DNA of 64,000 nucleotides from Pseudomonadota bacterium (lineage in GTDB: Bacteria > Desulfobacterota > Desulfobacteria > Desulfobacterales > Desulfolunaceae): assembly GCA_018818835.1 (NCBI GenBank), contig JAHIRD010000150.1, positions 1 through 64,000 on the forward strand, read 5' to 3'. Shown piece after piece: positions 1 through 64,000 of the stretch. The position numbers and the translations under genes are program-made. The notes under the pieces were generated by a model. That model worked only from the letters and a program-made list of their open reading frames with translations. It searched no databases and had not been told where the DNA came from. The stretch's first letter is position 1; the number at the start of each line of letters is the position of its first letter.

Positions 1-517
1 GATAATCCTCGGGCCGCTTTACGATTCCCGCCCGGACTGCATTCAGGTCGATGTAGGCCAGGCAATGGATCAGGGTGTCGCCTTTTTCAACGATCAGGCT
101 CTTGAAACGCTCACCCCAGAGGGTTCCCCGACGCCCTTTGGCCTTGTTATAATACCGTGAAAACGTCTGCTTGACCTCCTTCATGAATTCCGAAAGGCTG
201 GCCCATTTCCGTCTGAAATGGGCCATGCGGCCCACAGGAAACTTGGCATCGTCCCCATAACAGGCCATGTACCTCTTTTTGATCTCGTCATCGGAATAGT
301 TACGTTCAGGAAGCATTTTTACGAGGATGTGAACGTGATTGCTTAGAACTGCGTAACCTAGGATTTCCGTAAAATAGATGCGGGCAAACCGCTTGAGAAT
401 TGATACAAATTTTTCTTTTTCCACCGCACCGAAGGGAAAACCATCCAGAGCGGTGCGGGATATTACATGATAAACACTCTTTTCATCCCGAATAACCATT
501 CGTGTTGTTCGTGGCAT
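1..517 (-). CDS. REP-associated tyrosine (Y1) transposase, C-terminus cut by window edge
   Basis: The reverse strand from ATG at 517 reads open to the window edge (172 codons), so the protein is partial at its C-terminus. The sequence begins MPRTTRMVIRDEKSVYHVIS and carries the HUH metal-binding motif LSNHVHILVK near residue 65. A tyrosine-rich helix, FSRYYNKAKGRRGTLWGERF, follows near residue 130, as in RAYT/TnpA_REP single-strand transposases that act on REP palindromes. The start is supported by GGAGG seven bases upstream. A candidate REP-like repeat (GGGGACAGGC core) lies just upstream at 599-622, and a second copy lies at 5552-5578. Domesticated RAYTs are common in proteobacteria. Whether this copy is active cannot be judged. 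Confidence 0.85.
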   Translation of the reverse strand, partial: MPRTTRMVIRDEKSVYHVISRTALDGFPFGAVEKEKFVSILKRFARIYFTEILGYAVLSNHVHILVKMLPERNYSDDEIKKRYMACYGDDAKFPVGRMAHFRRKWASLSEFMKEVKQTFSRYYNKAKGRRGTLWGERFKSLIVEKGDTLIHCLAYIDLNAVRAGIVKRPEDY

Positions 518-598
518 AGGATACCTCCATAGATCCTAAAAATGGGGTTGTTGTTTACATGCGAATAAACATATCAGAAGGAACATTATTTGGGAAGT

Positions 599-622
599 GT
601 ATTATTAGCCTGTCCCCTAATT
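599..622 (-). repeat. REP-like repeat, copy 1 (GGGGACAGGC core)
   Basis: On the minus strand this reads AATTAGGGGACAGGCTAATA followed by ATAC. It matches the repeat at 5552-5578 in the core GGGGACAGGC(A/T)AAATAAT-like stretch, in the same orientation. It lies 82 bp upstream of the RAYT gene, so it may be part of the RAYT's recognition-sequence family (inference). Confidence 0.5.
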
Positions 623-626
623 AGTC

Positions 627-851
627 GTTGAAACAACGGGCGGATCTCCATTTCCGGAACAATTCTTCTTTTTTGATGGTGTAGAGGATGGCGTTACCAT
701 TGCCTACGATAAAGATTATACGATGCAGCAGGCAGGGGTGGCACGTCTGAAGGATGGGACTATTATCGGTGCTATTCATCATCAGTTTAAAAACACACGC
801 ACTGGTTTCCATGCAAAATTCGGTATCGAATTTCCGGCAACTATGCCGTAA
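627..851 (+). pseudogene. C-terminal remnant of an unidentified gene
   Basis: An open frame runs from GTT at 627 to TAA at 849-851 (74 codons). It has protein-like composition (for example GVEDGVTIAYDKDYTMQQAG and GAIHHQFKNTRTGFHAKFGI) but no start codon near its left end, where an in-frame TAA sits inside the flanking repeat. The left boundary coincides with the REP-like repeat at 599-622, which suggests the 5' part was lost by insertion or deletion there. The family is not recognised. Confidence 0.4.
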
Positions 852-1003
852 TATTTTATTCATGAGCACCAAATGCATTTGGCTTGCGAATGGTCTAACT
901 GGATCAAGGCATGTTTTAGGTATTTTGCATATTAGTTACTATGAAAAGATCATATCTTAGTGCTATTTTTTAATCATTAAAAAGTGAGAAAGGAGGATTA
1001 TAT

Positions 1004-1066
1004 CTGAAAATTGATGAACTTTATTCGTCATTTGACGGAAAGTGTCATTCTCTAACAATGGCATAA
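1004..1066 (+). pseudogene. N-terminal gene remnant behind a strong RBS
   Basis: AAAGGAGG at 990-996 is followed by a CTG-started frame of 20 residues, LKIDELYSSFDGKCHSLTMA, then TAA. The pattern suggests a start region whose ATG has decayed and whose downstream part is lost. The rest of 852-1093 holds nothing recognisable. Confidence 0.25.
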
Positions 1067-1093
1067 CTGTGTGTCCACAATTTTATAGCGGGC

Positions 1094-2506
1094 TCAAAAA
1101 CTGATCCCGTATTTTTTTAGCAGGCCGTAGAAGTGGGATTTGGACATACCGGACCAGAGGAGAATGATTTTTACGTCCCCTTTGGTGCTGGCAATGATCG
1201 TTTCGAGGTATTGGCGTTCCATGGTCTGTTTGTAGGTTTTGAATTCGGGCATGGGGCCTTGACATGTTTCGCCGGGAGGCTCTGTTTGAGCATGATCCGG
1301 GGAGATGGTGTGCTGCCGGTCTTTTTCAATGGAGGCCTTGGCCACCTGGATGCGGATGCTGCCGGGCAGGTGCATGGTGTAGAGGGTGTCTTCGTTGCCC
1401 GAGGCCACGAAGGCGGTTTCAAGGCCGTTAAACAGTTCACGGACGTTGCCCGGCCAGGGATAGGCGGTCAGGGTGTCGAAGAAGCCCGGCTCGAATGATT
1501 TGGCTGGACAGCTGTATTCCTGACACAGCTTATTGATACGGAATCTGGCCAGTAGTTGGATGTCCTGGCCGCGTTTTCTTAAGGGGGGAATGGTCAGGTG
1601 GAGGGTTTTCAGGCGGTAGAGCAGATCCCGGCGGAATGTTCCTTTCTCCACCATGGCGTCAAGATCCCTGTTGGTTGCGGCGATAAGACGGAAATCGCTT
1701 TTTTCTTCATGGGTCTCTCCCAGGGGCCTGAAGGTTTTTTCCTGAAGCACCCGTAAAAACGACTTCTGGGTGGACAGGGGCATTTCCCCCACCTCGTCAA
1801 GAAACAGGGTGCCTTGGTCAGCCATCTTCACCAGGCCGTCCCGTTTTTCTATCGCCCCGGTAAAGGCCCCTTTCCTGTGACCGAACAGGGTGCTTTCCAT
1901 CAGGGTTTCTGTCAGAGAGGCACAATCCACCACGATAAATTCCTGGTCTTTTCTCGGGCTGTTCAGATGGATGGTTTGGGCGAACAGCTCTTTGCCCGTG
2001 CCAGTTTCCCCGGTGATCAGCACCGGTGCGTTGGACATGGCTCCCCTGGCCATGATCTCAAAGCATTGGCGCATGGGCGGGGACTCTCCGATAAGACCGA
2101 AAAGGTTTAAGCACATGGCCTGCTGTTTGTTCTTTTTTTCCTCCCTGTATTTCAGGGCCCGTGTCAGACTCAGTTTGGTTTGGTTCACTGCGGTGGGTTT
2201 GACGATATAGTCCCAGACCCCTTGGGCAATGGCGGTTTCCGCCCCATCGGGATCGCCGATTCCCGTGATGATGAAAATCTCCGGAGCCGTCATGGCCGTC
2301 TCCTTGATTTCGAGGAGTGCGGAAAGGCCGTTCCCGTCCGGAAGATTTACGTCCAGAAGCAGAATGTCCACCTCACGGGTTTTGAGAAGATCCAGCCCTG
2401 TCTTAAGGGTACCGGCCGATAGAAAATCGTGGCCCATGCGCAGGACCAGACTCTCCATGGTTCCACGGAAATTGTCGTCGTCGTCGATGATCATGATCAC
2501 TGCCAT
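1094..2506 (-). CDS. sigma-54-dependent response regulator (receiver / AAA+ / Fis-type HTH)
   Basis: A 470-residue NtrC-family activator that would open sigma-54 promoters when phosphorylated. The receiver occupies about residues 1-120 (acidic cluster IIDDDDN, phospho-Asp in LLLDVNLPDGNG). The AAA+ domain spans about 145-380, with Walker A GETGTGKELFA, the sigma-54 contact loop GAFTGA and Walker B-like TLFLDEVGEMP. A short HTH lies at the C-terminus (SGMSKSHFYGLLKKYG). It sits 7 bp downstream of a hybrid kinase on the same strand, and the pair is divergent from the lactate permease operon. By analogy with the sigma-54 regulator LurR of Desulfovibrio lactate oxidation, that operon is the likely target (inference). 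Confidence 0.93.
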   Translation of the reverse strand: MAVIMIIDDDDNFRGTMESLVLRMGHDFLSAGTLKTGLDLLKTREVDILLLDVNLPDGNGLSALLEIKETAMTAPEIFIITGIGDPDGAETAIAQGVWDYIVKPTAVNQTKLSLTRALKYREEKKNKQQAMCLNLFGLIGESPPMRQCFEIMARGAMSNAPVLITGETGTGKELFAQTIHLNSPRKDQEFIVVDCASLTETLMESTLFGHRKGAFTGAIEKRDGLVKMADQGTLFLDEVGEMPLSTQKSFLRVLQEKTFRPLGETHEEKSDFRLIAATNRDLDAMVEKGTFRRDLLYRLKTLHLTIPPLRKRGQDIQLLARFRINKLCQEYSCPAKSFEPGFFDTLTAYPWPGNVRELFNGLETAFVASGNEDTLYTMHLPGSIRIQVAKASIEKDRQHTISPDHAQTEPPGETCQGPMPEFKTYKQTMERQYLETIIASTKGDVKIILLWSGMSKSHFYGLLKKYGISF

Positions 2507-2513
2507 GGCTGCC

Positions 2514-5216
2514 TCATTCTTTCTGTTCCGGGGGGCATAAGGCCTCTTTTATACCTTTGGAAAGATCGTTTTGGTTATAGGGTTTGACGATGAATTTTTT
2601 GATGTTTGGCGATTCCTGGAGACTGAATTCCACATGTCGTCCGGAAACCAGAATGACCGGCAGATCCGGCCTGGTCTTGGCCAGGTGTTTGGCCAGGTCC
2701 AGGCCGCTGGTTTTGGGCATATCGTAATCGGTGATGACCAGGTCAAATCCCTCCGGGTGATGACTCATGATCTCCATGGCCTCACCGGCGCTTTGGGCCA
2801 CGGTGACCGTGTATCCAAGTTTTTCAATGGTCCTGGGTACGGATTCCCGCTGTTCCTGGTCATCTTCCACAAAGAGAATCACGCCCACACCTATGCTCAC
2901 GCCGTCGTCGTTCGGGGTGTCATCCTGTCCATCCTGTTCCATCCTGGGAATCAGGATGGTGAACTGCGTGTTTTTAAACGGTATGCTGGTGAGGGAAATG
3001 GCGCCGTTGTGCCCCTTGATAATGCCGTGGACCATGGACAAGCCCAGGCCCGTCCCGATGTTTTTGCTTTTGGTGGTGAAAAAGGGGTCAAAGATTTTGT
3101 CCTGAATCTCAGGGGGGATACCCGGTCCGTTGTCCGATACGGTCAGTTCCAGGTAATGTCCGGGCGACAGATTGAACGCCTTGGGTTCATCCGGTCGTTC
3201 ATGGTCCATCCGGTCAAACACCCGGTTACGGAGGCTGATATGGATACATCCGTTTTGACCGTCCATGGCCTGGAATGCGTTGGTGCACAGATTCATGATC
3301 ACCTGGTGAAGCTGACTGGTATCGCCCTGGCACAGGAAATCGCCCGTTCCCATGGATTGAACCATGTCGATATTGCCGGGCAAAGATGCCTCCACCAGGT
3401 TCAGGGCATCGGCCACCACACCGGCCAGGTTGACCTTTTTGAACCGCACATGGCCCGGACGGCTGAAGGTGAGTATCTGTTTGACCAGATCAGCCCCCCG
3501 CCGACCTGCTGAAAGGACCCGCGTCAGATCCTTCCGGGTCATGGACTCTTCGGGCACGTCGTTTATGGCCAGTTCCGTTGAATTGACGATGGTGGTGAGG
3601 ATATTGTTGAAATCGTGGGCAATGCCCCCGGAGAGGATGCCCAGAGCCTCCATCTTTTGGGCCTGAACCAGCTGTTTTTCCAGGTTGATCTTTTTGGTGA
3701 TGTCCTCGGCTGTGCTCAGGACACCGACAACCTGGTTTTTTTTGTCCAGAAGCGGTATTTTATTGATTTCAAGCCAGAGCTGTTCCCTGTTGCTCCGCTG
3801 GATTTTGAGCAGTCCGGCACGATAGGGCATACCCGTCGTAAGAACCTCCCGACCCAGCTGTCGGGATTCCTCGGCCGTATAGGCCAGGTCGGGCACGGCT
3901 GATATATCCTTTCCGATAATGGTTTCTTTATCCTGGATATGGAAGAACGTCAGAAAGGACAAATTCACGTCCACCAGGTTCAATTCCCTGTCCTGCCAGA
4001 AAACAAGGTGGGGCATATTGTCCAGAATCAGCTGCAGTTGTTTTTTGGAATTCTCCAGGGCCAGGTTGGCTTTTTTCTTTTGGGCCATGTTCATGATCAA
4101 CAGCACCACCAGCCCTGACAACAGAACCATGACGCCGACGATGGCCCAGACCAGAAGCCGGTTGAGCCGGTAAAAATTATAGGGTTCGTTGATGATCCGG
4201 CTGCCTTTGGGAAGATATGCCTTGTCGATATGGAATTTTTTCAGGACCTTGTCATCAAAGACAAAGGAATGCCCCCCCGTGGTTTCCACGGGGATGGTGT
4301 CGGGATTTACACCGTTTAAAATCCGTAAGGCCAGTCGGGCGAAGCGTTTGCCCTGTTTTAGACCGGATGCCAGCTTGCCTCCCACAATGCCGGTGCCCAT
4401 CATGAACTCCCATGAGCTGTACACGGGCAGGTCTGTGGATTCACAGATCATTGTGCCGATTTCCTGGATGTTGTAAAATGTTCCGTTGATTTCCTCGGAA
4501 CCGCCGGGCACGATATAGATCACGGTATCCTTGGGCAGGCCCATGAGGAAATTCGGTTTGCCGAGTTTGAGTTTCCCGGTCTGAAACCCGGTGATAAAGG
4601 TGAATTTAAAATCAATGTGCCGCTTTTCAATGGTCTCCTTGATCTCACTGACAATGGCCCTGGACGTTACACTTGTGCCGCCGATCACAACCATCTGCCG
4701 GGCCTGGGGATGCAGGTGCCGGATAATATCCATATTGTCCTTGAAGGCCACGGTTTCGGCAATGCCCGTGATCCCTGTTTGCCCCTGAAGCATGGATGGA
4801 TGATAGTTGTTGATCCCGCAAAAAACCATGGGGGTTCCCGGAAACAGGGCTGCTCTGTATTTCAGGGCAAAGTCCAGGGCATTGTTGTCCGAAACCATCA
4901 GCACGTCAAATCGGTCGTTTTTGAATTTGGCCTTGAAAAACGCGAACAGGGCCTCCTCCATGGATGCGGTCTCGTAGCGCTTTGCGTCCAGGTATTCCAA
5001 CTGAAAATTCAGGTTTTGAATATCCATGGGTAACACGGAGCGAATTCCCGTGATGATGTTGTCGGACCAGGCATAGCCGGTGTTGTAGGAGTTCAGGTAT
5101 AAAATCCGTTTGTCCCCCAAACGTGTTTGATCCGCATGGCCCGGACAGACGGTTGCCAAAAGGGATAGCACGATGGCGATCCAGGCTGTGATGATGATTT
5201 TATGAAAACGAGGCAT
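2514..5216 (-). CDS. hybrid histidine kinase with periplasmic ABC-substrate-binding-like sensor
   Basis: A 900-residue membrane sensor kinase. A signal or TM segment (about 8-28) is followed by a periplasmic domain (about 35-330; KRILYLNSYNTGYAWSDNI) like the ABC_sub_bind family of uncharacterised substrate-binding proteins. Then come a TM helix (about 352-376), a PAS domain (about 390-510), HisKA with GGIAHDFNNIL, and HATPase with DNGPGIPPEIQDKIFDPFF and GTGLGLSMVHGI. A C-terminal receiver carries LVITDYDMPKTSGLDL. It lies directly upstream of the sigma-54 response regulator and should feed it phosphate, possibly through its own receiver. Ligand unknown; small organic acids are plausible from the adjacent lactate genes. 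Confidence 0.92.
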   Translation of the reverse strand: MPRFHKIIITAWIAIVLSLLATVCPGHADQTRLGDKRILYLNSYNTGYAWSDNIITGIRSVLPMDIQNLNFQLEYLDAKRYETASMEEALFAFFKAKFKNDRFDVLMVSDNNALDFALKYRAALFPGTPMVFCGINNYHPSMLQGQTGITGIAETVAFKDNMDIIRHLHPQARQMVVIGGTSVTSRAIVSEIKETIEKRHIDFKFTFITGFQTGKLKLGKPNFLMGLPKDTVIYIVPGGSEEINGTFYNIQEIGTMICESTDLPVYSSWEFMMGTGIVGGKLASGLKQGKRFARLALRILNGVNPDTIPVETTGGHSFVFDDKVLKKFHIDKAYLPKGSRIINEPYNFYRLNRLLVWAIVGVMVLLSGLVVLLIMNMAQKKKANLALENSKKQLQLILDNMPHLVFWQDRELNLVDVNLSFLTFFHIQDKETIIGKDISAVPDLAYTAEESRQLGREVLTTGMPYRAGLLKIQRSNREQLWLEINKIPLLDKKNQVVGVLSTAEDITKKINLEKQLVQAQKMEALGILSGGIAHDFNNILTTIVNSTELAINDVPEESMTRKDLTRVLSAGRRGADLVKQILTFSRPGHVRFKKVNLAGVVADALNLVEASLPGNIDMVQSMGTGDFLCQGDTSQLHQVIMNLCTNAFQAMDGQNGCIHISLRNRVFDRMDHERPDEPKAFNLSPGHYLELTVSDNGPGIPPEIQDKIFDPFFTTKSKNIGTGLGLSMVHGIIKGHNGAISLTSIPFKNTQFTILIPRMEQDGQDDTPNDDGVSIGVGVILFVEDDQEQRESVPRTIEKLGYTVTVAQSAGEAMEIMSHHPEGFDLVITDYDMPKTSGLDLAKHLAKTRPDLPVILVSGRHVEFSLQESPNIKKFIVKPYNQNDLSKGIKEALCPPEQKE

Positions 5217-5261
5217 ATGTGTTTGGCCTTGGTTTTAAGTTCCTCTTGAATTTTTATCCAC

Positions 5262-5425
5262 CACCCGTTCGCATGGCTCACTGAAGGACACGAAGAGCAC
5301 AACGCGGCAAAGCCACAACCAAAAAAGCAGGTCTCTCACGGAGGCACAAAGAACACGGAGAAGGGCTAAAGACAAGGAGATAATAGGTTTTTCTTTGCGA
5401 TCTTTGTGTCTCTGTGAGAAAAATT
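5262..5425 (+). repeat. dispersed intergenic repeat, copy a
   Basis: Contains the recurrent blocks ACACGAAGAGCACAACGCGG, CAAAGCCACAACCAAAAAA, and TCTCACGGAGGCACAAAGAA. The same blocks recur in this window at 10380-10572, 36088-36230 and 36580-36695, and partly at 17580-17765 and 36370-36575. No coding potential; origin unknown. Confidence 0.7.
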
Positions 5426-5551
5426 TATGAGCATCCCCCCAAGGGGGATGCGAACCGTTTTATGCCTACAATAAATGAGGTTGTTCTATAAGCATAAACG
5501 TTCGAAAAAATAAATAAAATTAGGGTAAGGATAGCCGCTTCAAAGGTGAGC

Positions 5552-5578
5552 GCATTATTTTGCCTGTCCCCGATTATC
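5552..5578 (-). repeat. REP-like repeat, copy 2 (GGGGACAGGC core)
   Basis: On the minus strand it reads GATAATCGGGGACAGGCAAA then ATAATGC, matching 599-622 in core and orientation. The two copies bracket the two-component genes and the remnants (about 4.95 kb). Confidence 0.5.
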
Positions 5579-5770
5579 ATTAAATCACGCCTCCTACCCA
5601 TTTGCATGTCGGGGCGAAGCCTTGACGAAGACCGGTCCAGATTTTTTAAGCTTGTCCCGGCGGAAACCGGGATCTGGCCGCCGGAGGCTCAAGCTGAATA
5701 GATCCATAATAATCGATTGATGTTATATTACCAGAAAGAGGGTGGGCTTGGCAATGATGTAAGAAATCGT

Positions 5771-5821
5771 CAGTCCAATTTTTTGGACTGGACCAATCCC
5801 ATGGACCAAAATTTTGGACCA
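5771..5821 (+). promoter_or_regulatory. operator-like cluster: perfect palindrome plus three 13-bp-spaced TGGACCA repeats
   Basis: A perfect inverted repeat CAGTCCAA-TTTT-TTGGACTG spans 5771-5790. TGGACCA then occurs at 5789-5795, 5802-5808 and 5815-5821, exactly 13 bp apart. The last two enclose the 12-bp palindrome CCAAAATTTTGG (5806-5817). It lies about 155-205 bp before the permease start, the usual distance for activator sites of sigma-54 promoters. The divergent response regulator or an unlinked GntR-type lactate regulator could bind here (inference). Confidence 0.6.
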
Positions 5822-5904
5822 GGGGCCTGATTGTTCAATGAATCGTCGGCTTAAAAAATGGTATTGGGTTGAAATCACGGCACATTCAAAGTTATTATAA
5901 AACC

Positions 5905-5919
5905 TGGTACGGATCCTGA
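5905..5919 (+). promoter_or_regulatory. weak sigma-54-like -24/-12 candidate
   Basis: TGGTACG-N4-CTGA matches the -24 consensus TGGCACG in six of seven bases at correct spacing, but has GA instead of the -12 GC. It is placed well for the permease (start 5977) and for the upstream repeats at 5771-5821. Suggestive only. Confidence 0.3.
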
Positions 5920-5976
5920 AATGGAAAGGTGCATACAAGGCATAAACATCGTTCATTGAGGAAAAGGAGAAATATC

Positions 5977-7656
5977 GTGTCTCTTAGCTTGCTTGCATTA
6001 ATCGCGTTTGTACCCATTGCCATGGTCTTGGTTCTCATGGTGGGATTCAGGTGGCCTGCCACCAAAGCCATGCCACTGTCCTGGCTGGTTTGTGCTGTCA
6101 TCGGGGCAGGATTCTGGAAGATGCCGGCCGGCTTGATTGCGGCGTCCACATTGAGCGGTTTCGGAAGTGCCATCAACGTTCTTATTATAGTCTTCGGCGC
6201 TATTTTGATTCTGTACACCCTACGTGAAAGCGGAGCCATGGAAACAATTTCCTACGGATTCACCACCATCTCCCCGGACCGGCGTGTGCAGACCATCATC
6301 ATCGCCTTTTTGTTCGGGGCCTTTATCGAAGGGGCGGCCGGGTTCGGTACACCGGCAGCCATTGCAGCACCTCTGCTTTTGGGGCTGGGATTCCCGGCAC
6401 TTGCAGCGGTCTGTGTCTGCTTGATGTTCAACTCCATTCCCGTGACCTTCGGTGCCGTGGGCACCCCGATCTGGTTCGGCCTGAAAAATCTCCAAGCCAA
6501 TGTGGAACAAGCTGCCGGAAGCGGGGTCCCGACATTCGATGCCTTCCTTCAGAATGTGGGGGAATACGCCGCTCTGATCCATGGGGTCATGGCGATTCTG
6601 CTCCCCCTTTTCGCGATCTGTTTTCTGACCCGGTTCTTCGGGAAGAATAAATCATGGAGAGAAGGCCTGGGCGCCTGGAAATTTGCGGTGTTTGCCGGGC
6701 TTTGTTATGCCACGCCCTACCTGATCACCGCCTTTGCCTTTGGCTCGGAATTTCCATCGCTGGTGGGTGGTCTCATTGGTATGGCCCTTGCGGTGACCGG
6801 AGCCAAAAAGAAACTGTTTCTGCCAGAGGAAGTCTGGGATTTTGAAGACCGGTCAGCCTGGGAAAAGAACTGGGTCGGTGAAATCCAGCCCGGATCAAAT
6901 GATCTGAAACCCCAAATGAGCCAGCTGACAGCCTGGATGCCCTATATCCTCATTGCCGCACTTCTGGTTCTGACCCGGTTGAGCTTTCTGCCCTTCAAAG
7001 GCTGGGTAACCTCCTGGGTGATCTCTTTTTCACACATCCTGGGTTATGAATCCGTCAACTTTACCATGAAACCCCTGTATCTGCCGGGTGTGGTGCCCTT
7101 CATGCTGGTGGCTGTGATCACCATTTTTATTCACAAAATTCCGGGCAATAAGGTGGCTGTCGCCTGGAAAGATTCCATCGTCAAAATGAAAAACCCGGCC
7201 ATTGCCTTGTTCTTCGCCGTGGCCATGGTGGATATTCTCAAGCAGTCCGCACATGGTATGGCCGGTTATTCCTCCATGCCTCTGACCATGGCCGAGTTTG
7301 TGGCCGGTGTCACCGGGTCTGTCTGGCCCCTGGTGGCCTCATACGTCGGGGCCCTGGGTGCGTTTATCACCGGCTCCTGTACCGTGTCCAACCTGCTGTT
7401 CGCCAATTTTCAGTATGGGGTGGCTTCAACCATTGGTGCAAGTCACGAGATTATCGTGGCACTTCAGGCTGTGGGAGCGGCCATGGGCAATATGATCTGT
7501 GTCCATAACGTGGTTGCCGCTTCGGCCACCGTGGGCCTTGTGGGCATGGAAGGCACCATTATCCGAAGGACCCTGGTGCCCTGTCTGCTTTACGGGCTTG
7601 TGGCCGGAACCCTGGGCATGGTATTTATTTATATTCTGTTCCCGGGAACCTTCTAA
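5977..7656 (+). CDS. lctP: L-lactate permease, LctP family
   Basis: A 559-residue polytopic membrane protein of the LctP family (usual length about 550) that imports lactate, possibly glycolate, by ion symport. Many hydrophobic helices are visible, beginning [20 protein letters not shown]. Family-like segments include [36 protein letters not shown] and the C-terminal [18 protein letters not shown]. An upstream ATG at 5929 is in frame, but GTG at 5977 is chosen because AAGGAG lies seven bases before it and the added residues are highly basic. It is first in a three-gene operon; the dehydrogenase gene starts 19 bp downstream. Confidence 0.93.
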
Positions 7657-7675
7657 TAAAAAATGGAATGAACCT

Positions 7676-9058
7676 ATGATTTCAAAATCAATCATCAAAG
7701 AATTTGAGACGATATGCGGCAAAGACGGGGTGATGACCTCAGAGGTCGACCGTCAGAATTACTCCTACGATGCCGCTGTTCTGGACCCTGTGGTCCCGGC
7801 GGCCGTGGTTCGACCCGGAACCGGCGGGGAGATCGGAAAGATAGTTGCCCTGTGCAACGACAATTCCATCCCAGTGACCGTAAGGGGTGCCGGAACCAAC
7901 CTGTCCGGAGGAACCATTCCCATGGGAAATGGCATTGTGCTGTTGACCAATAGGATGAACCGGATCATCGAGCTGAACGACGTGGACATGTACGTGCGGG
8001 TGGAACCCGGAGTAGTCACAGCCACCCTGGCTGCCCAGGTGGCGTCCAGAGGGTTGTTTTACCCACCTGATCCGGGTAGCCAGGCAGTGTCCACCATTGC
8101 CGGTAACGTGGCTGAAAACGCTGGGGGGCTGCGGGGCCTTAAATACGGGGTCACCAAAGACTACGTCATGTCTATCGAGTTCTACGATGCCATGGGCAGG
8201 CGGGTGACATCCGGTTCTAAAACCGTCAAATGCGTCACCGGATACAATCTGGCCGGTCTTATGACCTCGTCCGAAGGCACCTTAGGGATATTCAGCGAAA
8301 TCACACTCAAGCTGATTCCACCGCCCCAGGCATCCAAGGCCATGATGGCCATCTACGACAGCGTGGAAGATGCCACCCAGACCGTGGCCGCCATCATCGC
8401 CGACAAGATCGTGCCCTGCACCCTGGAATTGATGGACAATTTCACCATCAACGCGGTGGAGGACTTCTCCAAAGCCGGTCTTCCCCGTGATGCCAAGGCC
8501 CTGTTGCTCATCGAGGTGGACGGCCATCCTGTCCAGGTAGCCGAGGACGGCGCCAAAGTCGAGGCGATTTGCCGGAAACTCGGAGCCCGTCATGTCCAGG
8601 TGGCCCAGAATGACGCGGAAAAGGCCAAGGTCTGGGAAGCCAGGCGTGCGGCCCTGTCTGCATTGGCCCGGCTCAAGCCTACCTTGGTTCTGGAGGACGC
8701 CACCGTTCCCCGGAGCAAGATTCCGGCCATGGTGTCAGCCATTGAAGGCCTGTCCAGAAAGTACAATCTGCCCATCGGCACCTTCGGTCATGCCGGAGAC
8801 GGCAACCTTCATCCCACCATCCTCACGGACCGGCGGGATAATGACCAGTGGCACCGGACGGAACGATGCGTCAGCGATCTGTTTGACGCGGCTCTTGCCC
8901 TGGGCGGCACCCTGTCCGGCGAGCATGGCATCGGCATTGCCAAGTCCGGGTTTCTGAAAAACGAGGTGGGGCAGTCGTCCATTGATTTTTCCCGGGCCAT
9001 GAAAGCTGCCATTGATCCCAACACCATTTTAAACCCAGGAAAAATCATAGGATGTTAA
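7676..9058 (+). CDS. glcD: FAD-binding D-lactate/glycolate dehydrogenase subunit (GlcD-like)
   Basis: A 460-residue flavoprotein of the FAD-linked oxidase family that oxidises D-lactate or glycolate. The FAD_binding_4 domain (about 40-180) includes TVRGAGTNLSGGTIP and PPDPGSQAVSTIAGNVAENA. The C-terminal FAD-oxidase domain carries GHAGDGNLHPTIL and GGTLSGEHGIG. The frame is open upstream to 7499, but ATG at 7676 is the family start and lies after the permease stop. The Fe-S partner begins one base after its stop codon. With lctP upstream, D-lactate is the favoured substrate (inference). Confidence 0.93.
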   Translation: MISKSIIKEFETICGKDGVMTSEVDRQNYSYDAAVLDPVVPAAVVRPGTGGEIGKIVALCNDNSIPVTVRGAGTNLSGGTIPMGNGIVLLTNRMNRIIELNDVDMYVRVEPGVVTATLAAQVASRGLFYPPDPGSQAVSTIAGNVAENAGGLRGLKYGVTKDYVMSIEFYDAMGRRVTSGSKTVKCVTGYNLAGLMTSSEGTLGIFSEITLKLIPPPQASKAMMAIYDSVEDATQTVAAIIADKIVPCTLELMDNFTINAVEDFSKAGLPRDAKALLLIEVDGHPVQVAEDGAKVEAICRKLGARHVQVAQNDAEKAKVWEARRAALSALARLKPTLVLEDATVPRSKIPAMVSAIEGLSRKYNLPIGTFGHAGDGNLHPTILTDRRDNDQWHRTERCVSDLFDAALALGGTLSGEHGIGIAKSGFLKNEVGQSSIDFSRAMKAAIDPNTILNPGKIIGC

Positions 9059-9059
9059 G

Positions 9060-10355
9060 ATGTCGGATATCAACGAACTTGCTCAGTCATTAAAAGATAT
9101 TGAAAACCAGCTCACGGACTGCATGAAGTGCGGGATGTGCCAGGCGGTCTGCCCCGTATTCAAGGAAACCGGTAATGAAGGGGATGTGGCCAGGGGCAAA
9201 ATATTTCTTCTGGAGCGCCTGTCCGACCTGATGCTGACCGACGCCAAAGGGGTCAAGACCCGACTTGATAAATGTCTGATGTGCGGCACCTGCGCCTCCA
9301 ACTGCCCTTCCGGGGTCAAGATCCTCGAGATCTTCATTAAAGCAAGGGCGGCTCTGACCGAGTACATCGGCCTGTCCCCCGTGAAAAAGTTGATCTTCCG
9401 GGGCATGCTCAAACATCCGGAGAGGATGAATGCCTTGATCGAAGCAGCCTCAAAGCTTCAAGGCCTGGGCACGTCACAGGCCGATCCTGAGCTTGGCACC
9501 CAGTGTTCCAAGCTCCTGTCCCGGTTTATCGGCGACCGTCATTTTCTGCCTTTGTCCAAAAACCCCTTGCACAAAACCACTCCATCTTTGGACTCCCCTG
9601 TGGGAAAATCAGGCATCAAGGTGGCGTTTTTTCCCGGCTGTGTCACGGACAAGATGAATCCGGAAATCGGACTGGCAACCCTCAAGGTTCTGAAACACCA
9701 CGGTGTCGGTGTTTTTATGCCCAAGGGCCAGGCCTGCTGCGGCATACCGGCCCTGGCCTCGGGCGACCGGAAGACCTTTGATTCCTTGTTGGACCAGAAC
9801 ACAGCCCTGTTCGCGGAAATGGATTTCGACTATCTGATCACCCCCTGTGCCACCTGCACAGCCACGATCAAGGAGATCTGGCCCATGATGGCCCGTAACA
9901 ATTCCAAATCCAGATCCCGTGCGGACGAGTGGGCCCCCAAAACCATGGACATCAGCCAGTTTCTGGTGGACGTGCTCCACGTCGAACCATCAGGTCAGAA
10001 TGCGGGCCAGCAGGCCCTCAGCGTGACTTACCACGACCCCTGCCACCTGCAGAAGTCCCTGGGCGTCAGCAGCCAGCCCCGCCAGATCATCCGTGCTAAT
10101 CCCGGATGCGAGTTCGTGGAGATGAATGCCGCCGGCACCTGCTGCGGCAACGGTGGAAGCTTCAATCTCCAGAACTACGACCTGTCCCGGTCCATCGGTA
10201 TGAAAAAACGGGAGAACATCCTCTCAACAGGTGCCAGCATCGTGGCCACCTCCTGCCCGGCCTGTATGATGCAGATCCGCGATGTCCTTTCCCAAAACCA
10301 CGACAACGTCAAAGTCAAACACGTCATTGAAATTTACGCCGATTCTCTGGAATAA
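9060..10355 (+). CDS. glcF: Fe-S electron-transfer subunit with two CCG domains (GlcF/HdrD-like)
   Basis: A 431-residue iron-sulfur partner of the upstream flavoprotein. Two 4Fe-4S motifs lie near the N-terminus (CMKCGMCQAVCP and CLMCGTCASNCP). Two cysteine-rich CCG domains follow (FFPGCVTDKMNPEIGL with QACCGIPAL, then HDPCHLQKSLGV with GTCCGNGGSF and SCPACMMQI), as in GlcF, LldE and HdrD. It would pass electrons from lactate oxidation to the quinone or thiol pool at the membrane. Translation is probably coupled to glcD (one-base gap). It is the last gene of the operon and is followed by a dispersed repeat. Confidence 0.93.
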   Translation: MSDINELAQSLKDIENQLTDCMKCGMCQAVCPVFKETGNEGDVARGKIFLLERLSDLMLTDAKGVKTRLDKCLMCGTCASNCPSGVKILEIFIKARAALTEYIGLSPVKKLIFRGMLKHPERMNALIEAASKLQGLGTSQADPELGTQCSKLLSRFIGDRHFLPLSKNPLHKTTPSLDSPVGKSGIKVAFFPGCVTDKMNPEIGLATLKVLKHHGVGVFMPKGQACCGIPALASGDRKTFDSLLDQNTALFAEMDFDYLITPCATCTATIKEIWPMMARNNSKSRSRADEWAPKTMDISQFLVDVLHVEPSGQNAGQQALSVTYHDPCHLQKSLGVSSQPRQIIRANPGCEFVEMNAAGTCCGNGGSFNLQNYDLSRSIGMKKRENILSTGASIVATSCPACMMQIRDVLSQNHDNVKVKHVIEIYADSLE

Positions 10356-10379
10356 CCCTCTGGGACGAAACACGTTTTA

Positions 10380-10572
10380 CTCACCACCTGCTCCCGGTGG
10401 TCGCTGAAGAACACGAAGAGCACAGCACGGCAAAACCATAACCAAAAAGCCTTGTCTCTCACAGAGGCACAAAGATCATGGAGTGAGATCATCGCACGGA
10501 GGGTAGGGGCACGATGCGTCGTGCCCGTGCTTGCATCTCGACAGCGGACATTTGACTCATCCCAAAATTCAT
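10380..10572 (+). repeat. dispersed intergenic repeat, copy b, with central hairpin
   Basis: Positions 10434-10572 match 36088-36226 in inverted orientation over about 135 bp with few differences. The centre is a perfect hairpin GGGCACGA-TGCG-TCGTGCCC (10507-10526). The left part shares GTCGCTGAAGAACACGAAGA-type sequence with the copies at 5262 and 17580. Confidence 0.8.
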
Positions 10573-10600
10573 GTTTGGGGCCCCCGGCAGGGATTGGTTG

Positions 10601-11026
10601 ATGTTTTCTCTTAGGAATATGTTTGTGCCATTTTTATTTGTATTCATGTTAATTTGCCATTTGATCTATACAGAACCAGCTGCCGCGAATGATCAGGATG
10701 AGTATCTTAAAATTCTCGATCAATTTGAATCAGAAGCATTTGAAGGGGATATATTAAAAAAATTCGACACCTATTTATCTGGTATAACGTCATATAGCAA
10801 TGAACAATATGTAAATGGATTACAAGACCTTTATAAACTTTATCTAAAATTCATTATCGATTTATCCAGTTGCCAAGAAAAAACAGACAAGCGTGTTTCA
10901 GAAAATCATTCGGAATGGTTGGCTGAGTTTGTTAAAAAATTTGGGAAAAAAACCATTGTAAACTATGGTGAAGCAATAAAAAACCATCTTTTTACTTTAG
11001 GATTAAACATGAGCAAATCTCAGTGA
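10601..11026 (+). CDS. small secreted protein of unknown function
   Basis: A 141-residue AT-rich gene. The N-terminus has a hydrophobic segment (MFVPFLFVFMLICHLIYTEP) ending in AAAND, compatible with a Sec signal peptide. The mature part is helical and charged (DEYLKILDQFESEAFEGDIL). The family is not recognised. An earlier ATG at 10571 lies at the repeat edge, so 10601 or 10619 is preferred. The stop is TGA, and the same frame continues open through 11039-11371. The two pieces may therefore be one gene (about 256 residues from 10601) interrupted by a nonsense codon. Confidence 0.5.
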   Translation: MFSLRNMFVPFLFVFMLICHLIYTEPAAANDQDEYLKILDQFESEAFEGDILKKFDTYLSGITSYSNEQYVNGLQDLYKLYLKFIIDLSSCQEKTDKRVSENHSEWLAEFVKKFGKKTIVNYGEAIKNHLFTLGLNMSKSQ

Positions 11027-11038
11027 AGAGATAAGCTC

Positions 11039-11371
11039 ATGTCATGTTTATTTGTAGAAATAAATTTTATCAAATCCTTGAAAGAATATTTACGGTTTTT
11101 TTCTGAGTTTGCAAATACATTAGAGGCTGCTGATAAAGACAAAATAAAACGATGGATATCCGCTGCAGATCTTTTTCAGGGAACCATCCAATATCCCATG
11201 CAGGAAATAACAACTGCAGGTAATATTCATATGACCTTAAGTATTTTCGGAATTCAGAAACCACAAGATATCCCTTTGGATATGATCGAATTTTTTGATA
11301 GCAGTCCCTACTTTTCCAAACCGTTCAATTATGTAAAATCGATCAGGGACCTTAATCAGTTTGTTCAGTGA
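11039..11371 (+). CDS. hypothetical protein, in frame with the preceding gene
   Basis: A 110-residue frame (NTLEAADKDKIKRWISAADL) with no signal peptide and no recognised family. It begins four codons after the TGA that ends the upstream gene and is in the same reading frame. No good ribosome-binding site precedes it (only GAAGAG). It may be the C-terminal half of one disrupted protein. Confidence 0.4.
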   Translation: MSCLFVEINFIKSLKEYLRFFSEFANTLEAADKDKIKRWISAADLFQGTIQYPMQEITTAGNIHMTLSIFGIQKPQDIPLDMIEFFDSSPYFSKPFNYVKSIRDLNQFVQ

Positions 11372-11867
11372 AATTGAAAGAGCTGCCTATAGGCTCTTGC
11401 GTCCAGAGGCATTGCCTGTGCCATGCGGTATACACTCCCAGGCTCGAGCCTGGGAGCGAGAGAGTACGGCAGGACTCGAGTAAATACTCCTGTGATTATA
11501 TACAAAAAATCAGGCAAATCGTTTCTTGGATGTCCATTTGTCTTCGTTGGTAACTCAAATCCTCAATAATTTCATAAATAAAACGGAACAAATACACCCC
11601 TTTTTAAATATTTATCTTGACAAGCGTGTCTTTGTGTATTTTATGGGGATTATCATTAACAAAACCTTAAATGGTATATTTCGGTTCAGGCCATCTGTCC
11701 GTCATCGTCTTGGCGGCGATGGAGGGTTGAAGGGTTTTTGAAACCACAGGGGTAGCAGCCTACTTTAAGGATTTCGAAAAGCATAGAAGGCCGGAATGGA
11801 CTGTTTGATGCCATTTATCGATGGGTACTTAATAAATGTTGATCATATAAAATCTTAAGGAGGCTTG
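11372..11867. other. intergenic region with a perfect palindrome and no gene
   Basis: About 500 AT-rich bases. The only structure seen is the 22-bp palindrome at 11435-11456. Short frames at 11368-11553 and 11526-11741 have no credible start or composition. Confidence 0.5.
11435..11456. repeat. 22-bp perfect palindrome
   Basis: CTCCCAGGCTC-GAGCCTGGGAG is a perfect palindrome in gene-free DNA. It resembles widespread REP-type intergenic palindromes with a CCAGGCT core. No T-tract follows, so it is not an obvious terminator. Confidence 0.6.
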
Positions 11868-12320
11868 ATGAAAGTTGCATCGGAGAAACTTAGTTGTGTC
11901 AGGGCTAACGTCATGTTGTTTTTACTTATTATCTTAGCATCATTTTGCTTTATATCATGTGATGATCTGTATATTACAAATGTTTCACCGGAAGAGGTCA
12001 AGGCAATGATCGATTCGGGTGATGATTTAACCTTATTGGATGTCCGTGAACCGGATGAATATTGTGATAATGATGGAGAAATACCGGATGGCCATATTGC
12101 CGGAACGATAAATATGCCATACGAATCAAAGGTTCTCAGTGAGAATTATAAAGACTTGGACAAGGATATGCCCATTGTTGTCATTTGCAGAAGCGGCAAT
12201 CGGAGTCTCCTTTCATCTATCTTTCTCTGGCTAAGAGGTTTCAGAAATTTATACAATATGGAAGGTGGTATGAAAGCCTGGCCATATACGGATGAATTGG
12301 AATTTTGTACTGAAGAATAA
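11868..12320 (+). CDS. rhodanese-domain lipoprotein
   Basis: A 150-residue protein. The N-terminal hydrophobic segment ends in a lipobox (SFCFISC), so it is probably membrane-anchored and periplasmic. A single rhodanese domain follows (VSPEEVKAMIDSGDDLTLLD with VREPDEY), with the active-site loop VVICRSGNRS and the C-terminal YNMEGGMKAW. The family transfers sulfane sulfur or serves as a redox thiol. The substrate is unknown. ATG at 11868 is preceded by AAGGAGG. The loop cysteine is intact, so catalysis is possible. It stands alone. Confidence 0.88.
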   Translation: MKVASEKLSCVRANVMLFLLIILASFCFISCDDLYITNVSPEEVKAMIDSGDDLTLLDVREPDEYCDNDGEIPDGHIAGTINMPYESKVLSENYKDLDKDMPIVVICRSGNRSLLSSIFLWLRGFRNLYNMEGGMKAWPYTDELEFCTEE

Positions 12321-12417
12321 AAGCAGTCTTGTTTTTTTAAAACATGGTCCGAGGTTTTGCAGCAAGCCTGTTTATTGCTGCAAAACCCATTATAAAGCCG
12401 GACTTTTTCCGATGCCA

Positions 12418-12903
12418 TTACCGTTTGGTGATCAATCGATTTTTGACCTTCAGCAATGCAATCACCAGCCGCATGAGAGGGTCATGGCGGCTCATTAAGG
12501 CAATGACTTTTTTCTCCAATCCCATCCCCAGGCCTATTGTTCTGCTTCCTCGTTCGATTTTGACAAGGATTCCGCAGATATGATCAGGGCTGATAACCCC
12601 GTCCGGGGACCTGCAGTTATCCCCTTTCATCAGAAAGCTTCCTTTTTTTTTCCCAATAACACGGTGGACGATAACCGTTGATGATACGGGATGGAAATAG
12701 GCCAGAACATCACCCATGGCCGGCGTTTGCCCTTTAAGGGGAGCTATGGTGATACAATCCCTGTTTCTGATGAAGGGGAGCATGCTTGATCCGCCCGAAA
12801 CAAATCGACAGCAGCGCCCATCCCGAAGCAGGGGGCTGATCAGTTCTCCTAACTCCTCTCCGGATATGAATAAACAGGTCTCATTATTCGATGGGGTGTT
12901 CAT
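12418..12903 (-). CDS. S26 signal-peptidase-like protease of the RiPP cluster
   Basis: A 161-residue protein with the S24/S26 peptidase fold signature. SGGSSMLPF supplies the catalytic Ser (about residue 40) in the G-x-S-M-x-P context, followed by GDVLAYFHP and VIVHRVIGKK with His near residue 80, then FLMKGDNCRSPDG. A His where bacterial signal peptidase I has Lys points to the ER/archaeal-type Ser-His arrangement. No N-terminal membrane anchor is seen, unlike true signal peptidases. ATG overlaps the upstream HprK-like stop (TGATG), so the two are translationally coupled. Likely role: leader removal from the 13774-13941 precursor (inference). Confidence 0.75.
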   Translation of the reverse strand: MNTPSNNETCLFISGEELGELISPLLRDGRCCRFVSGGSSMLPFIRNRDCITIAPLKGQTPAMGDVLAYFHPVSSTVIVHRVIGKKKGSFLMKGDNCRSPDGVISPDHICGILVKIERGSRTIGLGMGLEKKVIALMSRHDPLMRLVIALLKVKNRLITKR

Positions 12904-13772
12904 CAAAGCCTTTCTGCAAAATCAAGGATTGTGTTCACGGCGCTTTGATCGGGTTTGAAGAAGAAATCATAGGCAGGTATTTGTTCAATGATTTCCCCGC
13001 AAAAATCAAGCAGGGGGGGGATTTTTTCACGATCATACCAGGGAATCATGACCTGGGGCAGGATTTGTTTGAGTGCAGCGGATGATGAGCAGCGTACAAT
13101 TTTATTTTCAAGCGCGTGGTGGAGATGAATAATGGCCCTCAGCGGGAAATCACTATTATTGGCAATTTTGGCATCACTGTGCCATGGGGTGCCGTAAACT
13201 CGCATACCCATGTCCATTTTTCGGATCACCAGACGTTCGTCACTTAATAGTATGGCTGTTTCACAGTGTGAAAAAAGCCTGGACAGGGTGCTTTTTCCGG
13301 CTCCAGAGTGCCCGGTAAAGACCAAACCTTTTCCGCTAAGCCCCATTCCGGCTCCATGCACCAGAGCACCTTTTCGAGATGCCAGGGTAAATGCTATGAT
13401 GATTTGATCAAGGTGATGGGAGCTGGGTGGGCAAGGTATTTTTTTTGTTTCTTCATTAAGAAAGATATCTGTATGACGGCCTTCATTGTCAAACAAGGCG
13501 GCCCACATCACTTGGTCATCATAGCCGGGATGTCTGAAAACCATACAGTAAGTATTTTCTTTCCTGTACATGAGCCATGGACTATCCCGGACAGTAAGGC
13601 ATGTCATGGCGTTTGTATCCGGCATAGAACCATTCCGGATGTGGAGGGTCAAATCAAGGGGATGATTCTCCACGGGATGGTTGATAAAAAAAGACCGGTC
13701 ATATATTTCCAAATTCTTTGTCCAGGCTGTGAATTTTTCATCAATCAGGTATCTGACCCCAGCAATTTGCAT
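12903..13772 (-). CDS. HPr-kinase-like P-loop protein of the RiPP cluster
   Basis: A 289-residue protein related to HPr kinase/phosphorylase. The P-loop TGHSGAGKST lies at about residues 153-162, preceded by HGAGMGLSGKGLVF, with LLSDERLVI and AIIHLHHAL downstream. HprK-like proteins recur in peptide-modification clusters, where some phosphorylate the product, as in certain lasso peptides. A longer frame starts at 13886 but overlaps the precursor gene. ATG at 13772, two bases after the precursor's TAA, gives a compact start. It is coupled to the downstream S26 protease gene. Substrate unknown. Confidence 0.72.
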   Translation of the reverse strand: MQIAGVRYLIDEKFTAWTKNLEIYDRSFFINHPVENHPLDLTLHIRNGSMPDTNAMTCLTVRDSPWLMYRKENTYCMVFRHPGYDDQVMWAALFDNEGRHTDIFLNEETKKIPCPPSSHHLDQIIIAFTLASRKGALVHGAGMGLSGKGLVFTGHSGAGKSTLSRLFSHCETAILLSDERLVIRKMDMGMRVYGTPWHSDAKIANNSDFPLRAIIHLHHALENKIVRCSSSAALKQILPQVMIPWYDREKIPPLLDFCGEIIEQIPAYDFFFKPDQSAVNTILDFAERL

Positions 13773-13773
13773 G

Positions 13774-13941
13774 TTAGATCGTACTCTGAGTCTTGCAAGT
13801 CTGGACCCTGCATGCAGAATCACCCATGCTTCCGTTTGGTGCAGGTGTTTTGCATGAAGAAAGTATCTCATTGCCCACCAGATCAATGATTGCTAACACA
13901 GGCTTTGAATATTTTTTTTTTGGTTCTTTTTCATGTGTCAT
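13774..13941 (-). CDS. candidate RiPP precursor peptide (55 aa, three Cys)
   Basis: A 55-residue peptide starting MTHEKEPKKKYSKPVL, with AGGAGA six bases before its ATG. The leader has a Y11-x-x-P14-x-L16 motif, the RRE-binding motif of lasso-peptide leaders, then IIDLVGNEILSS. The presumed core holds Cys30, Cys44 and Cys49 (SSCKTPAPNGSMGDSACRVQ, then TCKTQSTI). It lies 27 bp after the radical SAM gene and two bases before the kinase-like gene, inside a PqqD / radical SAM / kinase / protease operon. No lasso cyclase or B2 protease is nearby, so a thioether or other radical-SAM modification is more likely (inference). Confidence 0.72.
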   Translation of the reverse strand: MTHEKEPKKKYSKPVLAIIDLVGNEILSSCKTPAPNGSMGDSACRVQTCKTQSTI

Positions 13942-13968
13942 TATCGTCTCCTGCATTGATCGCCTAGT

Positions 13969-15054
13969 TTATAAGTTAATTATCATTTTGTGCCTGAGAT
14001 GGCCAAGTCGGCATAAGAACTCAGAACATGAATCCTGTGAACCGGTTTCAAGCTTGAAAACTGGCGGACAGTAGCCGCATAAGGAAATCAGATCACAATT
14101 TCGGCATGTTTTCTCTTTGCTGATTTTAAAATCCCTGATCTTAATCATCTCTTCATTCCAGCCGTTTAAAAAATTACCGTTATTAATATCGCATGAGGAA
14201 TTCGGGGTAATTATGCACGCCTGAAGACGCCCTGTTGAGGTAATATGAAAAGACGTTTGACCTGCACCGCATACGAATAATCTCTCATTGGATTCCTTAT
14301 TATTCTGCTCTTGCCAGAAATCCTTCCAGTCCTGGACATGCTTTGGGTCCTGAAATTCCAACGCTACCACGTCCTCCGGTGGGACTCGTCTTAAGAGCGG
14401 AGTCATATCCCCGTCTAACCTGGGAGTAATCCCGGCGTCAAAGCGGAACTTTACACCCAGTTGTCTCGCCATGTTTTCCATGGTCGAAAGCTCATGAAGA
14501 TTGAGATCCATAAGCATCGTTTTCAAGGCAATTCGGACCCCGTTTTGGTGCAGACGATCAATTCCGGCCATGGCGTGATGATAAGACCCTGGAACCCCTG
14601 TGATTTTTTCATAGGTCTGGGGGCTTGAGCCGTACACCGAAATTTCAATTGAAAATGGGGGAAGATCCCTGAAAAGCCTTATATGCTCGTCATTCACCGT
14701 GCTCCCGTTTGTAAATACTGTTACGATCATGCCCTTTTTTTTTGAATGGCTATAGATCTCGCTGAAATCGTTTCTCAGAAGGGGTTCTCCGCCGGTAAAA
14801 AGAAGGTTGAGACATCCAGCATCTGCCATGTCATCGATCAGCTTCAGGACAGCCTTGGTCGTAAGTTCCTGACCTTGTCCTTTGCCCTTCCTTTCGCTTT
14901 CCGGAAGGTAACAATGAACACAATTGAAATTGCAGCGCGTTGTCAGTTCCATGCTGCCCGAAACCGGGACACGGTCAGTGAATAACTTCTTGTGAAAACG
15001 GAGAATGAAATCCTTATTCCGTTCGCTTTGTAACTGACAATCCATACCCATCAT
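13969..15054 (-). CDS. radical SAM/SPASM peptide-modifying enzyme
   Basis: A 361-residue radical SAM protein. The SAM cluster motif is CNFNCVHC (Cys41, 45, 48) in MELTTRCNFNCVHCYLP, followed by LLFTGGEPLLR. The C-terminal SPASM region has CGAGQTSFHITSTGRLQAC, then TCRNCDLISLCGYC and further Cys (DSCSEFLC), enough for auxiliary clusters. Such enzymes install thioether or C-C crosslinks in ribosomal peptides. Its ATG overlaps the stop of the PqqD-like gene (ATGA), and the precursor gene follows 27 bp downstream. Within the window the only plausible substrate is that precursor. Confidence 0.9.
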   Translation of the reverse strand: MMGMDCQLQSERNKDFILRFHKKLFTDRVPVSGSMELTTRCNFNCVHCYLPESERKGKGQGQELTTKAVLKLIDDMADAGCLNLLFTGGEPLLRNDFSEIYSHSKKKGMIVTVFTNGSTVNDEHIRLFRDLPPFSIEISVYGSSPQTYEKITGVPGSYHHAMAGIDRLHQNGVRIALKTMLMDLNLHELSTMENMARQLGVKFRFDAGITPRLDGDMTPLLRRVPPEDVVALEFQDPKHVQDWKDFWQEQNNKESNERLFVCGAGQTSFHITSTGRLQACIITPNSSCDINNGNFLNGWNEEMIKIRDFKISKEKTCRNCDLISLCGYCPPVFKLETGSQDSCSEFLCRLGHLRHKMIINL

Positions 15055-15335
15055 GCCTCCAGAATTAAACCTGCAGATTTCAGTGAGTCTATGAAACCAG
15101 CCAGGTCATTTTCAGCCACCTCATGGTCCACATCGTATTCATTGATGATAAGGTCCAAGAGCTCCTTAAAGGAGCGGTGCCCATCAATCTTTTCCCAGAT
15201 GAAACCGGCCACCGGGTCCACACTGAAAATTTTCTGAATATCTGCAAGATCGCCATACACGGGCACAAGTATCGTTTCACCTGCAATGGTCCGAGTCACG
15301 ATGCCGTCTTTTTGTTTAAATAGTTTGTTTTTCAC
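15051..15335 (-). CDS. PqqD-like RiPP recognition element protein
   Basis: A 94-residue PqqD-family protein (usual length about 90). KNKLFKQKDGIVTRTIAGET is followed by ILVPVYGDLADIQKIFSVDP, then VAGFIWEKIDGHRSFKELLD, which is the typical beta-strand plus winged-helix pattern. PqqD proteins bind the leader of a precursor and present it to the radical SAM enzyme. It is the first gene of the minus-strand operon and overlaps the radical SAM gene by four bases. The YxxPxL motif in the 13774-13941 peptide is its probable target. Confidence 0.88.
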   Translation of the reverse strand: MKNKLFKQKDGIVTRTIAGETILVPVYGDLADIQKIFSVDPVAGFIWEKIDGHRSFKELLDLIINEYDVDHEVAENDLAGFIDSLKSAGLILEA

Positions 15336-15675
15336 GTTGCTTATTATCCAATGTTCATGGAAACGATTTCATTTATGTATCGTTGGGTTGATCATATCTT
15401 ATGTTGTATTTTCATAGTTTGATGGTGATTTCCAGTTGTTTTTTATTTTTCTCATGGTCTGATTATCATGAATAGATGGAATTGCCTTTAAGGAAGAGCT
15501 TTCCAGTGATACCCTATGCATCATATTCGATTGTCCTGTATTGACCCTTAGGACAGTGTTTGTTAGACTTATGATATTCTTAAGGGTTTGAATCAAAAAA
15601 CATCGTTGTTTTCATCGTCTGAACCATCTCGTTTGTTACTTTATAGACATCATACCCGACCCAACTGGGGGTTCT
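15336..15675. other. divergent intergenic region
   Basis: About 340 AT-rich bases between the PqqD-like gene and the papain-like protease. It should hold both promoters. No convincing operator, hairpin or small gene was seen. Confidence 0.5.
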
Positions 15676-17580
15676 ATGAAAAAAAAAATCAGATCACTTG
15701 TTTTGGGTGTTTGCATGATTGCCTTGGCCTTTCTCCTTTTCACGCCTAAAGAAACCGGTAAAAAAGAACCTCCGGGTCTGGGATACCAGGATGAGGATGT
15801 CTTTGAAACAGGTCGTATGGCAGGGGAATTTGAACTTGGGCCTGTGAATGACGATTTTATTGATTTTGACGGATCATCACAGGATGCCAAGGCCCTTTAC
15901 AAAAAAAAGGGCAGTCAGGGCAATCGTGGGCTTGGTCTTATTCCTTCGCCAGTTCCAATGGAGGTATATCAGGCCAAAGATGCCAAGTCGTTGAAGGGTA
16001 CACTATATGATGAGGTCTATGATTTAAGGGACCCGGACAACGATGGGAATCGGTCGGACAGTCTGCTCCCACCTGCCAGGGAGCAATGGGATTGCGGTGC
16101 CTGCTGGGCCTTTGCAAGCTATGGTGGGATCGAGGGGACTGTCCAGTCACGGCTGGGGTATTCGGCTGATTTTTCTGAGAACCATGCTATCTTTTCAAGT
16201 GGGTATGACTGGGGAGGATGCGGTGGGGGAAACGTGGATATGAGTATGGCCTATCTGTCCCGGAATGGGGGGCCCATTTTTGAAAAAGACGATCCTTTTT
16301 ATAAGAACCCGATCTACTACTGCCGCGATTGCCCCCCTGTCCGGTATATTGACAGTGTGGTCAAGTTAAAGGTCCGATCACGGGTTTCCGATGTGGATTA
16401 CATCAAAAAAGCCCTGATGGATTACGGACCTCTTTACGCATCCATGAACTGGTCTGATGGTGCCTTTCATCCCGATGATTTTTCATATTATAGTGATACG
16501 TTCGGTGCCAATCATGCTGTGACCCTCGTGGGATGGGATGATCACAAAATCATTCGGGATGCTCTTTCGAAGGGCGCCTTTATTGCCCGAAACAGCTGGG
16601 GCAGTGATTGGGGGCAGGATGGGTATTTTTATGTGTCTTATGATGATAGGAGTTTAGCCTTTTCATCCCTGGTTGCCTTCACGGATGATCCCGATTCCCT
16701 CCTTTCCTTTGACAGAATGTATTATCATGATGATCTGGGCATGACATCCAGCACCGGTTATGGAAAGGCCTGGGCCTGGGGTGCCTCTGCCTTTACACCG
16801 GATAAGGATGGGACACTGGTTGCTGTGAGTGTTTACACCACTGCCTTTAATACAAGTTATGAAGTTAGTGTCTATGACAGCATGGCTGGTGGACGATTGA
16901 ATGGAAAATTGATTGGACCGTTTTACGGGAATGTGACCGGGAAAGGATACCATACCCTGAGGCTGGATCATTCGTTGACGGTGGACAGAGGGGATGATTT
17001 TATTGTGGCCGTTAAGTTTGAAACCCCGGAAAGCTCCTGGCCTGTCCCCTTGGAAAAACCGTTCCCCGATTATTCTTCGGCAGCCCATGCTGATCCGGGC
17101 GAAAGTTTTCTGTCCAGTGACGGCATCGTCTGGAAGGACACCATCTCGGTGTTTCCGGACACCAGCGTGTGTATCAAGGCTCTTGTCCGGGAAAAAGACT
17201 GCGTCGATGATTTTCTTCAAGTGAGCGGGGCAGGGAATGAGGGTGATTTCCTGATTCGGAATAAGGAGGGCCCTCTGGTCATGGCTGTGGTGACCAATGA
17301 TTGCGGTGATCCTGTTATGGATGCAGAGGTTTCAGCTACATTCAGCACAGGTGATCCGGATATTGAGCTTTTTGATGATGGTCAGCATGATGATCAATCA
17401 ATGGATGACGGAATTTATGCCAATCGTTTTGATAGTGGTTCTCAACCGGGCTTATCCACCGTTTTGGTCAAAGCCATGAAAGATGATCGTGAAACATATA
17501 AGGCTGGGGAAGACAAACAGGATGAACCGGGTAAGGGCTCTGACGGGGGGGGCTGCTTTATTACAGAGCTCTTTATTTAA
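15676..17580 (+). CDS. papain-like (C1) cysteine protease with lectin-like domain, truncated C-terminal GGGCFI tail
   Basis: A 634-residue secreted protease. A signal or anchor segment (about 5-23) is followed by a C1 domain. The active-site Cys is in QWDCGACWAFASYGG, the His in GANHAVTLVGWDDH and the Asn in ARNSWGSDWGQDGYF. A beta-rich lectin-like domain follows (about 340-500; YYHDDLGMTSSTGYGKAWAW), then an Ig-like module (about 515-610; GPLVMAVVTNDCGDPVMDAE). The end reads GGGCFITELFI and stops, whereas the known GGGCFIATAAYG tail normally continues into a membrane helix. The stop coincides with the start of a dispersed repeat, so the sorting tail appears lost. It is divergent from the RiPP-like cluster; a link is unproven. 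Confidence 0.88.
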   Translation: MKKKIRSLVLGVCMIALAFLLFTPKETGKKEPPGLGYQDEDVFETGRMAGEFELGPVNDDFIDFDGSSQDAKALYKKKGSQGNRGLGLIPSPVPMEVYQAKDAKSLKGTLYDEVYDLRDPDNDGNRSDSLLPPAREQWDCGACWAFASYGGIEGTVQSRLGYSADFSENHAIFSSGYDWGGCGGGNVDMSMAYLSRNGGPIFEKDDPFYKNPIYYCRDCPPVRYIDSVVKLKVRSRVSDVDYIKKALMDYGPLYASMNWSDGAFHPDDFSYYSDTFGANHAVTLVGWDDHKIIRDALSKGAFIARNSWGSDWGQDGYFYVSYDDRSLAFSSLVAFTDDPDSLLSFDRMYYHDDLGMTSSTGYGKAWAWGASAFTPDKDGTLVAVSVYTTAFNTSYEVSVYDSMAGGRLNGKLIGPFYGNVTGKGYHTLRLDHSLTVDRGDDFIVAVKFETPESSWPVPLEKPFPDYSSAAHADPGESFLSSDGIVWKDTISVFPDTSVCIKALVREKDCVDDFLQVSGAGNEGDFLIRNKEGPLVMAVVTNDCGDPVMDAEVSATFSTGDPDIELFDDGQHDDQSMDDGIYANRFDSGSQPGLSTVLVKAMKDDRETYKAGEDKQDEPGKGSDGGGCFITELFI

Positions 17581-17765
17581 AAATCTGAGCAAGGAATCTA
17601 TTTTCCCACCACCCGCTCCCGTTGGTCGCTGAAGCACACGAAGGGCACGAAGAAGGGCAAAAATAGGTCCCATGAGTCCTATAGGTCCCATAAGACCCAT
17701 GTGACCTATAGGACTTATGGGACTTATGTCATTTTTATCTCGTCATTATTTGAATAATATCTAAA
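17580..17765 (+). repeat. dispersed repeat, copy c, with long stem-loop
   Basis: Matches 36370-36575 in inverted orientation, starting with AAATCTGAGCAAGGAATCT immediately after the protease stop. The core (about 17668-17730) has tandem (A)TAGGTCCCAT / GACCTATAGG / ACTTATGGGA units whose halves pair. GGTCCCATGAGTCCTATAGG can fold onto CCTATAGGACTTATGGGACT. Confidence 0.8.
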
Positions 17766-17766
17766 T

Positions 17767-17803
17767 AAAAAAAGCGAAGCACGTGTGCTTCGCTTTTTTA
17801 TTT
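17767..17803. terminator. bidirectional Rho-independent terminator
   Basis: AAAAAAGCGAAGCAC-GT-GTGCTTCGCTTTTTT: a nine-pair perfect stem flanked by A and T tracts on both sides. It lies between the convergent protease gene and the large lipoprotein gene and can serve both. Confidence 0.9.
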
Positions 17804-17846
17804 GGGACATTCCGGTCAGGGAAACCCCGACCGGAATGAATCAAGG

Positions 17847-20800
17847 TTATGGTATTTGGCCAGCTGAAAGGGATGGCCCTGTAATCGTTGTCGTCTGACT
17901 GGGTATTGCCCACTCATCGTAAGACCAACTGGTGTTTTGATCATCATAGGTTTCTTTGTAATAATGGAGCTCAGTGCCTCTCCATGTATCAAACCCTGAC
18001 GTGCCTGTTGACCAGTCAGGCCACCAGGTTTCAAGATAATCCAGAGGCTCTCCCATGGCCACAGCATTCATGGAGGTATCCGCAGGATCGGCATCGTTGA
18101 CAAGGACGATCTGGAAATGGGTATCCGTGGGGGTTCCGTCTGCTTTATAGAAATCTCCCACTTCTGCGGTCAGGCTGTATTGGCCTTGATCAATGGTCGC
18201 GATTCTGAGAACGGTCTGGATGTAGAATCCTGATGTGCTACTGTAGCCTTCTTCCATCAGGAGCACCACAGGCCGGTCCACATTGGTCACATCCACATCA
18301 CCCTGGATGGTGAAAGTCTGGGTGAGAACATTTGCGGGCACAGGCTCGAGTTGGGTTGGATCCGGTGCAACGTAGAATCCCTGGCCAATATAGAATTTAG
18401 GCCCAATGACAGCTTCACTTCCCGTAATGATTTTTTCTTCGTAGAAACAATCACCGGCTGCATTGCATGTGTCTTTTTTGACCCTTAGAATGCCGCCCCA
18501 GGTATCGAACCACATCCCCCCAGACGTATAATCCGGCCAGAACGTCACCTCATTAATACCTAAAAGATCTCCATCAGACAATGAATCATACTCGTCAGGA
18601 ATCAGAACCAGGTTGTACCAGCTGTTTACCGAATCGGTTGAAAGGAAATCTCCGATCTCGAATTCGAGTCTGTAGGAGGTTTCTCCGGTGATATCCGCAA
18701 TTCTTACAATACGTCGAGTGAAGGTGTTATCGACCTGGGTTTCTTTGACAAGGGCGGCTCTCAAGTGAGACGGGGTAATGGTGTCGTCATTAATGGTGAT
18801 AGCTCCCTCAATAGTAAAGGTGTTGGCAAGATCAATGGGCGTGCCCACGGAGAATTCTGTATGGGCGTTTCCACCGCTGCCGAGCTGTTCACCCGTAGCC
18901 TGGTTCACGAAGTTGACTCGAATGTTCAGGTGGTAGGGATTGCTCAACGCGTCCTGGGCATCCTGAATGTCAAACAGGCGGGGTATGGTAAAAGAGGTGG
19001 TGTAGATCCGCTTGCCAGAATCCCATGTGTTCCAGATCTGGGTCCAGGAACACCCGGTATCGTCGCAGCTGCCCTGGCCGATATCCAGATCGTAAACCAT
19101 TTTTACGCCTTCGGGAAGGGTGACCACCGGGGCCTGCCATGACAGGGTGATTTTTGCTTTGGTGGCGGTTTCGTCAACGCCGGGAACGGTTCCTAAGTCA
19201 GTGACATTGGCCGTGAAATTGGTCCGTCCCCCGTTTCGTTCAAAGGCTGACCAGGCTGCATTATAGGCATCCCATTCATCCTGGGATGCATTGTTTCCGG
19301 GCCAGATGGGCATGCCCGCCGGTGAGACCATTTTTACGTATTTGTTCATCATACCTGTGATAACGGTTTTTGTGAAGGATTTGGTGGCGGTCACGTTACC
19401 AAGGGTTACATTGATCGTATAGGTTCCGGAGGTGAAATCGGAGATGACGCGTGTGGGATCGATGATCACAGGTTCCGTACTGTCCGGGGCCATTCCGATA
19501 CGCGCTTCTTCCCAGGGGTTGACGCCCCAGTTTCCCTGACCATCTTGATATGTGACATAAACAAGATCAACAGTGCCTGTTCCGCCGGATGCTTTGGGGT
19601 AGGTCAAGGTGACGGTGGCGCCTGATTGATCTGTGATATCCATGTCAATGGCATCATTGACAAACGAAGACAGATTCATGAGGTCTGTGCCCAGCATCAG
19701 GGCTTCCCGTTCTTCGCCAGGTGTATCTCCGCTACCTTCGATCCATACGGAACCGGGATGAAGGTATAGGCCGAAAATTTCTATGCCGTTGAATTCACTT
19801 GAATGGGTTGAGACGTATGTTGCCAATCCAAGCGTTGTGAAAAGGGCTTCATCGTCCCATTCGTATAAGTTATGATTGTCGTAGGTGATCTGCCCGCTGT
19901 CATCAGTGGTTCCGTCCACTGTGGCAGACGCGGGAACCACGGTTTCAGCCATGAACACTTCATCAAAGAAAATAACCATGGCGATGCCCTGGGGAGTGAT
20001 CAGGTTGGTGCTGGTGGTTGCCGAGCCAAAGCTCACAGGAAACAGACCCCGGACGACACCGGGAATCTCTGCAAGTTCAGCCTTTTCACTTGTGTTCAGG
20101 GTTAATGGGTCTTTGGCCGTAAGGACATGGACACGAGCGATAAAGGTGTTGAACATGGTAAGTGCATTGGCCACAGTGACCTCGGCTTTGGTTTCCGGGG
20201 TCACGCTGTCATCATAGGTCATGCTGTTAATCAGGGCCTGGAGCAGCTGGTCCGGTGTGACGGTCATGTTGTTGACATAATGCCAGATAAAGAAATTATA
20301 AAAGAATGTGGGCATATCATCGGCTTCGCCCTTGTCATTGGTGAGAAGATCCTTGAATACCTTTCGGATCAGGGCTTCTTTTTCCGCAGGTGTGTCCACG
20401 GTTGAAAGGTCGAATTTGGTGGCCTGGGTGACGGCTGAAATATATCCCAGCTCACCCCCCACCGTATCATCGGCAAGGACAAGACCGGCTGTATTGTCAA
20501 GATTTTCGTTTTCCGTATCGTCTCCCACCAGATCTGCCAGGGTGGTATCGTCCCCAACGTCCACTACCATGGATGGAATTTGGATAGCACCTGAGGTAAC
20601 AAGCGTTTCGATGGCTGTTTTTACGCTTTGGATGATGGAGTTGATCACTGCGTCATCAATATCAGAACCGGCTGTGGCGCTTAAAATCGCATCAACCAGG
20701 GCTTTGACCACAACCGACGTCCGGGGCGTTACGTCCGTGGTGGTTGTGGGCGCTGTGGCTCCGGAAGGAACGTAGGCCTGGGATTTCATTTCAAGGGCTT

Positions 20801-21338
20801 TGCCCGTAGCTGCATTGAGCATGACATAGCGGACAATGTAGTTCACATCATCTTTTACCCCATCGCAATCATAGGCACGGTCACCATTGCCGTCGTCTTC
20901 GATGGTACAGGCAATGCCGGTATCCACCAGTTCACCGTTTGCACCCATGACATAGAGTTTGACCGCTTCGGTTTCAGCGCTTACGGCCTTGGATGTTTTG
21001 GCATGGATGGAGGTGGCTCTGCCCATCGCTGCATCGGCATCGACCAGGGCACTGTCACTGCTGGACAGATAGGAGAGCTTGATGGTCCCGGAAACCTTGG
21101 CTGAACCGGTATAACCGGTATCCTCTGGTGTGTCGTCCGGTGTATCGTCAACAACGGCGGGAGTCGTTCCGCCGCCACCGCCGCCGCTACATCCGTTTAA
21201 GATGGCCAATGAGCAGAACATCAGCAGGCTGATAAATGTCATCATCAGAAAATGCCAGGAAAATTCTCTGGACAATGTGAAAAAGGACGAGAGGGCAATT
21301 CCTTTGGCACCATGATCCTGGGGAAAACGTTTCATCAT
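17847..21338 (-). CDS. giant surface or periplasmic lipoprotein of unknown function (1163 aa)
   Basis: The N-terminal hydrophobic stretch ends in LAILNGC followed by six Gly, giving a lipobox with Cys near residue 50. A Thr/Asp-rich linker (DDTPDDTPEDTGYTG) comes next, then long beta-rich sequence. Near the C-terminus two related modules occur. The first begins NTFTIEGAITINDDTITPSH and contains TFWPDYTSGGMWFDTWGG. The second begins QTFTIQGDVDVTNVDRPVVL and contains TWWPDWSTGTSGFDTWRG. No family is recognised. An AAAGGAG site precedes the start (MMKRFP). A strong hairpin lies in its leader at 21464-21488. It could be an adhesin or ligand-binding surface protein (inference). Confidence 0.8.
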   Translation of the reverse strand: MMKRFPQDHGAKGIALSSFFTLSREFSWHFLMMTFISLLMFCSLAILNGCSGGGGGGTTPAVVDDTPDDTPEDTGYTGSAKVSGTIKLSYLSSSDSALVDADAAMGRATSIHAKTSKAVSAETEAVKLYVMGANGELVDTGIACTIEDDGNGDRAYDCDGVKDDVNYIVRYVMLNAATGKALEMKSQAYVPSGATAPTTTTDVTPRTSVVVKALVDAILSATAGSDIDDAVINSIIQSVKTAIETLVTSGAIQIPSMVVDVGDDTTLADLVGDDTENENLDNTAGLVLADDTVGGELGYISAVTQATKFDLSTVDTPAEKEALIRKVFKDLLTNDKGEADDMPTFFYNFFIWHYVNNMTVTPDQLLQALINSMTYDDSVTPETKAEVTVANALTMFNTFIARVHVLTAKDPLTLNTSEKAELAEIPGVVRGLFPVSFGSATTSTNLITPQGIAMVIFFDEVFMAETVVPASATVDGTTDDSGQITYDNHNLYEWDDEALFTTLGLATYVSTHSSEFNGIEIFGLYLHPGSVWIEGSGDTPGEEREALMLGTDLMNLSSFVNDAIDMDITDQSGATVTLTYPKASGGTGTVDLVYVTYQDGQGNWGVNPWEEARIGMAPDSTEPVIIDPTRVISDFTSGTYTINVTLGNVTATKSFTKTVITGMMNKYVKMVSPAGMPIWPGNNASQDEWDAYNAAWSAFERNGGRTNFTANVTDLGTVPGVDETATKAKITLSWQAPVVTLPEGVKMVYDLDIGQGSCDDTGCSWTQIWNTWDSGKRIYTTSFTIPRLFDIQDAQDALSNPYHLNIRVNFVNQATGEQLGSGGNAHTEFSVGTPIDLANTFTIEGAITINDDTITPSHLRAALVKETQVDNTFTRRIVRIADITGETSYRLEFEIGDFLSTDSVNSWYNLVLIPDEYDSLSDGDLLGINEVTFWPDYTSGGMWFDTWGGILRVKKDTCNAAGDCFYEEKIITGSEAVIGPKFYIGQGFYVAPDPTQLEPVPANVLTQTFTIQGDVDVTNVDRPVVLLMEEGYSSTSGFYIQTVLRIATIDQGQYSLTAEVGDFYKADGTPTDTHFQIVLVNDADPADTSMNAVAMGEPLDYLETWWPDWSTGTSGFDTWRGTELHYYKETYDDQNTSWSYDEWAIPSQTTTITGPSLSAGQIP

Positions 21339-22053
21339 AAAGACTCCTTTCTCATTTTTCTTTTTTTAAACATTTTATTTGATTATCTGTTTTTTTACAC
21401 TCATCATCCACCGAAACAGAGTGGTACCTGTGAACACAGTCGAACAACCCGGGGACGAGCTAAGGGAATTTTCGGGCATAAAATTCCCAACCCAAACTCC
21501 AGGGAAAGAATCCCTTTTTGGGCATCAATGATCCCCCCGTAAAGATCCATATCCTAAGATCTTAACGGTTCTCATGGAAAGCTGATGGTTAGTTTTTTGG
21601 ACTTGTCAAAACAGGAACGCCTCGGTTTTGTTGGAAAATGATTTGTTTATGAACACGTTGATATCGAGGAAATGGTTTCAAATGTTTGCGACCATTTCTA
21701 AATGACGGTGCAATCCATGGGAGACATAGGGCGGAATTAGATGACGAAGAGTTCACATCTGAGGCATTGAACATTAATTTTGCAAAAGAAAGATGGCAAA
21801 GGCCTTGATGCAAAAAATCAATCAATCGCAAAAAAATATTTCTCATGTGTATGCCAGTTTAATGGCCATCGTGTCCTTCATATTCCCTACAATTGGCGCT
21901 GTTTATTTACGGTTTGCCTGTCAATTATTATTAAGATCGGCATTCCCATAAAAAAGTTTAGATTTTTTTTAACGTCGTTAAAAATAGTATGGAATGTGCA
22001 ATGACATTTATTCGTGTGACTCTGGTGGTAATGAAATGCGTTACAATAAAAGA
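21339..22053. other. long leader / intergenic region with possible gene remnants
   Basis: About 715 bp. Next to the lipoprotein start is a T-rich leader with a strong hairpin (21464-21488). Between about 21660 and 21960, broken plus-strand frames look protein-like (ELDDEEFTSEALNINFAKER; SHVYASLMAIVSFIFPTIGA) but sit in different frames without starts. They suggest a decayed gene. No family is recognised. Confidence 0.35.
21464..21488 (-). promoter_or_regulatory. leader hairpin upstream of the giant lipoprotein
   Basis: GGGAATTTT-ATGCCCG-AAAATTCCC on the minus strand, a nine-pair perfect stem 126 bp before the lipoprotein start. It has no T-tract, so it may be an mRNA leader structure or a protein site. 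Confidence 0.4.
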
Positions 22054-22091
22054 CATCCTGGGGTGACGAATTTTTCCGCCACCCCAGGATG
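22054..22091. terminator. terminator-like hairpin after the porin gene
   Basis: CATCCTGGGGTG (22054-22065) pairs perfectly with CACCCCAGGATG (22080-22091). In the minus direction it is followed by TCTTTTATT, making a plausible terminator 30 bp after the stop at 22121. Confidence 0.7.
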
Positions 22092-22120
22092 GAAGGTGTG
22101 ATCTAACCAAACTTTGTGGG

Positions 22121-23356
22121 CTAATAGCTGAACGAGGTTGAAATATGGAGTGTCAGGTTGTTATATTCCACATCATAGACCGTGTTGCTTGATGCATCAA
22201 CCTGGGCGTCACCCTTACCGAAACCCCAGTCCACCCCTAACGATACGCTGGATTTACCGGAGAAAAAACTCCCGCTCAGACTGAGTCCATAGATATCCAT
22301 GTGGTCCACATCGCTGACGGTTGCGGATGTCACATCCGGGGCATTGGACATATCCGAATAAATACCGGCACGGATGGCGAAACGCTCCGAGGTGTAGTAT
22401 TCAGTGGCCAGGGCGATGTTCAGGACGCTTTTTTTATCGTCAACGGAATCAAAATATTTCAGATCACAGGAAAAAAGCAGGCTGGGTGAATAAAACCAGG
22501 CCAGACCGAGGGCCGTACTCAAGGGGAATTTATCTTTGTCTGAAAGGGATTGTTTGACCAGGAAAAAATCAGCGGCATCGGCCGGGTAATTGTTTTGGAT
22601 ACTCTGAATGTCTTTTTCACTGTCAAAAAGCCAGAGTTTGGATAAGGTCAAACCAATAGACAGGTTGTCCATGGGGTCCCAGATTACTCCGAGAATAGGT
22701 TTGATTCCCTGGTCTGTGCGGGTGCTGTGTATGTTGGTGATGGCCTCTGTATTGTCCTGGAACATGACGAATTGGTTCACGATCAGTTCACTGTCCCTGT
22801 AATAATAGTAAAGGGTTCCTCCCAAAGATAGAGAATCCGACACCTTGTACGAATAGGACGGCCCGAAAAGATACGCCTTGTCATAGTTGTTGAGGTTGAT
22901 GGTGTACGTGTCGATGACCTGGGCCCCCTGGATATTCGTGAAAACCTGTTTCTGACGCATTTGGGCTGAGTCGGGTACGGCGTATGAAAACCCTACCATT
23001 CCGGGTCCGAAGGTCTGAACAATGCCGAAATAATTAGGCAGGAGGCTGAACGATTTCTGCTCCCAGTCCAGGGTGTTTCCGCTAATGTCGGTGAGCACAT
23101 TTTTGTAGGTCCTGGTGGAGGTGCTGATGGCATTCACACTGGCGGAAAATTTATTGGCAGGTGCAAAGGCAATCCCGGCAGGGTTGTAGTAACAGCCTGA
23201 TGAATCATCCGAAATGGCGGTATAGGCTCCGGCCATTCCCGATGCCCGGTCACCCACATTGCTGTTGATGTAATGGGTTTCATCGGCGTGGCATGTCAGG
23301 GTGAACATAAGGATTAAGACGATACATAGAAGAAGTTTATTTTTTGGCATAAGCAT
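22121..23356 (-). CDS. FadL/OmpP1-type outer-membrane barrel
   Basis: A 411-residue protein with a signal peptide (LLLCIVLILMFTLTCHADE). It has the family-typical N-terminus GDRASGMAGAYTAISDDSSG with YYNPAGIAF, repeated amphipathic beta-strands, and a C-terminal aromatic strand (LTLHISTSFSY). FadL/OmpP1 proteins pass hydrophobic compounds across the outer membrane. The frame extends to 23401, but ATG at 23356 is preceded by GGAGG and gives a clean signal peptide. It overlaps the M48 protease gene by 20 bp. It is the last gene of a cyclase / SH3 / protease / porin operon. Confidence 0.82.
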   Translation of the reverse strand: MLMPKNKLLLCIVLILMFTLTCHADETHYINSNVGDRASGMAGAYTAISDDSSGCYYNPAGIAFAPANKFSASVNAISTSTRTYKNVLTDISGNTLDWEQKSFSLLPNYFGIVQTFGPGMVGFSYAVPDSAQMRQKQVFTNIQGAQVIDTYTINLNNYDKAYLFGPSYSYKVSDSLSLGGTLYYYYRDSELIVNQFVMFQDNTEAITNIHSTRTDQGIKPILGVIWDPMDNLSIGLTLSKLWLFDSEKDIQSIQNNYPADAADFFLVKQSLSDKDKFPLSTALGLAWFYSPSLLFSCDLKYFDSVDDKKSVLNIALATEYYTSERFAIRAGIYSDMSNAPDVTSATVSDVDHMDIYGLSLSGSFFSGKSSVSLGVDWGFGKGDAQVDASSNTVYDVEYNNLTLHISTSFSY

Positions 23357-24167
23357 GGAAACGCCTCCTGACTTTGGCTTTAGTTTGTTTATCCAGACCA
23401 TTTTCCAAAAGGGTCTGATTAATGGATTTCAACCGGACCGTCAACTGGGGATGCTCCCCTTTGTATGATGCATCTTTTTTTTCAAAACCCTTGCATGCAA
23501 TCAGGAATGTTTTCAACTCCATGGGGGCATAGCCGGCCAGGGCGGCTATCTGGAGACCCACGCTGTCAGCCTCCATTTCCTCCTTGAGCTTGTAGCCTTT
23601 TTCAAAGAGAATATCCGCAGCTTCGTTGAGGGTTGTTTCAAGCAGGTTTCTGAAGGCTGCGGTATTGCTTCCGATGGCTCCGGTGAGCATTGCAAAGGAC
23701 GAGCTCTCATCCCCACGAATGTTCAGCTTTCTCACCACATGTTTTTTTGTGATATGGGCAATTTCATGAGCTAAAACACAGGCAAGTTGGGCTTCGTTGT
23801 CCATGCGTCCAATGGCGCCTCGTGTTATGAAAATATATCCGCCTGGCGTTGCAAAGGCATTGATTTCATTGCTGTCAAGCACAATGAATCTGAATTCAAG
23901 TTCCGGACGGCCTGAATAGAGCCCCAGTCCTTTTCCTAGTGTGTTGACATAGGTGATCAGGGCCTTGTCGGTCACGGCTTTATAATTCCCAAGTATCCTG
24001 GCCGCCAGGTCCCTGCCGAAAAGAATCTCGGCTTCAATGTCCGCTGTTTCTGAAAAATTATCGCCCGTGGCTGAAATCCGTGTCCGGTTTGTCTCGGAGT
24101 GGATAGGCCCGCAAAAGAACAGACACCAGGCAAGAGCGAAGATGCCCATGTTAATTATTTTTTTCAT
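23337..24167 (-). CDS. secreted M48-family zinc metalloprotease
   Basis: A 276-residue periplasmic protease. The signal peptide is about residues 1-24. The zinc motif HEIAH lies at about 134-138 in VLAHEIAHITKKH, with the third ligand in EEMEADSVGLQIAALAGYAP. The preceding NAFATPGGYIFITRG is typical of BepA/YfgC-type M48 peptidases, which maintain outer-membrane protein assembly. No TPR domain follows, so it is shorter than BepA. It overlaps the SH3 gene by 17 bp and the porin gene by 20 bp. Assembly or quality control of the adjacent barrel is a reasonable role (inference). Confidence 0.88.
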   Translation of the reverse strand: MKKIINMGIFALAWCLFFCGPIHSETNRTRISATGDNFSETADIEAEILFGRDLAARILGNYKAVTDKALITYVNTLGKGLGLYSGRPELEFRFIVLDSNEINAFATPGGYIFITRGAIGRMDNEAQLACVLAHEIAHITKKHVVRKLNIRGDESSSFAMLTGAIGSNTAAFRNLLETTLNEAADILFEKGYKLKEEMEADSVGLQIAALAGYAPMELKTFLIACKGFEKKDASYKGEHPQLTVRLKSINQTLLENGLDKQTKAKVRRRFHAYAKK

Positions 24168-24657
24168 CTAAGACCCCTTTCTGTATAAAATCCAAGGCGT
24201 CATTATCTGAAATGGCAATGGATTCGAATTTTTCCAGGCTGTCGTAGTCGGATTTGTAAATTTCCGCAAAATGCTTTCTTTTTTCACGGAAACCCCGTGC
24301 CGCCGCTGTGGCTGTGTATGATGAAGGCCGTCTTCTTGATTTGTTCGAAATGGATTCAATGTTATAGAAAAAGGACCGGAGTTTGGAATAGAGCTTTTCA
24401 CGTGTACTGACAGGTTTTTTATTCAACAGAAACGTGTAGACAAAGCCCTTGCCATTGGGGTGCTCAATCTCAGACCAGGAGCCTTTCTTGCTGATGACTG
24501 TCACCGTGTCACCTTTGGACAGGGTCAATGTTTTCGTGGAATTCATGGCAGGTTTGCTGTATACATCCGCACGGACACTTTGAACATATGCACTTTCCGC
24601 CCAGGCACTCCCAGGAACAAAGAATGCGATAAGAACTAAAAATACGATACGTTTCAT
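24151..24657 (-). CDS. bacterial SH3-domain periplasmic protein
   Basis: A 168-residue secreted protein. The signal peptide (VFLVLIAFFVPGSAWAE) is followed by an SH3b fold: AYVQSVRADVYSKPAMNSTK, then TLTLSKGDTVTVISKKGSWS with EIEHPNGKGFVYTFLL. The C-terminal half is charged and helical (RKHFAEIYKSDYDSLEKFES). SH3b domains often bind cell wall or peptide ligands. It is preceded by AGGAGG and sits 14 bp after the cyclase gene. It overlaps the protease gene downstream, so it is probably co-translated. Confidence 0.82.
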   Translation of the reverse strand: MKRIVFLVLIAFFVPGSAWAESAYVQSVRADVYSKPAMNSTKTLTLSKGDTVTVISKKGSWSEIEHPNGKGFVYTFLLNKKPVSTREKLYSKLRSFFYNIESISNKSRRRPSSYTATAAARGFREKRKHFAEIYKSDYDSLEKFESIAISDNDALDFIQKGVLDEKNN

Positions 24658-24671
24658 CTGATAAAAACCTC

Positions 24672-26870
24672 CTATTTAGTGGTATGCACAAAACATCCAA
24701 CCCATCCTTCACCCGGTGGCTGTTCAATGAAATCGTCACAACGACGTGAAAATATCTGGATTAAACTGTCATCAGGGTCTGTCAGAAGTATGTCGGTGTA
24801 GATCTGTTTCGCTTCCTGGAACTGTCCTTTGCAATAAAGGTCAAATGCTCTGTCGGTCTTGTCGGCAAGGCTTTTTGTCCAGGGGTCAATGGTTTCATAG
24901 GGGCCCAGAACATGATAGATGGAGATGGGTTCATCTTTTCCTTTGACTTGAACATGATCTGCCATGCGGCAGCAAATCGTATCCTTGATGTGGTCGAAAC
25001 AGGGCTGGGAAATAAGAATAGGGCAGCCATAATTTTTCGTAAGCCCCTCAAGCCTGGACGTGAGATTCACTCCGTCTCCGATCACTGTGTAATCGAGTTT
25101 TTTTCGGGAACCGATATTCCCCAGAATCACATGATCCGTATGAATTCCGATGCCAATTTTAAGCTCGGGAAGTCCTTTCCTCTGGTTTTCTTTGTTGAGT
25201 TCTCCAAGGGCTTTGATCATTTCCAGAGCCGAGAGAACCGCCTTTCGGGGGTGGTCGTCAAACCGAACAGGGGCTCCCCAGAAGGCAACAATGGCATCTC
25301 CAATAAATTTATCCAGGGTGCCATTGTTGTCAAAAATGATATCCACCATTTTAGACAGGTAGGCGTTCAGGGTCTCCACCACCCTTTCCACAGGGTATTT
25401 CTCCGAAATGGAGGTAAAGTCTCTGATGTCTGAAAAAAACACCGTCAGGTACTCTTTGCTTCCAACCTCGGCCTTGAGATATTCGTCCTTGCTGTTTTCA
25501 AGAACCTGGGTAAGCATGGCCGGGGAAACATACTGCCCCAGGATGTTTTTGACTTTTCGCTTTTCTTTTCCCTCTGTGAAGCTGATGTAGGTGAAGGAAA
25601 GGAAATAGGCCAGAAACATGGAGGACAACGGGATGGCCATATGGATAACCCTGTTGTATTTGAACACCATTACGGCAAGGGCCGCATAAAGAAGGGCCAG
25701 ACCCAATGGCAGGTATATCTGAAAGTAGATTTTTTTCATGAAAAGAATTGAAAAAACACAAAAAAACAGAAGCGGGACAATGCAAAGGGCATTGGTGAAG
25801 AAGCCTGAAAATATCAGATAATCCCGGGTCAGGATATTTCCGCAGATAGAGGCATGGAGAAATACACCCGGCATATGGTTGCCCATGGACGTGTTTTTCA
25901 GATCATGGGTGGCCGATGCACTGGCACCGACATAGACGATTTTTCCTGCGAATTCGTCCGGGGGAACCATCAGGTTATCCGTGATCCCTGCCTGGAGTTT
26001 CATCAGGCTTTCGATGACACCGCTATAGGAAAAGGTATTGTAATGACCGTACATGTTCACATAGTATTCGTTATTATTTTCAAGGGGTATGAGGAGATCG
26101 TCCTTGTTTTTTCTGACAAGTCTGGCCTGATTTTTTTCAATCACAGCGGAATCAATGTTCCATTTTCTAAGGATGGGGGACAGGGCGTGGGTTGGAAAAA
26201 AATGATCCTGGTAATCGAAAAGGAGCTGCTCGCTACGGTTGATCCCGTCCTCATCAGCGGAAAAGGATACGACGCCCAGGCCTGCCGATGCCATGAGCAG
26301 TTGCTCAAAGGGCAGATAGCACACATTGCTCTCACTTAAAGGCAGGTCTGTCTCACATGGAAAGGCGAACTGTTGCACCATGGATTGGGGAAGGGGCTTG
26401 TCAAGAAGAGTCGTGTTGTATTCGTCGGGGAAATCATTCGATATTTCAATGGCATGGATTACATTCCCCGCATCAAGGGTAGCCTGGGCCAGACGGGCGT
26501 CATTGGGGTCGAGCTCTTGTTCCGTCTGTTTTTCATTAATCTGGTTTTCAAAGAACATGATGTCCATGATGATGGATTCAGCTCCGCTTTGGGCCAGATA
26601 ATCAATGAGGTCGGCATGGATGTAGCGGGGCCATGGCCAGCGACCTGCAATGTCATTCAGCGCCTGGAGGGATGAGTCATCAATGAGAACGATGACAATG
26701 TCGTCCGGAAGATGGGTGTCCACCCTGCACAGCCGTGTTCTCATATCAATGGTTTTACGTTCAAAGGATTCAAAAAGGCCAGAGAGATCTGCGTAAAGTG
26801 CTGCAACACTGATCAGAAAGGCCATGAGCAATGCATGAAGACGTTTTTGTTTCTGAAAACGAGTGGCCAT
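24672..26870 (-). CDS. CHASE2-domain adenylate/guanylate cyclase
   Basis: A 732-residue membrane cyclase. TM1 (LLMAFLISVAALYADL) is followed by an extracytoplasmic CHASE2 sensor (about 30-340; DIVIVLIDDSSLQAL and RWPWPRYIHADLIDYL). Three TM helices follow (about 345-440), then a class III catalytic domain with metal-binding YLTVFFSDIRDFTSISEKYP and KFIGDAIVAFWGAP. It would make a cyclic nucleotide, probably cAMP, in response to a periplasmic signal. The frame extends to 26891 by a TTG, but ATG at 26870 is preferred. First gene of the envelope operon. A cNMP-binding protein is encoded at 49803-50486. Confidence 0.92.
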   Translation of the reverse strand: MATRFQKQKRLHALLMAFLISVAALYADLSGLFESFERKTIDMRTRLCRVDTHLPDDIVIVLIDDSSLQALNDIAGRWPWPRYIHADLIDYLAQSGAESIIMDIMFFENQINEKQTEQELDPNDARLAQATLDAGNVIHAIEISNDFPDEYNTTLLDKPLPQSMVQQFAFPCETDLPLSESNVCYLPFEQLLMASAGLGVVSFSADEDGINRSEQLLFDYQDHFFPTHALSPILRKWNIDSAVIEKNQARLVRKNKDDLLIPLENNNEYYVNMYGHYNTFSYSGVIESLMKLQAGITDNLMVPPDEFAGKIVYVGASASATHDLKNTSMGNHMPGVFLHASICGNILTRDYLIFSGFFTNALCIVPLLFFCVFSILFMKKIYFQIYLPLGLALLYAALAVMVFKYNRVIHMAIPLSSMFLAYFLSFTYISFTEGKEKRKVKNILGQYVSPAMLTQVLENSKDEYLKAEVGSKEYLTVFFSDIRDFTSISEKYPVERVVETLNAYLSKMVDIIFDNNGTLDKFIGDAIVAFWGAPVRFDDHPRKAVLSALEMIKALGELNKENQRKGLPELKIGIGIHTDHVILGNIGSRKKLDYTVIGDGVNLTSRLEGLTKNYGCPILISQPCFDHIKDTICCRMADHVQVKGKDEPISIYHVLGPYETIDPWTKSLADKTDRAFDLYCKGQFQEAKQIYTDILLTDPDDSLIQIFSRRCDDFIEQPPGEGWVGCFVHTTK

Positions 26871-27123
26871 GGCAAATGTATAATCATTCAAAGGTTGTTG
26901 GATATACGATCACGAATGTATCGTCGGTCATAAAGACTATGAAGAAAAATGACTTTGAAGAAAAAAGGGGGATCGCCTGTTTGTAATATTGGATAATAAT
27001 AGTGTATTTAATGAATGGATCAGGGCCAAAACACCTGGAAGACAAAACACATCAGGCGAACAAAGTCATAACACGTTTAACATTACATGTTCACTATACC
27101 ATACAAAAATCGATGCTGTCGAT

Positions 27124-27831
27124 TTATTTTTTAAAGTATAATACCAGGCTTTTTCCCATCAGGGGGTTCAGGAGTTTGTCCAGGAACCGAGTGATCCAAG
27201 GTTTCTGCAGAATATCCCAGGTTAAAAAGCGTTTGTAGAGATTAACGGAAAACGAATCTTCCCGGGTGGGTCCCACAAAGCATTTCAGCCACCAGTAGGG
27301 TGAGTGGATGCTGTGTGCGTGGTGTGACATGATATGGGTGGCCCCATGTTTTTCGATCAGACTGACCAGTTCATTTTTTTTGTAGATACGGATATGACCC
27401 TGGTTTGCATTGAAATATTCATCGGAAAGCGCCCAGCAGAGCCGTTCCGGCCAGAAGCGGGGAACAGAGACCACAAGATTGTGACCCGGTTTCAAAACCC
27501 TCAGGATTTCTGAGGCGGCCTTTTGGTGATTGGGAATATGTTCCATGACTTCGGAACAGATGACCAGATCAAATGTATTGTCTTTAAAGGGAAGGCAGGT
27601 GATATCCGAGGTGGTGAAGGCCCAGGTCCCGCCGCAGTGGGCACCCAGGCTGTCATGGTACTCAAGTCGTTTCACACCGTCCTTGAGATCCGAGAGGTTC
27701 AGGTCAGCACCAATGGCATTGATTTTTTTATACGAATACAAGGCGCTTACGTGTCGTCCTGGACCGCAGCCGATATCCAGGATAGTAAATCCCGGTTTGA
27801 TGGTGATTTTATTAAAATTGACGGTAATCAC
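27124..27831 (-). CDS. class I SAM-dependent methyltransferase
   Basis: A 235-residue methyltransferase (Methyltransf_11 type). Motif I is TILDIGCGPGRHVSALYSYK, motif II INAIGADLNLSDL, and the later motifs DITCLPFKDNTFDLVICSEV and MEHIPNHQKAASEILRVLKP. No Met is available near the N-terminus; GTG at 27831, overlapping the glycosyltransferase stop by 20 bp, gives the family start. It follows a GT4 enzyme in the same transcript, so methylation of a glycan or glycolipid is the best guess. Confidence 0.85.
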   Translation of the reverse strand: MITVNFNKITIKPGFTILDIGCGPGRHVSALYSYKKINAIGADLNLSDLKDGVKRLEYHDSLGAHCGGTWAFTTSDITCLPFKDNTFDLVICSEVMEHIPNHQKAASEILRVLKPGHNLVVSVPRFWPERLCWALSDEYFNANQGHIRIYKKNELVSLIEKHGATHIMSHHAHSIHSPYWWLKCFVGPTREDSFSVNLYKRFLTWDILQKPWITRFLDKLLNPLMGKSLVLYFKK

Positions 27832-29059
27832 GAATGGTCTCCCTATAAGCTGCAACGGTCTTTTCGGCCGCGTTTTTCCAAGTAAAATGTTCCATGACTC
27901 GTTTGTATCCTGCTTTTCCAAGTTCTTCGGCTCGTTTGGGATCATCCAGAAGGTCCATGATGGCTTTGGCCAAGGCCGCGGGATTTTTCGGAGGTACAAG
28001 GACGGCTGCGTCGCCTGCAACTTCAGGCAGGGCTCCACCTGTGGTGCTGATAACGGGTATGCCACAGGCCATGGCTTCTCCCACGGGAAGCCCGAATCCT
28101 TCATAAACCGATGGAACAATAGCGATGGATGCTTTGGCGTACTGGCGGACAAACTCTTCATCGCTGATTCTGCCCGTGAAATCAATATAACGGCCGATTC
28201 CCAGTTTTTCGACCAGCTTGACCACGCCCCCGTCTTTTTTCGGGGTACCAATGACGGTCAGGCGAATGGGCCTTTTTTTTGTTATTTCATGAACGGCCTG
28301 AAGCAGGTAATATAATCCTTTGAGGGGCATGTCCGCGCTGTTGGTCACAATGATCCGGTCTTTTTCCCGTGCAATGTCGGCAATGGGGTAAAAGATACGG
28401 GTATTGATTCCATTGGGGACCACACTGAATCTGTCTTCGGGGATTTTGAATTCCTGGATGAGATCCTTTTTGGAAAAGTCTGAAACAGTGATGATGCGTG
28501 GAAGTCTCCGTGCCACACGAACCTGCATACCGATAAAAGAGTACCAGCGCATGTGTTTGATTTTTTTAATAAAGGAACGGACGCTTTTGATGGCAATTCT
28601 CCGATCCACGGTCATGGGGTGATGGATGGTCGCCACGGTGGGTTTTTTGAGACTCAAGGCCCAGATGCCGTAAGACAGACTCTGGTTGTCGTGGATGATA
28701 TCAAATTCGTCCAGTCTGTTTCTCAGATTGTTGAACGCCCTTAAACCGAAGGTGAAGGGCTCGGGGTAACCCATGGTGCTCACGCTGAGCCATTCAATCA
28801 GGTTGATGGGATTTTTAAGTTCGGCAAACGATGGGGTCCGAAACATGTTTTCAGGATCATAGAGGTTGAGGCAATCAAGCATGGATAGTTTGACACCATT
28901 GTTCAAAAGAGGGTCCGGAGGTCCTGCCACCACTTCCACATGGTGACCCAGGTCTGTCAGAGCCTGGCTCAGATTCCTGATATAGACACCCTGGCCCCCA
29001 CAATGGGGGTTGCTTCGGTAGCTGATCATACAAATTTTCAGAGGCTTTTCATTATCCAT
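27812..29059 (-). CDS. family 4 glycosyltransferase
   Basis: A 415-residue GT-B fold enzyme. The N-terminal acceptor domain has CMISYRSNPHCGGQGVYIRN and LGHHVEVVAGPPD. The C-terminal nucleotide-sugar domain includes PNGINTRIFYP, RIIVTNSADMPLKGLYYLLQ and ASIAIVPSVYEGFGLPVGEA (the E-x7-E motif), then MACGIPVISTTGGALPEVAG. It transfers a sugar to a lipid or glycan acceptor on the cytoplasmic face. It overlaps the methyltransferase gene by 20 bp. No other polysaccharide genes are near, so this is a small, isolated sugar-modification pair. Confidence 0.93.
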   Translation of the reverse strand: MDNEKPLKICMISYRSNPHCGGQGVYIRNLSQALTDLGHHVEVVAGPPDPLLNNGVKLSMLDCLNLYDPENMFRTPSFAELKNPINLIEWLSVSTMGYPEPFTFGLRAFNNLRNRLDEFDIIHDNQSLSYGIWALSLKKPTVATIHHPMTVDRRIAIKSVRSFIKKIKHMRWYSFIGMQVRVARRLPRIITVSDFSKKDLIQEFKIPEDRFSVVPNGINTRIFYPIADIAREKDRIIVTNSADMPLKGLYYLLQAVHEITKKRPIRLTVIGTPKKDGGVVKLVEKLGIGRYIDFTGRISDEEFVRQYAKASIAIVPSVYEGFGLPVGEAMACGIPVISTTGGALPEVAGDAAVLVPPKNPAALAKAIMDLLDDPKRAEELGKAGYKRVMEHFTWKNAAEKTVAAYRETIRDYRQF

Positions 29060-29417
29060 CTTTTTTCATCCTGAAATGGCACAGGCATTTAAATCACCTG
29101 CCCATCAGATGTGAATCCCTTTTAAAACAACTTTATGCATCGGAAACATGGGAATCCTTCTAATACATTCTATTGAACGCGAAGGTCAAGGTTTTTTATA
29201 TCGGGAAAAACAACATGTGACTTGAGTTTTAGAAATGGTTAAACTCATGGATGGAATGATTTGGCTTTGGGTTGATAAAATGAAATTAATTTGGTCTTGT
29301 GTAAGCTATAAAATTAATAAAAACAGTTACTTATATGTATGATGTATGATTGTGAAATAATACAAATACATGTGCATGAATAATTTAGAACATAAATGGG
29401 TGATCGTTTCAAAAGGA
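29060..29417. other. AT-rich intergenic region, nothing recognised
   Basis: About 358 bp between the glycosyltransferase and the YkgJ-like gene. It presumably holds the glycosyltransferase promoter. No hairpin, repeat or coding signal was seen. Confidence 0.5.
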
Positions 29418-29801
29418 TCAAGCGGCCCTGGGGAACTTGCCCGGGTCGTTGAATATATCGGGTTCCAATGGGTCAAGGCCCCAGGCCATGCGAGCCATAT
29501 CGCATCGTTCGTTCCAGACATCCTTGACCCAGGACGCATCAAAATTTTTGCATACGCTTGACCTTTGGTCATAGATGTCACAGAAAACGTTGATACCGAT
29601 TTCACCCTGAAGACAGAGGCAACGGGGCATTTTTTTGTTCGTTCCGATCATGGCTCGGCGGAAAGGCCCATGGGGTTCGGTTTTTTCAGAGGGAACGGTA
29701 CCGAAAGGGGCATCGTCGGCTTCGGCCCAGTAAAAAGAAACTCTGTAATACGCACAGCAAGCACCACAACTTAAACACGGATTAAGGCTCATACGACTCA
29801 T
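29418..29801 (-). CDS. YkgJ-family cysteine-cluster protein
   Basis: A 127-residue protein of the YkgJ/UPF0153 family (CxxCxxCC zinc or Fe-S binder). It has LNPCLSCGACCAYYRVSFYW, then PRCLCLQGEIGINVFCDIYD with QRSSVCKNFDASW and a final Cys in WNERCDMARMAWGL. The eight-cysteine pattern is the family signature. The function is not established. Starts at 29801 or 29792 are both possible; GTG at 29804 is also in frame. It is monocistronic. Confidence 0.82.
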   Translation of the reverse strand: MSRMSLNPCLSCGACCAYYRVSFYWAEADDAPFGTVPSEKTEPHGPFRRAMIGTNKKMPRCLCLQGEIGINVFCDIYDQRSSVCKNFDASWVKDVWNERCDMARMAWGLDPLEPDIFNDPGKFPRAA

Positions 29802-30090
29802 CACTTGAATAATGTTGATTGCGCAAAAAACATGGTATTTTGTTTATGTAAAAAGATCCGATCGAAGACTATAAATCTTTCCTGGAAATATTCAATATAA
29901 ATGATTAGGGGAGCAGCAGAATTTTAGCAGATGAGATTTTTTGTATGATAAAACCATTTATACGTGCCTTAAACAAAGATCCTTTTTGCCATCGTCTCAT
30001 GATTAGAGTATAAGATTAGGTATTGTTTTAAATTTCAGGTCATCCACAATGTCTTGCACACTAAAAAACTAACGGGGTTTATTGTTTTCC

Positions 30091-31905
30091 ATGAAGCAGA
30101 CAAGCATAAGGGAAAAAATCAAGTATGTTCTTAGACCGGACAAAGCCTTGTCATTTGTGTGGGAGGCAGGGCCCGGTATCTTTCTGCTTAGTCTTTTGCT
30201 GATTATTGTCCAGGGATTGATCCCCCTTGCCGCCCTTTATTTGATGAAGATAATCGTTGACAAGGTTGCCTGGGCCATGACGGCGGATGACAGTGTCCAG
30301 GCCTTTCGAGTTGTGCTGATTCCGATTCTTCTTGCCGGGGCCTTAGCCCTGTTGACAGCCATCGTCCAGCAGGTCTCAAAATTCATTAAGGAATTACAGG
30401 CCACAACAGTAACGGATCATGTCTATGATGTCATCCATGAAAAATCCCTTTCCGTGGATCTTGAGTATTATGAAAATCCGGATTATTTTGATTCCTTACA
30501 CCGGGCCCAGAGGGAAGGGCCTTATCGTCCCACACGGATCGTCGCCGGTCTGACCATTATTTTGCAGAGCGCCGTATCATTGATTGCCCTGGCTGGCCTT
30601 TTGATTTCTTTTCATTGGGGGCTTTCCCTGGTTCTTTTTGCTGCAGCTATTCCCGGACTTATTGTCCGCCTTTTAAATGCAGGGAAAATGAATACATGGC
30701 AACGGAAACGAACACGGACAGAGAGAAAGGCCCATTACTACAATGTAATGATGACCTGCCAGGACCATGCCAAGGAAGTTCGGCTGTTTAATCTTGGGAA
30801 ACTGTTCAGTGACCGTTTCAGTGACTTGCGCACCCTTATTCGCACTGAAAAAATCCAGATTATGGGCCGTCGAACCTGGGGCGATGTGCTGGCCCAGTTC
30901 TGTGCGGTGATTGCTGTTTTTTCAGCCCTTTCTCTGATTGCCTACAGATGTGTGACCGGAAACATAAGTCTGGGAGAATTTGTTATGTATTTTCAGGCTT
31001 TTCAGCGTTCTCTGGGTTATATGAAGGAGTTTTTCGAAGGCCTTGCCTCTTTATATGAAGACACCCTTTTCATTCATCAGTTTTATGAATTTCTGGACAT
31101 AGAACCCCGGGTCAGGGAGGCCGAGCACCCCTTGCCCTTGGATACTTCCTTTGAAAAGGGTCTGATTTTTGATCACATATCCTTTACGTATAACGGCAGC
31201 AAACGGACAGCATTAAAGGATATCTCCTTTCAGGTCAAACCCGGAGAGGTTATTGCCCTTGTGGGCGAAAACGGTTCGGGGAAAACCACCTTGGTCAAAT
31301 TGCTGTGTCGCCTCTATGACCCGGATCAGGGGCAGATTCTTTTGGATGGAAACGACCTGAAATCATATAAGATAAAGGATGTCCGACGCCAGATCAGCGT
31401 GATATTCCAGGACTATATTAAATACCAGATGACGGTTAGGGAAAATATCTGGATGGGCGATGCAGCCCAACCCTGTGATGACGAATCCATCAAAAAGGCC
31501 GCTATTTACGCCAATGCCCATGGCTTGATCGAATCATTGCCAAAGGCCTATGACACCATGCTGGGGCAATGGATGGGAGAAGGGGAAGAATTATCCCTGG
31601 GCCAATGGCAGAAAATCGCTCTGGCCAGAGCCTTTTATGGAAAGGCCCGGATCGTGGTTTTGGACGAGCCTACCAGTTCACTGGATCCTGAAAGTGAATA
31701 CCAGGTGTTTCTTACCTTTCGGCAATTGCTTGAGAACCGGACAGCGTTTTTGATCAGTCACAGGTTCTCAACGGTAAAAATGGCGGATCGCATTCTGGTT
31801 CTCTCCGACGGACGGATCACCGAAAGCGGAACCCATGCTCAGTTAATGGCAATGACGGGGACCTACAGCAGAATGTATAGTCAACAGGCCGGGAATTATA
31901 TTTAG
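30091..31905 (+). CDS. ABC exporter, fused membrane and ATPase domains
   Basis: A 604-residue half-transporter. Six TM helices span about residues 20-310 (GIFLLSLLLIIVQGLIPLAA onward). The nucleotide-binding domain has Walker A GENGSGKTTLVKLL, Q-loop VIFQDYIKYQMT, signature LSLGQWQKIALARAF and Walker B IVVLDEPTSSLDPES. It probably dimerises to export a lipid, peptide or drug. TTG at 30082 is in frame, but ATG at 30091 is preferred. It stands alone, 15 kb from the RiPP-like cluster. A role in peptide export cannot be excluded but has no linkage support. Confidence 0.9.
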   Translation: MKQTSIREKIKYVLRPDKALSFVWEAGPGIFLLSLLLIIVQGLIPLAALYLMKIIVDKVAWAMTADDSVQAFRVVLIPILLAGALALLTAIVQQVSKFIKELQATTVTDHVYDVIHEKSLSVDLEYYENPDYFDSLHRAQREGPYRPTRIVAGLTIILQSAVSLIALAGLLISFHWGLSLVLFAAAIPGLIVRLLNAGKMNTWQRKRTRTERKAHYYNVMMTCQDHAKEVRLFNLGKLFSDRFSDLRTLIRTEKIQIMGRRTWGDVLAQFCAVIAVFSALSLIAYRCVTGNISLGEFVMYFQAFQRSLGYMKEFFEGLASLYEDTLFIHQFYEFLDIEPRVREAEHPLPLDTSFEKGLIFDHISFTYNGSKRTALKDISFQVKPGEVIALVGENGSGKTTLVKLLCRLYDPDQGQILLDGNDLKSYKIKDVRRQISVIFQDYIKYQMTVRENIWMGDAAQPCDDESIKKAAIYANAHGLIESLPKAYDTMLGQWMGEGEELSLGQWQKIALARAFYGKARIVVLDEPTSSLDPESEYQVFLTFRQLLENRTAFLISHRFSTVKMADRILVLSDGRITESGTHAQLMAMTGTYSRMYSQQAGNYI

Positions 31906-31935
31906 TGCCCATTTTGGATGGACACTATTTAGGTC
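31903..31935 (+). repeat. short hairpin repeat overlapping the ABC exporter stop, copy 1
   Basis: TTTAGTGCCCA-TTTTGGA-TGGACACTATTTAG, an imperfect hairpin (AGTGCCCA/TGGACACT) whose left edge contains the stop TAG. An inverted copy lies at 47437-47476, again overlapping a TAG stop. It may act as a weak terminator. Confidence 0.6.
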
Positions 31936-32041
31936 TTGATATGAGGGCACACATCACGTTGTCCGCTTTGGATTTTCAATGTATCATTTGAACGTGTGAT
32001 AAACTCGAAAAAGTCAACAAATGGCTATGGAGGATACAAGC

Positions 32042-32695
32042 ATGGACAATCCCATGGAAAATTACTGGCAAAAAAGACTGGAATATGTGAAAGAACAGTT
32101 TGAGAACAATCATTTTGAGGTATATGTGGCCGAGACATGTGAGAAGGCCCGGGCCCTTGTTCTCGATGTTATTCTTCCCAAAATCGAAGCCAAAAGTATA
32201 TCCTGGGGAGGATCGGCAACCTTTGTTCAGACCGGTCTGTATGATGCCCTGAAAACAGCATGGGGAATGGAGATACTGGATACCTACGATAAACGTTTCA
32301 GTGCTGAAGAAGGCCTGGAACGAAGGCGGCGCTCTCTTTTGTCGGATGTTTTTATTACCGGCACCAATGCCATCACCGAAGAGGGCGAGCTTGTCAATCT
32401 TGACATGATCGGAAACAGGGTCGCGGCCATTACATTTGGCCCAAAACATGTGATCATTCTGGTGGGCAGAAATAAAATCGTTGCCGACAGGGACGATGCC
32501 ATGTTCAGGATCAAGAATTATGCCGCCCCGGTCAATACCATGCGGCTTGAAAAAAAGACCCCATGTGCTCAGACATCCTTTTGTCAGGACTGTAAAAGTC
32601 CTGAACGCATCTGCAACACCTGGGTGATCACGGAAAAATGTTTTCCCAAGAAAAGGATCAAGCTCATTTTGATCAATGAGGATCTGGGCTTTTAA
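32042..32695 (+). CDS. LUD-domain protein (LutC/DUF162-like)
   Basis: A 217-residue protein of the lactate-utilisation (LUD) superfamily. Typical segments are YVAETCEKARALVLDVILPK, ISWGGSATFVQTGL, FITGTNAITEEGELVNLDMI and NRVAAITFGPKHVIILVGRN. A C-terminal Cys group (CAQTSFCQDCKSPERICNTW) follows. LUD proteins support lactate or related oxidations, but short stand-alone members are uncharacterised. ATG at 32042 is chosen over 32021 because GGAGG lies eight bases upstream. The deacetylase-like gene starts 47 bp downstream. Confidence 0.86.
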   Translation: MDNPMENYWQKRLEYVKEQFENNHFEVYVAETCEKARALVLDVILPKIEAKSISWGGSATFVQTGLYDALKTAWGMEILDTYDKRFSAEEGLERRRRSLLSDVFITGTNAITEEGELVNLDMIGNRVAAITFGPKHVIILVGRNKIVADRDDAMFRIKNYAAPVNTMRLEKKTPCAQTSFCQDCKSPERICNTWVITEKCFPKKRIKLILINEDLGF

Positions 32696-32742
32696 AGCCG
32701 GACCTTGCATGTATAGTAACCATCCGTGTCAAAGGAGGTTCC

Positions 32743-33486
32743 ATGAACGTTGTTTTCCATCAGGATTTTTACGATGTCTATGTCTCAGATCCAGCAGCCG
32801 AACCCGGAAGAATGGAAGCGATTGTGGAGGCGATTCGGGAGGATTCGACCTTTATCAGTCCTGACCAAGCGGATCTTGCTGATATCCTGTTGGCCCATGA
32901 TAAAGACCATGTGGAAAGTGTCAAAAAATATGGGTTGTACCCCATAGCGGCCCTGGCTGCAGGTGGGGCGATCAAAACAGCGGAACTCGCACTCAAAGAA
33001 CCGTGTTTCGGCCTGATCCGGCCTCCGGGACATCACGCCTCAGCCGGTTCCGCCTGGGGATTCTGTTATTTTAATAACATGGCCATTGCTTTGTTGTCAC
33101 TCCACCATCGGAAAATGATTAAAAGCGCCTTTGTTCTGGATTTTGATATGCATTACGGTGACGGTACTGTCAATATCCTTGAAAATCATTCGTTTGTGAA
33201 CATCTACAACCCCGAATCCCGTTTCAGGGATCGCTACATGAAAGACGTCCGGGAAAAAATGGAGAGGGTGTCTGTGGATATGATCGGTATTTCCGCAGGG
33301 TTCGACAACCATTCCGAAGACTGGGGCGGAGTTCTTCTCACCGAAGATTTTTTCGATATGGGCGTCATGGTAAAAAAAGCGGCAGAACGATCCGGAGGCC
33401 ATTATTTTGCTCTACTTGAAGGTGGTTACAATCACAAAGTGATCGGAAAAAACGCCCAAGCCCTGATCACGGGTATGGAAAAGTAA
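32743..33486 (+). CDS. compact histone-deacetylase-family amidohydrolase
   Basis: A 247-residue member of the HDAC/AcuC/acetylpolyamine amidohydrolase family. The His pair is in LIRPPGHHASAGSAWGFCYF, zinc ligands are in VLDFDMHYGDGT and ISAGFDNHSEDWGG, and LLEGGYNHKV is the conserved end. It would remove acetyl groups from lysine, polyamines or other amines. Family members usually exceed 300 residues. Here the stretch between the zinc ligands is shortened but the catalytic residues remain. It is preceded by AAAGGAGG. Operon with LUD, DUF362 and polyferredoxin genes. Confidence 0.88.
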   Translation: MNVVFHQDFYDVYVSDPAAEPGRMEAIVEAIREDSTFISPDQADLADILLAHDKDHVESVKKYGLYPIAALAAGGAIKTAELALKEPCFGLIRPPGHHASAGSAWGFCYFNNMAIALLSLHHRKMIKSAFVLDFDMHYGDGTVNILENHSFVNIYNPESRFRDRYMKDVREKMERVSVDMIGISAGFDNHSEDWGGVLLTEDFFDMGVMVKKAAERSGGHYFALLEGGYNHKVIGKNAQALITGMEK

Positions 33487-33540
33487 TATTTTGAAGGATA
33501 GGCAACTTAAGTCCCCCAATCCTAAAAAAAAGGAGGTCCC

Positions 33541-34455
33541 ATGAACAGACGGGAATTCATCAAAAAAAGTGTCGCCGCAGGAATCGTCACCGGCTCGGCC
33601 TTGATGGCAGCGCCTGTCTCCCTGTTTGCTGAAGAAAAGAAACAGAAGCCCTATGATCTGGTGGCTGTAAAGGGTGGCGAGCCGGCAGCCCTGTTCGACA
33701 GTGCCATATCAGCGTTAGGCGGAATGGTTGCCTTTGTCCCAAAAAACAGCACCGTGGTGGTCAAACCCAATATTGGTTGGGATGCAGATCCTAGGCGGGC
33801 TGCAAACACGCATCCTGAACTTGTGAAACAGATTATCAGGCATTGCCTTTCAGCAGGTGCAAAGAAAGTCTATGTGTTCGATAATACGTGTGATATCTGG
33901 ACGCGTACCTATAAGAACAGTGGTATCGAATATGCGGTAAACGACGCCGGTGGGACCATGATTCCTGCCAATACGGAGCGATACTTCCACCCGGTAACCG
34001 TGGATAAGGGAAAACGCCTCAATCAGGCCAAGGTCCATGAGCAGGTCTTGGAGGCGGATGTATTCATTAATGTGCCTGTCCTTAAACATCATTCCAGTGC
34101 AAAACTTACCATCGGCATGAAAAATCATATGGGCATTGTCTGGGACCGGGGCTATTGGCATAGAAATGATTTGAACCAGTGTATCGCTGATTTTGCCACC
34201 TTCAAAAAACCGGATCTCACCGTGGTGGATGCCTACAATGTCCTGATGAAACACGGGCCCCGTGGCGTGTCCGAAAAAGATGTTGTCACCATGAAATCCC
34301 TGATCATTTCCTTGGACCCTGTGGCAGCCGATGCCGCTGCCGCCAAGATGTTCGGGATGGAGCCCTCGGACCTTTCCTATATTTCTATGGCCGCAGCCAT
34401 GGGAGTTGGGAATATGGATCTTACCAAGGCCTCCATCAAACGGATTAAGCTATAA
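33541..34455 (+). CDS. Tat-exported DUF362 protein
   Basis: A 304-residue protein. The N-terminus MNRREFIKKSVAAGIVTGSA is a Tat signal (RREFIKK), so it folds in the cytoplasm, probably with a cofactor, before export. DUF362 segments include VVVKPNIGWDADPRRAANTH, KKVYVFDNTCDIWTRTYKNS, VLKHHSSAKLTIGMKNHMGI and SLDPVAADAAAAKMFG. DUF362 proteins often neighbour ferredoxins; the function is unknown. AAGGAGGT precedes the ATG. The membrane polyferredoxin starts two bases after its stop, so the two may form a periplasmic/membrane redox unit (inference). Confidence 0.88.
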   Translation: MNRREFIKKSVAAGIVTGSALMAAPVSLFAEEKKQKPYDLVAVKGGEPAALFDSAISALGGMVAFVPKNSTVVVKPNIGWDADPRRAANTHPELVKQIIRHCLSAGAKKVYVFDNTCDIWTRTYKNSGIEYAVNDAGGTMIPANTERYFHPVTVDKGKRLNQAKVHEQVLEADVFINVPVLKHHSSAKLTIGMKNHMGIVWDRGYWHRNDLNQCIADFATFKKPDLTVVDAYNVLMKHGPRGVSEKDVVTMKSLIISLDPVAADAAAAKMFGMEPSDLSYISMAAAMGVGNMDLTKASIKRIKL

Positions 34456-34457
34456 CT

Positions 34458-35996
34458 ATGATTCAGCGCCATCTGAGAAGCATACGAATTGTCATTTCAC
34501 TTTTTTTTCTGCTTCTGATTGCCGGGATTTTTCTGGATTTTTATGATTTGATTCAGCCAGATTTTATACCGGTGATTTTGTTTTTTCAGGTGATGCCCGC
34601 CCTGATGAAGACCCTCTCCACAGGCGGGATGGCTCTGTTTTCTTTGCTGGCGGTTCTGGGGCTGACGGTTCTGGCCGGACGGCTTTACTGTTCCTTTCTC
34701 TGCCCCCTGGGGACGTTTATGGATCTTGTGATCCGGTTCCGTCCGGGGAAAAAACGCTTTTTATGGACACGTGCCCACACGGCGCTACGTTACAGTCTTC
34801 TGGGTCTGACACTTCTTGTTCTGGCGTCGGGCAGCCTTGTGCTCATCGATTTGCTGGACCCGTTTAGTCTGTTCGGCCGTCTGATGACCACTCTGTTCAG
34901 GCCCCTGGCCGCCACCCTGAACAACGCCCTTGTGCGGGTGTTTGAATCCTTGGGCTCCTACTCTCTGGTGACCGTTGAATTCCCCTGGGCGAACCTTCCC
35001 GTGCTTATGGTCTGTCTGGCCTGTTTGGGATTGATTGTGGGGCTGGCCATGAAAAAAGGGAGGCTTTACTGCAACAGCCTCTGCCCGGTGGGTGCGTTTC
35101 TGGGACTGGTTTCCCGGCTGTCTCTGTTTCGTGTGTCCATCGACCGGACAAGCTGCGTGTCCTGCGGAAAATGTGAGCGGGTCTGCAAGGCGGGCTGTAT
35201 TGATTCAAAAAATTATCAGGTGGATATCAGCCGCTGTGTGGCATGCTACACATGTCTGCCAGTTTGTCCTGAAAACTGTATCAATCTGACGATGACCGGT
35301 ATGCCCAAGCGTGAGATGAATCCGAACCGGCGGACCCTGTTGCTTCTGGTGGGGCTGGCCGTTGCGGGTTTTCCCAAAAAGCTGTTCGCCCAGATCGCAA
35401 AACCCCTGGTCTATGTGAAAAACACCATTTCGATCATGCGCCGTTATCCCACCACGCCCCCAGGATCCCGAAGCATTGCCGAATTCACCAGCGCCTGCAC
35501 GGGCTGTTATCTGTGCGTCAGCCATTGCCCAGGAAAGGTGATCCAACCGGCCCTGACTCCTTACGGATCCAAAGGATTTTTGATGCCCCGAATGGACAAC
35601 AGCCGGGGATTTTGCAATTTTACCTGTACGACCTGTGGTGCTATCTGTCCCACCGGTGCAATTTTGCCTTTGACGCTGGATGCAAAGCAACAGATACAGA
35701 TTGGAACGGTGAATTTTATCCGTGAAAATTGCATCGTCATCACCCAGAAAACCGAATGCGGAGCTTGTTCCGAACATTGCCCCACCAAGGCTGTGGCCAT
35801 GGTTCTTGAAAACGGGTTAAGGGTTCCTAAGGTGAATCCAAAAATCTGTGTAGGATGCGGTGCCTGCGAATACGCTTGTCCCTCCATCCCCTACAAATCC
35901 ATTTATGTGGAAGGAAACCCCATCCACATAACGGCTGAAAAACCCAAAACCGAAGAGATTGAAAAACCTATGTCTGGCGATGATTTTCCATTTTGA
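34458..35996 (+). CDS. NapH-like membrane polyferredoxin
   Basis: A 512-residue membrane iron-sulfur protein. Four or more TM helices occupy the first 210 residues, with two NapH-type motifs (RLYCSFLCPLGTF and RLYCNSLCPVGAF). Ferredoxin motifs follow: CVSCGKCERVCKAGC, CVACYTCLPVCPENC, CTGCYLCVSHCPGK, CNFTCTTCGAICPTGA, CGACSEHCPTKA and CVGCGACEYACP. The middle contains another hydrophobic stretch (LLLLVGLAVAGFPKKLF). It can carry electrons across or along the membrane, from the quinone pool or to the exported DUF362 protein. Translationally coupled to that gene. Confidence 0.9.
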   Translation: MIQRHLRSIRIVISLFFLLLIAGIFLDFYDLIQPDFIPVILFFQVMPALMKTLSTGGMALFSLLAVLGLTVLAGRLYCSFLCPLGTFMDLVIRFRPGKKRFLWTRAHTALRYSLLGLTLLVLASGSLVLIDLLDPFSLFGRLMTTLFRPLAATLNNALVRVFESLGSYSLVTVEFPWANLPVLMVCLACLGLIVGLAMKKGRLYCNSLCPVGAFLGLVSRLSLFRVSIDRTSCVSCGKCERVCKAGCIDSKNYQVDISRCVACYTCLPVCPENCINLTMTGMPKREMNPNRRTLLLLVGLAVAGFPKKLFAQIAKPLVYVKNTISIMRRYPTTPPGSRSIAEFTSACTGCYLCVSHCPGKVIQPALTPYGSKGFLMPRMDNSRGFCNFTCTTCGAICPTGAILPLTLDAKQQIQIGTVNFIRENCIVITQKTECGACSEHCPTKAVAMVLENGLRVPKVNPKICVGCGACEYACPSIPYKSIYVEGNPIHITAEKPKTEEIEKPMSGDDFPF

Positions 35997-36087
35997 TAAG
36001 GTTTACAGGAATCTGTAATTTCGAGATGCGTTCACGAGCTAAATATAGCTGTTTCTCAAGCTGGAGCCTTGGATTTTTATAATCACC

Positions 36088-36230
36088 ATGAAGTTTGGGA
36101 TAAGTCAAATGTCCGCTGTCGAGATGCAAGCACGGGCACGACGCATCGTGCCCCTCCGTGCGATGATCTCACTCCGTGCTCTTTGTGCCTCCGTGAGAGA
36201 CCAGCTTTTTGGTTGTGGCTTTAACTTCCA
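36088..36230 (-). repeat. dispersed repeat, copy d (inverted relative to copy b)
   Basis: Reverse complement of 10434-10572 with few differences. It includes the hairpin GGGCACGA-CGCA-TCGTGCCC (36134-36153), the block TCCGTGCGATGATCTCACTC and CTCTTTGTGCCTCCGTGAGA. Confidence 0.8.
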
Positions 36231-36369
36231 GTAAAAAGAACTAAATTTTACGAGATAGTAGCGCGAAGAAAAATGTCACCGGCAACTATCCGAGGGCCTG
36301 CTTTCCTGCTTTCGCGGGGACAAGCCCTGATATGCAAATGGGTTGGGCTTGGGAACGAATAACGTGGCC

Positions 36370-36575
36370 TGAAATAATATCCAAATAAAGACGAGATAAA
36401 AATGACATAAGTCCCATAAGTCCTATAGGTCACATGGGTCTTATGGGACCTATAGGACTCATGGGACTTATTTTTGCCCTTCTTCGTGTGCTTCAGCGAC
36501 CAAGGGGAGCGGGTGGTGAAAAAAAGATTTACTTGAAGGTTATGAAGAAAAACAGATTCCTTGCTCAGATTTTTT
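36370..36575 (-). repeat. dispersed repeat, copy e (inverted relative to copy c)
   Basis: Reverse complement of 17580-17765. It contains TCCCATAAGTCCTATAGGTC, CTTATGGGACCTATAGGACT and GATTCCTTGCTCAGATTT. An extra roughly 25-bp segment separates the two outer blocks in this copy. Confidence 0.8.
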
Positions 36576-36579
36576 TTAT

Positions 36580-36695
36580 AACCACCACCCGGTCGCTTCG
36601 CGTCCTTACGAACACGAAGAGCACAGGGCGGCAAAGCCATAACCAAAAGCTTCGCCACTCACAGAGGCACAAAGAACACGAAGAAGGAGAGGATG
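36580..36695 (+). repeat. dispersed repeat, copy f
   Basis: ACCACCCGGTCGCTTCGCGT, then GAACACGAAGAGCACAGGGC, AAAGCCATAACCAAAAGC and CTCACAGAGGCACAAAGAAC. Same family as copies a and b. Confidence 0.7.
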
Positions 36696-36745
36696 AAAAA
36701 AACAGAGCCGCCTGAAGGTCTAATGTATGCGGGCAACTCTGTTTT
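36696..36745 (-). terminator. Rho-independent terminator of the TRL-like gene
   Basis: On the minus strand AAAACAGAG-TT-GCCCGC pairs with GCGG-CTCTG followed by seven T. It lies 22 bp after the stop at 36767. Confidence 0.8.
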
Positions 36746-36766
36746 GAATGCATCAACAGGGCAAGA

Positions 36767-37087
36767 TTATTGGCCCGTTACTATCGTTGTGGTTGTGTTG
36801 ATAATGCCTAAAATGCTGTTGTATTTGTAATCAACAGTATGGATTGTTTTAATGCCGCCGTTTGCGGCAGCTGCTGTAATACTTGCATCACCTTTTGCAA
36901 CCAGGCCAAGGTAGTTGACCATAGAAGCCTCACCGGTTTTCATTCCGGGTGTTAAACCCTGGGCGCTGTCAGGCGCGCAATTAAGAGCGCTGTAATCGGA
37001 TAAAAGCATACCACCTGAATAAGGACCTGCACAACCCACGACAGCCATAAGAGCCAATACACAAAAAACGGATTTTAATAGTTTCAC
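36767..37087 (-). CDS. TRL-like family lipoprotein
   Basis: A 106-residue protein with a lipoprotein signal (LALMAVVGCAGPYSGG, Cys near 19). The TRL-type core follows: NYLGLVAKGDASITAAAANG, then GIKTIHTVDYKYNSILGIIN. TRL-like proteins are small periplasmic lipoproteins of unknown function. The start is preceded by GGAG. It is followed by a good terminator and is monocistronic. Confidence 0.78.
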   Translation of the reverse strand: MKLLKSVFCVLALMAVVGCAGPYSGGMLLSDYSALNCAPDSAQGLTPGMKTGEASMVNYLGLVAKGDASITAAAANGGIKTIHTVDYKYNSILGIINTTTTIVTGQ

Positions 37088-37350
37088 AATGTTCTCCTTT
37101 TAAAAAATTAATAAAATTAAATGATCTTTAAAGAAATAAAAAAGTCTGAAAAGATAATTGAAAAATTATCTCAAAAAATAGTAAAATGTTATTGCATTTT
37201 AGGTTAATATTTGTCAAGGGTAATTGACTGTATCTAACAAAAAAATTCAATGGTGAGATACATATAACACAAGAAAGCACATAGCTGTTCAGACTTAAAA
37301 ATGTAAGTCGATGGAAATGTTGAAATATTTTCTTTGTATTTTCGAATATC

Positions 37351-37956
37351 TCAGTAACTGAATCCGCCAAGAATTGTCAGATGGCTCCCTCCGGAATCGA
37401 AGGCGTGATCCCCAATGGTCAGATCCACCCGCGATCGTTTCCACTGAAGACCGATGGAAACGTGTTCGGATACTTTGTAGTAGGTGCCTGCACTGATAAA
37501 ATATCCGGCAGCTGTGGAGATCTCGCTTTTACCTGAAATTTTACTATACATTCTGACCATGTATAAGCCTCCGCTGACAAAGGGTTTTATTGACGTGAAG
37601 GGATCAAATATTTTTTTTAGGCCGATTCCCAGATCTGACCGTATGAACATGGCCTGTGTGGCGGAGTCGGGTGTGTCATTTGAAGAAGGGATTTCGGTTT
37701 TCGTATAAAGGTAAGATGTGTCAACCGAAATACTTACTGGCCAGTTTTCTTTTTTTACATCAAAGCTTATTCCCACCTCGGGAAGTGACTCAATTTCAAA
37801 TGTTTCTGAAAACGTTTTAGATGTTATTAGGTTGCCAATGATGATAAAACAGTTCCCCTGATATTGATCACAAAAACCCTGTGAGGGGTAAACATATAAG
37901 ATGATAATCATTGAAAATACATAAAACGATTTTCGTTTATTGTGATAATTCAGCAA
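37351..37956 (-). CDS. small outer-membrane beta-barrel protein
   Basis: A 201-residue protein with a signal-like N-terminus (FYVFSMIIILYVYPSQGFCD), alternating beta-strands (KPFVSGGLYMVRMYSKISGK) and a C-terminal aromatic ending (LGGFSY), the pattern of eight-stranded OmpW/OmpX-like barrels. The specific family is not recognised. It is AT-rich and lies 11 bp after the PLP decarboxylase stop, so the two are probably co-transcribed. The 263 bp downstream (37088-37350) are AT-rich with no feature seen. Confidence 0.65.
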   Translation of the reverse strand: MLNYHNKRKSFYVFSMIIILYVYPSQGFCDQYQGNCFIIIGNLITSKTFSETFEIESLPEVGISFDVKKENWPVSISVDTSYLYTKTEIPSSNDTPDSATQAMFIRSDLGIGLKKIFDPFTSIKPFVSGGLYMVRMYSKISGKSEISTAAGYFISAGTYYKVSEHVSIGLQWKRSRVDLTIGDHAFDSGGSHLTILGGFSY

Positions 37957-37967
37957 TCAAAGATCCT

Positions 37968-39896
37968 CTATTCGTTAAGAACATACAGCTCTCCATCAAA
38001 AAACCCTTGAATATGTGTCTTCTGCGAGGACAGCGCTTTTAAATAATCAATGTGTTCTTTTTCGATGATTTGACCGGACACAAGCAGGGGAATGCCAGGT
38101 GGATAAGGGCAAACAAGTCCGGATGAAATCCGGCCCACGCTGTTATCAAGATCAATGATTTCTCGTTCGCCAAAAAATGCTTTTGCCGGCAGGCAGCTGA
38201 GTTTGATTTCAGGAATCCGATCCGGTATTTTCCGTTTATGTTTGGTCATTGGAATAGCAACTTTTTTTTGATCAAGTTTTTTCAACGCATTGTAAAGTCG
38301 GATTACCTTGGACCGGGTACCGCCGAATGTCAATAGAACAAGAATTGTTGAGTGGGTAAACTTTTCAATTTCAAGACCGATTTCATCGAGCAGGTACCGG
38401 TGGATTTCGTGGGTTGAGTATTCCAGTTGTGAAACATCAATGAGAATTTTTAAGGGGTCATGCCCCATGGCGTCTTTTTCAAAATGTGAGAAAGCGTGTT
38501 TGAAGTCTTCGCAGTCAAGGATGCGGATGTTTTTAAATGTCCGCATTTGTTCCTTTAATATCGTCACATGGTCAAGTAGAGAGTTGATAATTCCGTATCC
38601 CTCCATTTCCAGCTGCTTCCGGCAGATATCCAGCGACGCTATGATTTGATACTTGGGTGATGTGCTTGAGTAAATGCTGTAGATTTCATGGAAAAAATCA
38701 GCATCAAAATCAGGGTCATTCACATGGATGTATGAGGCCTGGGAAAATGCAGAAACCACCTTGTGAGCAGAATGGGTAATATAATCCGCCCCGGCATGAA
38801 TGGCTGAATAAGGCCTGAAAAGGGGATGAAAAAGAGAATAGGCAAACCAGGCTTCATCGATAAAGACTTTGATCCCATGGGCATGGGCCATGTCAACAAC
38901 CTGACTAAGGTCCATGAGTAGTCCGTCATAGGTACAGCCTGTTAAGACGAGCAGGCGGGCCTCTTTATGTTTATCGATCAATTGTCTGATTTCATCCAGT
39001 GAGGGGGGGGCAAAAATTCCATATTGCGAACTTAAGATGCTGTTCAAGTAAATGGGCGTTGCCCTGGCCTGGATAAGTCCGTAATGGACAGACTTATGGC
39101 AGTTTCTGTCCACAATGACCGTGTCATTTTCCCTGAGAAGGGTTTGAAGAATGATTTTATTGGAGGTGCTGGATCCATTGGTCACAAAATAGGTTTTTGT
39201 GACCTCAAAGGTATAGGCAGCCGCTTCCTGGGCCTTGCCGATCATGTGGCTACCCTCGGAAAGAGATCCCAGTGAATCCACGGAAACGGACAGGTCCCCC
39301 ACAAAGACATTTCGGCCATAAAACTGATAGAAATCCTGGATATAAGGGGAATGTCTGAAACTTGATCCGCCACTGTGGCCCGGTGTGTGCCATGAGTCAT
39401 TGTTTTCGGTGACATATTTTTTGTAGGCGGTCCAGAACGGCGTCTGAGCACGGTCATCAAAATCATTTAAAATATAACCGAGAATGGATTCGGGGTCAGA
39501 GATAATATCATCTTTGAAAAAAAAGGATTCGATATCCTCTGACTCATTGACAATATCGAGACCGATGCTTTCATCACCCAAAATATAGATGGGAACAGAA
39601 ACACGAATGCCTTTGATCGCATTGATAATGTCTGTGTTATTATGGATTACGCCTTGCTTATCCTCTTCGATGTCTTCCCATCGACCTTCAACATCCCAGC
39701 TCAGGACAACGGCCTGGATATCGCCATCGGACTCGATAAGCCCAATGGCAGACAATACCGAAGGGGCCTCTATTACCTGGATGATGATATCCGTGCGTTC
39801 AAAATTGGTTACACATTTCGTGATGTTTGCAGATATCTGCTCAAGATGTGCCTTGTTATTTTCAATGACAAGAATTTTAAGAATGGGTAGTGCCAT
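37968..39896 (-). CDS. Orn/Lys/Arg decarboxylase family PLP enzyme
   Basis: A 642-residue fold-type I PLP enzyme. An N-terminal receiver-like wing (LPILKILVIENNKAHLEQIS) precedes the catalytic core. The core has TYFVTNGSSTSNKIILQTLL, VDRNCHKSVHYGLI, FIDEAWFAYSLFHPLFRPYS and the PLP-lysine site ADYITHSAHKVVSAFSQASY. The C-terminal domain includes GLVCPYPPGIPLLVSGQIIE. It decarboxylates arginine, lysine or ornithine to a polyamine or a diamine. The wing domain places it with the inducible-type rather than the biosynthetic SpeA group, though at 642 residues it is short for that class (about 710-750). Specificity cannot be assigned. Confidence 0.88.
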   Translation of the reverse strand: MALPILKILVIENNKAHLEQISANITKCVTNFERTDIIIQVIEAPSVLSAIGLIESDGDIQAVVLSWDVEGRWEDIEEDKQGVIHNNTDIINAIKGIRVSVPIYILGDESIGLDIVNESEDIESFFFKDDIISDPESILGYILNDFDDRAQTPFWTAYKKYVTENNDSWHTPGHSGGSSFRHSPYIQDFYQFYGRNVFVGDLSVSVDSLGSLSEGSHMIGKAQEAAAYTFEVTKTYFVTNGSSTSNKIILQTLLRENDTVIVDRNCHKSVHYGLIQARATPIYLNSILSSQYGIFAPPSLDEIRQLIDKHKEARLLVLTGCTYDGLLMDLSQVVDMAHAHGIKVFIDEAWFAYSLFHPLFRPYSAIHAGADYITHSAHKVVSAFSQASYIHVNDPDFDADFFHEIYSIYSSTSPKYQIIASLDICRKQLEMEGYGIINSLLDHVTILKEQMRTFKNIRILDCEDFKHAFSHFEKDAMGHDPLKILIDVSQLEYSTHEIHRYLLDEIGLEIEKFTHSTILVLLTFGGTRSKVIRLYNALKKLDQKKVAIPMTKHKRKIPDRIPEIKLSCLPAKAFFGEREIIDLDNSVGRISSGLVCPYPPGIPLLVSGQIIEKEHIDYLKALSSQKTHIQGFFDGELYVLNE

Positions 39897-39900
39897 GTTT

Positions 39901-40650
39901 TCAATATTCCCTTTTTAATGTGTCTTTTTCGATGCAAGGGCTTACGCGAGTCCCCCGCATTTCATTTAACAACTCAAGTTGAATCTCCTGGATTTCCACC
40001 AGACGTTCCCATTGTTTGGACAGAAGATGGTCGAGTTTTTGGTGCAATTGCCTGATTTCAAGTTCAGCTTTTAAATTGATCTGGTAGTCGTGGGTAGCCC
40101 TGACTCTGTCCTTGGCTTCCTGTCGATTCTGGCTCATCATGATTATCGGGGCCTGGATTGCAGCCAGACTGGATAGAATCAGGTTCATCAGAATGTATGG
40201 GTATGGGTCGAATGGCTTCGCCAATAATGCCAGGGAATTGACGCATATCCAGCATAGTAAAACGACCCCGCATAGGATAATGAAGGTCCAGCTACCACCG
40301 AATTGAGCGATTTTGTCGGATAAACGCTGCCCTATGGTCAGTTGGGACTCGAAGTCTTTGTCCACATGTGTGGATAGAATTTCGTGTTGTGAAATACTGT
40401 TTAGGACCTCATTCTCCAGATTGGTTAATTCCCCTTTTTCTGCTTCCACGATGGCCCGGACATATTTTGATCGAAATTTGATCAGGTCGTCCACACAGAT
40501 AAATCCCTCACTGTTCCAATTGGGGTTTGATTTTTTGATGATATCTGCAACAACGGGCCTGACCAAACGCGCTGTGACAAGATTGACTTCAGGATGCTGT
40601 TTCCCGCAGATCTGGCATAATTTCTTGTCCGGTGTGATGATATCTGTCAT
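39901..40650 (-). CDS. DUF1003 membrane protein
   Basis: A 249-residue protein. An N-terminal zinc-finger-like CQICGK segment is followed by a DUF1003 core: GGSWTFIILCGVVLLCWICV, then YILMNLILSSLAAIQAPIIM and MMSQNRQEAKDRVRATHDYQ, with a coiled-coil tail (ELEIRQLHQKLDHLLSKQWE). DUF1003 proteins have two TM helices and unknown function. The frame is open to 41067, but ATG at 40650, overlapping the upstream stop as ATGA, is the real start because the extra residues read antisense to nothing conserved and overlap another gene. Confidence 0.88.
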   Translation of the reverse strand: MTDIITPDKKLCQICGKQHPEVNLVTARLVRPVVADIIKKSNPNWNSEGFICVDDLIKFRSKYVRAIVEAEKGELTNLENEVLNSISQHEILSTHVDKDFESQLTIGQRLSDKIAQFGGSWTFIILCGVVLLCWICVNSLALLAKPFDPYPYILMNLILSSLAAIQAPIIMMSQNRQEAKDRVRATHDYQINLKAELEIRQLHQKLDHLLSKQWERLVEIQEIQLELLNEMRGTRVSPCIEKDTLKREY

Positions 40651-40886
40651 TTTTGCTTCCCTTTTGTTGCGTGATCCAGAAAGACATAAAGGCATAAAGA
40701 GGCCAGAATCAAATCCACCATTCCCGTCAGAGTCTGCCCAAGGGTCATGGCCGGTGATGGCAGGGTGATATTCACTCCTCTTATGGTCACGGGCTTGCGA
40801 TATTTGAAAACATGGACAATGGCAATGGCCACAAGAAAGAAAATCAAACCCAGAAAAGGACCGATACGGCGCAGTAGGGTTTCCAT
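40647..40886 (-). CDS. small two-helix membrane protein, possible flippase fragment
   Basis: A 79-residue protein with TM helices at about 10-27 and 47-68. The stretch YRKPVTIRGVNITLPSPAMT followed by LGQTLTGMVDLILASLCLYV resembles, by eye, an internal segment of MprF/YbhN-type membrane domains. It may be a truncated relative. GGAGG precedes its ATG and the stop overlaps the DUF1003 start, so it is expressed as a unit with that gene. Identity uncertain. Confidence 0.55.
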   Translation of the reverse strand: METLLRRIGPFLGLIFFLVAIAIVHVFKYRKPVTIRGVNITLPSPAMTLGQTLTGMVDLILASLCLYVFLDHATKGKQK

Positions 40887-40930
40887 GAGGCTTCCTCCAA
40901 TTTTTTATACGGATCTGACAGCCCTGTGGG

Positions 40931-40964
40931 CATGGGCAGATAATATATCTATCATCTGCCCATG
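40931..40964. terminator. hairpin upstream of the small membrane gene
   Basis: CATGGGCAGAT and ATCTGCCCATG form an 11-pair perfect stem with a 12-base loop. There is no T-tract in either direction, so the role (terminator or leader structure) is uncertain. Confidence 0.4.
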
Positions 40965-41108
40965 GTTTATTCAACTCAATTGAAAATTTTTGAGAAAATC
41001 GGCGATGATACATGGGAAAGATATGTTGAATTATCTGGGTGGGCGTCTTTGATTTAAGGTGGCCCAATCCAGCAGGAAAGGGCCCTTAAATTTTAATCCG
41101 ATGGGAGA

Positions 41109-41855
41109 CTATTTATTATCAAGGGTCTTGGTGGCCACCCAGGTTCCAATATCGGTCGATGAAGAATAATCGTAAGTTCCTATTGATGCAATGGAACTTG
41201 TCGTTCCCTGGAACGTAATGATATGATCAATGTCTCCAAAAACAATGGAAGTTCCGGTGACTGTCCCTGTAAGCTGGGAATTTTCTATGCCGATATAGGG
41301 GACATTGATGGTTCCGCTGAGGACCGTGCCGTTCTGAACAAGGGTGACTGTAAACGAATCTGATAAATCCTCAGTATTACTGCTGTACCAAAGGCCGGAC
41401 CAGTGGCCCGAAACATTCACGTCTGCAGTTTGCAGAAGCTGAGCTGAGATCTGGGTCGTGCCGGAACAGGTATAAGTGTCGGATCCATTGGTCCATTGCC
41501 AGTTGGCGGTTCCGGTGACAGTCAACCCGTCATCGGACAGCGTGCCGGAGAATTGAATCGTGCTCGTCCCTCCGTCTTCGCTCCGAGAAAAATTCCATGT
41601 CACGGTGCTTGCGCTGATAAGTCCGGTAACAACTTCATTTGTTTCTTGTATGGTTACGGTAAGAGTGTTTCCCGATTGGACCACCTGGAATGTTTCGTAT
41701 TCTGTTTGAGGAGGATCATCACACCCGCTGACGGTTTCAGTCGCATACCATGTGCCGCTCATGTCTCCGGCAGGTGGGTTTAATTCGTCTCCGCCTCCGC
41801 CTCCGCAACCGATGAGTATAAGTCCCATTGCAAAAATAAACCAATTTTTCATCAT
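41109..41855 (-). CDS. lipoprotein with two lipocalin-like beta repeats
   Basis: A 248-residue lipoprotein (MMKNWFIFAMGLILIGCGGG, lipobox Cys at about 17). Two beta-rich halves start DMSGTWYATETVSGCDDPPQ and NVSGHWSGLWYSSNTEDLSD and share patterns such as GNTLTVTIQ / GTVLSGTIN and SGTLSDDGLTVTGTA / LTGTVTGTSIVFG. The poly-Gly linker resembles that of the 17847-21338 lipoprotein. Family not recognised. The start at 41855 (or 41852) follows GGAG; an in-frame upstream extension to 41924 lacks signal-peptide character. Confidence 0.7.
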   Translation of the reverse strand: MMKNWFIFAMGLILIGCGGGGGDELNPPAGDMSGTWYATETVSGCDDPPQTEYETFQVVQSGNTLTVTIQETNEVVTGLISASTVTWNFSRSEDGGTSTIQFSGTLSDDGLTVTGTANWQWTNGSDTYTCSGTTQISAQLLQTADVNVSGHWSGLWYSSNTEDLSDSFTVTLVQNGTVLSGTINVPYIGIENSQLTGTVTGTSIVFGDIDHIITFQGTTSSIASIGTYDYSSSTDIGTWVATKTLDNK

Positions 41856-42126
41856 TCTGTGCTCCATACCTGAAGAGTAAATGGTTATAAAACGACTCAA
41901 TGCATGTGTCTTTAAAAATCTCAATTTTATTATCTTAAATTAGATAGGGATCCTTACTATTGATTCTCTTTGATGTCAATATATGATGCCATATGCGGTA
42001 AACATATAAAATGATACCCTGGCCTGATTCGAAAAAAGAAGAAATAGATCGTTTTGTCCATGCAATCTCCATCAATTTGGTGTATATATGCAGGAATTTT
42101 AATTATAAAATCCCGATGGAGGCATC

Positions 42127-42741
42127 ATGAAAAACGACATGGATAAGATCAGTTATGTCCTGGGTCAAAGCATAGGCGGTGATTTCAGGCGACAGAGTTT
42201 TGACATTGACCCGGACATTTTCGGTGAATCATTCAAGGATGCTTTCAACGGAAAGGAATCCCGGATGTCCGTGGGTGAAATGCAGCAGGTCATCCAGCAA
42301 TTCCAAACATCCATGCAGGAGAAACAACATTCGGCAAACCATGCGGTGGCCGGTGTGAATCGTGAAAAAGGTCTGGCTTTTCTTGGGGAAAACAAAAAAA
42401 AGGAAGGCGTGGTGGAAACGGATAGCGGTCTTCAGTACCGTGTGATCACGCAAGGGACGGGGAATAAACCTGCTGCCACGGATACTGTTGAAACCCATTA
42501 TGAGGGAAAGACCATTGACGGCGAGGTTTTTGACAGTTCCTACAAACGGGGAGCCACAGCGACCTTTCCTTTAAATGGGGTGATCAAGGGATGGACAGAG
42601 GCCCTTCAGTTGATGCCCGAAGGATCAAAATACGAACTTTTCATTCCATCGGAACTGGCTTACGGTGAATCGGGAAGCGGTGGGGCCATTGAGCCCAATT
42701 CCACCCTGATTTTTATTGTTGAGCTTATTACGATCAAATAG
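42127..42741 (+). CDS. FKBP-type peptidyl-prolyl isomerase (FklB/FkpA-like)
   Basis: A 204-residue isomerase. An N-terminal dimerisation region (MDKISYVLGQSIGGDFRRQS) and a coiled helix precede the FKBP domain (about 105-204): VETHYEGKTIDGEVFDSSYK, ATFPLNGVIKGWTEALQLMP and IPSELAYGESGSGG with IEPNSTLIFIVELI. No signal peptide is visible, so it is likely cytoplasmic and closer to FklB than to periplasmic FkpA. It assists proline-limited folding. GGAGG precedes the ATG. Monocistronic, followed by a hairpin. Confidence 0.92.
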   Translation: MKNDMDKISYVLGQSIGGDFRRQSFDIDPDIFGESFKDAFNGKESRMSVGEMQQVIQQFQTSMQEKQHSANHAVAGVNREKGLAFLGENKKKEGVVETDSGLQYRVITQGTGNKPAATDTVETHYEGKTIDGEVFDSSYKRGATATFPLNGVIKGWTEALQLMPEGSKYELFIPSELAYGESGSGGAIEPNSTLIFIVELITIK

Positions 42742-42755
42742 ATTTAATTGAACGT

Positions 42756-42781
42756 CCTTCCCGAGACGTTTTCCGGGAAGG
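42756..42781 (+). terminator. terminator-like hairpin after the isomerase
   Basis: CCTTCCCG-N10-CGGGAAGG, an eight-pair stem 15 bp after the stop. It has no clear T-tract, so termination is uncertain. Confidence 0.45.
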
Positions 42782-42956
42782 GCTTCCCAGCTCTGGCTGT
42801 CTTAAACCGTTGAGATTCTGTGGCCCACATGGTATAGTCAACCAGCGATCCAAGCGTCATCCCATCCATCCTTTTCTGACTTCTTTTTAGACGCTCATTC
42901 CGGTCCTGTTCTCTTGACTATCTGCTTATCATTGTTTGTCTGACGGAGACTCCCAT

Positions 42957-45900
42957 ATGGAATATCTCAGACATTATCGGATGATTTTAGGTGTTATTCT
43001 TTTTCTTGTCATATGCGCAGGGTTTTCTTTTCCGGAGAAAACCTGTGCGGGCGTTCATGATAGATGGGCTCCATGTGTTTATGCCGCGTCCCTTGACAGC
43101 CATGCAGCACCGTATCGTCTATCAACTCCCCAAATTCATCAGGCCGGACCTGGCCCCGTGAACGTATCCGGGTTCGACTTTGTGGCTTTGTTGTTCGCTT
43201 TTCTTGTCCCTGTGATCATTATTATATGGAACAGGCGGCTTTCCCGTGAAATGTCAGGCCATGAGAAAACAAAAAGAGCCTTGCTCCAGAGCCGGGAACT
43301 CTTTAAACGGACCTTTGTTCAGGCCCCCTTGGGGGCTGCCATCATTGATGATCGGGGGAATTTCGTGACTGTAAATACGAAACTCACCCAGATTCTGGGA
43401 TATGATGAAAAGGAATTGATTCATCGCAATATTTTTGAGATGACCCATCCCGATGATGAAACAATGATCCGTGAACATTATAAGACCATGAAGGGCGGAG
43501 ACGTAGATTACTGCTATTTCACGACGCGCTGCATCCATAAAAACGGGGGGATTTTATGGGCCCATATATCCGTGCGGCCCATTTATGATGCCACATCGCA
43601 TCCCGCCTTTTTTCTGCCCATGATCGAAGACATCACGGAATCAAAACAGAATGAGGATGCTTTGAAAAAACTGTCGCGTGCCGTTGAACAGAGCCCTGTC
43701 TCTGTTGTAATGACAGATCTTGAGGGTAACATCGAATATGTTAATCCAAAATTTACGGATGTGACAGGATATAGTCAGGAGGAAGCCCTTGGGCAGAATC
43801 CGCGCATCCTGAGTTCGGGCAGACAGGATCAAGCATTTTACAAAAATTTATGGGACACCATTCTGGCCGGTGAGATCTGGCAAGGTGAAATTATCAATAA
43901 AAAGAAAAGCGGAGAGCTCTACTGGGAATTTGCAAGCATATCGCCGGTCAGAAATCAGGATGGTAACCTGATTCATTTTGTGGCGGTCAAGGAAGACATC
44001 ACCGAAAGAAAAAAGACCGATCAAGCATTTAAAAAACAGTATGAGGAATTAAAACAGACAAAACAGAACATGACAACCGTGATGAAGGATTTGGAAAAGG
44101 CCAAAATCAAGGCCGAGGAGGCCACACGTGCCAAGGGCGAGTTTTTGGCCAATATGAGTCATGAAATCAGAACACCCATGAATGCCATCATCGGAATGAG
44201 CCATCTGGCACTCCAGACAGATGTCACTGACCAGCAGAAAGATTATCTGAGCAAAATTCAGTCCTCGTCGCATTCTCTTTTGACCATTATCAATGATATT
44301 CTGGATTTTTCAAAAATTGAGGCTGGCAAACTGTTTATGGAAAAAACCGATTTTGATCTGGAAGAACTTCTCGAGCAGGTGGCCAGCCTGATCCATATGA
44401 AAGCAGGTGAAAAAAATCTGGAATTGCTGGTGGATATCATGCCGGGGTTGCACACCCGTCTGATCGGGGATCCCTTTCGTCTGTCCCAGATTCTGACCAA
44501 CCTGGCCGATAATGCCGTGAAATTCACACATCAGGGAGAAATTGTTCTGGGGGTTGAAAAACAGAAGGAATCCGGTGGGGATCTTGTTCTGAAATTCTGG
44601 GTGCAGGATACCGGGATCGGCATGACTCCGGCCCAGAGAAAAAAATTATTCCGTCCCTTTACCCAGGCAGATACCTCCACCACGCGAACCTATGGAGGGA
44701 CCGGACTTGGGCTCTCCATATGCAAGCATCTGGTGGAGATGATGGACGGGCAGATTGGTGTGGACAGTGAAAAGGACAAGGGCAGTACCTTCTATTTTAC
44801 CGCACGGTTGGGGCTCCAGGAAGACCAGAAACCCTTGCGATTCGTTCTTGATGAAGATTTGAAGGGGAAACGTGCCCTTGTGGTTGATGACAATGCCCTT
44901 GCCAGGAAAATCATGGATGATCAGCTCAGTCTCTTTGGGTTTGATGTGACCCTGGCTGAATCTGGCCCGGATGCCTTGGAACAGCTGGCGAAAAAAAAAC
45001 CGGACCAGGCGGTGGATATGATTTTTATGGACTATAAAATGCCCGTGATGAACGGCCTGGAATGCATTCGAACCATCCGGGGGAGAACACCACGGTCAAA
45101 AGGTCCCAAAATTTTTATGGTGACTGCTTACGGTGACGAAGGTATTCAGGCCAGGGCACAGGCGGAAAATCTTGACGGATTTCTTGTCAAACCCCTGTCT
45201 CCGTCCATTTTGTTTGATGCATTGATGAAGGCTTTTGGGAAAGATGAGTTTCAGGATACCCACCTGCCTGTGAAATGGGAGTCTGATCCCGGAATTCTTA
45301 CAGCCATTTCCGGGGCCAGGGTGTTGCTTGTGGAAGACAATGAAATCAATACCCAAGTTGCCGTTGAATTGCTTGAACGCGTTGATGTCCGGGTTGTCGT
45401 TGCTTCAAATGGTAAACAGGCTGTTGAAGCGGTTGAATCCCAGCCCTTTGATGCTGTACTTATGGATGTTCAGATGCCTGTCATGGACGGTCTCGAAGCC
45501 ACACAAGAAATTCGCAAGAGGGCCCACATGATGCCCATCATCGCCATGACAGCCCATGCCATGGCCGGAGACAGGGAAAAAAGTATTGGGGCGGGCATGA
45601 ATGACCACATCACCAAACCGGTGAACCCGGATGAACTTTTCAGTGTTCTTGCAAAATGGATCGGAAAAGATGGCACGCGTCAACCAGCCATGGTCAAGTC
45701 CCCCGTAACCTTGAATATGGGCTACAGGTTTATGGCTAAGTCATATCCTGGTGTTTCCTTTGAAAAAGGCTTGAAACATACAGGGGGAAATCATGGCTTG
45801 TATAAAAAAATCATGGGCACCTTTATTCGTGATTACTCCAATGCATCGGACCTGCTTTTGCAATGCATCTCACACGATGATTTTGAAGGGGCAGGAAAAC

Positions 45901-46388
45901 TTGCCCATACCATTAAAGGGGTGTCAGGAAACATCGGGGCAGGTGATTTGTATAAGGTCTCGTCACACCTTGAAAAAATGATTCGCGATCTCAGAACCTC
46001 AGAGTTGAATGACGCACTTAACCAATTTCAAAGAACTCTTTCCATTGTTCTCGATTCCCTGGGCAAGATGATGGCCGAAGACAGGATCCATGAGACCATG
46101 GAAAAGCTGGACCCTTCCAATGAAGAACAAAGCCTCAAAGACCTTTTGCATAAACTCAAACCCCTTATTGCACATCGAAATCCCAAAGCATGCAGGGACT
46201 TGGTCAAGGATATTGAAAAAATAAGCAAGGGCAGCCCTTATGCCCAGGATCTTTTGATCCTGGGCGACAGGGTTAAACGATATCAATACGAGGATGCCGG
46301 GCCTGTTCTGGCATCCTTGATAAGCCGGATGGAAGGAGACATAAACCATGACAGATCTCAAGGGATTGACCGTTATGGTGGTGGATGA
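42957..46388 (+). CDS. hybrid histidine kinase (2 PAS, HisKA, HATPase, 2 REC, HPt)
   Basis: A 1143-residue membrane phosphorelay kinase. Two N-terminal TM helices flank a short periplasmic loop. Two PAS domains (about 110-235 and 240-360), then HisKA ([20 protein letters not shown]) and HATPase ([20 protein letters not shown]) follow. Two receivers carry [14 protein letters not shown] and [15 protein letters not shown]. An HPt domain has [18 protein letters not shown]. About 90 residues follow the HPt. ATG at 42957 is chosen because GGAG lies seven bases upstream; TTG at 42936 is less likely. It overlaps the HD-GYP gene by 41 bp, so it probably controls cyclic-di-GMP hydrolysis by that protein. 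Confidence 0.93.
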
Positions 46389-47442
46389 TACCGAGTCCAA
46401 TATTGATATCCTGGTGGACGTATTGGGCAATGACTATGACGTTCGGGTGGCCATGGATGGGGAAAGTGCCCTTAAATATATTGAAGATTATCCCCCCCAT
46501 TTGATCCTGCTGGATATCATTATGCCGGGGATCAGCGGGTACGAGGTCTGCCAGCGATTGAAAAAGAAAAAGAGTACCCGCTATATCCCCGTGATTTTTC
46601 TCACCTCCCTGGATGATGAACAGGACGAGGCTAAGGGCCTTGCCCTGGGTGCTGTGGACTATATCACAAAACCCTTCAGCCCCCAGTTAGTCAAGGCCAG
46701 GGTCCATAACCATCTTTTGTTGAAGCAACATCAGAATCATTTGGAAGACATGGTCCGTGAACGGACAATTGAGCTTGCCCTTACCCAGGAAGCCACCATT
46801 GAAAGTATGGGAACCCTTGCCGAATATAGAGATCCGGAAACAGGCGGTCACATCAAACGGACCCAGAATTATGTGAAAAAACTGGCCGGATACTTGAAAA
46901 ATCATCCCGGATTTTCATCCTTTCTGACCGGTGCTACCATTGACCAGCTCTATAGGTCCGCCCCATTGCATGACATTGGGAAAGTGGGGGTCAGGGACAA
47001 TATTCTGCTGAAGCCGGGTCGCCTCACCGAAGACGAGTTCGAAGAAATGAAAAAACATATCCTATTCGGCAAGAATGCTATTTTGAGTACAGAAAAAAAT
47101 CTGGGCAAGAACACCTTTCTATCCATGGCCAGGGAAATTGCCTATGGCCATCATGAAAAATGGGACGGCAGCGGTTATCCCCTGGGATTGAAAAAAGAGG
47201 AAATCCCCATTTCAGCTCGTTTGATGGCTGTGGCCGATGTGTATGATGCCCTGATCAGTAAGCGGGTTTACAAGCCGCCCTATTCCCATGAAACAGCCCT
47301 GCGCATCATGGCTGCTGGCAAGGGAACCCATTTTGACCCGGATGTATTGGATGCATTCATTGAAATGGAAGATGATTTCAGGGCCATCGCCCTTGAATAC
47401 GCCGATTTTGAAGAAGAGCGAATGCTTCTTATGAATAAATAG
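46348..47442 (+). CDS. RpfG-like response regulator with HD-GYP phosphodiesterase
   Basis: A 364-residue protein. The receiver (about 1-125) has [10 protein letters not shown] and phospho-Asp in LILLDIIMPGISGYEVC. The HD-GYP domain (about 155-350) has YRDPETGGHIKRTQNYVKKL, HDIGKVGVRDNILLKPGRL and AYGHHEKWDGSGYPLGLK. It should hydrolyse cyclic di-GMP when activated by the upstream hybrid kinase, whose gene it overlaps. This links two-component signalling to the second messenger sensed by the riboswitches at 52381-52717 (inference). Confidence 0.93.
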   Translation: MTDLKGLTVMVVDDTESNIDILVDVLGNDYDVRVAMDGESALKYIEDYPPHLILLDIIMPGISGYEVCQRLKKKKSTRYIPVIFLTSLDDEQDEAKGLALGAVDYITKPFSPQLVKARVHNHLLLKQHQNHLEDMVRERTIELALTQEATIESMGTLAEYRDPETGGHIKRTQNYVKKLAGYLKNHPGFSSFLTGATIDQLYRSAPLHDIGKVGVRDNILLKPGRLTEDEFEEMKKHILFGKNAILSTEKNLGKNTFLSMAREIAYGHHEKWDGSGYPLGLKKEEIPISARLMAVADVYDALISKRVYKPPYSHETALRIMAAGKGTHFDPDVLDAFIEMEDDFRAIALEYADFEEERMLLMNK

Positions 47443-47476
47443 TGTCCATTCAGAAATGGATGGGCACTAAATAGAT
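47437..47476 (-). repeat. short hairpin repeat overlapping the HD-GYP stop, copy 2
   Basis: On the plus strand AAATAGTGTCCATTCAGAAA then TGGATGGGCACTAAATAG. It is the reverse complement type of 31903-31935, and the stop TAG (47440-47442) lies within its edge. Confidence 0.6.
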
Positions 47477-47567
47477 CCTTGAACAGCACGTTTGTATTGT
47501 ATATGATCTGTTTGTTAATCCCTCCGGGGATGTATCGTGACGATGGTTTAATCAACAAAGGAGGCTC

Positions 47568-47903
47568 ATGACAACGGATCATGAAAAGAATGTCAAGTTT
47601 AACGGAAACCAGATCAAACGTGATGACGCTGTTCGATTTGTTGACACGGTTTTGAAAGAAAAAGGGCGGTTTGATGATTCAATGGACCTATCCGGTGGTA
47701 TCTCTACGATCACCGATGTGTTTAAGGTTTTGATCACCGATGATGACGATAGTTTTTCCCTGGCCCTGGAACCTTTGGAAGGGGGGGAAGAAAAGTTCAC
47801 ATTTACCATTGATAAAGGGACAGGTACAATTTACAGACACCTCTCTGAAATTAAACCCCAGGCCATCGATGACGAGGATATTGACTTTTTGGATGAACTC
47901 TGA
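47568..47903 (+). CDS. small acidic protein of unknown function
   Basis: A 111-residue soluble protein beginning MTTDHEKNVKFNGNQIKRDD, with acidic beta-like repeats (FKVLITDDDDSFSLALEPLE) and a very acidic end (DDEDIDFLDEL). No family recognised. AAAGGAGG precedes the ATG at good spacing, supporting translation. Hairpins follow at 47951-48004. Confidence 0.65.
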   Translation: MTTDHEKNVKFNGNQIKRDDAVRFVDTVLKEKGRFDDSMDLSGGISTITDVFKVLITDDDDSFSLALEPLEGGEEKFTFTIDKGTGTIYRHLSEIKPQAIDDEDIDFLDEL

Positions 47904-47950
47904 TCTGGATTTATAAAAAAATAGTGTTTAAAATGGTTTGACTGATAAAT

Positions 47951-48004
47951 CCCTTCCATGTTTGACAGGGCATGGAAGGGTTGACGTCCCGTATGGGGCG
48001 TTTT
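47951..48004 (+). terminator. double hairpin with T-tract between small gene and GNAT
   Basis: A perfect ten-pair stem CCCTTCCATG / CATGGAAGGG (47951-47980) is followed by CGTCCC-GTAT-GGGGCG and TTTT (47985-48004). The second hairpin is terminator-like. Confidence 0.55.
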
Positions 48005-48043
48005 CATTTGCAATCCTTTCCAAATAGGTTTATAAGGCTGGCC

Positions 48044-48511
48044 ATGATACGCAAGGCAACGATTAAAGATATAAAAATGATTCACGCCCTTCTTTCCGAC
48101 TACGGCGATAAGGGGGTACTCCTTTCAAGGCCCTTGAGTGAACTTTACGATCATGTCAGGGATTTTTTTGTGTTTGAAATCCCCGGAACACGGGACGTCG
48201 GAGGCTGCGGTGCCTTACAGTTCTGCTGGGAAGACCTTGCGGAAATCAGGTCACTTGCCGTGAAAAAGGAATATCAGGATCAGAATATAGGTACCTGTCT
48301 GATCGAGGCCGCCATTGATGAGGCACGGACCTATGGAATCAAAAAACTGTTTACCCTGACCTATCGACCCGGCTTTTTTAAGAAATTCGATTTTAATGTC
48401 ATTGACAGAGCTGAATTGCCATTGAAAATATGGTCAGACTGCATCTCCTGCGTTAAATTCCCTGATTGCGATGAGACGGCCATGATGCTGTCTCTCAATG
48501 GGCATTGTTGA
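48044..48511 (+). CDS. GNAT N-acetyltransferase, short ArgA-like
   Basis: A 155-residue acetyltransferase. MIRKATIKDIKMIHALLSDY begins the fold; LAEIRSLAVKKEYQDQNIGT provides the acetyl-CoA pyrophosphate loop (Q-x-x-G-x-G-like), with KLFTLTYRPGFFKKFDFNVI after it. The architecture matches short amino-acid N-acetyltransferases that supply N-acetylglutamate for arginine synthesis in bacteria without full-length ArgA. The frame extends to 47972 but ATG at 48044 starts the fold. An MFS transporter gene starts 22 bp downstream. Confidence 0.85.
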   Translation: MIRKATIKDIKMIHALLSDYGDKGVLLSRPLSELYDHVRDFFVFEIPGTRDVGGCGALQFCWEDLAEIRSLAVKKEYQDQNIGTCLIEAAIDEARTYGIKKLFTLTYRPGFFKKFDFNVIDRAELPLKIWSDCISCVKFPDCDETAMMLSLNGHC

Positions 48512-48532
48512 TACGATACCCGGACAGGTCGC

Positions 48533-49714
48533 ATGACTCGAACTGAAATCAAAATATTCGGTACCTTGTTTTTTTCAATATTTACGGCAGTGACCGGCGT
48601 GGGCATTGTGATTCCGCTCCTGCCTGTATATGCCCATGATCTGGGCGCCAGCGGGCTTTATATCAGCCTGATTTTTGGATCTTTTTCCATCTCACGGACA
48701 GTTCTTTTACCCTATTTCGGACGGATGTCTGACAGGCGAGGCCGTAAGCCCTACATTGTTTTTGGACTGTTTTCCTATGCGGTGGTATCCCTGGGTTTTA
48801 TGATGGCCTCCAGTGTGGATACCCTGATTTTTCTTCGGTTTTTTCAGGGCATTGCCTCTGCCATGATCATGCCGGTGGCCCAGGCCTATGTGGGCGACAT
48901 TACACCCGAGGGCAAGGAAGGTCTGTTTATGGGCATTTTCAGTATGTCCATGTTTGCCAGCCTGAGTCTTGGCCCCTTTATGGGGGGTATGATTCACTCA
49001 CGTTTCGGATTGGATTCAGCCTTTGCCGTTATGGGTTTTCTTGCGATTCTATCATTTATCTGCAGCTATGTGTTTCTTCCACCGGTAGACCAGGAAAAAA
49101 CAACGAGAATAAAGAAAAAAACCACGTCATGGAAAGTGATTCTTTCAGACAGGGTGATGATAGGGCTTTGCTCCTTCCGATTTGTGTATACCACCTGCGT
49201 GGGTGTGATCTGGTGTTTTCTTCCCCTCTTTGCCACCACCCAGTTTAATCTGGACAGCTCGGCAACGGGAACTCTGGTCATGCTGATGGTACTGATAGGG
49301 GGGATACTTCATACGCCCATGGGCTATCTGGCGGACCGCATGAACAAGCCCATGCTGATCGTGGTTGGCGGTATCGTGATCTTTCTTTCCATGGTATCCA
49401 TCGAATGGGCCGACGGCTTTTCGTTTCTACTGGTTTCAGTGGTCATATTCGGAATCGGAGGGGGGATTTCCCTGCCAGCCTTATCGGCCATGGCTGTGAC
49501 CGAAGGAAAAAAGATGGATGCTTTGGGGTCTGTGATGTCACTTTTGACCATGGCCCACAGTATGGGGATGCTTCTGGGTTCCCTGATTGCCGGTCTGACC
49601 ATGGATTATTTCCATTTGAATCATGCCTTTCCGGTGGGGGCCATGATTATGCTTGGAGGGGTATTCTTTTTTATCTGGTGTATGATCCCGCAGAAAGCCC
49701 AGAACCAATCGTGA
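48533..49714 (+). CDS. MFS transporter, drug/metabolite efflux type
   Basis: A 393-residue protein with about 12 TM helices. MFS motif A is PYFGRMSDRRGRKPYIVFGL in loop 2-3, repeated in weaker form before TM8 (GYLADRMNKPMLIVV). TM1 begins LFFSIFTAVTGVGIVIPLLP. The family exports drugs or small metabolites by proton antiport. It lies directly behind the GNAT gene and may share its transcript. Substrate unknown. Confidence 0.9.
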   Translation: MTRTEIKIFGTLFFSIFTAVTGVGIVIPLLPVYAHDLGASGLYISLIFGSFSISRTVLLPYFGRMSDRRGRKPYIVFGLFSYAVVSLGFMMASSVDTLIFLRFFQGIASAMIMPVAQAYVGDITPEGKEGLFMGIFSMSMFASLSLGPFMGGMIHSRFGLDSAFAVMGFLAILSFICSYVFLPPVDQEKTTRIKKKTTSWKVILSDRVMIGLCSFRFVYTTCVGVIWCFLPLFATTQFNLDSSATGTLVMLMVLIGGILHTPMGYLADRMNKPMLIVVGGIVIFLSMVSIEWADGFSFLLVSVVIFGIGGGISLPALSAMAVTEGKKMDALGSVMSLLTMAHSMGMLLGSLIAGLTMDYFHLNHAFPVGAMIMLGGVFFFIWCMIPQKAQNQS

Positions 49715-49802
49715 TGGCGTCGTGAAACGTCCCCTATGAGGCGTCGATTTCTTACGAGTTTATCAAGCGTTGTACCTGTTTTACGGAATCCTAATGTGAT
49801 CT

Positions 49803-50486
49803 TTATTGGGGATTGGGAGACTTCCCAGTGCCTTTTTTTAAAAATAATGGGGGTTCGGGCGCTGCTTTATGCCCGATTTTCATTTCAAGAGATTCTTCAC
49901 GATGACGAAGGTCTTTTTCCCATTTTGCAAGTTGATCTTCTTTTTCAATGATTTTAAGATGTTCAATTAATAATTTTTTTTGCTGCTCAAGCATTTTCTG
50001 TTTTTCACTGACCAACTTGGCGGTGGTCTGGTTGAGCCGTTCGGATTTTAACTGGTATATTCCGGTTTGTATTTTTTCTTTGACGTGTAAGTCCCGGATT
50101 GAATCCAATATCGACATGTCGATGCTCACACAGGTTCCCTCTTTTCTGGCTATGACCGTGGCTGACCTGGAATCTTCCCCCAGGCTACTCATCTCACCAA
50201 AAACATCCCCTGGCTCCGTGAATACCGTGATCAGGACATCGTTTTTGATGACGGCAAACTCCCCCTGAACCACCCAGAAAATCCAGCTGTCAAAATCACC
50301 CTCTTTGATCACGGTTTCTTTTGCATCATAGCTGACAAGTTTGGCGATTCGGTTGTGATACTCGCTTTCTTTGGTCCCAAGGAGAATCCGGAGTTCATTT
50401 AATGAAAGATTTTTCAGAATTTTAAATTTTTTTAAACGTTTGATGGTGTTTTCTTCAATCAGGCTGGATTTTATTTCTCTGGGCAT
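49803..50486 (-). CDS. cyclic-nucleotide-binding domain protein with coiled coil
   Basis: A 227-residue protein with a single cNMP-binding fold (about 25-135): DAKETVIKEGDFDSWIFWVV, then GDVFGEMSSLGEDSRSATVI. A helical tail follows (KLVSEKQKMLEQQKKLLIEH). No HTH is seen, so it is a cyclic-nucleotide sensor or scaffold rather than a CRP-type regulator. ATG at 50486 has GGAG seven bases upstream and is preferred over 50498. It may read the product of the CHASE2 cyclase (24672-26870), but they are not linked. The 269 bp upstream hold no clear feature. Confidence 0.83.
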   Translation of the reverse strand: MPREIKSSLIEENTIKRLKKFKILKNLSLNELRILLGTKESEYHNRIAKLVSYDAKETVIKEGDFDSWIFWVVQGEFAVIKNDVLITVFTEPGDVFGEMSSLGEDSRSATVIARKEGTCVSIDMSILDSIRDLHVKEKIQTGIYQLKSERLNQTTAKLVSEKQKMLEQQKKLLIEHLKIIEKEDQLAKWEKDLRHREESLEMKIGHKAAPEPPLFLKKGTGKSPNPQ

Positions 50487-50755
50487 AATAGGCTCCATGG
50501 GATGGATCTAAAATTAGAAAGCAGGGAATAATGATTATATAGTTCAAAAATTATGACATGGTAGGAGATACATCGTTTTGTGGGCGGATTTCATATCCAC
50601 CCGTTCACGACAATATCACGAGGGTAGCATGGAATAAGCACACGTTTTTTGGAAAAAACATCAATCTTAACAAGATGGTCAAGAATAAAAAAAAGGGAGC
50701 CCAAACAATCTATCAGATAGACGTCGTTATTAGGTAAAAACAACACGAATGAGAT

Positions 50756-51133
50756 TTAAGCCATGTTTTGCTGCTGTTGAAACGTCATTTGTTCAATACG
50801 CTGTTCCGCCTCAAAACGTGCTTTCTGGGTGGCCTGTTCCAATTCAAACTGTCTTTTTTCGTTGTTCAGTTCTCTGATTTTGGCGTTTTCTTCCTGGGCC
50901 AGGCGCAACTCAAACTCACGTTTGTCGTTAACCTGAGCGGATTCGAACATGGCCCTGGACCGATCTATTCCTTCATTGGATAGAGAAACGTTAAACGATG
51001 AAGTCACAGCTTCACGCGTTGCGAGAACAGGGTCGGCCTGTGTGTTCAACCTATCATTCGTGTTCGTTTTTGCTAATGATCCACCACGTGTATAAATCGT
51101 GGTGGCTGTAATGGAGATAGCGTTTACATCCAT
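50756..51133 (-). CDS. small coiled-coil protein without signal peptide
   Basis: A 125-residue protein starting MDVNAISITATTIYTRGGSL. The C-terminal half is a long charged coiled coil (FELRLAQEENAKIRELNNEK). The middle has SSFNVSLSNEGIDRSRAM. Its neighbour (51213-51470) starts MDINSVNASV and has YRVNISQEAQQAQ, so the two share an MD(V/I)N start and a (V/L)(S/N)(L/I)S-x-E motif. Similar short motifs occur in small motility-associated proteins, but no family can be assigned. Separated from that neighbour by a hairpin. Confidence 0.6.
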   Translation of the reverse strand: MDVNAISITATTIYTRGGSLAKTNTNDRLNTQADPVLATREAVTSSFNVSLSNEGIDRSRAMFESAQVNDKREFELRLAQEENAKIRELNNEKRQFELEQATQKARFEAEQRIEQMTFQQQQNMA

Positions 51134-51169
51134 TTTTAACCTGCCTTTATGTGCTCTTTCTGAGGCAGT

Positions 51170-51198
51170 CGGGTTAACACGTTCAGAGTGTTAACCCG
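51170..51198 (-). promoter_or_regulatory. intergenic hairpin between two small genes
   Basis: CGGGTTAACAC-GTTCAGA-GTGTTAACCCG, an 11-pair perfect stem. No T-tract, so it is more likely an mRNA processing or stability element than a terminator. Confidence 0.5.
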
Positions 51199-51212
51199 AA
51201 TCGTACTGGTCA

Positions 51213-51470
51213 TTAGCCCGCAATCTGCCCTGCGCTTGTATATGTCTGCACAGCCTCAGAACCTGCAGTCCCCGAAGGTAAACTTTCAGGCGGTGTTGTA
51301 CTCCCGTTAGCTTGTGCCTGTTGAGCCTCCTGGGATATATTAACCCGGTAAGGCTCACGGCTTTCCTGAGAACGGGTTTCATTAACTTCCGTTTGTTTGG
51401 GTTCTTGATTCTCAGAAGCCAAGGTTTGTCTGTCCACAGGGACAGACGCATTGACTGAATTTATGTCCAT
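51213..51470 (-). CDS. small Gln/Ser/Thr-rich protein of unknown function
   Basis: An 85-residue soluble protein starting MDINSVNASVPVDRQTLASE, low in hydrophobics, with YRVNISQEAQQAQANGS in the middle. GGAGG precedes the ATG. It forms a tandem pair with 50756-51133 (shared MD(V/I)N start). Family not recognised. Confidence 0.6.
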   Translation of the reverse strand: MDINSVNASVPVDRQTLASENQEPKQTEVNETRSQESREPYRVNISQEAQQAQANGSTTPPESLPSGTAGSEAVQTYTSAGQIAG

Positions 51471-51889
51471 GGTGAAGCCTCCTTACAGTAAAAGCACGAA
51501 TAAAATCTGTTTGATGCATAAAACTGTTGGGAGATCAGGCCAGGAAAGACAAAAGGAAGTTAGAAACAACATATGCGAAACATGCCAACATTCAAACAGA
51601 TGAACGTTTAAAATTTATCTAATAATAATATAATCAACATACCTGTCAGAGTCAAGTCCAAATAAATATTAACTTTAAAAACAGATGGATAACTCGGTAA
51701 TATGTCAAAAAAATGACGACTCGGAAAACGTATTCGTTCCAGAGTTATGTCCCATTCGTATCCAGACTCTGGCCAAACATTATAACGCCGTATATGGTAT
51801 CCATAGGACGTATAAGTCCTAATTTACATCAGGACTGTTTTTTGTTCATAAAATATGAAAATAAAGGGTAAAAGAGTGACACATCATAG
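51471..51889. other. AT-rich intergenic region with a hairpin-element copy
   Basis: About 420 bp. The right half contains the element at 51739-51830. The rest is AT-rich and presumably carries the promoter for the two small genes. No gene was seen. Confidence 0.5.
51739..51830 (+). repeat. degenerate copy of the cruciform element at 58654-58745
   Basis: GGCCAAACATTATAACGCCG then TATATGG and TCCTAATTT match 58703-58740. A shorter hairpin CCAGAGT / ACTCTGG precedes it. It lies just 3' of the motif-family gene 51890-52351, as the intact copy does for 58746-59675. Confidence 0.6.
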
Positions 51890-52351
51890 CTAATGAGCTG
51901 TGATACGCAAGGTGCCATGAACATCAACAACCATATGCCCTATATACACGGTGCCCATGGAATTTCCTGCGCCGATATCGGTTCCCAGACGGATCGTTGT
52001 GGAAAAGTTTTTGATATCCATAATCGGTCCGTCCAGAGTGCATTCATACCCCATGGCTCCGTTGTTGTCTACAATCCTGGTGGTCATTGAAGGATCAATG
52101 CCCATGGTTCCTTCATACTTTGTATCAGCAAAGCTGATATAACCGCTGCCACTACCGCCGAAAAAATATGTTCCGGTTTCATTGTCGCGGTTTATCTGAA
52201 CAATACCCAGCATATCTGAAAAGCCAGCCTGGGCTGTGATTTGATCCAATTCTTCATCAGACATGTGGGTCATCTTTGCAAAACCTGATGAAGGAAGTGC
52301 AAACAGACATAGTGCACATACAATTGTTGTAAGATAACGAAGCTTTCTCAT
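51890..52351 (-). CDS. secreted Fil-like paralogue under four cyclic-di-GMP riboswitches
   Basis: A 153-residue secreted protein. The signal peptide (LTTIVCALCLFALPSSGFA) is followed by KMTHMSDEELDQITAQAGFS, the double-glycine-leader-like motif shared by five other proteins in this locus. The mature part is Gly- and beta-rich (GTYFFGGSGSGYISFADTKY), ending VDVHGTLRITAH. ATG at 52351 follows AAAGGAG; an extra nine-residue extension to 52378 is unlikely. The four GEMM-I aptamers at 52381-52717 lie in its leader, so expression should follow cyclic di-GMP. Likely a surface or fibre component (inference). Confidence 0.75.
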   Translation of the reverse strand: MRKLRYLTTIVCALCLFALPSSGFAKMTHMSDEELDQITAQAGFSDMLGIVQINRDNETGTYFFGGSGSGYISFADTKYEGTMGIDPSMTTRIVDNNGAMGYECTLDGPIMDIKNFSTTIRLGTDIGAGNSMGTVYIGHMVVDVHGTLRITAH

Positions 52352-52380
52352 GGCGAACTCCTTTCTGTGTTGTTTCAACA

Positions 52381-52448
52381 GGTAACCCGGCTATCCTCAA
52401 TGATGAAGGACCCGTGGCTTTCCGTCCCAGGGTTACCCCTGGTTTGGC
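52381..52448 (-). promoter_or_regulatory. GEMM-I cyclic-di-GMP riboswitch, copy A (gene-proximal)
   Basis: Read on the minus strand: GCCAAACCAGGG-GTAA-CCCTGGGAC, then GGAAAGCCACGGGTCCTTC and AGGATAGCCGGGTTACC. P2 (CCAGGG/CCCTGG) is closed by a GNRA loop, and P3 carries the ACGGG receptor and the GCCGGGTTACC 3' strand of the class. The aptamer ends 29 nt before the start codon. Between lie a small hairpin TGTTGAAACAACA and the Shine-Dalgarno AAAGGAG, which suggests translational control. Confidence 0.88.
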
Positions 52449-52456
52449 GCATAGGA

Positions 52457-52525
52457 GGCGACCCGGCTGTCCTTTTTTGAGAAAGGATCCGTGGCTTTCC
52501 GTCCCAGGGTTACCCCTGGTTTGGC
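52457..52525 (-). promoter_or_regulatory. GEMM-I cyclic-di-GMP riboswitch, copy B
   Basis: Same fold: GCCAAACCAGGG-GTAA-CCCTGG, GGAAAGCCACGGATCC and GGACAGCCGGGTCGCC. It is preceded by TTAG, giving the best match to the AGG that precedes the conserved CAAACC in the class. Eight nucleotides separate it from copy A. Confidence 0.88.
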
Positions 52526-52569
52526 CTAATATACTCAATGACAGTTAATAAAATAAAAACGTGTTAACA

Positions 52570-52638
52570 GGCGACCCGGCTGTCCTTTTTTGAGAAAGGA
52601 CCCGTGGCTTTCCGTCCCAGGGTCACCCCTGGTTTGGC
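52570..52638 (-). promoter_or_regulatory. GEMM-I cyclic-di-GMP riboswitch, copy C
   Basis: Same fold with P2 loop GTGA instead of GTAA, still GNRA, showing conservation of structure over sequence. 44 nt separate it from copy B and 10 nt from copy D. Confidence 0.88.
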
Positions 52639-52648
52639 TTTGTTGTGA

Positions 52649-52717
52649 GGCAACCCGGCTATCCTTTTTGAAAAAAGGACCCGTGGCTTTCCGTCCCAGG
52701 GTTACCCCTGGTTTGGC
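52649..52717 (-). promoter_or_regulatory. GEMM-I cyclic-di-GMP riboswitch, copy D (promoter-proximal)
   Basis: Same fold: GCCAAACCAGGG-GTAA-CCCTGG, GGAAAGCCACGGGTCC and AAGGATAGCCGGGTTGCC. First in the transcript. An imperfect inverted repeat (52742-52787) lies just upstream. Confidence 0.88.
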
Positions 52718-52741
52718 AGCATGCGCTTCGTCACTCTTTTA

Positions 52742-52787
52742 CCCATGCCATTTGTTTTCGCGATATTTCAGAAAAAAAATGGCATGG
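52742..52787. repeat. imperfect inverted repeat upstream of the riboswitch array
   Basis: CCATGCCATTTGTTTTC pairs with GAAAAAAAATGGCATGG. It may end transcription from the operon ending at 52999 or lie near the promoter of the riboswitch transcript. Role unknown. Confidence 0.4.
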
Positions 52788-52998
52788 TTAACCTTGATGT
52801 CAAAGAACATTTTAAGATGGATTAAGACCGTAACCCGACAGATAATAAATGTGTCAATCCAATTAAACGTATCGGAATTTTGGGTGAGGAACTGAAGCGA
52901 AATCCATGGATTTTTTTTTGACTGTAAAAAAAGTTTGGGGGCGTATAGCCAGGAGGAACGCGAATATCCGGTTGATCGGGAAACCACGCCCCATTGTG

Positions 52999-54534
52999 TT
53001 ATTCAGAGATATGAACCTCGGCAATTAAGAATTCAGGGCCCTTTTCAGCTTGCAAGGCAAGGGTGTGAAACGATGCGGGTGAGGTAAACACGATGGGGAC
53101 GTTTTTTACAAAACCTTTATACCGGTCCTTGCATTCGGTTGTGTCCACCACCATGAACCATTTTTCATCACGGAAAGCCTGATAGGCCAGGTGCTGTCCA
53201 TCGGGGCTGAACCCGATCATTCCGATTTTTTCATACCTGTTAATTTCCACGTCATCCAGCACCATGATGGTTGTGTCGCCCTGTTTAGACACATAGGCCA
53301 GGTGTCGACTGTCCGGACTGAACAGAAACATGGAAATGGAATCGTATGGTTTTTTTTCCTGATTGTTAATGATCATAAACTGCTTGTCACCACGTTTTGC
53401 TTTATACGCGATGATTGAGGAGTCTGGGCTGAACGTGGGCAGGGAAACGGAATCATATTCCTTTCCTTCGGTGTTGTCCGCAAAGACAATGGATGATTCG
53501 GTTGATCCCCCCACATAAGCGAATCGTGATGAGTCCGGACTGAAATTGTAGGGGCCGATATTTTTGACCCAGGGGCCTTTTTTGTCGTTTACGACAATAC
53601 AGCTTTTTTTCCCTGTGTAGGCTGAATAGATAAACCGTTTGGAATCAGGACTGAAAAACGGTTGGCTTACAGCCTGGAAGGATTTCTGAGGAGATTCATC
53701 CACGACCACAAGATGTTTTTCACCGGTTTTAGCAACATAGATCAGATGCTGGGAATCCGGGCTAAAGGAAAGGGTGAGGATGTCGTCATAGGCTTTTAAG
53801 GTCTGATTGTCTTTGACCACAAACCAGGTATTGTTTTTTTTGGCCAGATAGCAGAAATGATTGGAATCCGGGCTGAATAAAGGTGATTTTATTTCATCAA
53901 AGGGTTCGCACTCCTTGTCGTTCAGGACCATAACCCATGATTTGTTTTTATAAACAAGGTAGGCAATCTGTTTGGAGTTCGGACTGAACATGGGATAGCC
54001 TGATCCGAAAATTCCTTCGTATTCCGGTCCTTTTTTACCGTCTGTGATCACAAAATATTTTTTATTCCGATCTCGTGCAAGATAGGAGGTTCGCTTGGAG
54101 TCAGGGCTGAAAAAAATAGTGGCAATGGCATCATAGGCCTCGCTGACCTTTTCATCGATTACGGCATGGGACGCATTGCCCTTGCGGGCAATATAGGCAA
54201 GCCGTGTGCCATCCGGACTGAATATGGGCCCGATTTTGCTGATGGTGTCGAATACAGGGCCGATATGGCCGTTTCTGAATATGGAAATTCCGGTTTTTTC
54301 ACCTGTGGCTTTCATGGCAAAGGACACCGAGTTGACCAGGGGAAAATTGGTGGTCAGGGTTGAGGGAAAAATGGTTGTTCCGTTTTCAAGGGAGCCGATA
54401 AGGGTTTTTGTTTCACTGAGTTTCAATAAGGGTTTTCTGGGTGGTGATGTTTCTGCCGTGGCCCCTATGCACAGGCCATTGAGAATGAGAAAGATGACAA
54501 GGAATACGAGAATGGGGGTCTTTTTTTTGATCAT
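52999..54534 (-). CDS. secreted beta-propeller protein with ten FSPDS repeats
   Basis: A 511-residue secreted protein. Signal peptide MIKKKTPILVFLVIFLILNG. Ten repeats of about 40 residues contain FSPDS/FSPDG followed by a Y-(L/V/I)-A strand, for example FFSPDSKRTSYLA, LFSPDSNHFCYLA and GFSPDGQHLAYQA, as in TolB/PD40 propeller blades. Such domains scaffold protein contacts in the periplasm. ATG at 54534 gives a clean signal peptide; the frame is open to 54615. Last gene of the C39 peptidase operon, 73 bp after the FadL-like gene. Confidence 0.82.
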   Translation of the reverse strand: MIKKKTPILVFLVIFLILNGLCIGATAETSPPRKPLLKLSETKTLIGSLENGTTIFPSTLTTNFPLVNSVSFAMKATGEKTGISIFRNGHIGPVFDTISKIGPIFSPDGTRLAYIARKGNASHAVIDEKVSEAYDAIATIFFSPDSKRTSYLARDRNKKYFVITDGKKGPEYEGIFGSGYPMFSPNSKQIAYLVYKNKSWVMVLNDKECEPFDEIKSPLFSPDSNHFCYLAKKNNTWFVVKDNQTLKAYDDILTLSFSPDSQHLIYVAKTGEKHLVVVDESPQKSFQAVSQPFFSPDSKRFIYSAYTGKKSCIVVNDKKGPWVKNIGPYNFSPDSSRFAYVGGSTESSIVFADNTEGKEYDSVSLPTFSPDSSIIAYKAKRGDKQFMIINNQEKKPYDSISMFLFSPDSRHLAYVSKQGDTTIMVLDDVEINRYEKIGMIGFSPDGQHLAYQAFRDEKWFMVVDTTECKDRYKGFVKNVPIVFTSPASFHTLALQAEKGPEFLIAEVHISE

Positions 54535-54607
54535 GATAGAAATACCTGAAAACCATGCCGTACATGGTTGGATGAGAAAAACCGAATCGGTCAGACTTTG
54601 AAACATG

Positions 54608-56347
54608 TTAATCAAAAGGATTCAGTTTGCTGAATATGTTTTTTATACTGTCCATACTGTCGCTGGCCATGGATACCATGATCTCAAGGGGCATTGTTGC
54701 GCTGACTGATCCGATGTATACCTTGGTTTCCTGAAAATAGTCAAGGCCTACAAAGGGGTTGTACACGGGTCGTGTCCACTCATTGGAGTTCATCTGAAGG
54801 CTTGAGTTGTTGGGGACAGTGAATGACTTGTTGAATATATAGGCAAATCCCAGGTCCAATTCAATACCGTTATCCATTTTTATGCCCAGTCCGGTTCCGA
54901 TGTTATGGAGGTCCGGCAGTGAATACAGGCCGTCATAGTATTCGGCTCTGACCGATGTGGGACGCATTTCATATCCCAGCCTGAATGTAAGCCAGTCCGT
55001 GGGAAGGTATTCAATGGCGGTGCTCCAGTGAAGGGTGTTTTTGAAATGACGCTGGAGGACCATCTGGTTTGGAGATTCACCGTAACCCATGATATTTACG
55101 AGCCGTAATACACTGATCTGCTGATCAAAAACAAATCGGTCTTCCTGGATAATGGACCAGTCTGCCCAATGGACGTCAAAAAGATATTTGAATTGAGCAA
55201 GGGGTTGAAGTTTGACACCGAACTGAACCCGTTGGGGATAGTTAAGTGATGTGGATGAACAGTATCCGTACTGATCCTCACCGCTGGTGGGCAGGTTCAG
55301 CATGGTGGCCCCGATGGGAACGACCACGCCCTGGCTCATCCAGTTCATCATGGCGGTGAATTGGGGACTGTGTTGAACACTGAATCGTCCGGTCATTTGA
55401 AGTTTGACTTCGCTCTGGTAGCAGAGACCCATGGATAACCAGTTTTTCGGCTCCCAGAGGAGGCCCACATTGTACGAGGGTGAAAAATCATCACGGAGTG
55501 AAAGAGAAATCTGGGCCACCTTATCATAGGGGGCAACACCACCCCCAAACCAGGGGGAGGGCAGGGTCAGTTCGGATATAATTGGAATTTCAAGCCCCTG
55601 GGTCGCCTCACCCAGAATACGGGTCAGGGCGATCATATCACTGGGAGACCGCATATCCATCTTTGCGATGGTGGCGGTTTGCCCCATGCCGATGGACAGA
55701 CCCACGGACAGGTTATCATCAATTTTATAGCTTGCTGACGGCGCAGCATAAATGAGATGTTGTTGAACAACGGATTTGGATGCAAATCGAAGGGGGTCGT
55801 CGTCCTTGTCATGGGTCAGCCCCACGGCAAAGGGGGCATAGGATCCCACGGCAAACGTCCATTTGGAATCGGGTTCCCGTGTGGACAGACCGATGGTGGG
55901 GCCGAAGAGAAAGGGAATGGTATCATTATAAATAGGAATATACATCAATGGCCCTGAGGTTCCTTCGGTGCCTGCAAGGGGATCCCTCTTGGTCGGGTCA
56001 GAGGCGTTGGGGCCCCAGCCGCCCATAAAATCTTCGGCATCCGGATCGGCTTCGAGCCGTGTGTTGATGAGAATGACAGGAATACTCACGCCCATGATCA
56101 TTGTTTTACCATCTCTGAGATGGGAAAGTCCGGCCGGATTGTAATGAATGGCCATGATTCCCGGCGGATCTGCCGTACAGGTGTTGGCAAGGGATATGCC
56201 CTGTGTACAAATGGCCATTTGTTCATGGAAGACAGCAAAAACAGGAGAGGTGAAACATATAATGTATAAAATGATAGATACTGTTAACAATGACAAACGG
56301 TGACGATTGGCGCTGTATCCTGAAAAAACCATCATATTCTGGCTCAT
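54608..56347 (-). CDS. FadL-like outer-membrane transport protein of the Fil-like locus
   Basis: A 579-residue outer-membrane barrel. The signal segment (LLTVSIILYIICFTSPVFA) precedes EQMAICTQGISLANTCTADP and GIMAIHYNPAGLSHLRDGKT, the FadL/toluene-X N-terminal signature. Many amphipathic strands follow (WLTFRLGYEMRPTSVRAEYY). It could export or assemble hydrophobic or surface components. ATG at 56347 follows the upstream stop by eight bases with GAGAAAG as RBS. Second outer-membrane protein in the peptidase operon; longer than E. coli FadL (about 420-450 residues). Confidence 0.8.
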   Translation of the reverse strand: MSQNMMVFSGYSANRHRLSLLTVSIILYIICFTSPVFAVFHEQMAICTQGISLANTCTADPPGIMAIHYNPAGLSHLRDGKTMIMGVSIPVILINTRLEADPDAEDFMGGWGPNASDPTKRDPLAGTEGTSGPLMYIPIYNDTIPFLFGPTIGLSTREPDSKWTFAVGSYAPFAVGLTHDKDDDPLRFASKSVVQQHLIYAAPSASYKIDDNLSVGLSIGMGQTATIAKMDMRSPSDMIALTRILGEATQGLEIPIISELTLPSPWFGGGVAPYDKVAQISLSLRDDFSPSYNVGLLWEPKNWLSMGLCYQSEVKLQMTGRFSVQHSPQFTAMMNWMSQGVVVPIGATMLNLPTSGEDQYGYCSSTSLNYPQRVQFGVKLQPLAQFKYLFDVHWADWSIIQEDRFVFDQQISVLRLVNIMGYGESPNQMVLQRHFKNTLHWSTAIEYLPTDWLTFRLGYEMRPTSVRAEYYDGLYSLPDLHNIGTGLGIKMDNGIELDLGFAYIFNKSFTVPNNSSLQMNSNEWTRPVYNPFVGLDYFQETKVYIGSVSATMPLEIMVSMASDSMDSIKNIFSKLNPFD

Positions 56348-56355
56348 AATCTTTC

Positions 56356-57447
56356 TCAAAGTTTAAAGTCAAAAGGAATGCTGAAAGAGAACGTAAAATC
56401 AGAAGCCGAATTTGTAAGACCAATCCCAAGTGAGGTGCTGATCGTTCTTCTGGGTGAGATGCGCCAGCCCGTACCGATATTCAGAACCGCGGCCGTGGAC
56501 GTCCCGCTTGTGGATGTGACGCCACCGTTCCAGTAGTATTTGTATTTTGTTGAGTATGAGTAGCTGAAGCTGGTGTTCAACGATACGGTATAGGACAGGG
56601 CATAGGCCATACCCACCGATATCCCCAGGGTTTTTCCCGGAGAGACTTTTGTCAGAATGGTCTCGTTGCTTGTGGGGCCTTCCCGCCTCTGGCTGAGACT
56701 TGAGGCGTCAAGGGGATAATAGATGGATCCGCTGCCATAAACAAAAACTGGGTCAAGGGATTTGCTGGTTGAAAATCCGGCGGACAGTGAATAAAAACCC
56801 GACCCTGTGGACAGGGCGTTGTCCACATCGATTTTGTAGGGGCTTGTACCGGACGGAATGACAATGGACCCATTATAGATAAAGCTGAGGCTTTTTCCAT
56901 CTGATTTGCTGGGCTGCCATAATCCACCCAGGGATAAATCTCCGATGTCCGTTGTGTTCCGCTCATTGGACGTGGACCGCTGATCACTTTTGTAAATAAA
57001 CGGAACACTTGAGTTCAGGGTGATATTGTTTTTCAGCGCATACTTCATGATCACCGAGTTGGTGAGATTGTGGTTGCTGGAATGGTCCACCTGGGGCGAT
57101 GGTGAGAGGCTTTCAAGGATATCCGTCGAATTGTAACCATAGGTAAATCCATAGGTAAGTTCAAGGGAACCTTCCCTGGCAAGGGAATAATCCTGGCCTG
57201 CTGCGGTGAGAATTTCTTTTTCATGATCGGTCTGCTCATCCAGGGTTGCCTCAAGCTTGTTGCGGACATCGGCTTCTTCCCGCAGGCGGTTGATTTCTTC
57301 CTGAAGGGCCTCCATTTTCGAGCTCAGATCCTGCATGGTCATTACCGTGCCCGAGGACGTATCATAATCATTCTCGGCCAATGCCGGAACAACAAGCATC
57401 AAGACCATGTGGAAAACCAACATGAGTTTTTTAATGTGTGCAGCCAA
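56356..57447 (-). CDS. outer-membrane barrel with N-terminal coiled coil
   Basis: A 363-residue protein. The signal peptide (LMLVFHMVLMLVVPALAE) is followed by a coiled coil (MQDLSSKMEALQEEINRLRE) and a beta-barrel domain resembling phenol-degradation MetA-type transporters (LSLGGLWQPSKSDGKSLSFI). It ends in SFSIPFDFKL with a terminal hydrophobic/aromatic strand. The coiled coil could trimerise or span the periplasm. It lies 68 bp after the C39 peptidase gene and eight bases before the FadL-like gene. Confidence 0.75.
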   Translation of the reverse strand: MAAHIKKLMLVFHMVLMLVVPALAENDYDTSSGTVMTMQDLSSKMEALQEEINRLREEADVRNKLEATLDEQTDHEKEILTAAGQDYSLAREGSLELTYGFTYGYNSTDILESLSPSPQVDHSSNHNLTNSVIMKYALKNNITLNSSVPFIYKSDQRSTSNERNTTDIGDLSLGGLWQPSKSDGKSLSFIYNGSIVIPSGTSPYKIDVDNALSTGSGFYSLSAGFSTSKSLDPVFVYGSGSIYYPLDASSLSQRREGPTSNETILTKVSPGKTLGISVGMAYALSYTVSLNTSFSYSYSTKYKYYWNGGVTSTSGTSTAAVLNIGTGWRISPRRTISTSLGIGLTNSASDFTFSFSIPFDFKL

Positions 57448-57515
57448 TTACTTTCCTCCAACAGAGAATTATCGATGTTATGCTGTGAACCTTATATATA
57501 AAATACGATACACCA

Positions 57516-58265
57516 TTATGGTTTATAATACTGTCTGACCTCCGGGATTTCTTTGATCGCCTGATCAATATCAAGGGGTGTTCGTTCAATGATGTTGGGA
57601 TCCAAAAAGGTCATGGCCGTCTTTTCATCAATATAAAGAAGGTCTTCGGTCCTTAATTTCAAAGCATGGCTGGGTTTCCGGGCACTTGAGGATACAACGA
57701 ACATGACATTTTCGAACCAGAGTTCTTCAAATTGGGCCAGGGTGTAACTGCTGTGGCCCCTCCATGGATCAGCGATGAAAATATGACCTTGGTGAACCCC
57801 TTTGACCACAACAAAATGTCTGTATTCGAAAATTTTGATGGGAACGATACAGGGCCAGAATTCCGAATCGGTCAGATCCTCAAGGTTGCCTTTGTAGCCG
57901 TTGGCCTCATAGCCCAGGGCATTAACGAATTTTTTCATATCCAAAAGGGAAAAGGCCCGTCTTTGTTTGATGCGCTCTGGATCTCCATATTGCAGCATAC
58001 CGTGGATAACTTGTTTTTCGCTGAAATTTTCACCCAGGTAATATCTCAGAATTGTGGCAAGTGCCGCAGATCCACAGCTGTAATCATAGGATTGCTTGAT
58101 AATCCGGTCTGTCTGAAAGTCAGACAGAGGTTTGATTGTGTGCCGAGTTGCGAGACTTGGGCCGGTTCCCGTTTCGATAAGCCATTCTCCTTTTGGCGTG
58201 GGGCTTATGGGGTGAAAACTACTGAATATTGCTATACCAATAACAAAAGCAATAAGCACATGCAT
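57516..58265 (-). CDS. C39-family (double-glycine leader type) peptidase, membrane-anchored or periplasmic
   Basis: A 249-residue cysteine peptidase. The N-terminus (MHVLIAFVIGIAIFSSF) is a TM or signal segment, which points to a periplasmic catalytic domain. The triad is complete: oxyanion Gln58 and Cys64 in QSYDYSCGSAALATILRYYL, His150 in FEYRHFVVVKG and Asp166 in IFIADPWRG. C39 domains cleave double-glycine leaders, usually inside ABC exporters. Here there is no ABC fusion. A stand-alone C39 peptidase beside Fil-like proteins is known in gammaproteobacterial fil loci (FilB). Six nearby secreted proteins carry a leader-like motif. A TAAACA-T-TGTTTT site lies at 58394-58406. Confidence 0.85.
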   Translation of the reverse strand: MHVLIAFVIGIAIFSSFHPISPTPKGEWLIETGTGPSLATRHTIKPLSDFQTDRIIKQSYDYSCGSAALATILRYYLGENFSEKQVIHGMLQYGDPERIKQRRAFSLLDMKKFVNALGYEANGYKGNLEDLTDSEFWPCIVPIKIFEYRHFVVVKGVHQGHIFIADPWRGHSSYTLAQFEELWFENVMFVVSSSARKPSHALKLRTEDLLYIDEKTAMTFLDPNIIERTPLDIDQAIKEIPEVRQYYKP

Positions 58266-58393
58266 GTTTTATAGCTCCGTGACTTCTTCAGCACAGGCAG
58301 ACAAGCCCCATGGAAGAATAATCATAATTGCAATTCAAACCATAAATCACATGGCGTATTGCATGTTAATCGGGGGAACCAAATTGATTTGTG

Positions 58394-58406
58394 TAAACAT
58401 TGTTTT
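58394..58406. promoter_or_regulatory. operator-like site 1 (TAAACATTGTTTT)
   Basis: Near-palindrome TAAACA-T-TGTTTT, 128 bp before the C39 peptidase gene. Matches five other sites in this locus. Confidence 0.55.
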
Positions 58407-58653
58407 ATCCATCCAATATCAGGGATTTGAACGATTGTAAAGTAAAAATGGCTTATAATTTATCAGTTTGGGAATTATTCATGATGTTAAAAAAAGAAGG
58501 GGTTCCCCAGGCCCGGGAAAAAAGAAGGGTTTTTATAAACCCACAGCCAAAATGGAAATGGAGATAACGAAGAAACGGTTCAACGAGATTGATTAATGAA
58601 CTTGAAAAAAGTCAACGGATGGATGGCCATGGAAAAAGGTCCATAGGCAAGGC

Positions 58654-58745
58654 ATAGTGTTTGGCCGGGCGTGAAGGCATACTCGAGCGTATGTCGAAAG
58701 GTCCGGCCAAACACTATAACGCCGCATATGGGACTCGACGCCATC
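58654..58745. repeat. cruciform repeat element
   Basis: Perfect 13-bp arms AGTGTTTGGCCGG (58654-58666) and CCGGCCAAACACT (58701-58713) enclose a second palindrome CATACTCGAGCGTATG (58676-58691). The right flank TATAACGCCGCATATGG to TCCTAATTT recurs at 51780-51820. It lies at the 3' end of the 58746-59675 gene. Confidence 0.75.
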
Positions 58746-59675
58746 CTAATTTGCAGTGATGAATATGTTACCACCATTGATCGTGGTGTTGCCCCCTGTC
58801 ATTGAAAACGATCCCAGGGTCTGGTTCCTATCGGGAGGGAGGTGGGCATTGTCATGTTGCGTCCATGGACGTGTGCTGTTCGACATCCTGACCTGGAAGT
58901 TTACGTCCATGCGAGCGACCAGATGATTCAATGAAATATGAACATAACGTTCGCCATCCGGGATTATCAGATATTCCGTAACGTGGGTAAGGGGATCAAT
59001 CGTCTTGATGACGGGTGTCCATAAGGTGTTCGCACCGGTTCCGCGGGGTAGAAGAATCGCCATGCTCCCATCCACTGCTTTTCCGGTGGTGATGGTCTGA
59101 CGATTGGGATAAATCGTAAAGGTTTGTTCTGTCTGGGTGATCTCGTCAGAGGAAAAAACGTGGCCCTGATAGCTGCACAGATAATTACCTGTCAGACCCT
59201 CGGGCAAATCAATGCGTGCCCGTGAGATCGTCACGTCTTTGGTTGGAACATTCGGATTATTGTCAAAAAATTCCGGAACACGAGTTTGGCCTTTGAGAGT
59301 CCCTTCAAAGACAACAAAGGAATACATGCCATTGGCAGCATTTTCCGTTTGATAAACCACATTTTCAACAAAGGCATTCGCGTAAAAAATCTCCCGGTAA
59401 ACATAGCCGAATTCATCCTGGGCATCACGCCCGATAAATTCTATGGTTACGGTCTGGTGAACTCCGTTTGTGCCTTGGGAATACGAACTCATTTCCTGAT
59501 CTGTCTGGATTGCGGGAAAGAAGATGTCCTGTCCGATAAAGGCAGGGTTGTCACTGACGGCCTTGCCGGATATCTTGTCCAGTGATTCATTTGACAGCTG
59601 TTCGAGGCTGCTTGCCGATAAGGACGAAAGAATCAAGGCAACCACAATGTAAATACAGACAGCAGGTCGTTTCAT
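58746..59675 (-). CDS. secreted Fil-like paralogue, 309 aa
   Basis: The signal peptide (VCIYIVVALILSSLSASS) is followed by LEQLSNESLDKISGKAVSDN, the leader-like motif of this locus, with K in place of Q. The body is beta-rich (HQTVTIEFIGRDAQDEFGYV). The end, NQTLGSFSMTGGNTTINGGN then IFITAN, matches the end of the 61623-62180 protein (QTLGSFYQNTTGNTTIVGSV). An operator-like site lies 38 bp upstream (59713-59725). Probably a surface component with a conserved C-terminal assembly motif (inference). Confidence 0.75.
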   Translation of the reverse strand: MKRPAVCIYIVVALILSSLSASSLEQLSNESLDKISGKAVSDNPAFIGQDIFFPAIQTDQEMSSYSQGTNGVHQTVTIEFIGRDAQDEFGYVYREIFYANAFVENVVYQTENAANGMYSFVVFEGTLKGQTRVPEFFDNNPNVPTKDVTISRARIDLPEGLTGNYLCSYQGHVFSSDEITQTEQTFTIYPNRQTITTGKAVDGSMAILLPRGTGANTLWTPVIKTIDPLTHVTEYLIIPDGERYVHISLNHLVARMDVNFQVRMSNSTRPWTQHDNAHLPPDRNQTLGSFSMTGGNTTINGGNIFITAN

Positions 59676-59712
59676 TCATTGCTCCCGGTCACGAAAATAC
59701 TATTATTGATAA

Positions 59713-59725
59713 TAAACATTGTTTA
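59713..59725. promoter_or_regulatory. operator-like site 2 (TAAACATTGTTTA)
   Basis: Perfect palindrome TAAACA-T-TGTTTA, 38 bp before the 309-residue paralogue. Confidence 0.6.
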
Positions 59726-59851
59726 GTGAATGGTAGCAGAGTCAAATTATACGGTCAATAAAAAAAATAGTGCTGGAAGTATTAGGCTATGAATTGCCTG
59801 AAAATTAGAAATAAGAGCAGCTATATATAAGGTTGTTCTATTGTCTTGACC

Positions 59852-60475
59852 TTATGCAGGGATTCCTTTTTTAAATATTTTAGCAATAAGGGTTACAAGC
59901 AGATGAATGTGTTCTTCTGCATTCTCAATGTCTTTGCCCGGATAATTTCTGAAGGTCATCAAGGTGCCCATGACGGCCGAGATGAAGGCATGGGATAAGG
60001 TCCGGTCAGGATCTTCGATTCCGGCTATGTTAAGGACCTGGATGATTTTGTCGATAAAGGCGGTTTGAAGGGCCTGGAAACGGGTGAGCAAGTAGTCGGG
60101 CATGTTTCCCTTGATCATCAGATAGCTCATCATCTGAAAGGTCGCCTGGTTATGGATCAGGTGGTCGACAATGGCTTTGGCCATGTCCTCAAGGGGTTCG
60201 GCCGGGGGCATGTGGCTTGCTTCCGCCAGGGTTTCCTGAAAAACAGTACGAATGGCTGAAAGGTCCTTGATAAACGCTTCCATAAACAGTTCTTCCTGGC
60301 TGGGAAAGTACCTGTAAATAGCCGCAGGGGACACACCTGCTTCAGCGGCAATATCACGCATACCTATTTCATCAAAGGGCTTCTGCTCGAAAAGCTTTAA
60401 AACAGCTTCCAGGATAAGGTTCTTTCGAGCTTCCCGTTCATCTTCCCTGAGTTGTTTGAGGATTGAACTTGACAC
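59852..60475 (-). CDS. TetR/AcrR-family regulator
   Basis: A 207-residue repressor. The N-terminal HTH is IGMRDIAAEAGVSPAAIYRY followed by FPSQEELFMEAF (about 36-70). The C-terminal helical ligand pocket is divergent. Two operator-like sites, 60514-60526 and 60533-60545, lie just before its own gene, and similar sites precede neighbouring genes on both sides. It is the only transcription factor in the Fil-like locus, so local autoregulated control is likely (inference). Ligand unknown. Confidence 0.9.
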   Translation of the reverse strand: MSSSILKQLREDEREARKNLILEAVLKLFEQKPFDEIGMRDIAAEAGVSPAAIYRYFPSQEELFMEAFIKDLSAIRTVFQETLAEASHMPPAEPLEDMAKAIVDHLIHNQATFQMMSYLMIKGNMPDYLLTRFQALQTAFIDKIIQVLNIAGIEDPDRTLSHAFISAVMGTLMTFRNYPGKDIENAEEHIHLLVTLIAKIFKKGIPA

Positions 60476-60513
60476 ATCATGATCCTTTTTTTGGTGTTAT
60501 TTAAAAAAAGTAA

Positions 60514-60526
60514 ATAACATAGTTTA
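60514..60526. promoter_or_regulatory. operator-like site 3 (ATAACATAGTTTA)
   Basis: 39 bp before the TetR gene. It is part of a wider inverted repeat GTAAA-N8-TTTAC (60510-60527). Confidence 0.5.
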
Positions 60527-60532
60527 CGCATA

Positions 60533-60545
60533 TAAACAATAGTTA
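60533..60545. promoter_or_regulatory. operator-like site 4 (TAAACAATAGTTA)
   Basis: 19 bp from site 3, about two helical turns, the arrangement expected for paired repressor dimers. Confidence 0.45.
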
Positions 60546-60758
60546 TTGAAATTGTTTTTAAAAATTAAGGGAGGCTGAGCGGGAATATAAGGACTAATTA
60601 GCTGAATTTGAAATGGAAAAATATTTTAATAAAATCATAATATTTGATGAAATATACATGAATAATATCCTGAAATCAACATATTAACGGATGTTTTAAA
60701 AAAATTTATTATACACTTGACAAAGATATGCGGATGTGCAAATTTATTTTAAAACATG

Positions 60759-60771
60759 TAAACAATGTTCG
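60759..60771. promoter_or_regulatory. operator-like site 5 (TAAACAATGTTCG)
   Basis: 104 bp before the 60875 gene and downstream of a TTGACA at 60717. Confidence 0.5.
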
Positions 60772-60874
60772 TTCTATTTTTGATTGTTATTTGATGTTTT
60801 CTGGTAAGGAACATTCGGGATATTTATTTCTTGAATAACCTGACCATAACGAATCATAAGACACGGGATCGTGA

Positions 60875-61423
60875 ATGAAACACGTATTTTTTTTAATTTT
60901 ACTGGTGATCATACCCGCATCCTGTCTTGCGATTGAAGAGATGAATGACAATGACCTGAACATGGTAACAGCCCAGGACGGTGTCACGGTGATTCTTGAA
61001 GATTTCAAGATTACCCATCATATGGGGCTGATGTCCATTGGTGGCGAAGACGGTCTTGGAATACCCTCTGCACCTGAAGGGGCGTGGTTTGTTTTTGACA
61101 GCACCCGCATTCTTGAGTTGAATGTTGAACGGGGCTGTTTTGATATTGATGCGCTGACAACAGGTGCTTCCGGCTATGATCTGGGTGCCCATGGGGATTC
61201 CATCGCCGGAAACACATCGTCTGTATTGATCAGTTTTAATGAGGCTTATTTCCATATCAATATGACGGACGCGCTGCTCACGCTAAAATTCGCGAACAAC
61301 CCCCAGGGACTTCCCGGAGACGGTGTGACAACATTTTCTGACACGGTATGCAATTTTGCCTTGAACGGATCAACCATCACCATCAAAAGTGATGATGCTA
61401 AAATGTTTATTTTCCCCCATTGA
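60875..61423 (+). CDS. secreted Fil-like paralogue, 182 aa
   Basis: The signal peptide (FFLILLVIIPASCLA) is followed by IEEMNDNDLNMVTAQDGVTV, the shared leader-like motif, and then ILEDFKITHHMGLMSIGGED. The end is FALNGSTITIKSDDAKMFIF then PH, a weaker form of the C-terminal pattern GNTTI...IYPH. First gene of the plus-strand group of paralogues. Operator-like site 5 lies upstream. No family name was recognised with certainty; DUF6160/FilA-like is the closest impression. Confidence 0.75.
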   Translation: MKHVFFLILLVIIPASCLAIEEMNDNDLNMVTAQDGVTVILEDFKITHHMGLMSIGGEDGLGIPSAPEGAWFVFDSTRILELNVERGCFDIDALTTGASGYDLGAHGDSIAGNTSSVLISFNEAYFHINMTDALLTLKFANNPQGLPGDGVTTFSDTVCNFALNGSTITIKSDDAKMFIFPH

Positions 61424-61622
61424 TGAACGCATATTTCTTTTATGTGGCAATATATAACAATGTTTATAGATTTAAATGGTGTTTGTTCCAGTGAAATAGC
61501 CCAACTCCGACGGCTTTGGATTGCAGAAAGATCGATGGCCGGTAATGTTAAGGATTCGGTATGTTGCCTCTGGAAAATATGTACAATCAGTGTTACTAAC
61601 GTAAATTGATGAGGAGGAATGT
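61424..61622 (+). promoter_or_regulatory. leader of the 185-aa paralogue, with operator-like site
   Basis: Operator-like site 6 (ATAACAATGTTTA) lies at 61454-61466. Between 61485 and 61560 is GC-richer sequence (AGCCCAACTCCGACGGCTTT, then GGATTGCAG and GATGGCCGGTAATG) unlike the AT-rich surroundings. It may be a structured RNA leader. I do not recognise a class, and it is not a GEMM aptamer by eye. Confidence 0.35.
61454..61466. promoter_or_regulatory. operator-like site 6 (ATAACAATGTTTA)
   Basis: Near-palindrome of the same type as sites 1-5, 157 bp before the 61623 gene. Confidence 0.5.
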
Positions 61623-62180
61623 ATGAAAAAATTAGTATTGATTGCTGTCCTGTTACTTGTACCCTTCACGGCCTTTGCACTTGATTCCATGAATGATTCA
61701 GCCCTGGATGAAATGACTGCCCAGCAAGGGGTCACCATTACATTTGATGGTGTCGTCGTTACCCAGGGTGTTTCCGATTTTTCCTGGGGAGATGGAGATG
61801 GACTTGGCGGAACTACAGCGGCCGGTTATCTTTTCCTGGAAGAAAGTGGTGCAGGAACGACTGTTTCTCTTGATGGAACAAGTATGACAATTGATGTTGC
61901 GACTGCAGGCGTCGGTGGTTATATTGTTGTACCCGATGGACCCGATGCTGATACGGATCCCGATCTTGCCATTGCTGAAGGCACAACGTTTGTTGCCATC
62001 GGCCTTCCCTCAGTCACCGTGGGTGCGGCTGCAAAAACAACAACTGTTTCACTTATTTCAGCGGCTCCGACTGCAGCGACAGTTCCTACTGCGGCTCAGA
62101 CCCTGGGATCTTTTTATCAGAATACAACGGGAAATACGACCATTGTAGGAAGTGTTTATATTTACCCGCATGTAAACTAG
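61623..62180 (+). CDS. secreted Fil-like paralogue, 185 aa
   Basis: The signal peptide (MKKLVLIAVLLLVPFTAFA) is followed by LDSMNDSALDEMTAQQGVTI, the leader-like motif, then TFDGVVVTQGVSDFSWGDGD. The end, QTLGSFYQNTTGNTTIVGSV then YIYPHVN, shares its pattern with the 58746-59675 protein. GAGGAGG precedes the ATG. The GDGDGLGG stretch aligns with IGGEDGLG in the 60875 protein, supporting common descent. A strong terminator follows at 62195-62226. Confidence 0.78.
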   Translation: MKKLVLIAVLLLVPFTAFALDSMNDSALDEMTAQQGVTITFDGVVVTQGVSDFSWGDGDGLGGTTAAGYLFLEESGAGTTVSLDGTSMTIDVATAGVGGYIVVPDGPDADTDPDLAIAEGTTFVAIGLPSVTVGAAAKTTTVSLISAAPTAATVPTAAQTLGSFYQNTTGNTTIVGSVYIYPHVN

Positions 62181-62194
62181 GTATCATGTCTTAA

Positions 62195-62226
62195 ATGGTA
62201 AGGGGCACATGGGTGCCCCTTACCAT
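62195..62226. terminator. strong hairpin terminator after the 185-aa paralogue
   Basis: ATGGTAAGGGGCAC-ATGG-GTGCCCCTTACCAT, a 14-pair perfect stem 15 bp after the stop, followed by a short GTTT. Confidence 0.75.
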
Positions 62227-62354
62227 GTTTAATGAATTTTGAAGGATTAATGTATATGGATTTAAAGTTTTATATCTTGATTCACGATATAATGTATATG
62301 AATCCTGGTATAAGTTTTTAAGTCTATTATTTACCCATAGTGCCGGAAATGTTT

Positions 62355-63674
62355 ATGAAGAATGTCATCATGATCGTATCACTTGTGGGCTGGCTCTTGG
62401 GCTTTCCACTGAATGCATTTCCCATTCATAATCTTTCGGAAAACGAACTGGGTGAAATCACCGGACAGGATGGTGCGACATTTATCCTTCAGGATTTTGA
62501 TTTTTTTATTATCAGCCCGGGTATAGAATATCTTGCCACCCATGTTGGACCCTTTGATCCTCCGGCAGACCCCAAACCCGACAATCAACGTGGAACCATA
62601 GCCCTGACCGACCTGTTGATCAGTGATGGTAACAACGGCCCGGTTATCATGTCCACGAATCTGGACTGGGATATATACAGCCAGAATTTTGGGGAACTGG
62701 AATATAATTATGCCAGATTTTCTTTTTATAATACGAGTGTTACCATGGATCTCGATGTGGGAGATATCGCCATTTCGCCCGTGGATCCCAATAATCCCAG
62801 AAATCCCAATGATCCAACCGATGTTCTTCCCACGGCCAGTCTGGGCGGAGCCCATATCAACGGATTGTCCATTGATGAATTGACTGTATATCTTGGAGCT
62901 GCATCCAATAATACAGGCATGGCCGGCGAAATTGATTTGAGACTTCAGGCTGAATCCATGACTGTGGATGCATTCAGGCATCTGGGCAACGATACACCGG
63001 TTATCCTTGAAAATATCATGGTGGCCGGCTATTTTACAGGGTCAGAGCCGGATTACGACAGATCCTTACCCCTTCCGTATACGACCATACCCGGTATATG
63101 GTCACCTGCGCGTGCGGCTGACTATGCGGACGGGAATGCCGCCTATGAGCAACAATTGCTGGCAGCCAACCGGTTTGTTCCTGACCCCTCATCCTGGGTG
63201 CCCCACGGGGCTTTGAAAATTGGTGATGTGGAAAACGGGAATCCCTTGAGAATGGATTTTACGGTGGATAGGAATTATTATATTCCCTTCCCTTACGATA
63301 TTGTATCCGGTGAACCGTCCCAGGATAGCCGTGTGGAATGGTTTGAAGCAACGTCCGGTGATTTTTTCACCGATGCCAGGGGCTGGAGAGATGGAAAAGA
63401 TAATTACCTTCAGGATGGCACCCATTACAACCCCATAAAAAATCCACGATACAACAAATCGTATATCTCCATTGATACGCCCATTTCAGGTTCCTTGCGA
63501 ATCGGTGCTCCGGGGGGGGATATTGTTATGGTTGACGGGATTGATCTCCAGATCCATGCGGAGATTCCCGGATACGGTTATGGCAATACGCCCAACTCCA
63601 TACCACGGCCCTATCCGGATCCTGATCTTGCACCGCCCCAATACGACGAACCCTTTCAATCACAATGGCAATAG
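62355..63674 (+). CDS. secreted Fil-like paralogue, 439 aa
   Basis: The signal peptide (MIVSLVGWLLGFPLNAFP) is followed by IHNLSENELGEITGQDGATF, the leader-like motif. The long body has beta-rich segments (NFGELEYNYARFSFYNTSVT), a Pro/Asn-rich repeat (PVDPNNPRNPNDPTDVLP) and an end without the TLGSF/GNTTI pattern (PPQYDEPFQSQWQ). GTG at 62340 and ATGs at 62349 and 62355 are possible starts; no strong RBS decides. The next paralogue starts eight bases after its stop. Confidence 0.72.
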   Translation: MKNVIMIVSLVGWLLGFPLNAFPIHNLSENELGEITGQDGATFILQDFDFFIISPGIEYLATHVGPFDPPADPKPDNQRGTIALTDLLISDGNNGPVIMSTNLDWDIYSQNFGELEYNYARFSFYNTSVTMDLDVGDIAISPVDPNNPRNPNDPTDVLPTASLGGAHINGLSIDELTVYLGAASNNTGMAGEIDLRLQAESMTVDAFRHLGNDTPVILENIMVAGYFTGSEPDYDRSLPLPYTTIPGIWSPARAADYADGNAAYEQQLLAANRFVPDPSSWVPHGALKIGDVENGNPLRMDFTVDRNYYIPFPYDIVSGEPSQDSRVEWFEATSGDFFTDARGWRDGKDNYLQDGTHYNPIKNPRYNKSYISIDTPISGSLRIGAPGGDIVMVDGIDLQIHAEIPGYGYGNTPNSIPRPYPDPDLAPPQYDEPFQSQWQ

Positions 63675-63682
63675 GATCTTTG

Positions 63683-64000
63683 ATGAATAAGAGACACGGT
63701 CACATAATATACCTGCTGATTGCGAATGTTGTTTTGTTTTTCATTATAGCGGGGCAGACCATGGCCGGTATGGAGATCATGAGTGATGATGAACTGGCAG
63801 CACTTGACGGCCAGTTTTCATCGGTGACCATTGATTCGTTTTATAATGAAAATGATACGGTTCGGATATTTTTAGACCTTCATCTTGAGGTCTATGGGAC
63901 CATTGATTCTGTCAAAGCCGGTTACTATTACCGCGATGCTGCAAGCATGCGGACAAACATGGCACAGATCGGTATGTCGGGCTTTCAGCAGTTTTATGAT
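63683..64000 (+). CDS. secreted Fil-like paralogue, cut by the right window edge
   Basis: An open frame of 106 codons runs to the window end. The signal peptide (YLLIANVVLFFIIAGQTMA) is followed by GMEIMSDDELAALDGQFSSV, the leader-like motif, then TIDSFYNENDTVRIFLDLHL. It starts eight bases after the previous paralogue's stop, so the two form an operon. The group may continue beyond the window. Confidence 0.72.
   Translation, partial: MNKRHGHIIYLLIANVVLFFIIAGQTMAGMEIMSDDELAALDGQFSSVTIDSFYNENDTVRIFLDLHLEVYGTIDSVKAGYYYRDAASMRTNMAQIGMSGFQQFYD

Follow-up and report, generated by a model that had tools for sequence, protein, structure and literature searches.

What does a C39 peptidase do in a locus of Sec-exported proteins that encodes no ABC exporter? 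In positions 51890-64000 of the window (the whole 64,000-nucleotide stretch of DNA analysed), six open reading frames encode a Sec signal followed by the pattern φxxxx[LM]xxφx[GA][QK]. Judged by family matches, the locus is a Fil-type system with filB (C39 peptidase), filC (FapF-like barrel) and filD (FadL-like protein); its genes, and the palindromes upstream of some of them, are listed here.

51890..52351 (-), tagged protein 1, DUF6160-like; leader MSDEELDQITAQ at 52229-52264; DUF6160 E=9.4e-6, scoring 26.2 bits where the cut-off is 27 (27.1 bits with neighbours in frame)
52999..54615 (-), PD40 beta-propeller protein (PF07676, E=8e-25), ending the filB-filC-filD run
54608..56359 (-), FilD-type OmpP1/FadL outer-membrane protein (PF03349, 2.7e-42; NF050080 FilD, 1.7e-88)
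56356..57447 (-), FilC-type outer-membrane barrel with N-terminal coiled coil, putative FapF-like channel (NF050079, 1.3e-59)
57516..58265 (-), FilB, stand-alone C39 peptidase with N-terminal membrane segment (NF050078, 3.4e-56; FapD, 1.4e-33)
58394..58406 (+), palindrome TAAACATTGTTT(T), candidate TetR operator, upstream of filB
58746..59675 (-), tagged protein 2, 309 aa, non-DUF6160; leader LSNESLDKISGK at 59562-59597
59713..59725 (+), perfect palindrome TAAACATTGTTTA, upstream of tagged protein 2
59852..60475 (-), TetR-family regulator (PF00440, 1.5e-16)
60533..60545 (+), palindrome with 2 mismatches, upstream of tetR
60759..60771 (+), palindrome with 2 mismatches, upstream of tagged protein 3
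60875..61423 (+), tagged protein 3, FilA/DUF6160-like (DUF6160, 1.6e-4; FilA, 2.3e-5); leader MNDNDLNMVTAQ at 60941-60976
61454..61466 (+), palindrome with 2 mismatches, upstream of tagged protein 4
61623..62180 (+), tagged protein 4, FilA/DUF6160 (DUF6160, 1.6e-9, exceeding the cut-off; FilA, 2.7e-10); leader MNDSALDEMTAQ at 61689-61724
62340..63674 (+), tagged protein 5, 444 aa; leader LSENELGEITGQ at 62433-62468
63665..64000 (+), tagged protein 6, 359 aa, extending beyond the window; leader MSDDELAALDGQ at 63779-63814

Tagged protein 6 is found in full at L004:1665-2744, and a seventh tagged protein lies outside the window at contig position 69987-70532. A second Fil locus elsewhere in the home genome has identical gene order, including a counterpart of the PD40 propeller (L005:5123-6628), and four further tagged proteins; all DUF6160 matches of the home genome (9/9) sit in its two C39 loci. 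Relatives of tagged protein 2 adjoin filB in Desulfoluna and in one Desulfobacterales MAG (L072, L073, L074).

The first-pass annotation had described a C39 peptidase with an intact active site, an N-terminal membrane or signal segment and no ABC exporter, and each of these features is present. FilB matches Pfam Peptidase_C39 (E=1.1e-19), carries Q58, C64, H150 and D166, and begins with a hydrophobic segment at about residues 3-16; no ABC transporter or ABC exporter gene occurs within the locus. The C39 domain of the predicted structure (pLDDT about 90) matches 6MPZ with a TMt of 0.81—FilB has both the fold and the Q/C/H/D catalytic residues of the C39 peptidases. Across 134 FilB/FapD proteins Q58, H150 and D166 are invariant; invariance of the active-site Cys is partly conditioned, because that residue belonged to the search pattern for this set. 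Neither the family nor its mode of life is new: NCBI models already assign the FilB name, and a stand-alone periplasmic C39 peptidase is already known as FapD (PMC5557850). The filB-filC-filD order and families, together with FilA-like cargo, are shared with the Fil ‘putative pilus system’ of Acinetobacter (FilA-FilF; NF050077-NF050080); however, scores here fall far under the curated cut-offs of these ‘exception’-type NCBIfam models (FilB 190.7 of 475 bits, FilC 202.5 of 630, FilD 297 of 970), the PD40 propeller occupies the filE position, and there are several cargo genes and two loci per genome.

The tagged proteins had been called six secreted paralogues with a motif like a double-glycine leader, a description that survives in part. 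All six quoted sequences do follow a hydrophobic Sec-type segment (6/6), and their spacing is of the leader type; ‘paralogues’ is too strong because the leader is the sole part common to all six, several of which share nothing else. They are a tagged set, not one paralogous family, and 117 tagged proteins from the home and related loci sort, by their mature parts, into 23 unlinked BLAST clusters. FilA leaders have L/M/I/V at -12, L/M at -7 and V/I at -4, and FapE leaders are likewise hydrophobic at these positions, a pattern partly conditioned in both by the search pattern. Position -2 is G (80%) or A (20%) in FilA, and position -1 is Q in 85%, where a double-glycine leader has G, A or S. We therefore rejected a plain double-glycine leader: the Fil branch has G or A at -2 and Q, K or R at -1. 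Its leader sits behind a Sec signal, not at the extreme N-terminus. With a motif HMM (80 FilB loci), 71 of 82 matches at E<=0.01 fall within 3 kb of filB; in the reversed-sequence control the best match has a whole-protein E of 0.2. Conservation in the main FilA family extends beyond -1 (G at +2, I/V at +3), so the signal may partly belong to the mature domain. The FilA model, that of tagged protein 4, is of low confidence (mean pLDDT 61); it places a leader helix at residues 25-34 and then strands. No published FilA N-terminus was found in the literature searched, a set without the fibre study that PMC11784438 cites as ref. 17.

Does the tag keep company with the peptidase across genomes? An outcome named in advance as telling against the link was a motif family found mostly without C39 genes, and the survey went the other way. 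Among 571 genomes, 20 hold both DUF6160 and FilB, three hold DUF6160 without FilB, and none holds FilB without DUF6160 (pooled Fisher p about 4e-34, counting genomes as independent and uncorrected for phylogeny). In Desulfobacterota DUF6160 occurs in 14 of 14 FilB genomes and in 17 of 297 overall; in Gammaproteobacteria the two occur in the same 6 of 274. The three genomes with DUF6160 only (G032, G069, G134) count as lacking FilB and FilC in their assemblies because G032 has no C39-profile match and, by eye, those of G069 and G134 fall on a short, unrelated peptidase and a protein of ATPase type. The absence of filA beside filB in Marinobacter-type loci was considered as counter-evidence and rejected: in a whole-genome search, all 26 further FilB genomes without a linked filA (26/26) encode DUF6160 tagged proteins elsewhere, and the tag therefore probably acts in trans. 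Two genomes carry 15 and 17 scattered tagged proteins. Because the tag and one periplasmic protease keep company from genome to genome, the tagged proteins are the likely targets of this class of C39 protease, not recognised as such before. FilB and FilC invariably occur together in the genomes tested, so co-occurrence cannot tell which of the two reads the leader.

The Fap system of Pseudomonas (FapA-F) likewise combines a periplasmic stand-alone C39 peptidase (FapD), a trimeric-barrel homologue (FapF) and Sec-exported cargo. On profile comparison FilB and FilC are homologous to FapD and FapF, and FilC resembles the FapF channel in both profile (3.8e-20) and solved structure (5o67, E=1.4e-23). 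In contrast, the cargo here appears to be FilA/DUF6160 and others instead of FapB/FapC (none of the locus genes scanned with family profiles matched either), the locus adds the FadL-like protein and the PD40 propeller, and FilB has a membrane segment with no clear cleavable signal. In related FapD loci, the gene adjoining fapD encodes FapE, a Sec signal plus L[ST]xxELxxLRG[GRK]; the leader adjoins fapD in most FapD-type loci and has the -12/-7/-4/-2 spacing of bacteriocin leaders. A curated FapE in Pseudomonas (335.7 bits) carries LSDQELSQLRGR, and the leader in the FapD-type locus L214 is LTDPELAAQRGG. FapE has G at -2 in 95% and G (50%), R (31%) or K (13%) at -1; positions -3 to -1 vary with the peptidase branch, being RG[GRK] with FapD and TGQ with FilB (TGQ, TAQ or SGK in this locus). 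FapE and FilA profiles align with P=2e-5 over exactly 16 columns ending at -1, scoring 23.2 against 11.8 for the best of 100 column-permuted controls, and by this measure their likeness is limited to the leader. Two FapD-locus leaders gave weak matches, to double-glycine families only.

We consider it probable that this is a Fil-type secretion system whose cargo carries two successive signals: a Sec signal and a pro-leader docked and cut by FilB. The Sec signal would carry the cargo to the periplasm and then be removed; the exposed pro-leader (hydrophobic at -12, L/M at -7, hydrophobic at -4, G/A at -2, Q/K at -1) would fold as a helix and dock in a hydrophobic groove of membrane-anchored FilB, much as bacteriocin leaders do in ABC-linked C39 domains. 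In the LahT150 co-crystal, which the FilB model matches, leader positions -4, -7 and -12 lie in such a groove (PMC6363468). FilB would most likely cut after -1, freeing a mature subunit that may exit through the FapF-like barrel FilC and be built into a surface fibre or matrix; Fap amyloid would run on the same scheme, with FapD as C39 peptidase, FapF as barrel and FapE as cargo with the LRG[GRK] leader. The peptidase fold and the -12, -7, -4, -2 spacing are shared with the PCAT/AMS ABC transporters (LahT, PCAT1, ComA); here, however, there is no ABC exporter, the leader follows a Sec signal and would meet its peptidase in the periplasm, position -1 holds Q, K or R, and the cargo consists of larger proteins and not short peptides. 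The earlier proposal that Sec exports these proteins and the C39 peptidase trims or anchors them at the motif holds in its linkage: a periplasmic C39 peptidase is linked to Sec-exported proteins that bear a C39-type leader.

FilB might instead recognise the leader without cutting it, acting as an escort, or the leader might be a docking tag for FilC or another part; FilB would then cut something else, such as the linker of FilC. We regard this as unlikely. In its favour, no known C39 site has Q at -1, the known ones being GG, GA or GS with a narrow pocket near the cut (PMC6363468), inactive C39-like domains serve as chaperones in some ABC exporters, and FilB and FilC are never parted in the genomes tested. 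The 2017 study of Fap described the FapD target as unclear and the Fap proteins as lacking canonical C39 sequences, and Rouse et al. weighed FapF too as the target (PMC5557850). Against recognition without cutting stand the invariant catalytic residues of the 134 peptidases and the same study's findings that FapD C38A abolishes secretion and that FapE alone is fully N-terminally processed; the FapE leader falls inside the stretch absent from its mass spectrometry. The branch-specific -3 to -1 positions also argue for cutting, such a difference being what one would expect were the active site to read them.

Two further readings would dispense with contact between FilB and the leader. That the motif is merely the structural start of a beta-rich mature DUF6160 domain, like a C39 leader by chance and unrelated to FilB, draws on the Pfam DUF6160 model, which covers signal, motif and next strand, and on the conserved G+2 and I/V+3; it is nevertheless very improbable, given that the same leader precedes unrelated mature proteins, that FapE shares the leader on a different mature part with profile similarity ending at -1, and that FilB is present in 20 of 23 DUF6160 genomes. 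Scarcely credible, in our view, is co-occurrence by operon inheritance of a pilus system alone: filA does adjoin filB in many loci and the sampled genomes share descent, yet the tagged proteins lie elsewhere in all 26 genomes without a linked filA, and two genomes have 15 and 17 of them scattered.

Returning to docking and cutting by FilB, there is perhaps an even chance that the leader is a portable tag in a general periplasmic sorting system, in which a single FilB/FilC machine would be the route for a large number of proteins, as many as 17 in one sampled genome, that are neither linked nor alike in structure. The tag would then have two dialects, RG[GRK] for FapD-FapE and TGQ for FilB-FilA, found side by side in some Pseudomonas. 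Such an arrangement has parallels in PEP-CTERM/exosortase and GlyGly-CTERM/rhombosortase, in which one dedicated protease serves numerous Sec-exported proteins, unrelated and scattered, that have a short tag in common; here, in contrast, the tag is N-terminal instead of C-terminal and its protease belongs to the C39 cysteine peptidases. If docking and cutting by FilB are right, the bacteriocin leader code would have been put to a second use beyond the inner membrane, on surface proteins, and DUF6160—a large family annotated as ‘unknown’—would become a cargo family whose protease and channel are defined.

At 51890-64000, six proteins, each with an N-terminal hydrophobic segment of the Sec type and a 12-residue leader behind it, surround a run of four genes, one of which encodes a stand-alone C39 peptidase (FilB); the first-pass annotation had reported such segments and leaders beside a C39 peptidase gene, and the observation is confirmed. 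The run and a seventh tagged protein are as follows:

57516-58265, minus strand: filB-type C39 peptidase
56356-57447, minus strand: filC/FapF-type barrel, same run as filB
54608-56359, minus strand: filD/FadL-type barrel, same run as filB
52999-54615, minus strand: PD40 propeller, same run as filB
69987-70532 of the contig: seventh tagged protein

filC overlaps filD, and filD the PD40 gene, by a few bases. Tagged protein 6 is truncated by the window end (full length 359 aa in the fetched locus L004), and tagged genes are adjoined by a pair of large, TPR-tailed membrane proteins (L004:2873-5254 and 5428-7950); by eye they resemble TMTC-type glycosyltransferases, and might modify the cargo. The system is a variant of the Fil type. 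A second Fil-type locus of the home genome, on contig C122, has the identical gene order and four more tagged proteins; it is complete in L005 (G000:C122:4001-24000), with an extra LVIVD-repeat protein and outer-membrane barrel. All nine matches to the cargo family DUF6160 in the 6.75-Mb genome fall inside these two loci, and one other C39 domain was found, within a 714-codon open frame of ABC-type length. Five copies of the palindrome TAAACAWTGTTTA lie at 58394-61466, one upstream of each of filB, tetR, and the genes for tagged proteins 2, 3, and 4; the whole window has 7 matches versus 2.1 expected. The palindrome is TetR-operator-like and the TetR gene adjoins the five copies; the second Fil-type locus lacks the site. 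TAAACAWTGTTTA is a candidate operator through which the local TetR may control cargo and peptidase jointly.

Counted back from the proposed cut, the leaders of 80 distinct tagged proteins out of FilB loci carry L/M/I/V at -12, D/S/E/T at -11, D/E at -10, L/M at -7, V/I/T at -4, T/S at -3, G/A at -2, and, in 85%, Q at -1—positions -12, -7, -4, -2, and -1 being partly conditioned by the anchoring pattern. The spacing -12, -7, -4, -2 matches that of double-glycine leaders; in the LahT150 co-crystal a helix spans -4 to -11 and a hydrophobic groove holds -4, -7, and -12 (PMC6363468). A low-confidence prediction for the 61623-62180 protein has another helix spanning -10 to -1, between the signal helix and strands. 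The leader is portable, since the mature parts of 117 tagged proteins fall into 23 clusters with no BLAST link between them at E<=1e-3; among these are short proteins without the DUF6160 mature part in three genomes (G332, G460, G573). Many FilA mature domains conserve an acidic loop around 'WGDxDG' directly behind the first strands (alignment A4), possibly calcium-binding. Proteins with ALDDQDLKQVHGAG (L149:10599-11165) and LAEHELDAVTAQG (L151:14860-15597) also lie near filB but do not belong to the usual cargo.

The best solved relatives of FilB are double-glycine peptidases (for 6MPZ, a profile match at 1.4e-18 and TMt 0.81). Q58, H150, and D166 are invariant across 134 FilB/FapD proteins; invariance of the Cys is partly conditioned, as it belonged to the search pattern. 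In two Desulfatibacillum-type loci (L055, L056; G036, G275) a long Gly/Asn-rich repeat tail (NGYGNG) follows the peptidase domain.

Among 297 Desulfobacterota genomes, 17 have DUF6160; FilB (E<=1e-50) is present in 14, each of them one of the 17, and these 14 span seven families; among 274 Gammaproteobacteria genomes, the six with DUF6160 are exactly the six with FilB (E<=1e-60), and DUF6160 is in none of 30 further genomes of that sample with a FapD-type C39. The pooled Fisher p is ~4e-34, uncorrected for descent, and such co-occurrence cannot tell FilB from FilC; three DUF6160-bearing genomes lack both. A tagged protein lies inside the fetched stretch at 52 of 80 named FilB loci, mostly immediately upstream of filB, and at 28 there is none. 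The association goes beyond operon inheritance alone, because 26 of these 28 genomes were searched whole and every one carries between 1 and 12 copies of DUF6160 elsewhere; the unlinked leaders inspected end in GQ (30/30).

FapD-type loci came into the comparison through their C39 peptidases, which are weaker FilB matches. In most, the gene immediately downstream of fapD—the FapE position—encodes a Sec signal and then a leader, as in LLKDEELDQIRGG and VPEEELGEVRGG (followed by Y) or VSNQELDQLRGG and LSDPELAQMRGR (followed by F); in Pseudomonas carbonaria a curated FapE (335.7 bits, cut-off 250) occupies this position, with LSDQELSQLRGR before F. FapE-type leaders have R at -3 in 95%, and G (50%), R (31%), or K (13%) at -1. 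Leaders of L059 and L062 gave only weak sub-cut-off matches, every one of them to a double-glycine family (ComC, lantibiotics, BlpC, bacteriocin_sig). The alignment of the FapE and FilA profiles (P=2e-5) covers 16 columns and stops exactly at -1, with none beyond (score 23.2; at most 11.8 in 100 column permutations); since similar patterns served to anchor the two sets, it counts as support but not as independent evidence. Small exported fap-locus proteins besides FapE have similar leaders (L190:301-693, L199, L200, L213; VSDSVLHGVNGR, LSAQELGEVSGA, VPLTELESTRGQ, LSADQLQEANGR), and one gammaproteobacterial genome (G368) has seven FapD-like C39 genes.

Sequence anatomy, linkage, and homology are established for the leader-FilB/FapD system. 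The simplest account is that the cargo would be exported via Sec, the exposed leader would dock into FilB or FapD, a cut would follow -1, and the product would exit via FilC or FapF. The first-pass interpretation—Sec export, then trimming or anchoring at the motif by a periplasmic C39 peptidase—was largely right in direction, with cleavage its putative part. The -3 to -1 dialect follows the peptidase branch (TGQ with FilB, RG[GRK] with FapD), a point in favour of the active site reading these positions; the weak point of the cleavage reading is Q at -1, which is not known among studied C39 sites.

FilA is probably a fibre subunit; in Acinetobacter Tol 5 it has been reported to be a surface-fibre protein (PMC11784438). 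In published Fap work, FapD acts in the periplasm, FapC secretion requires its Cys, FapE alone undergoes complete N-terminal processing, and the FapD target was given as unknown (PMC5557850). The new element here is the leader itself, identified as a cargo tag common to the FilB and FapD systems.
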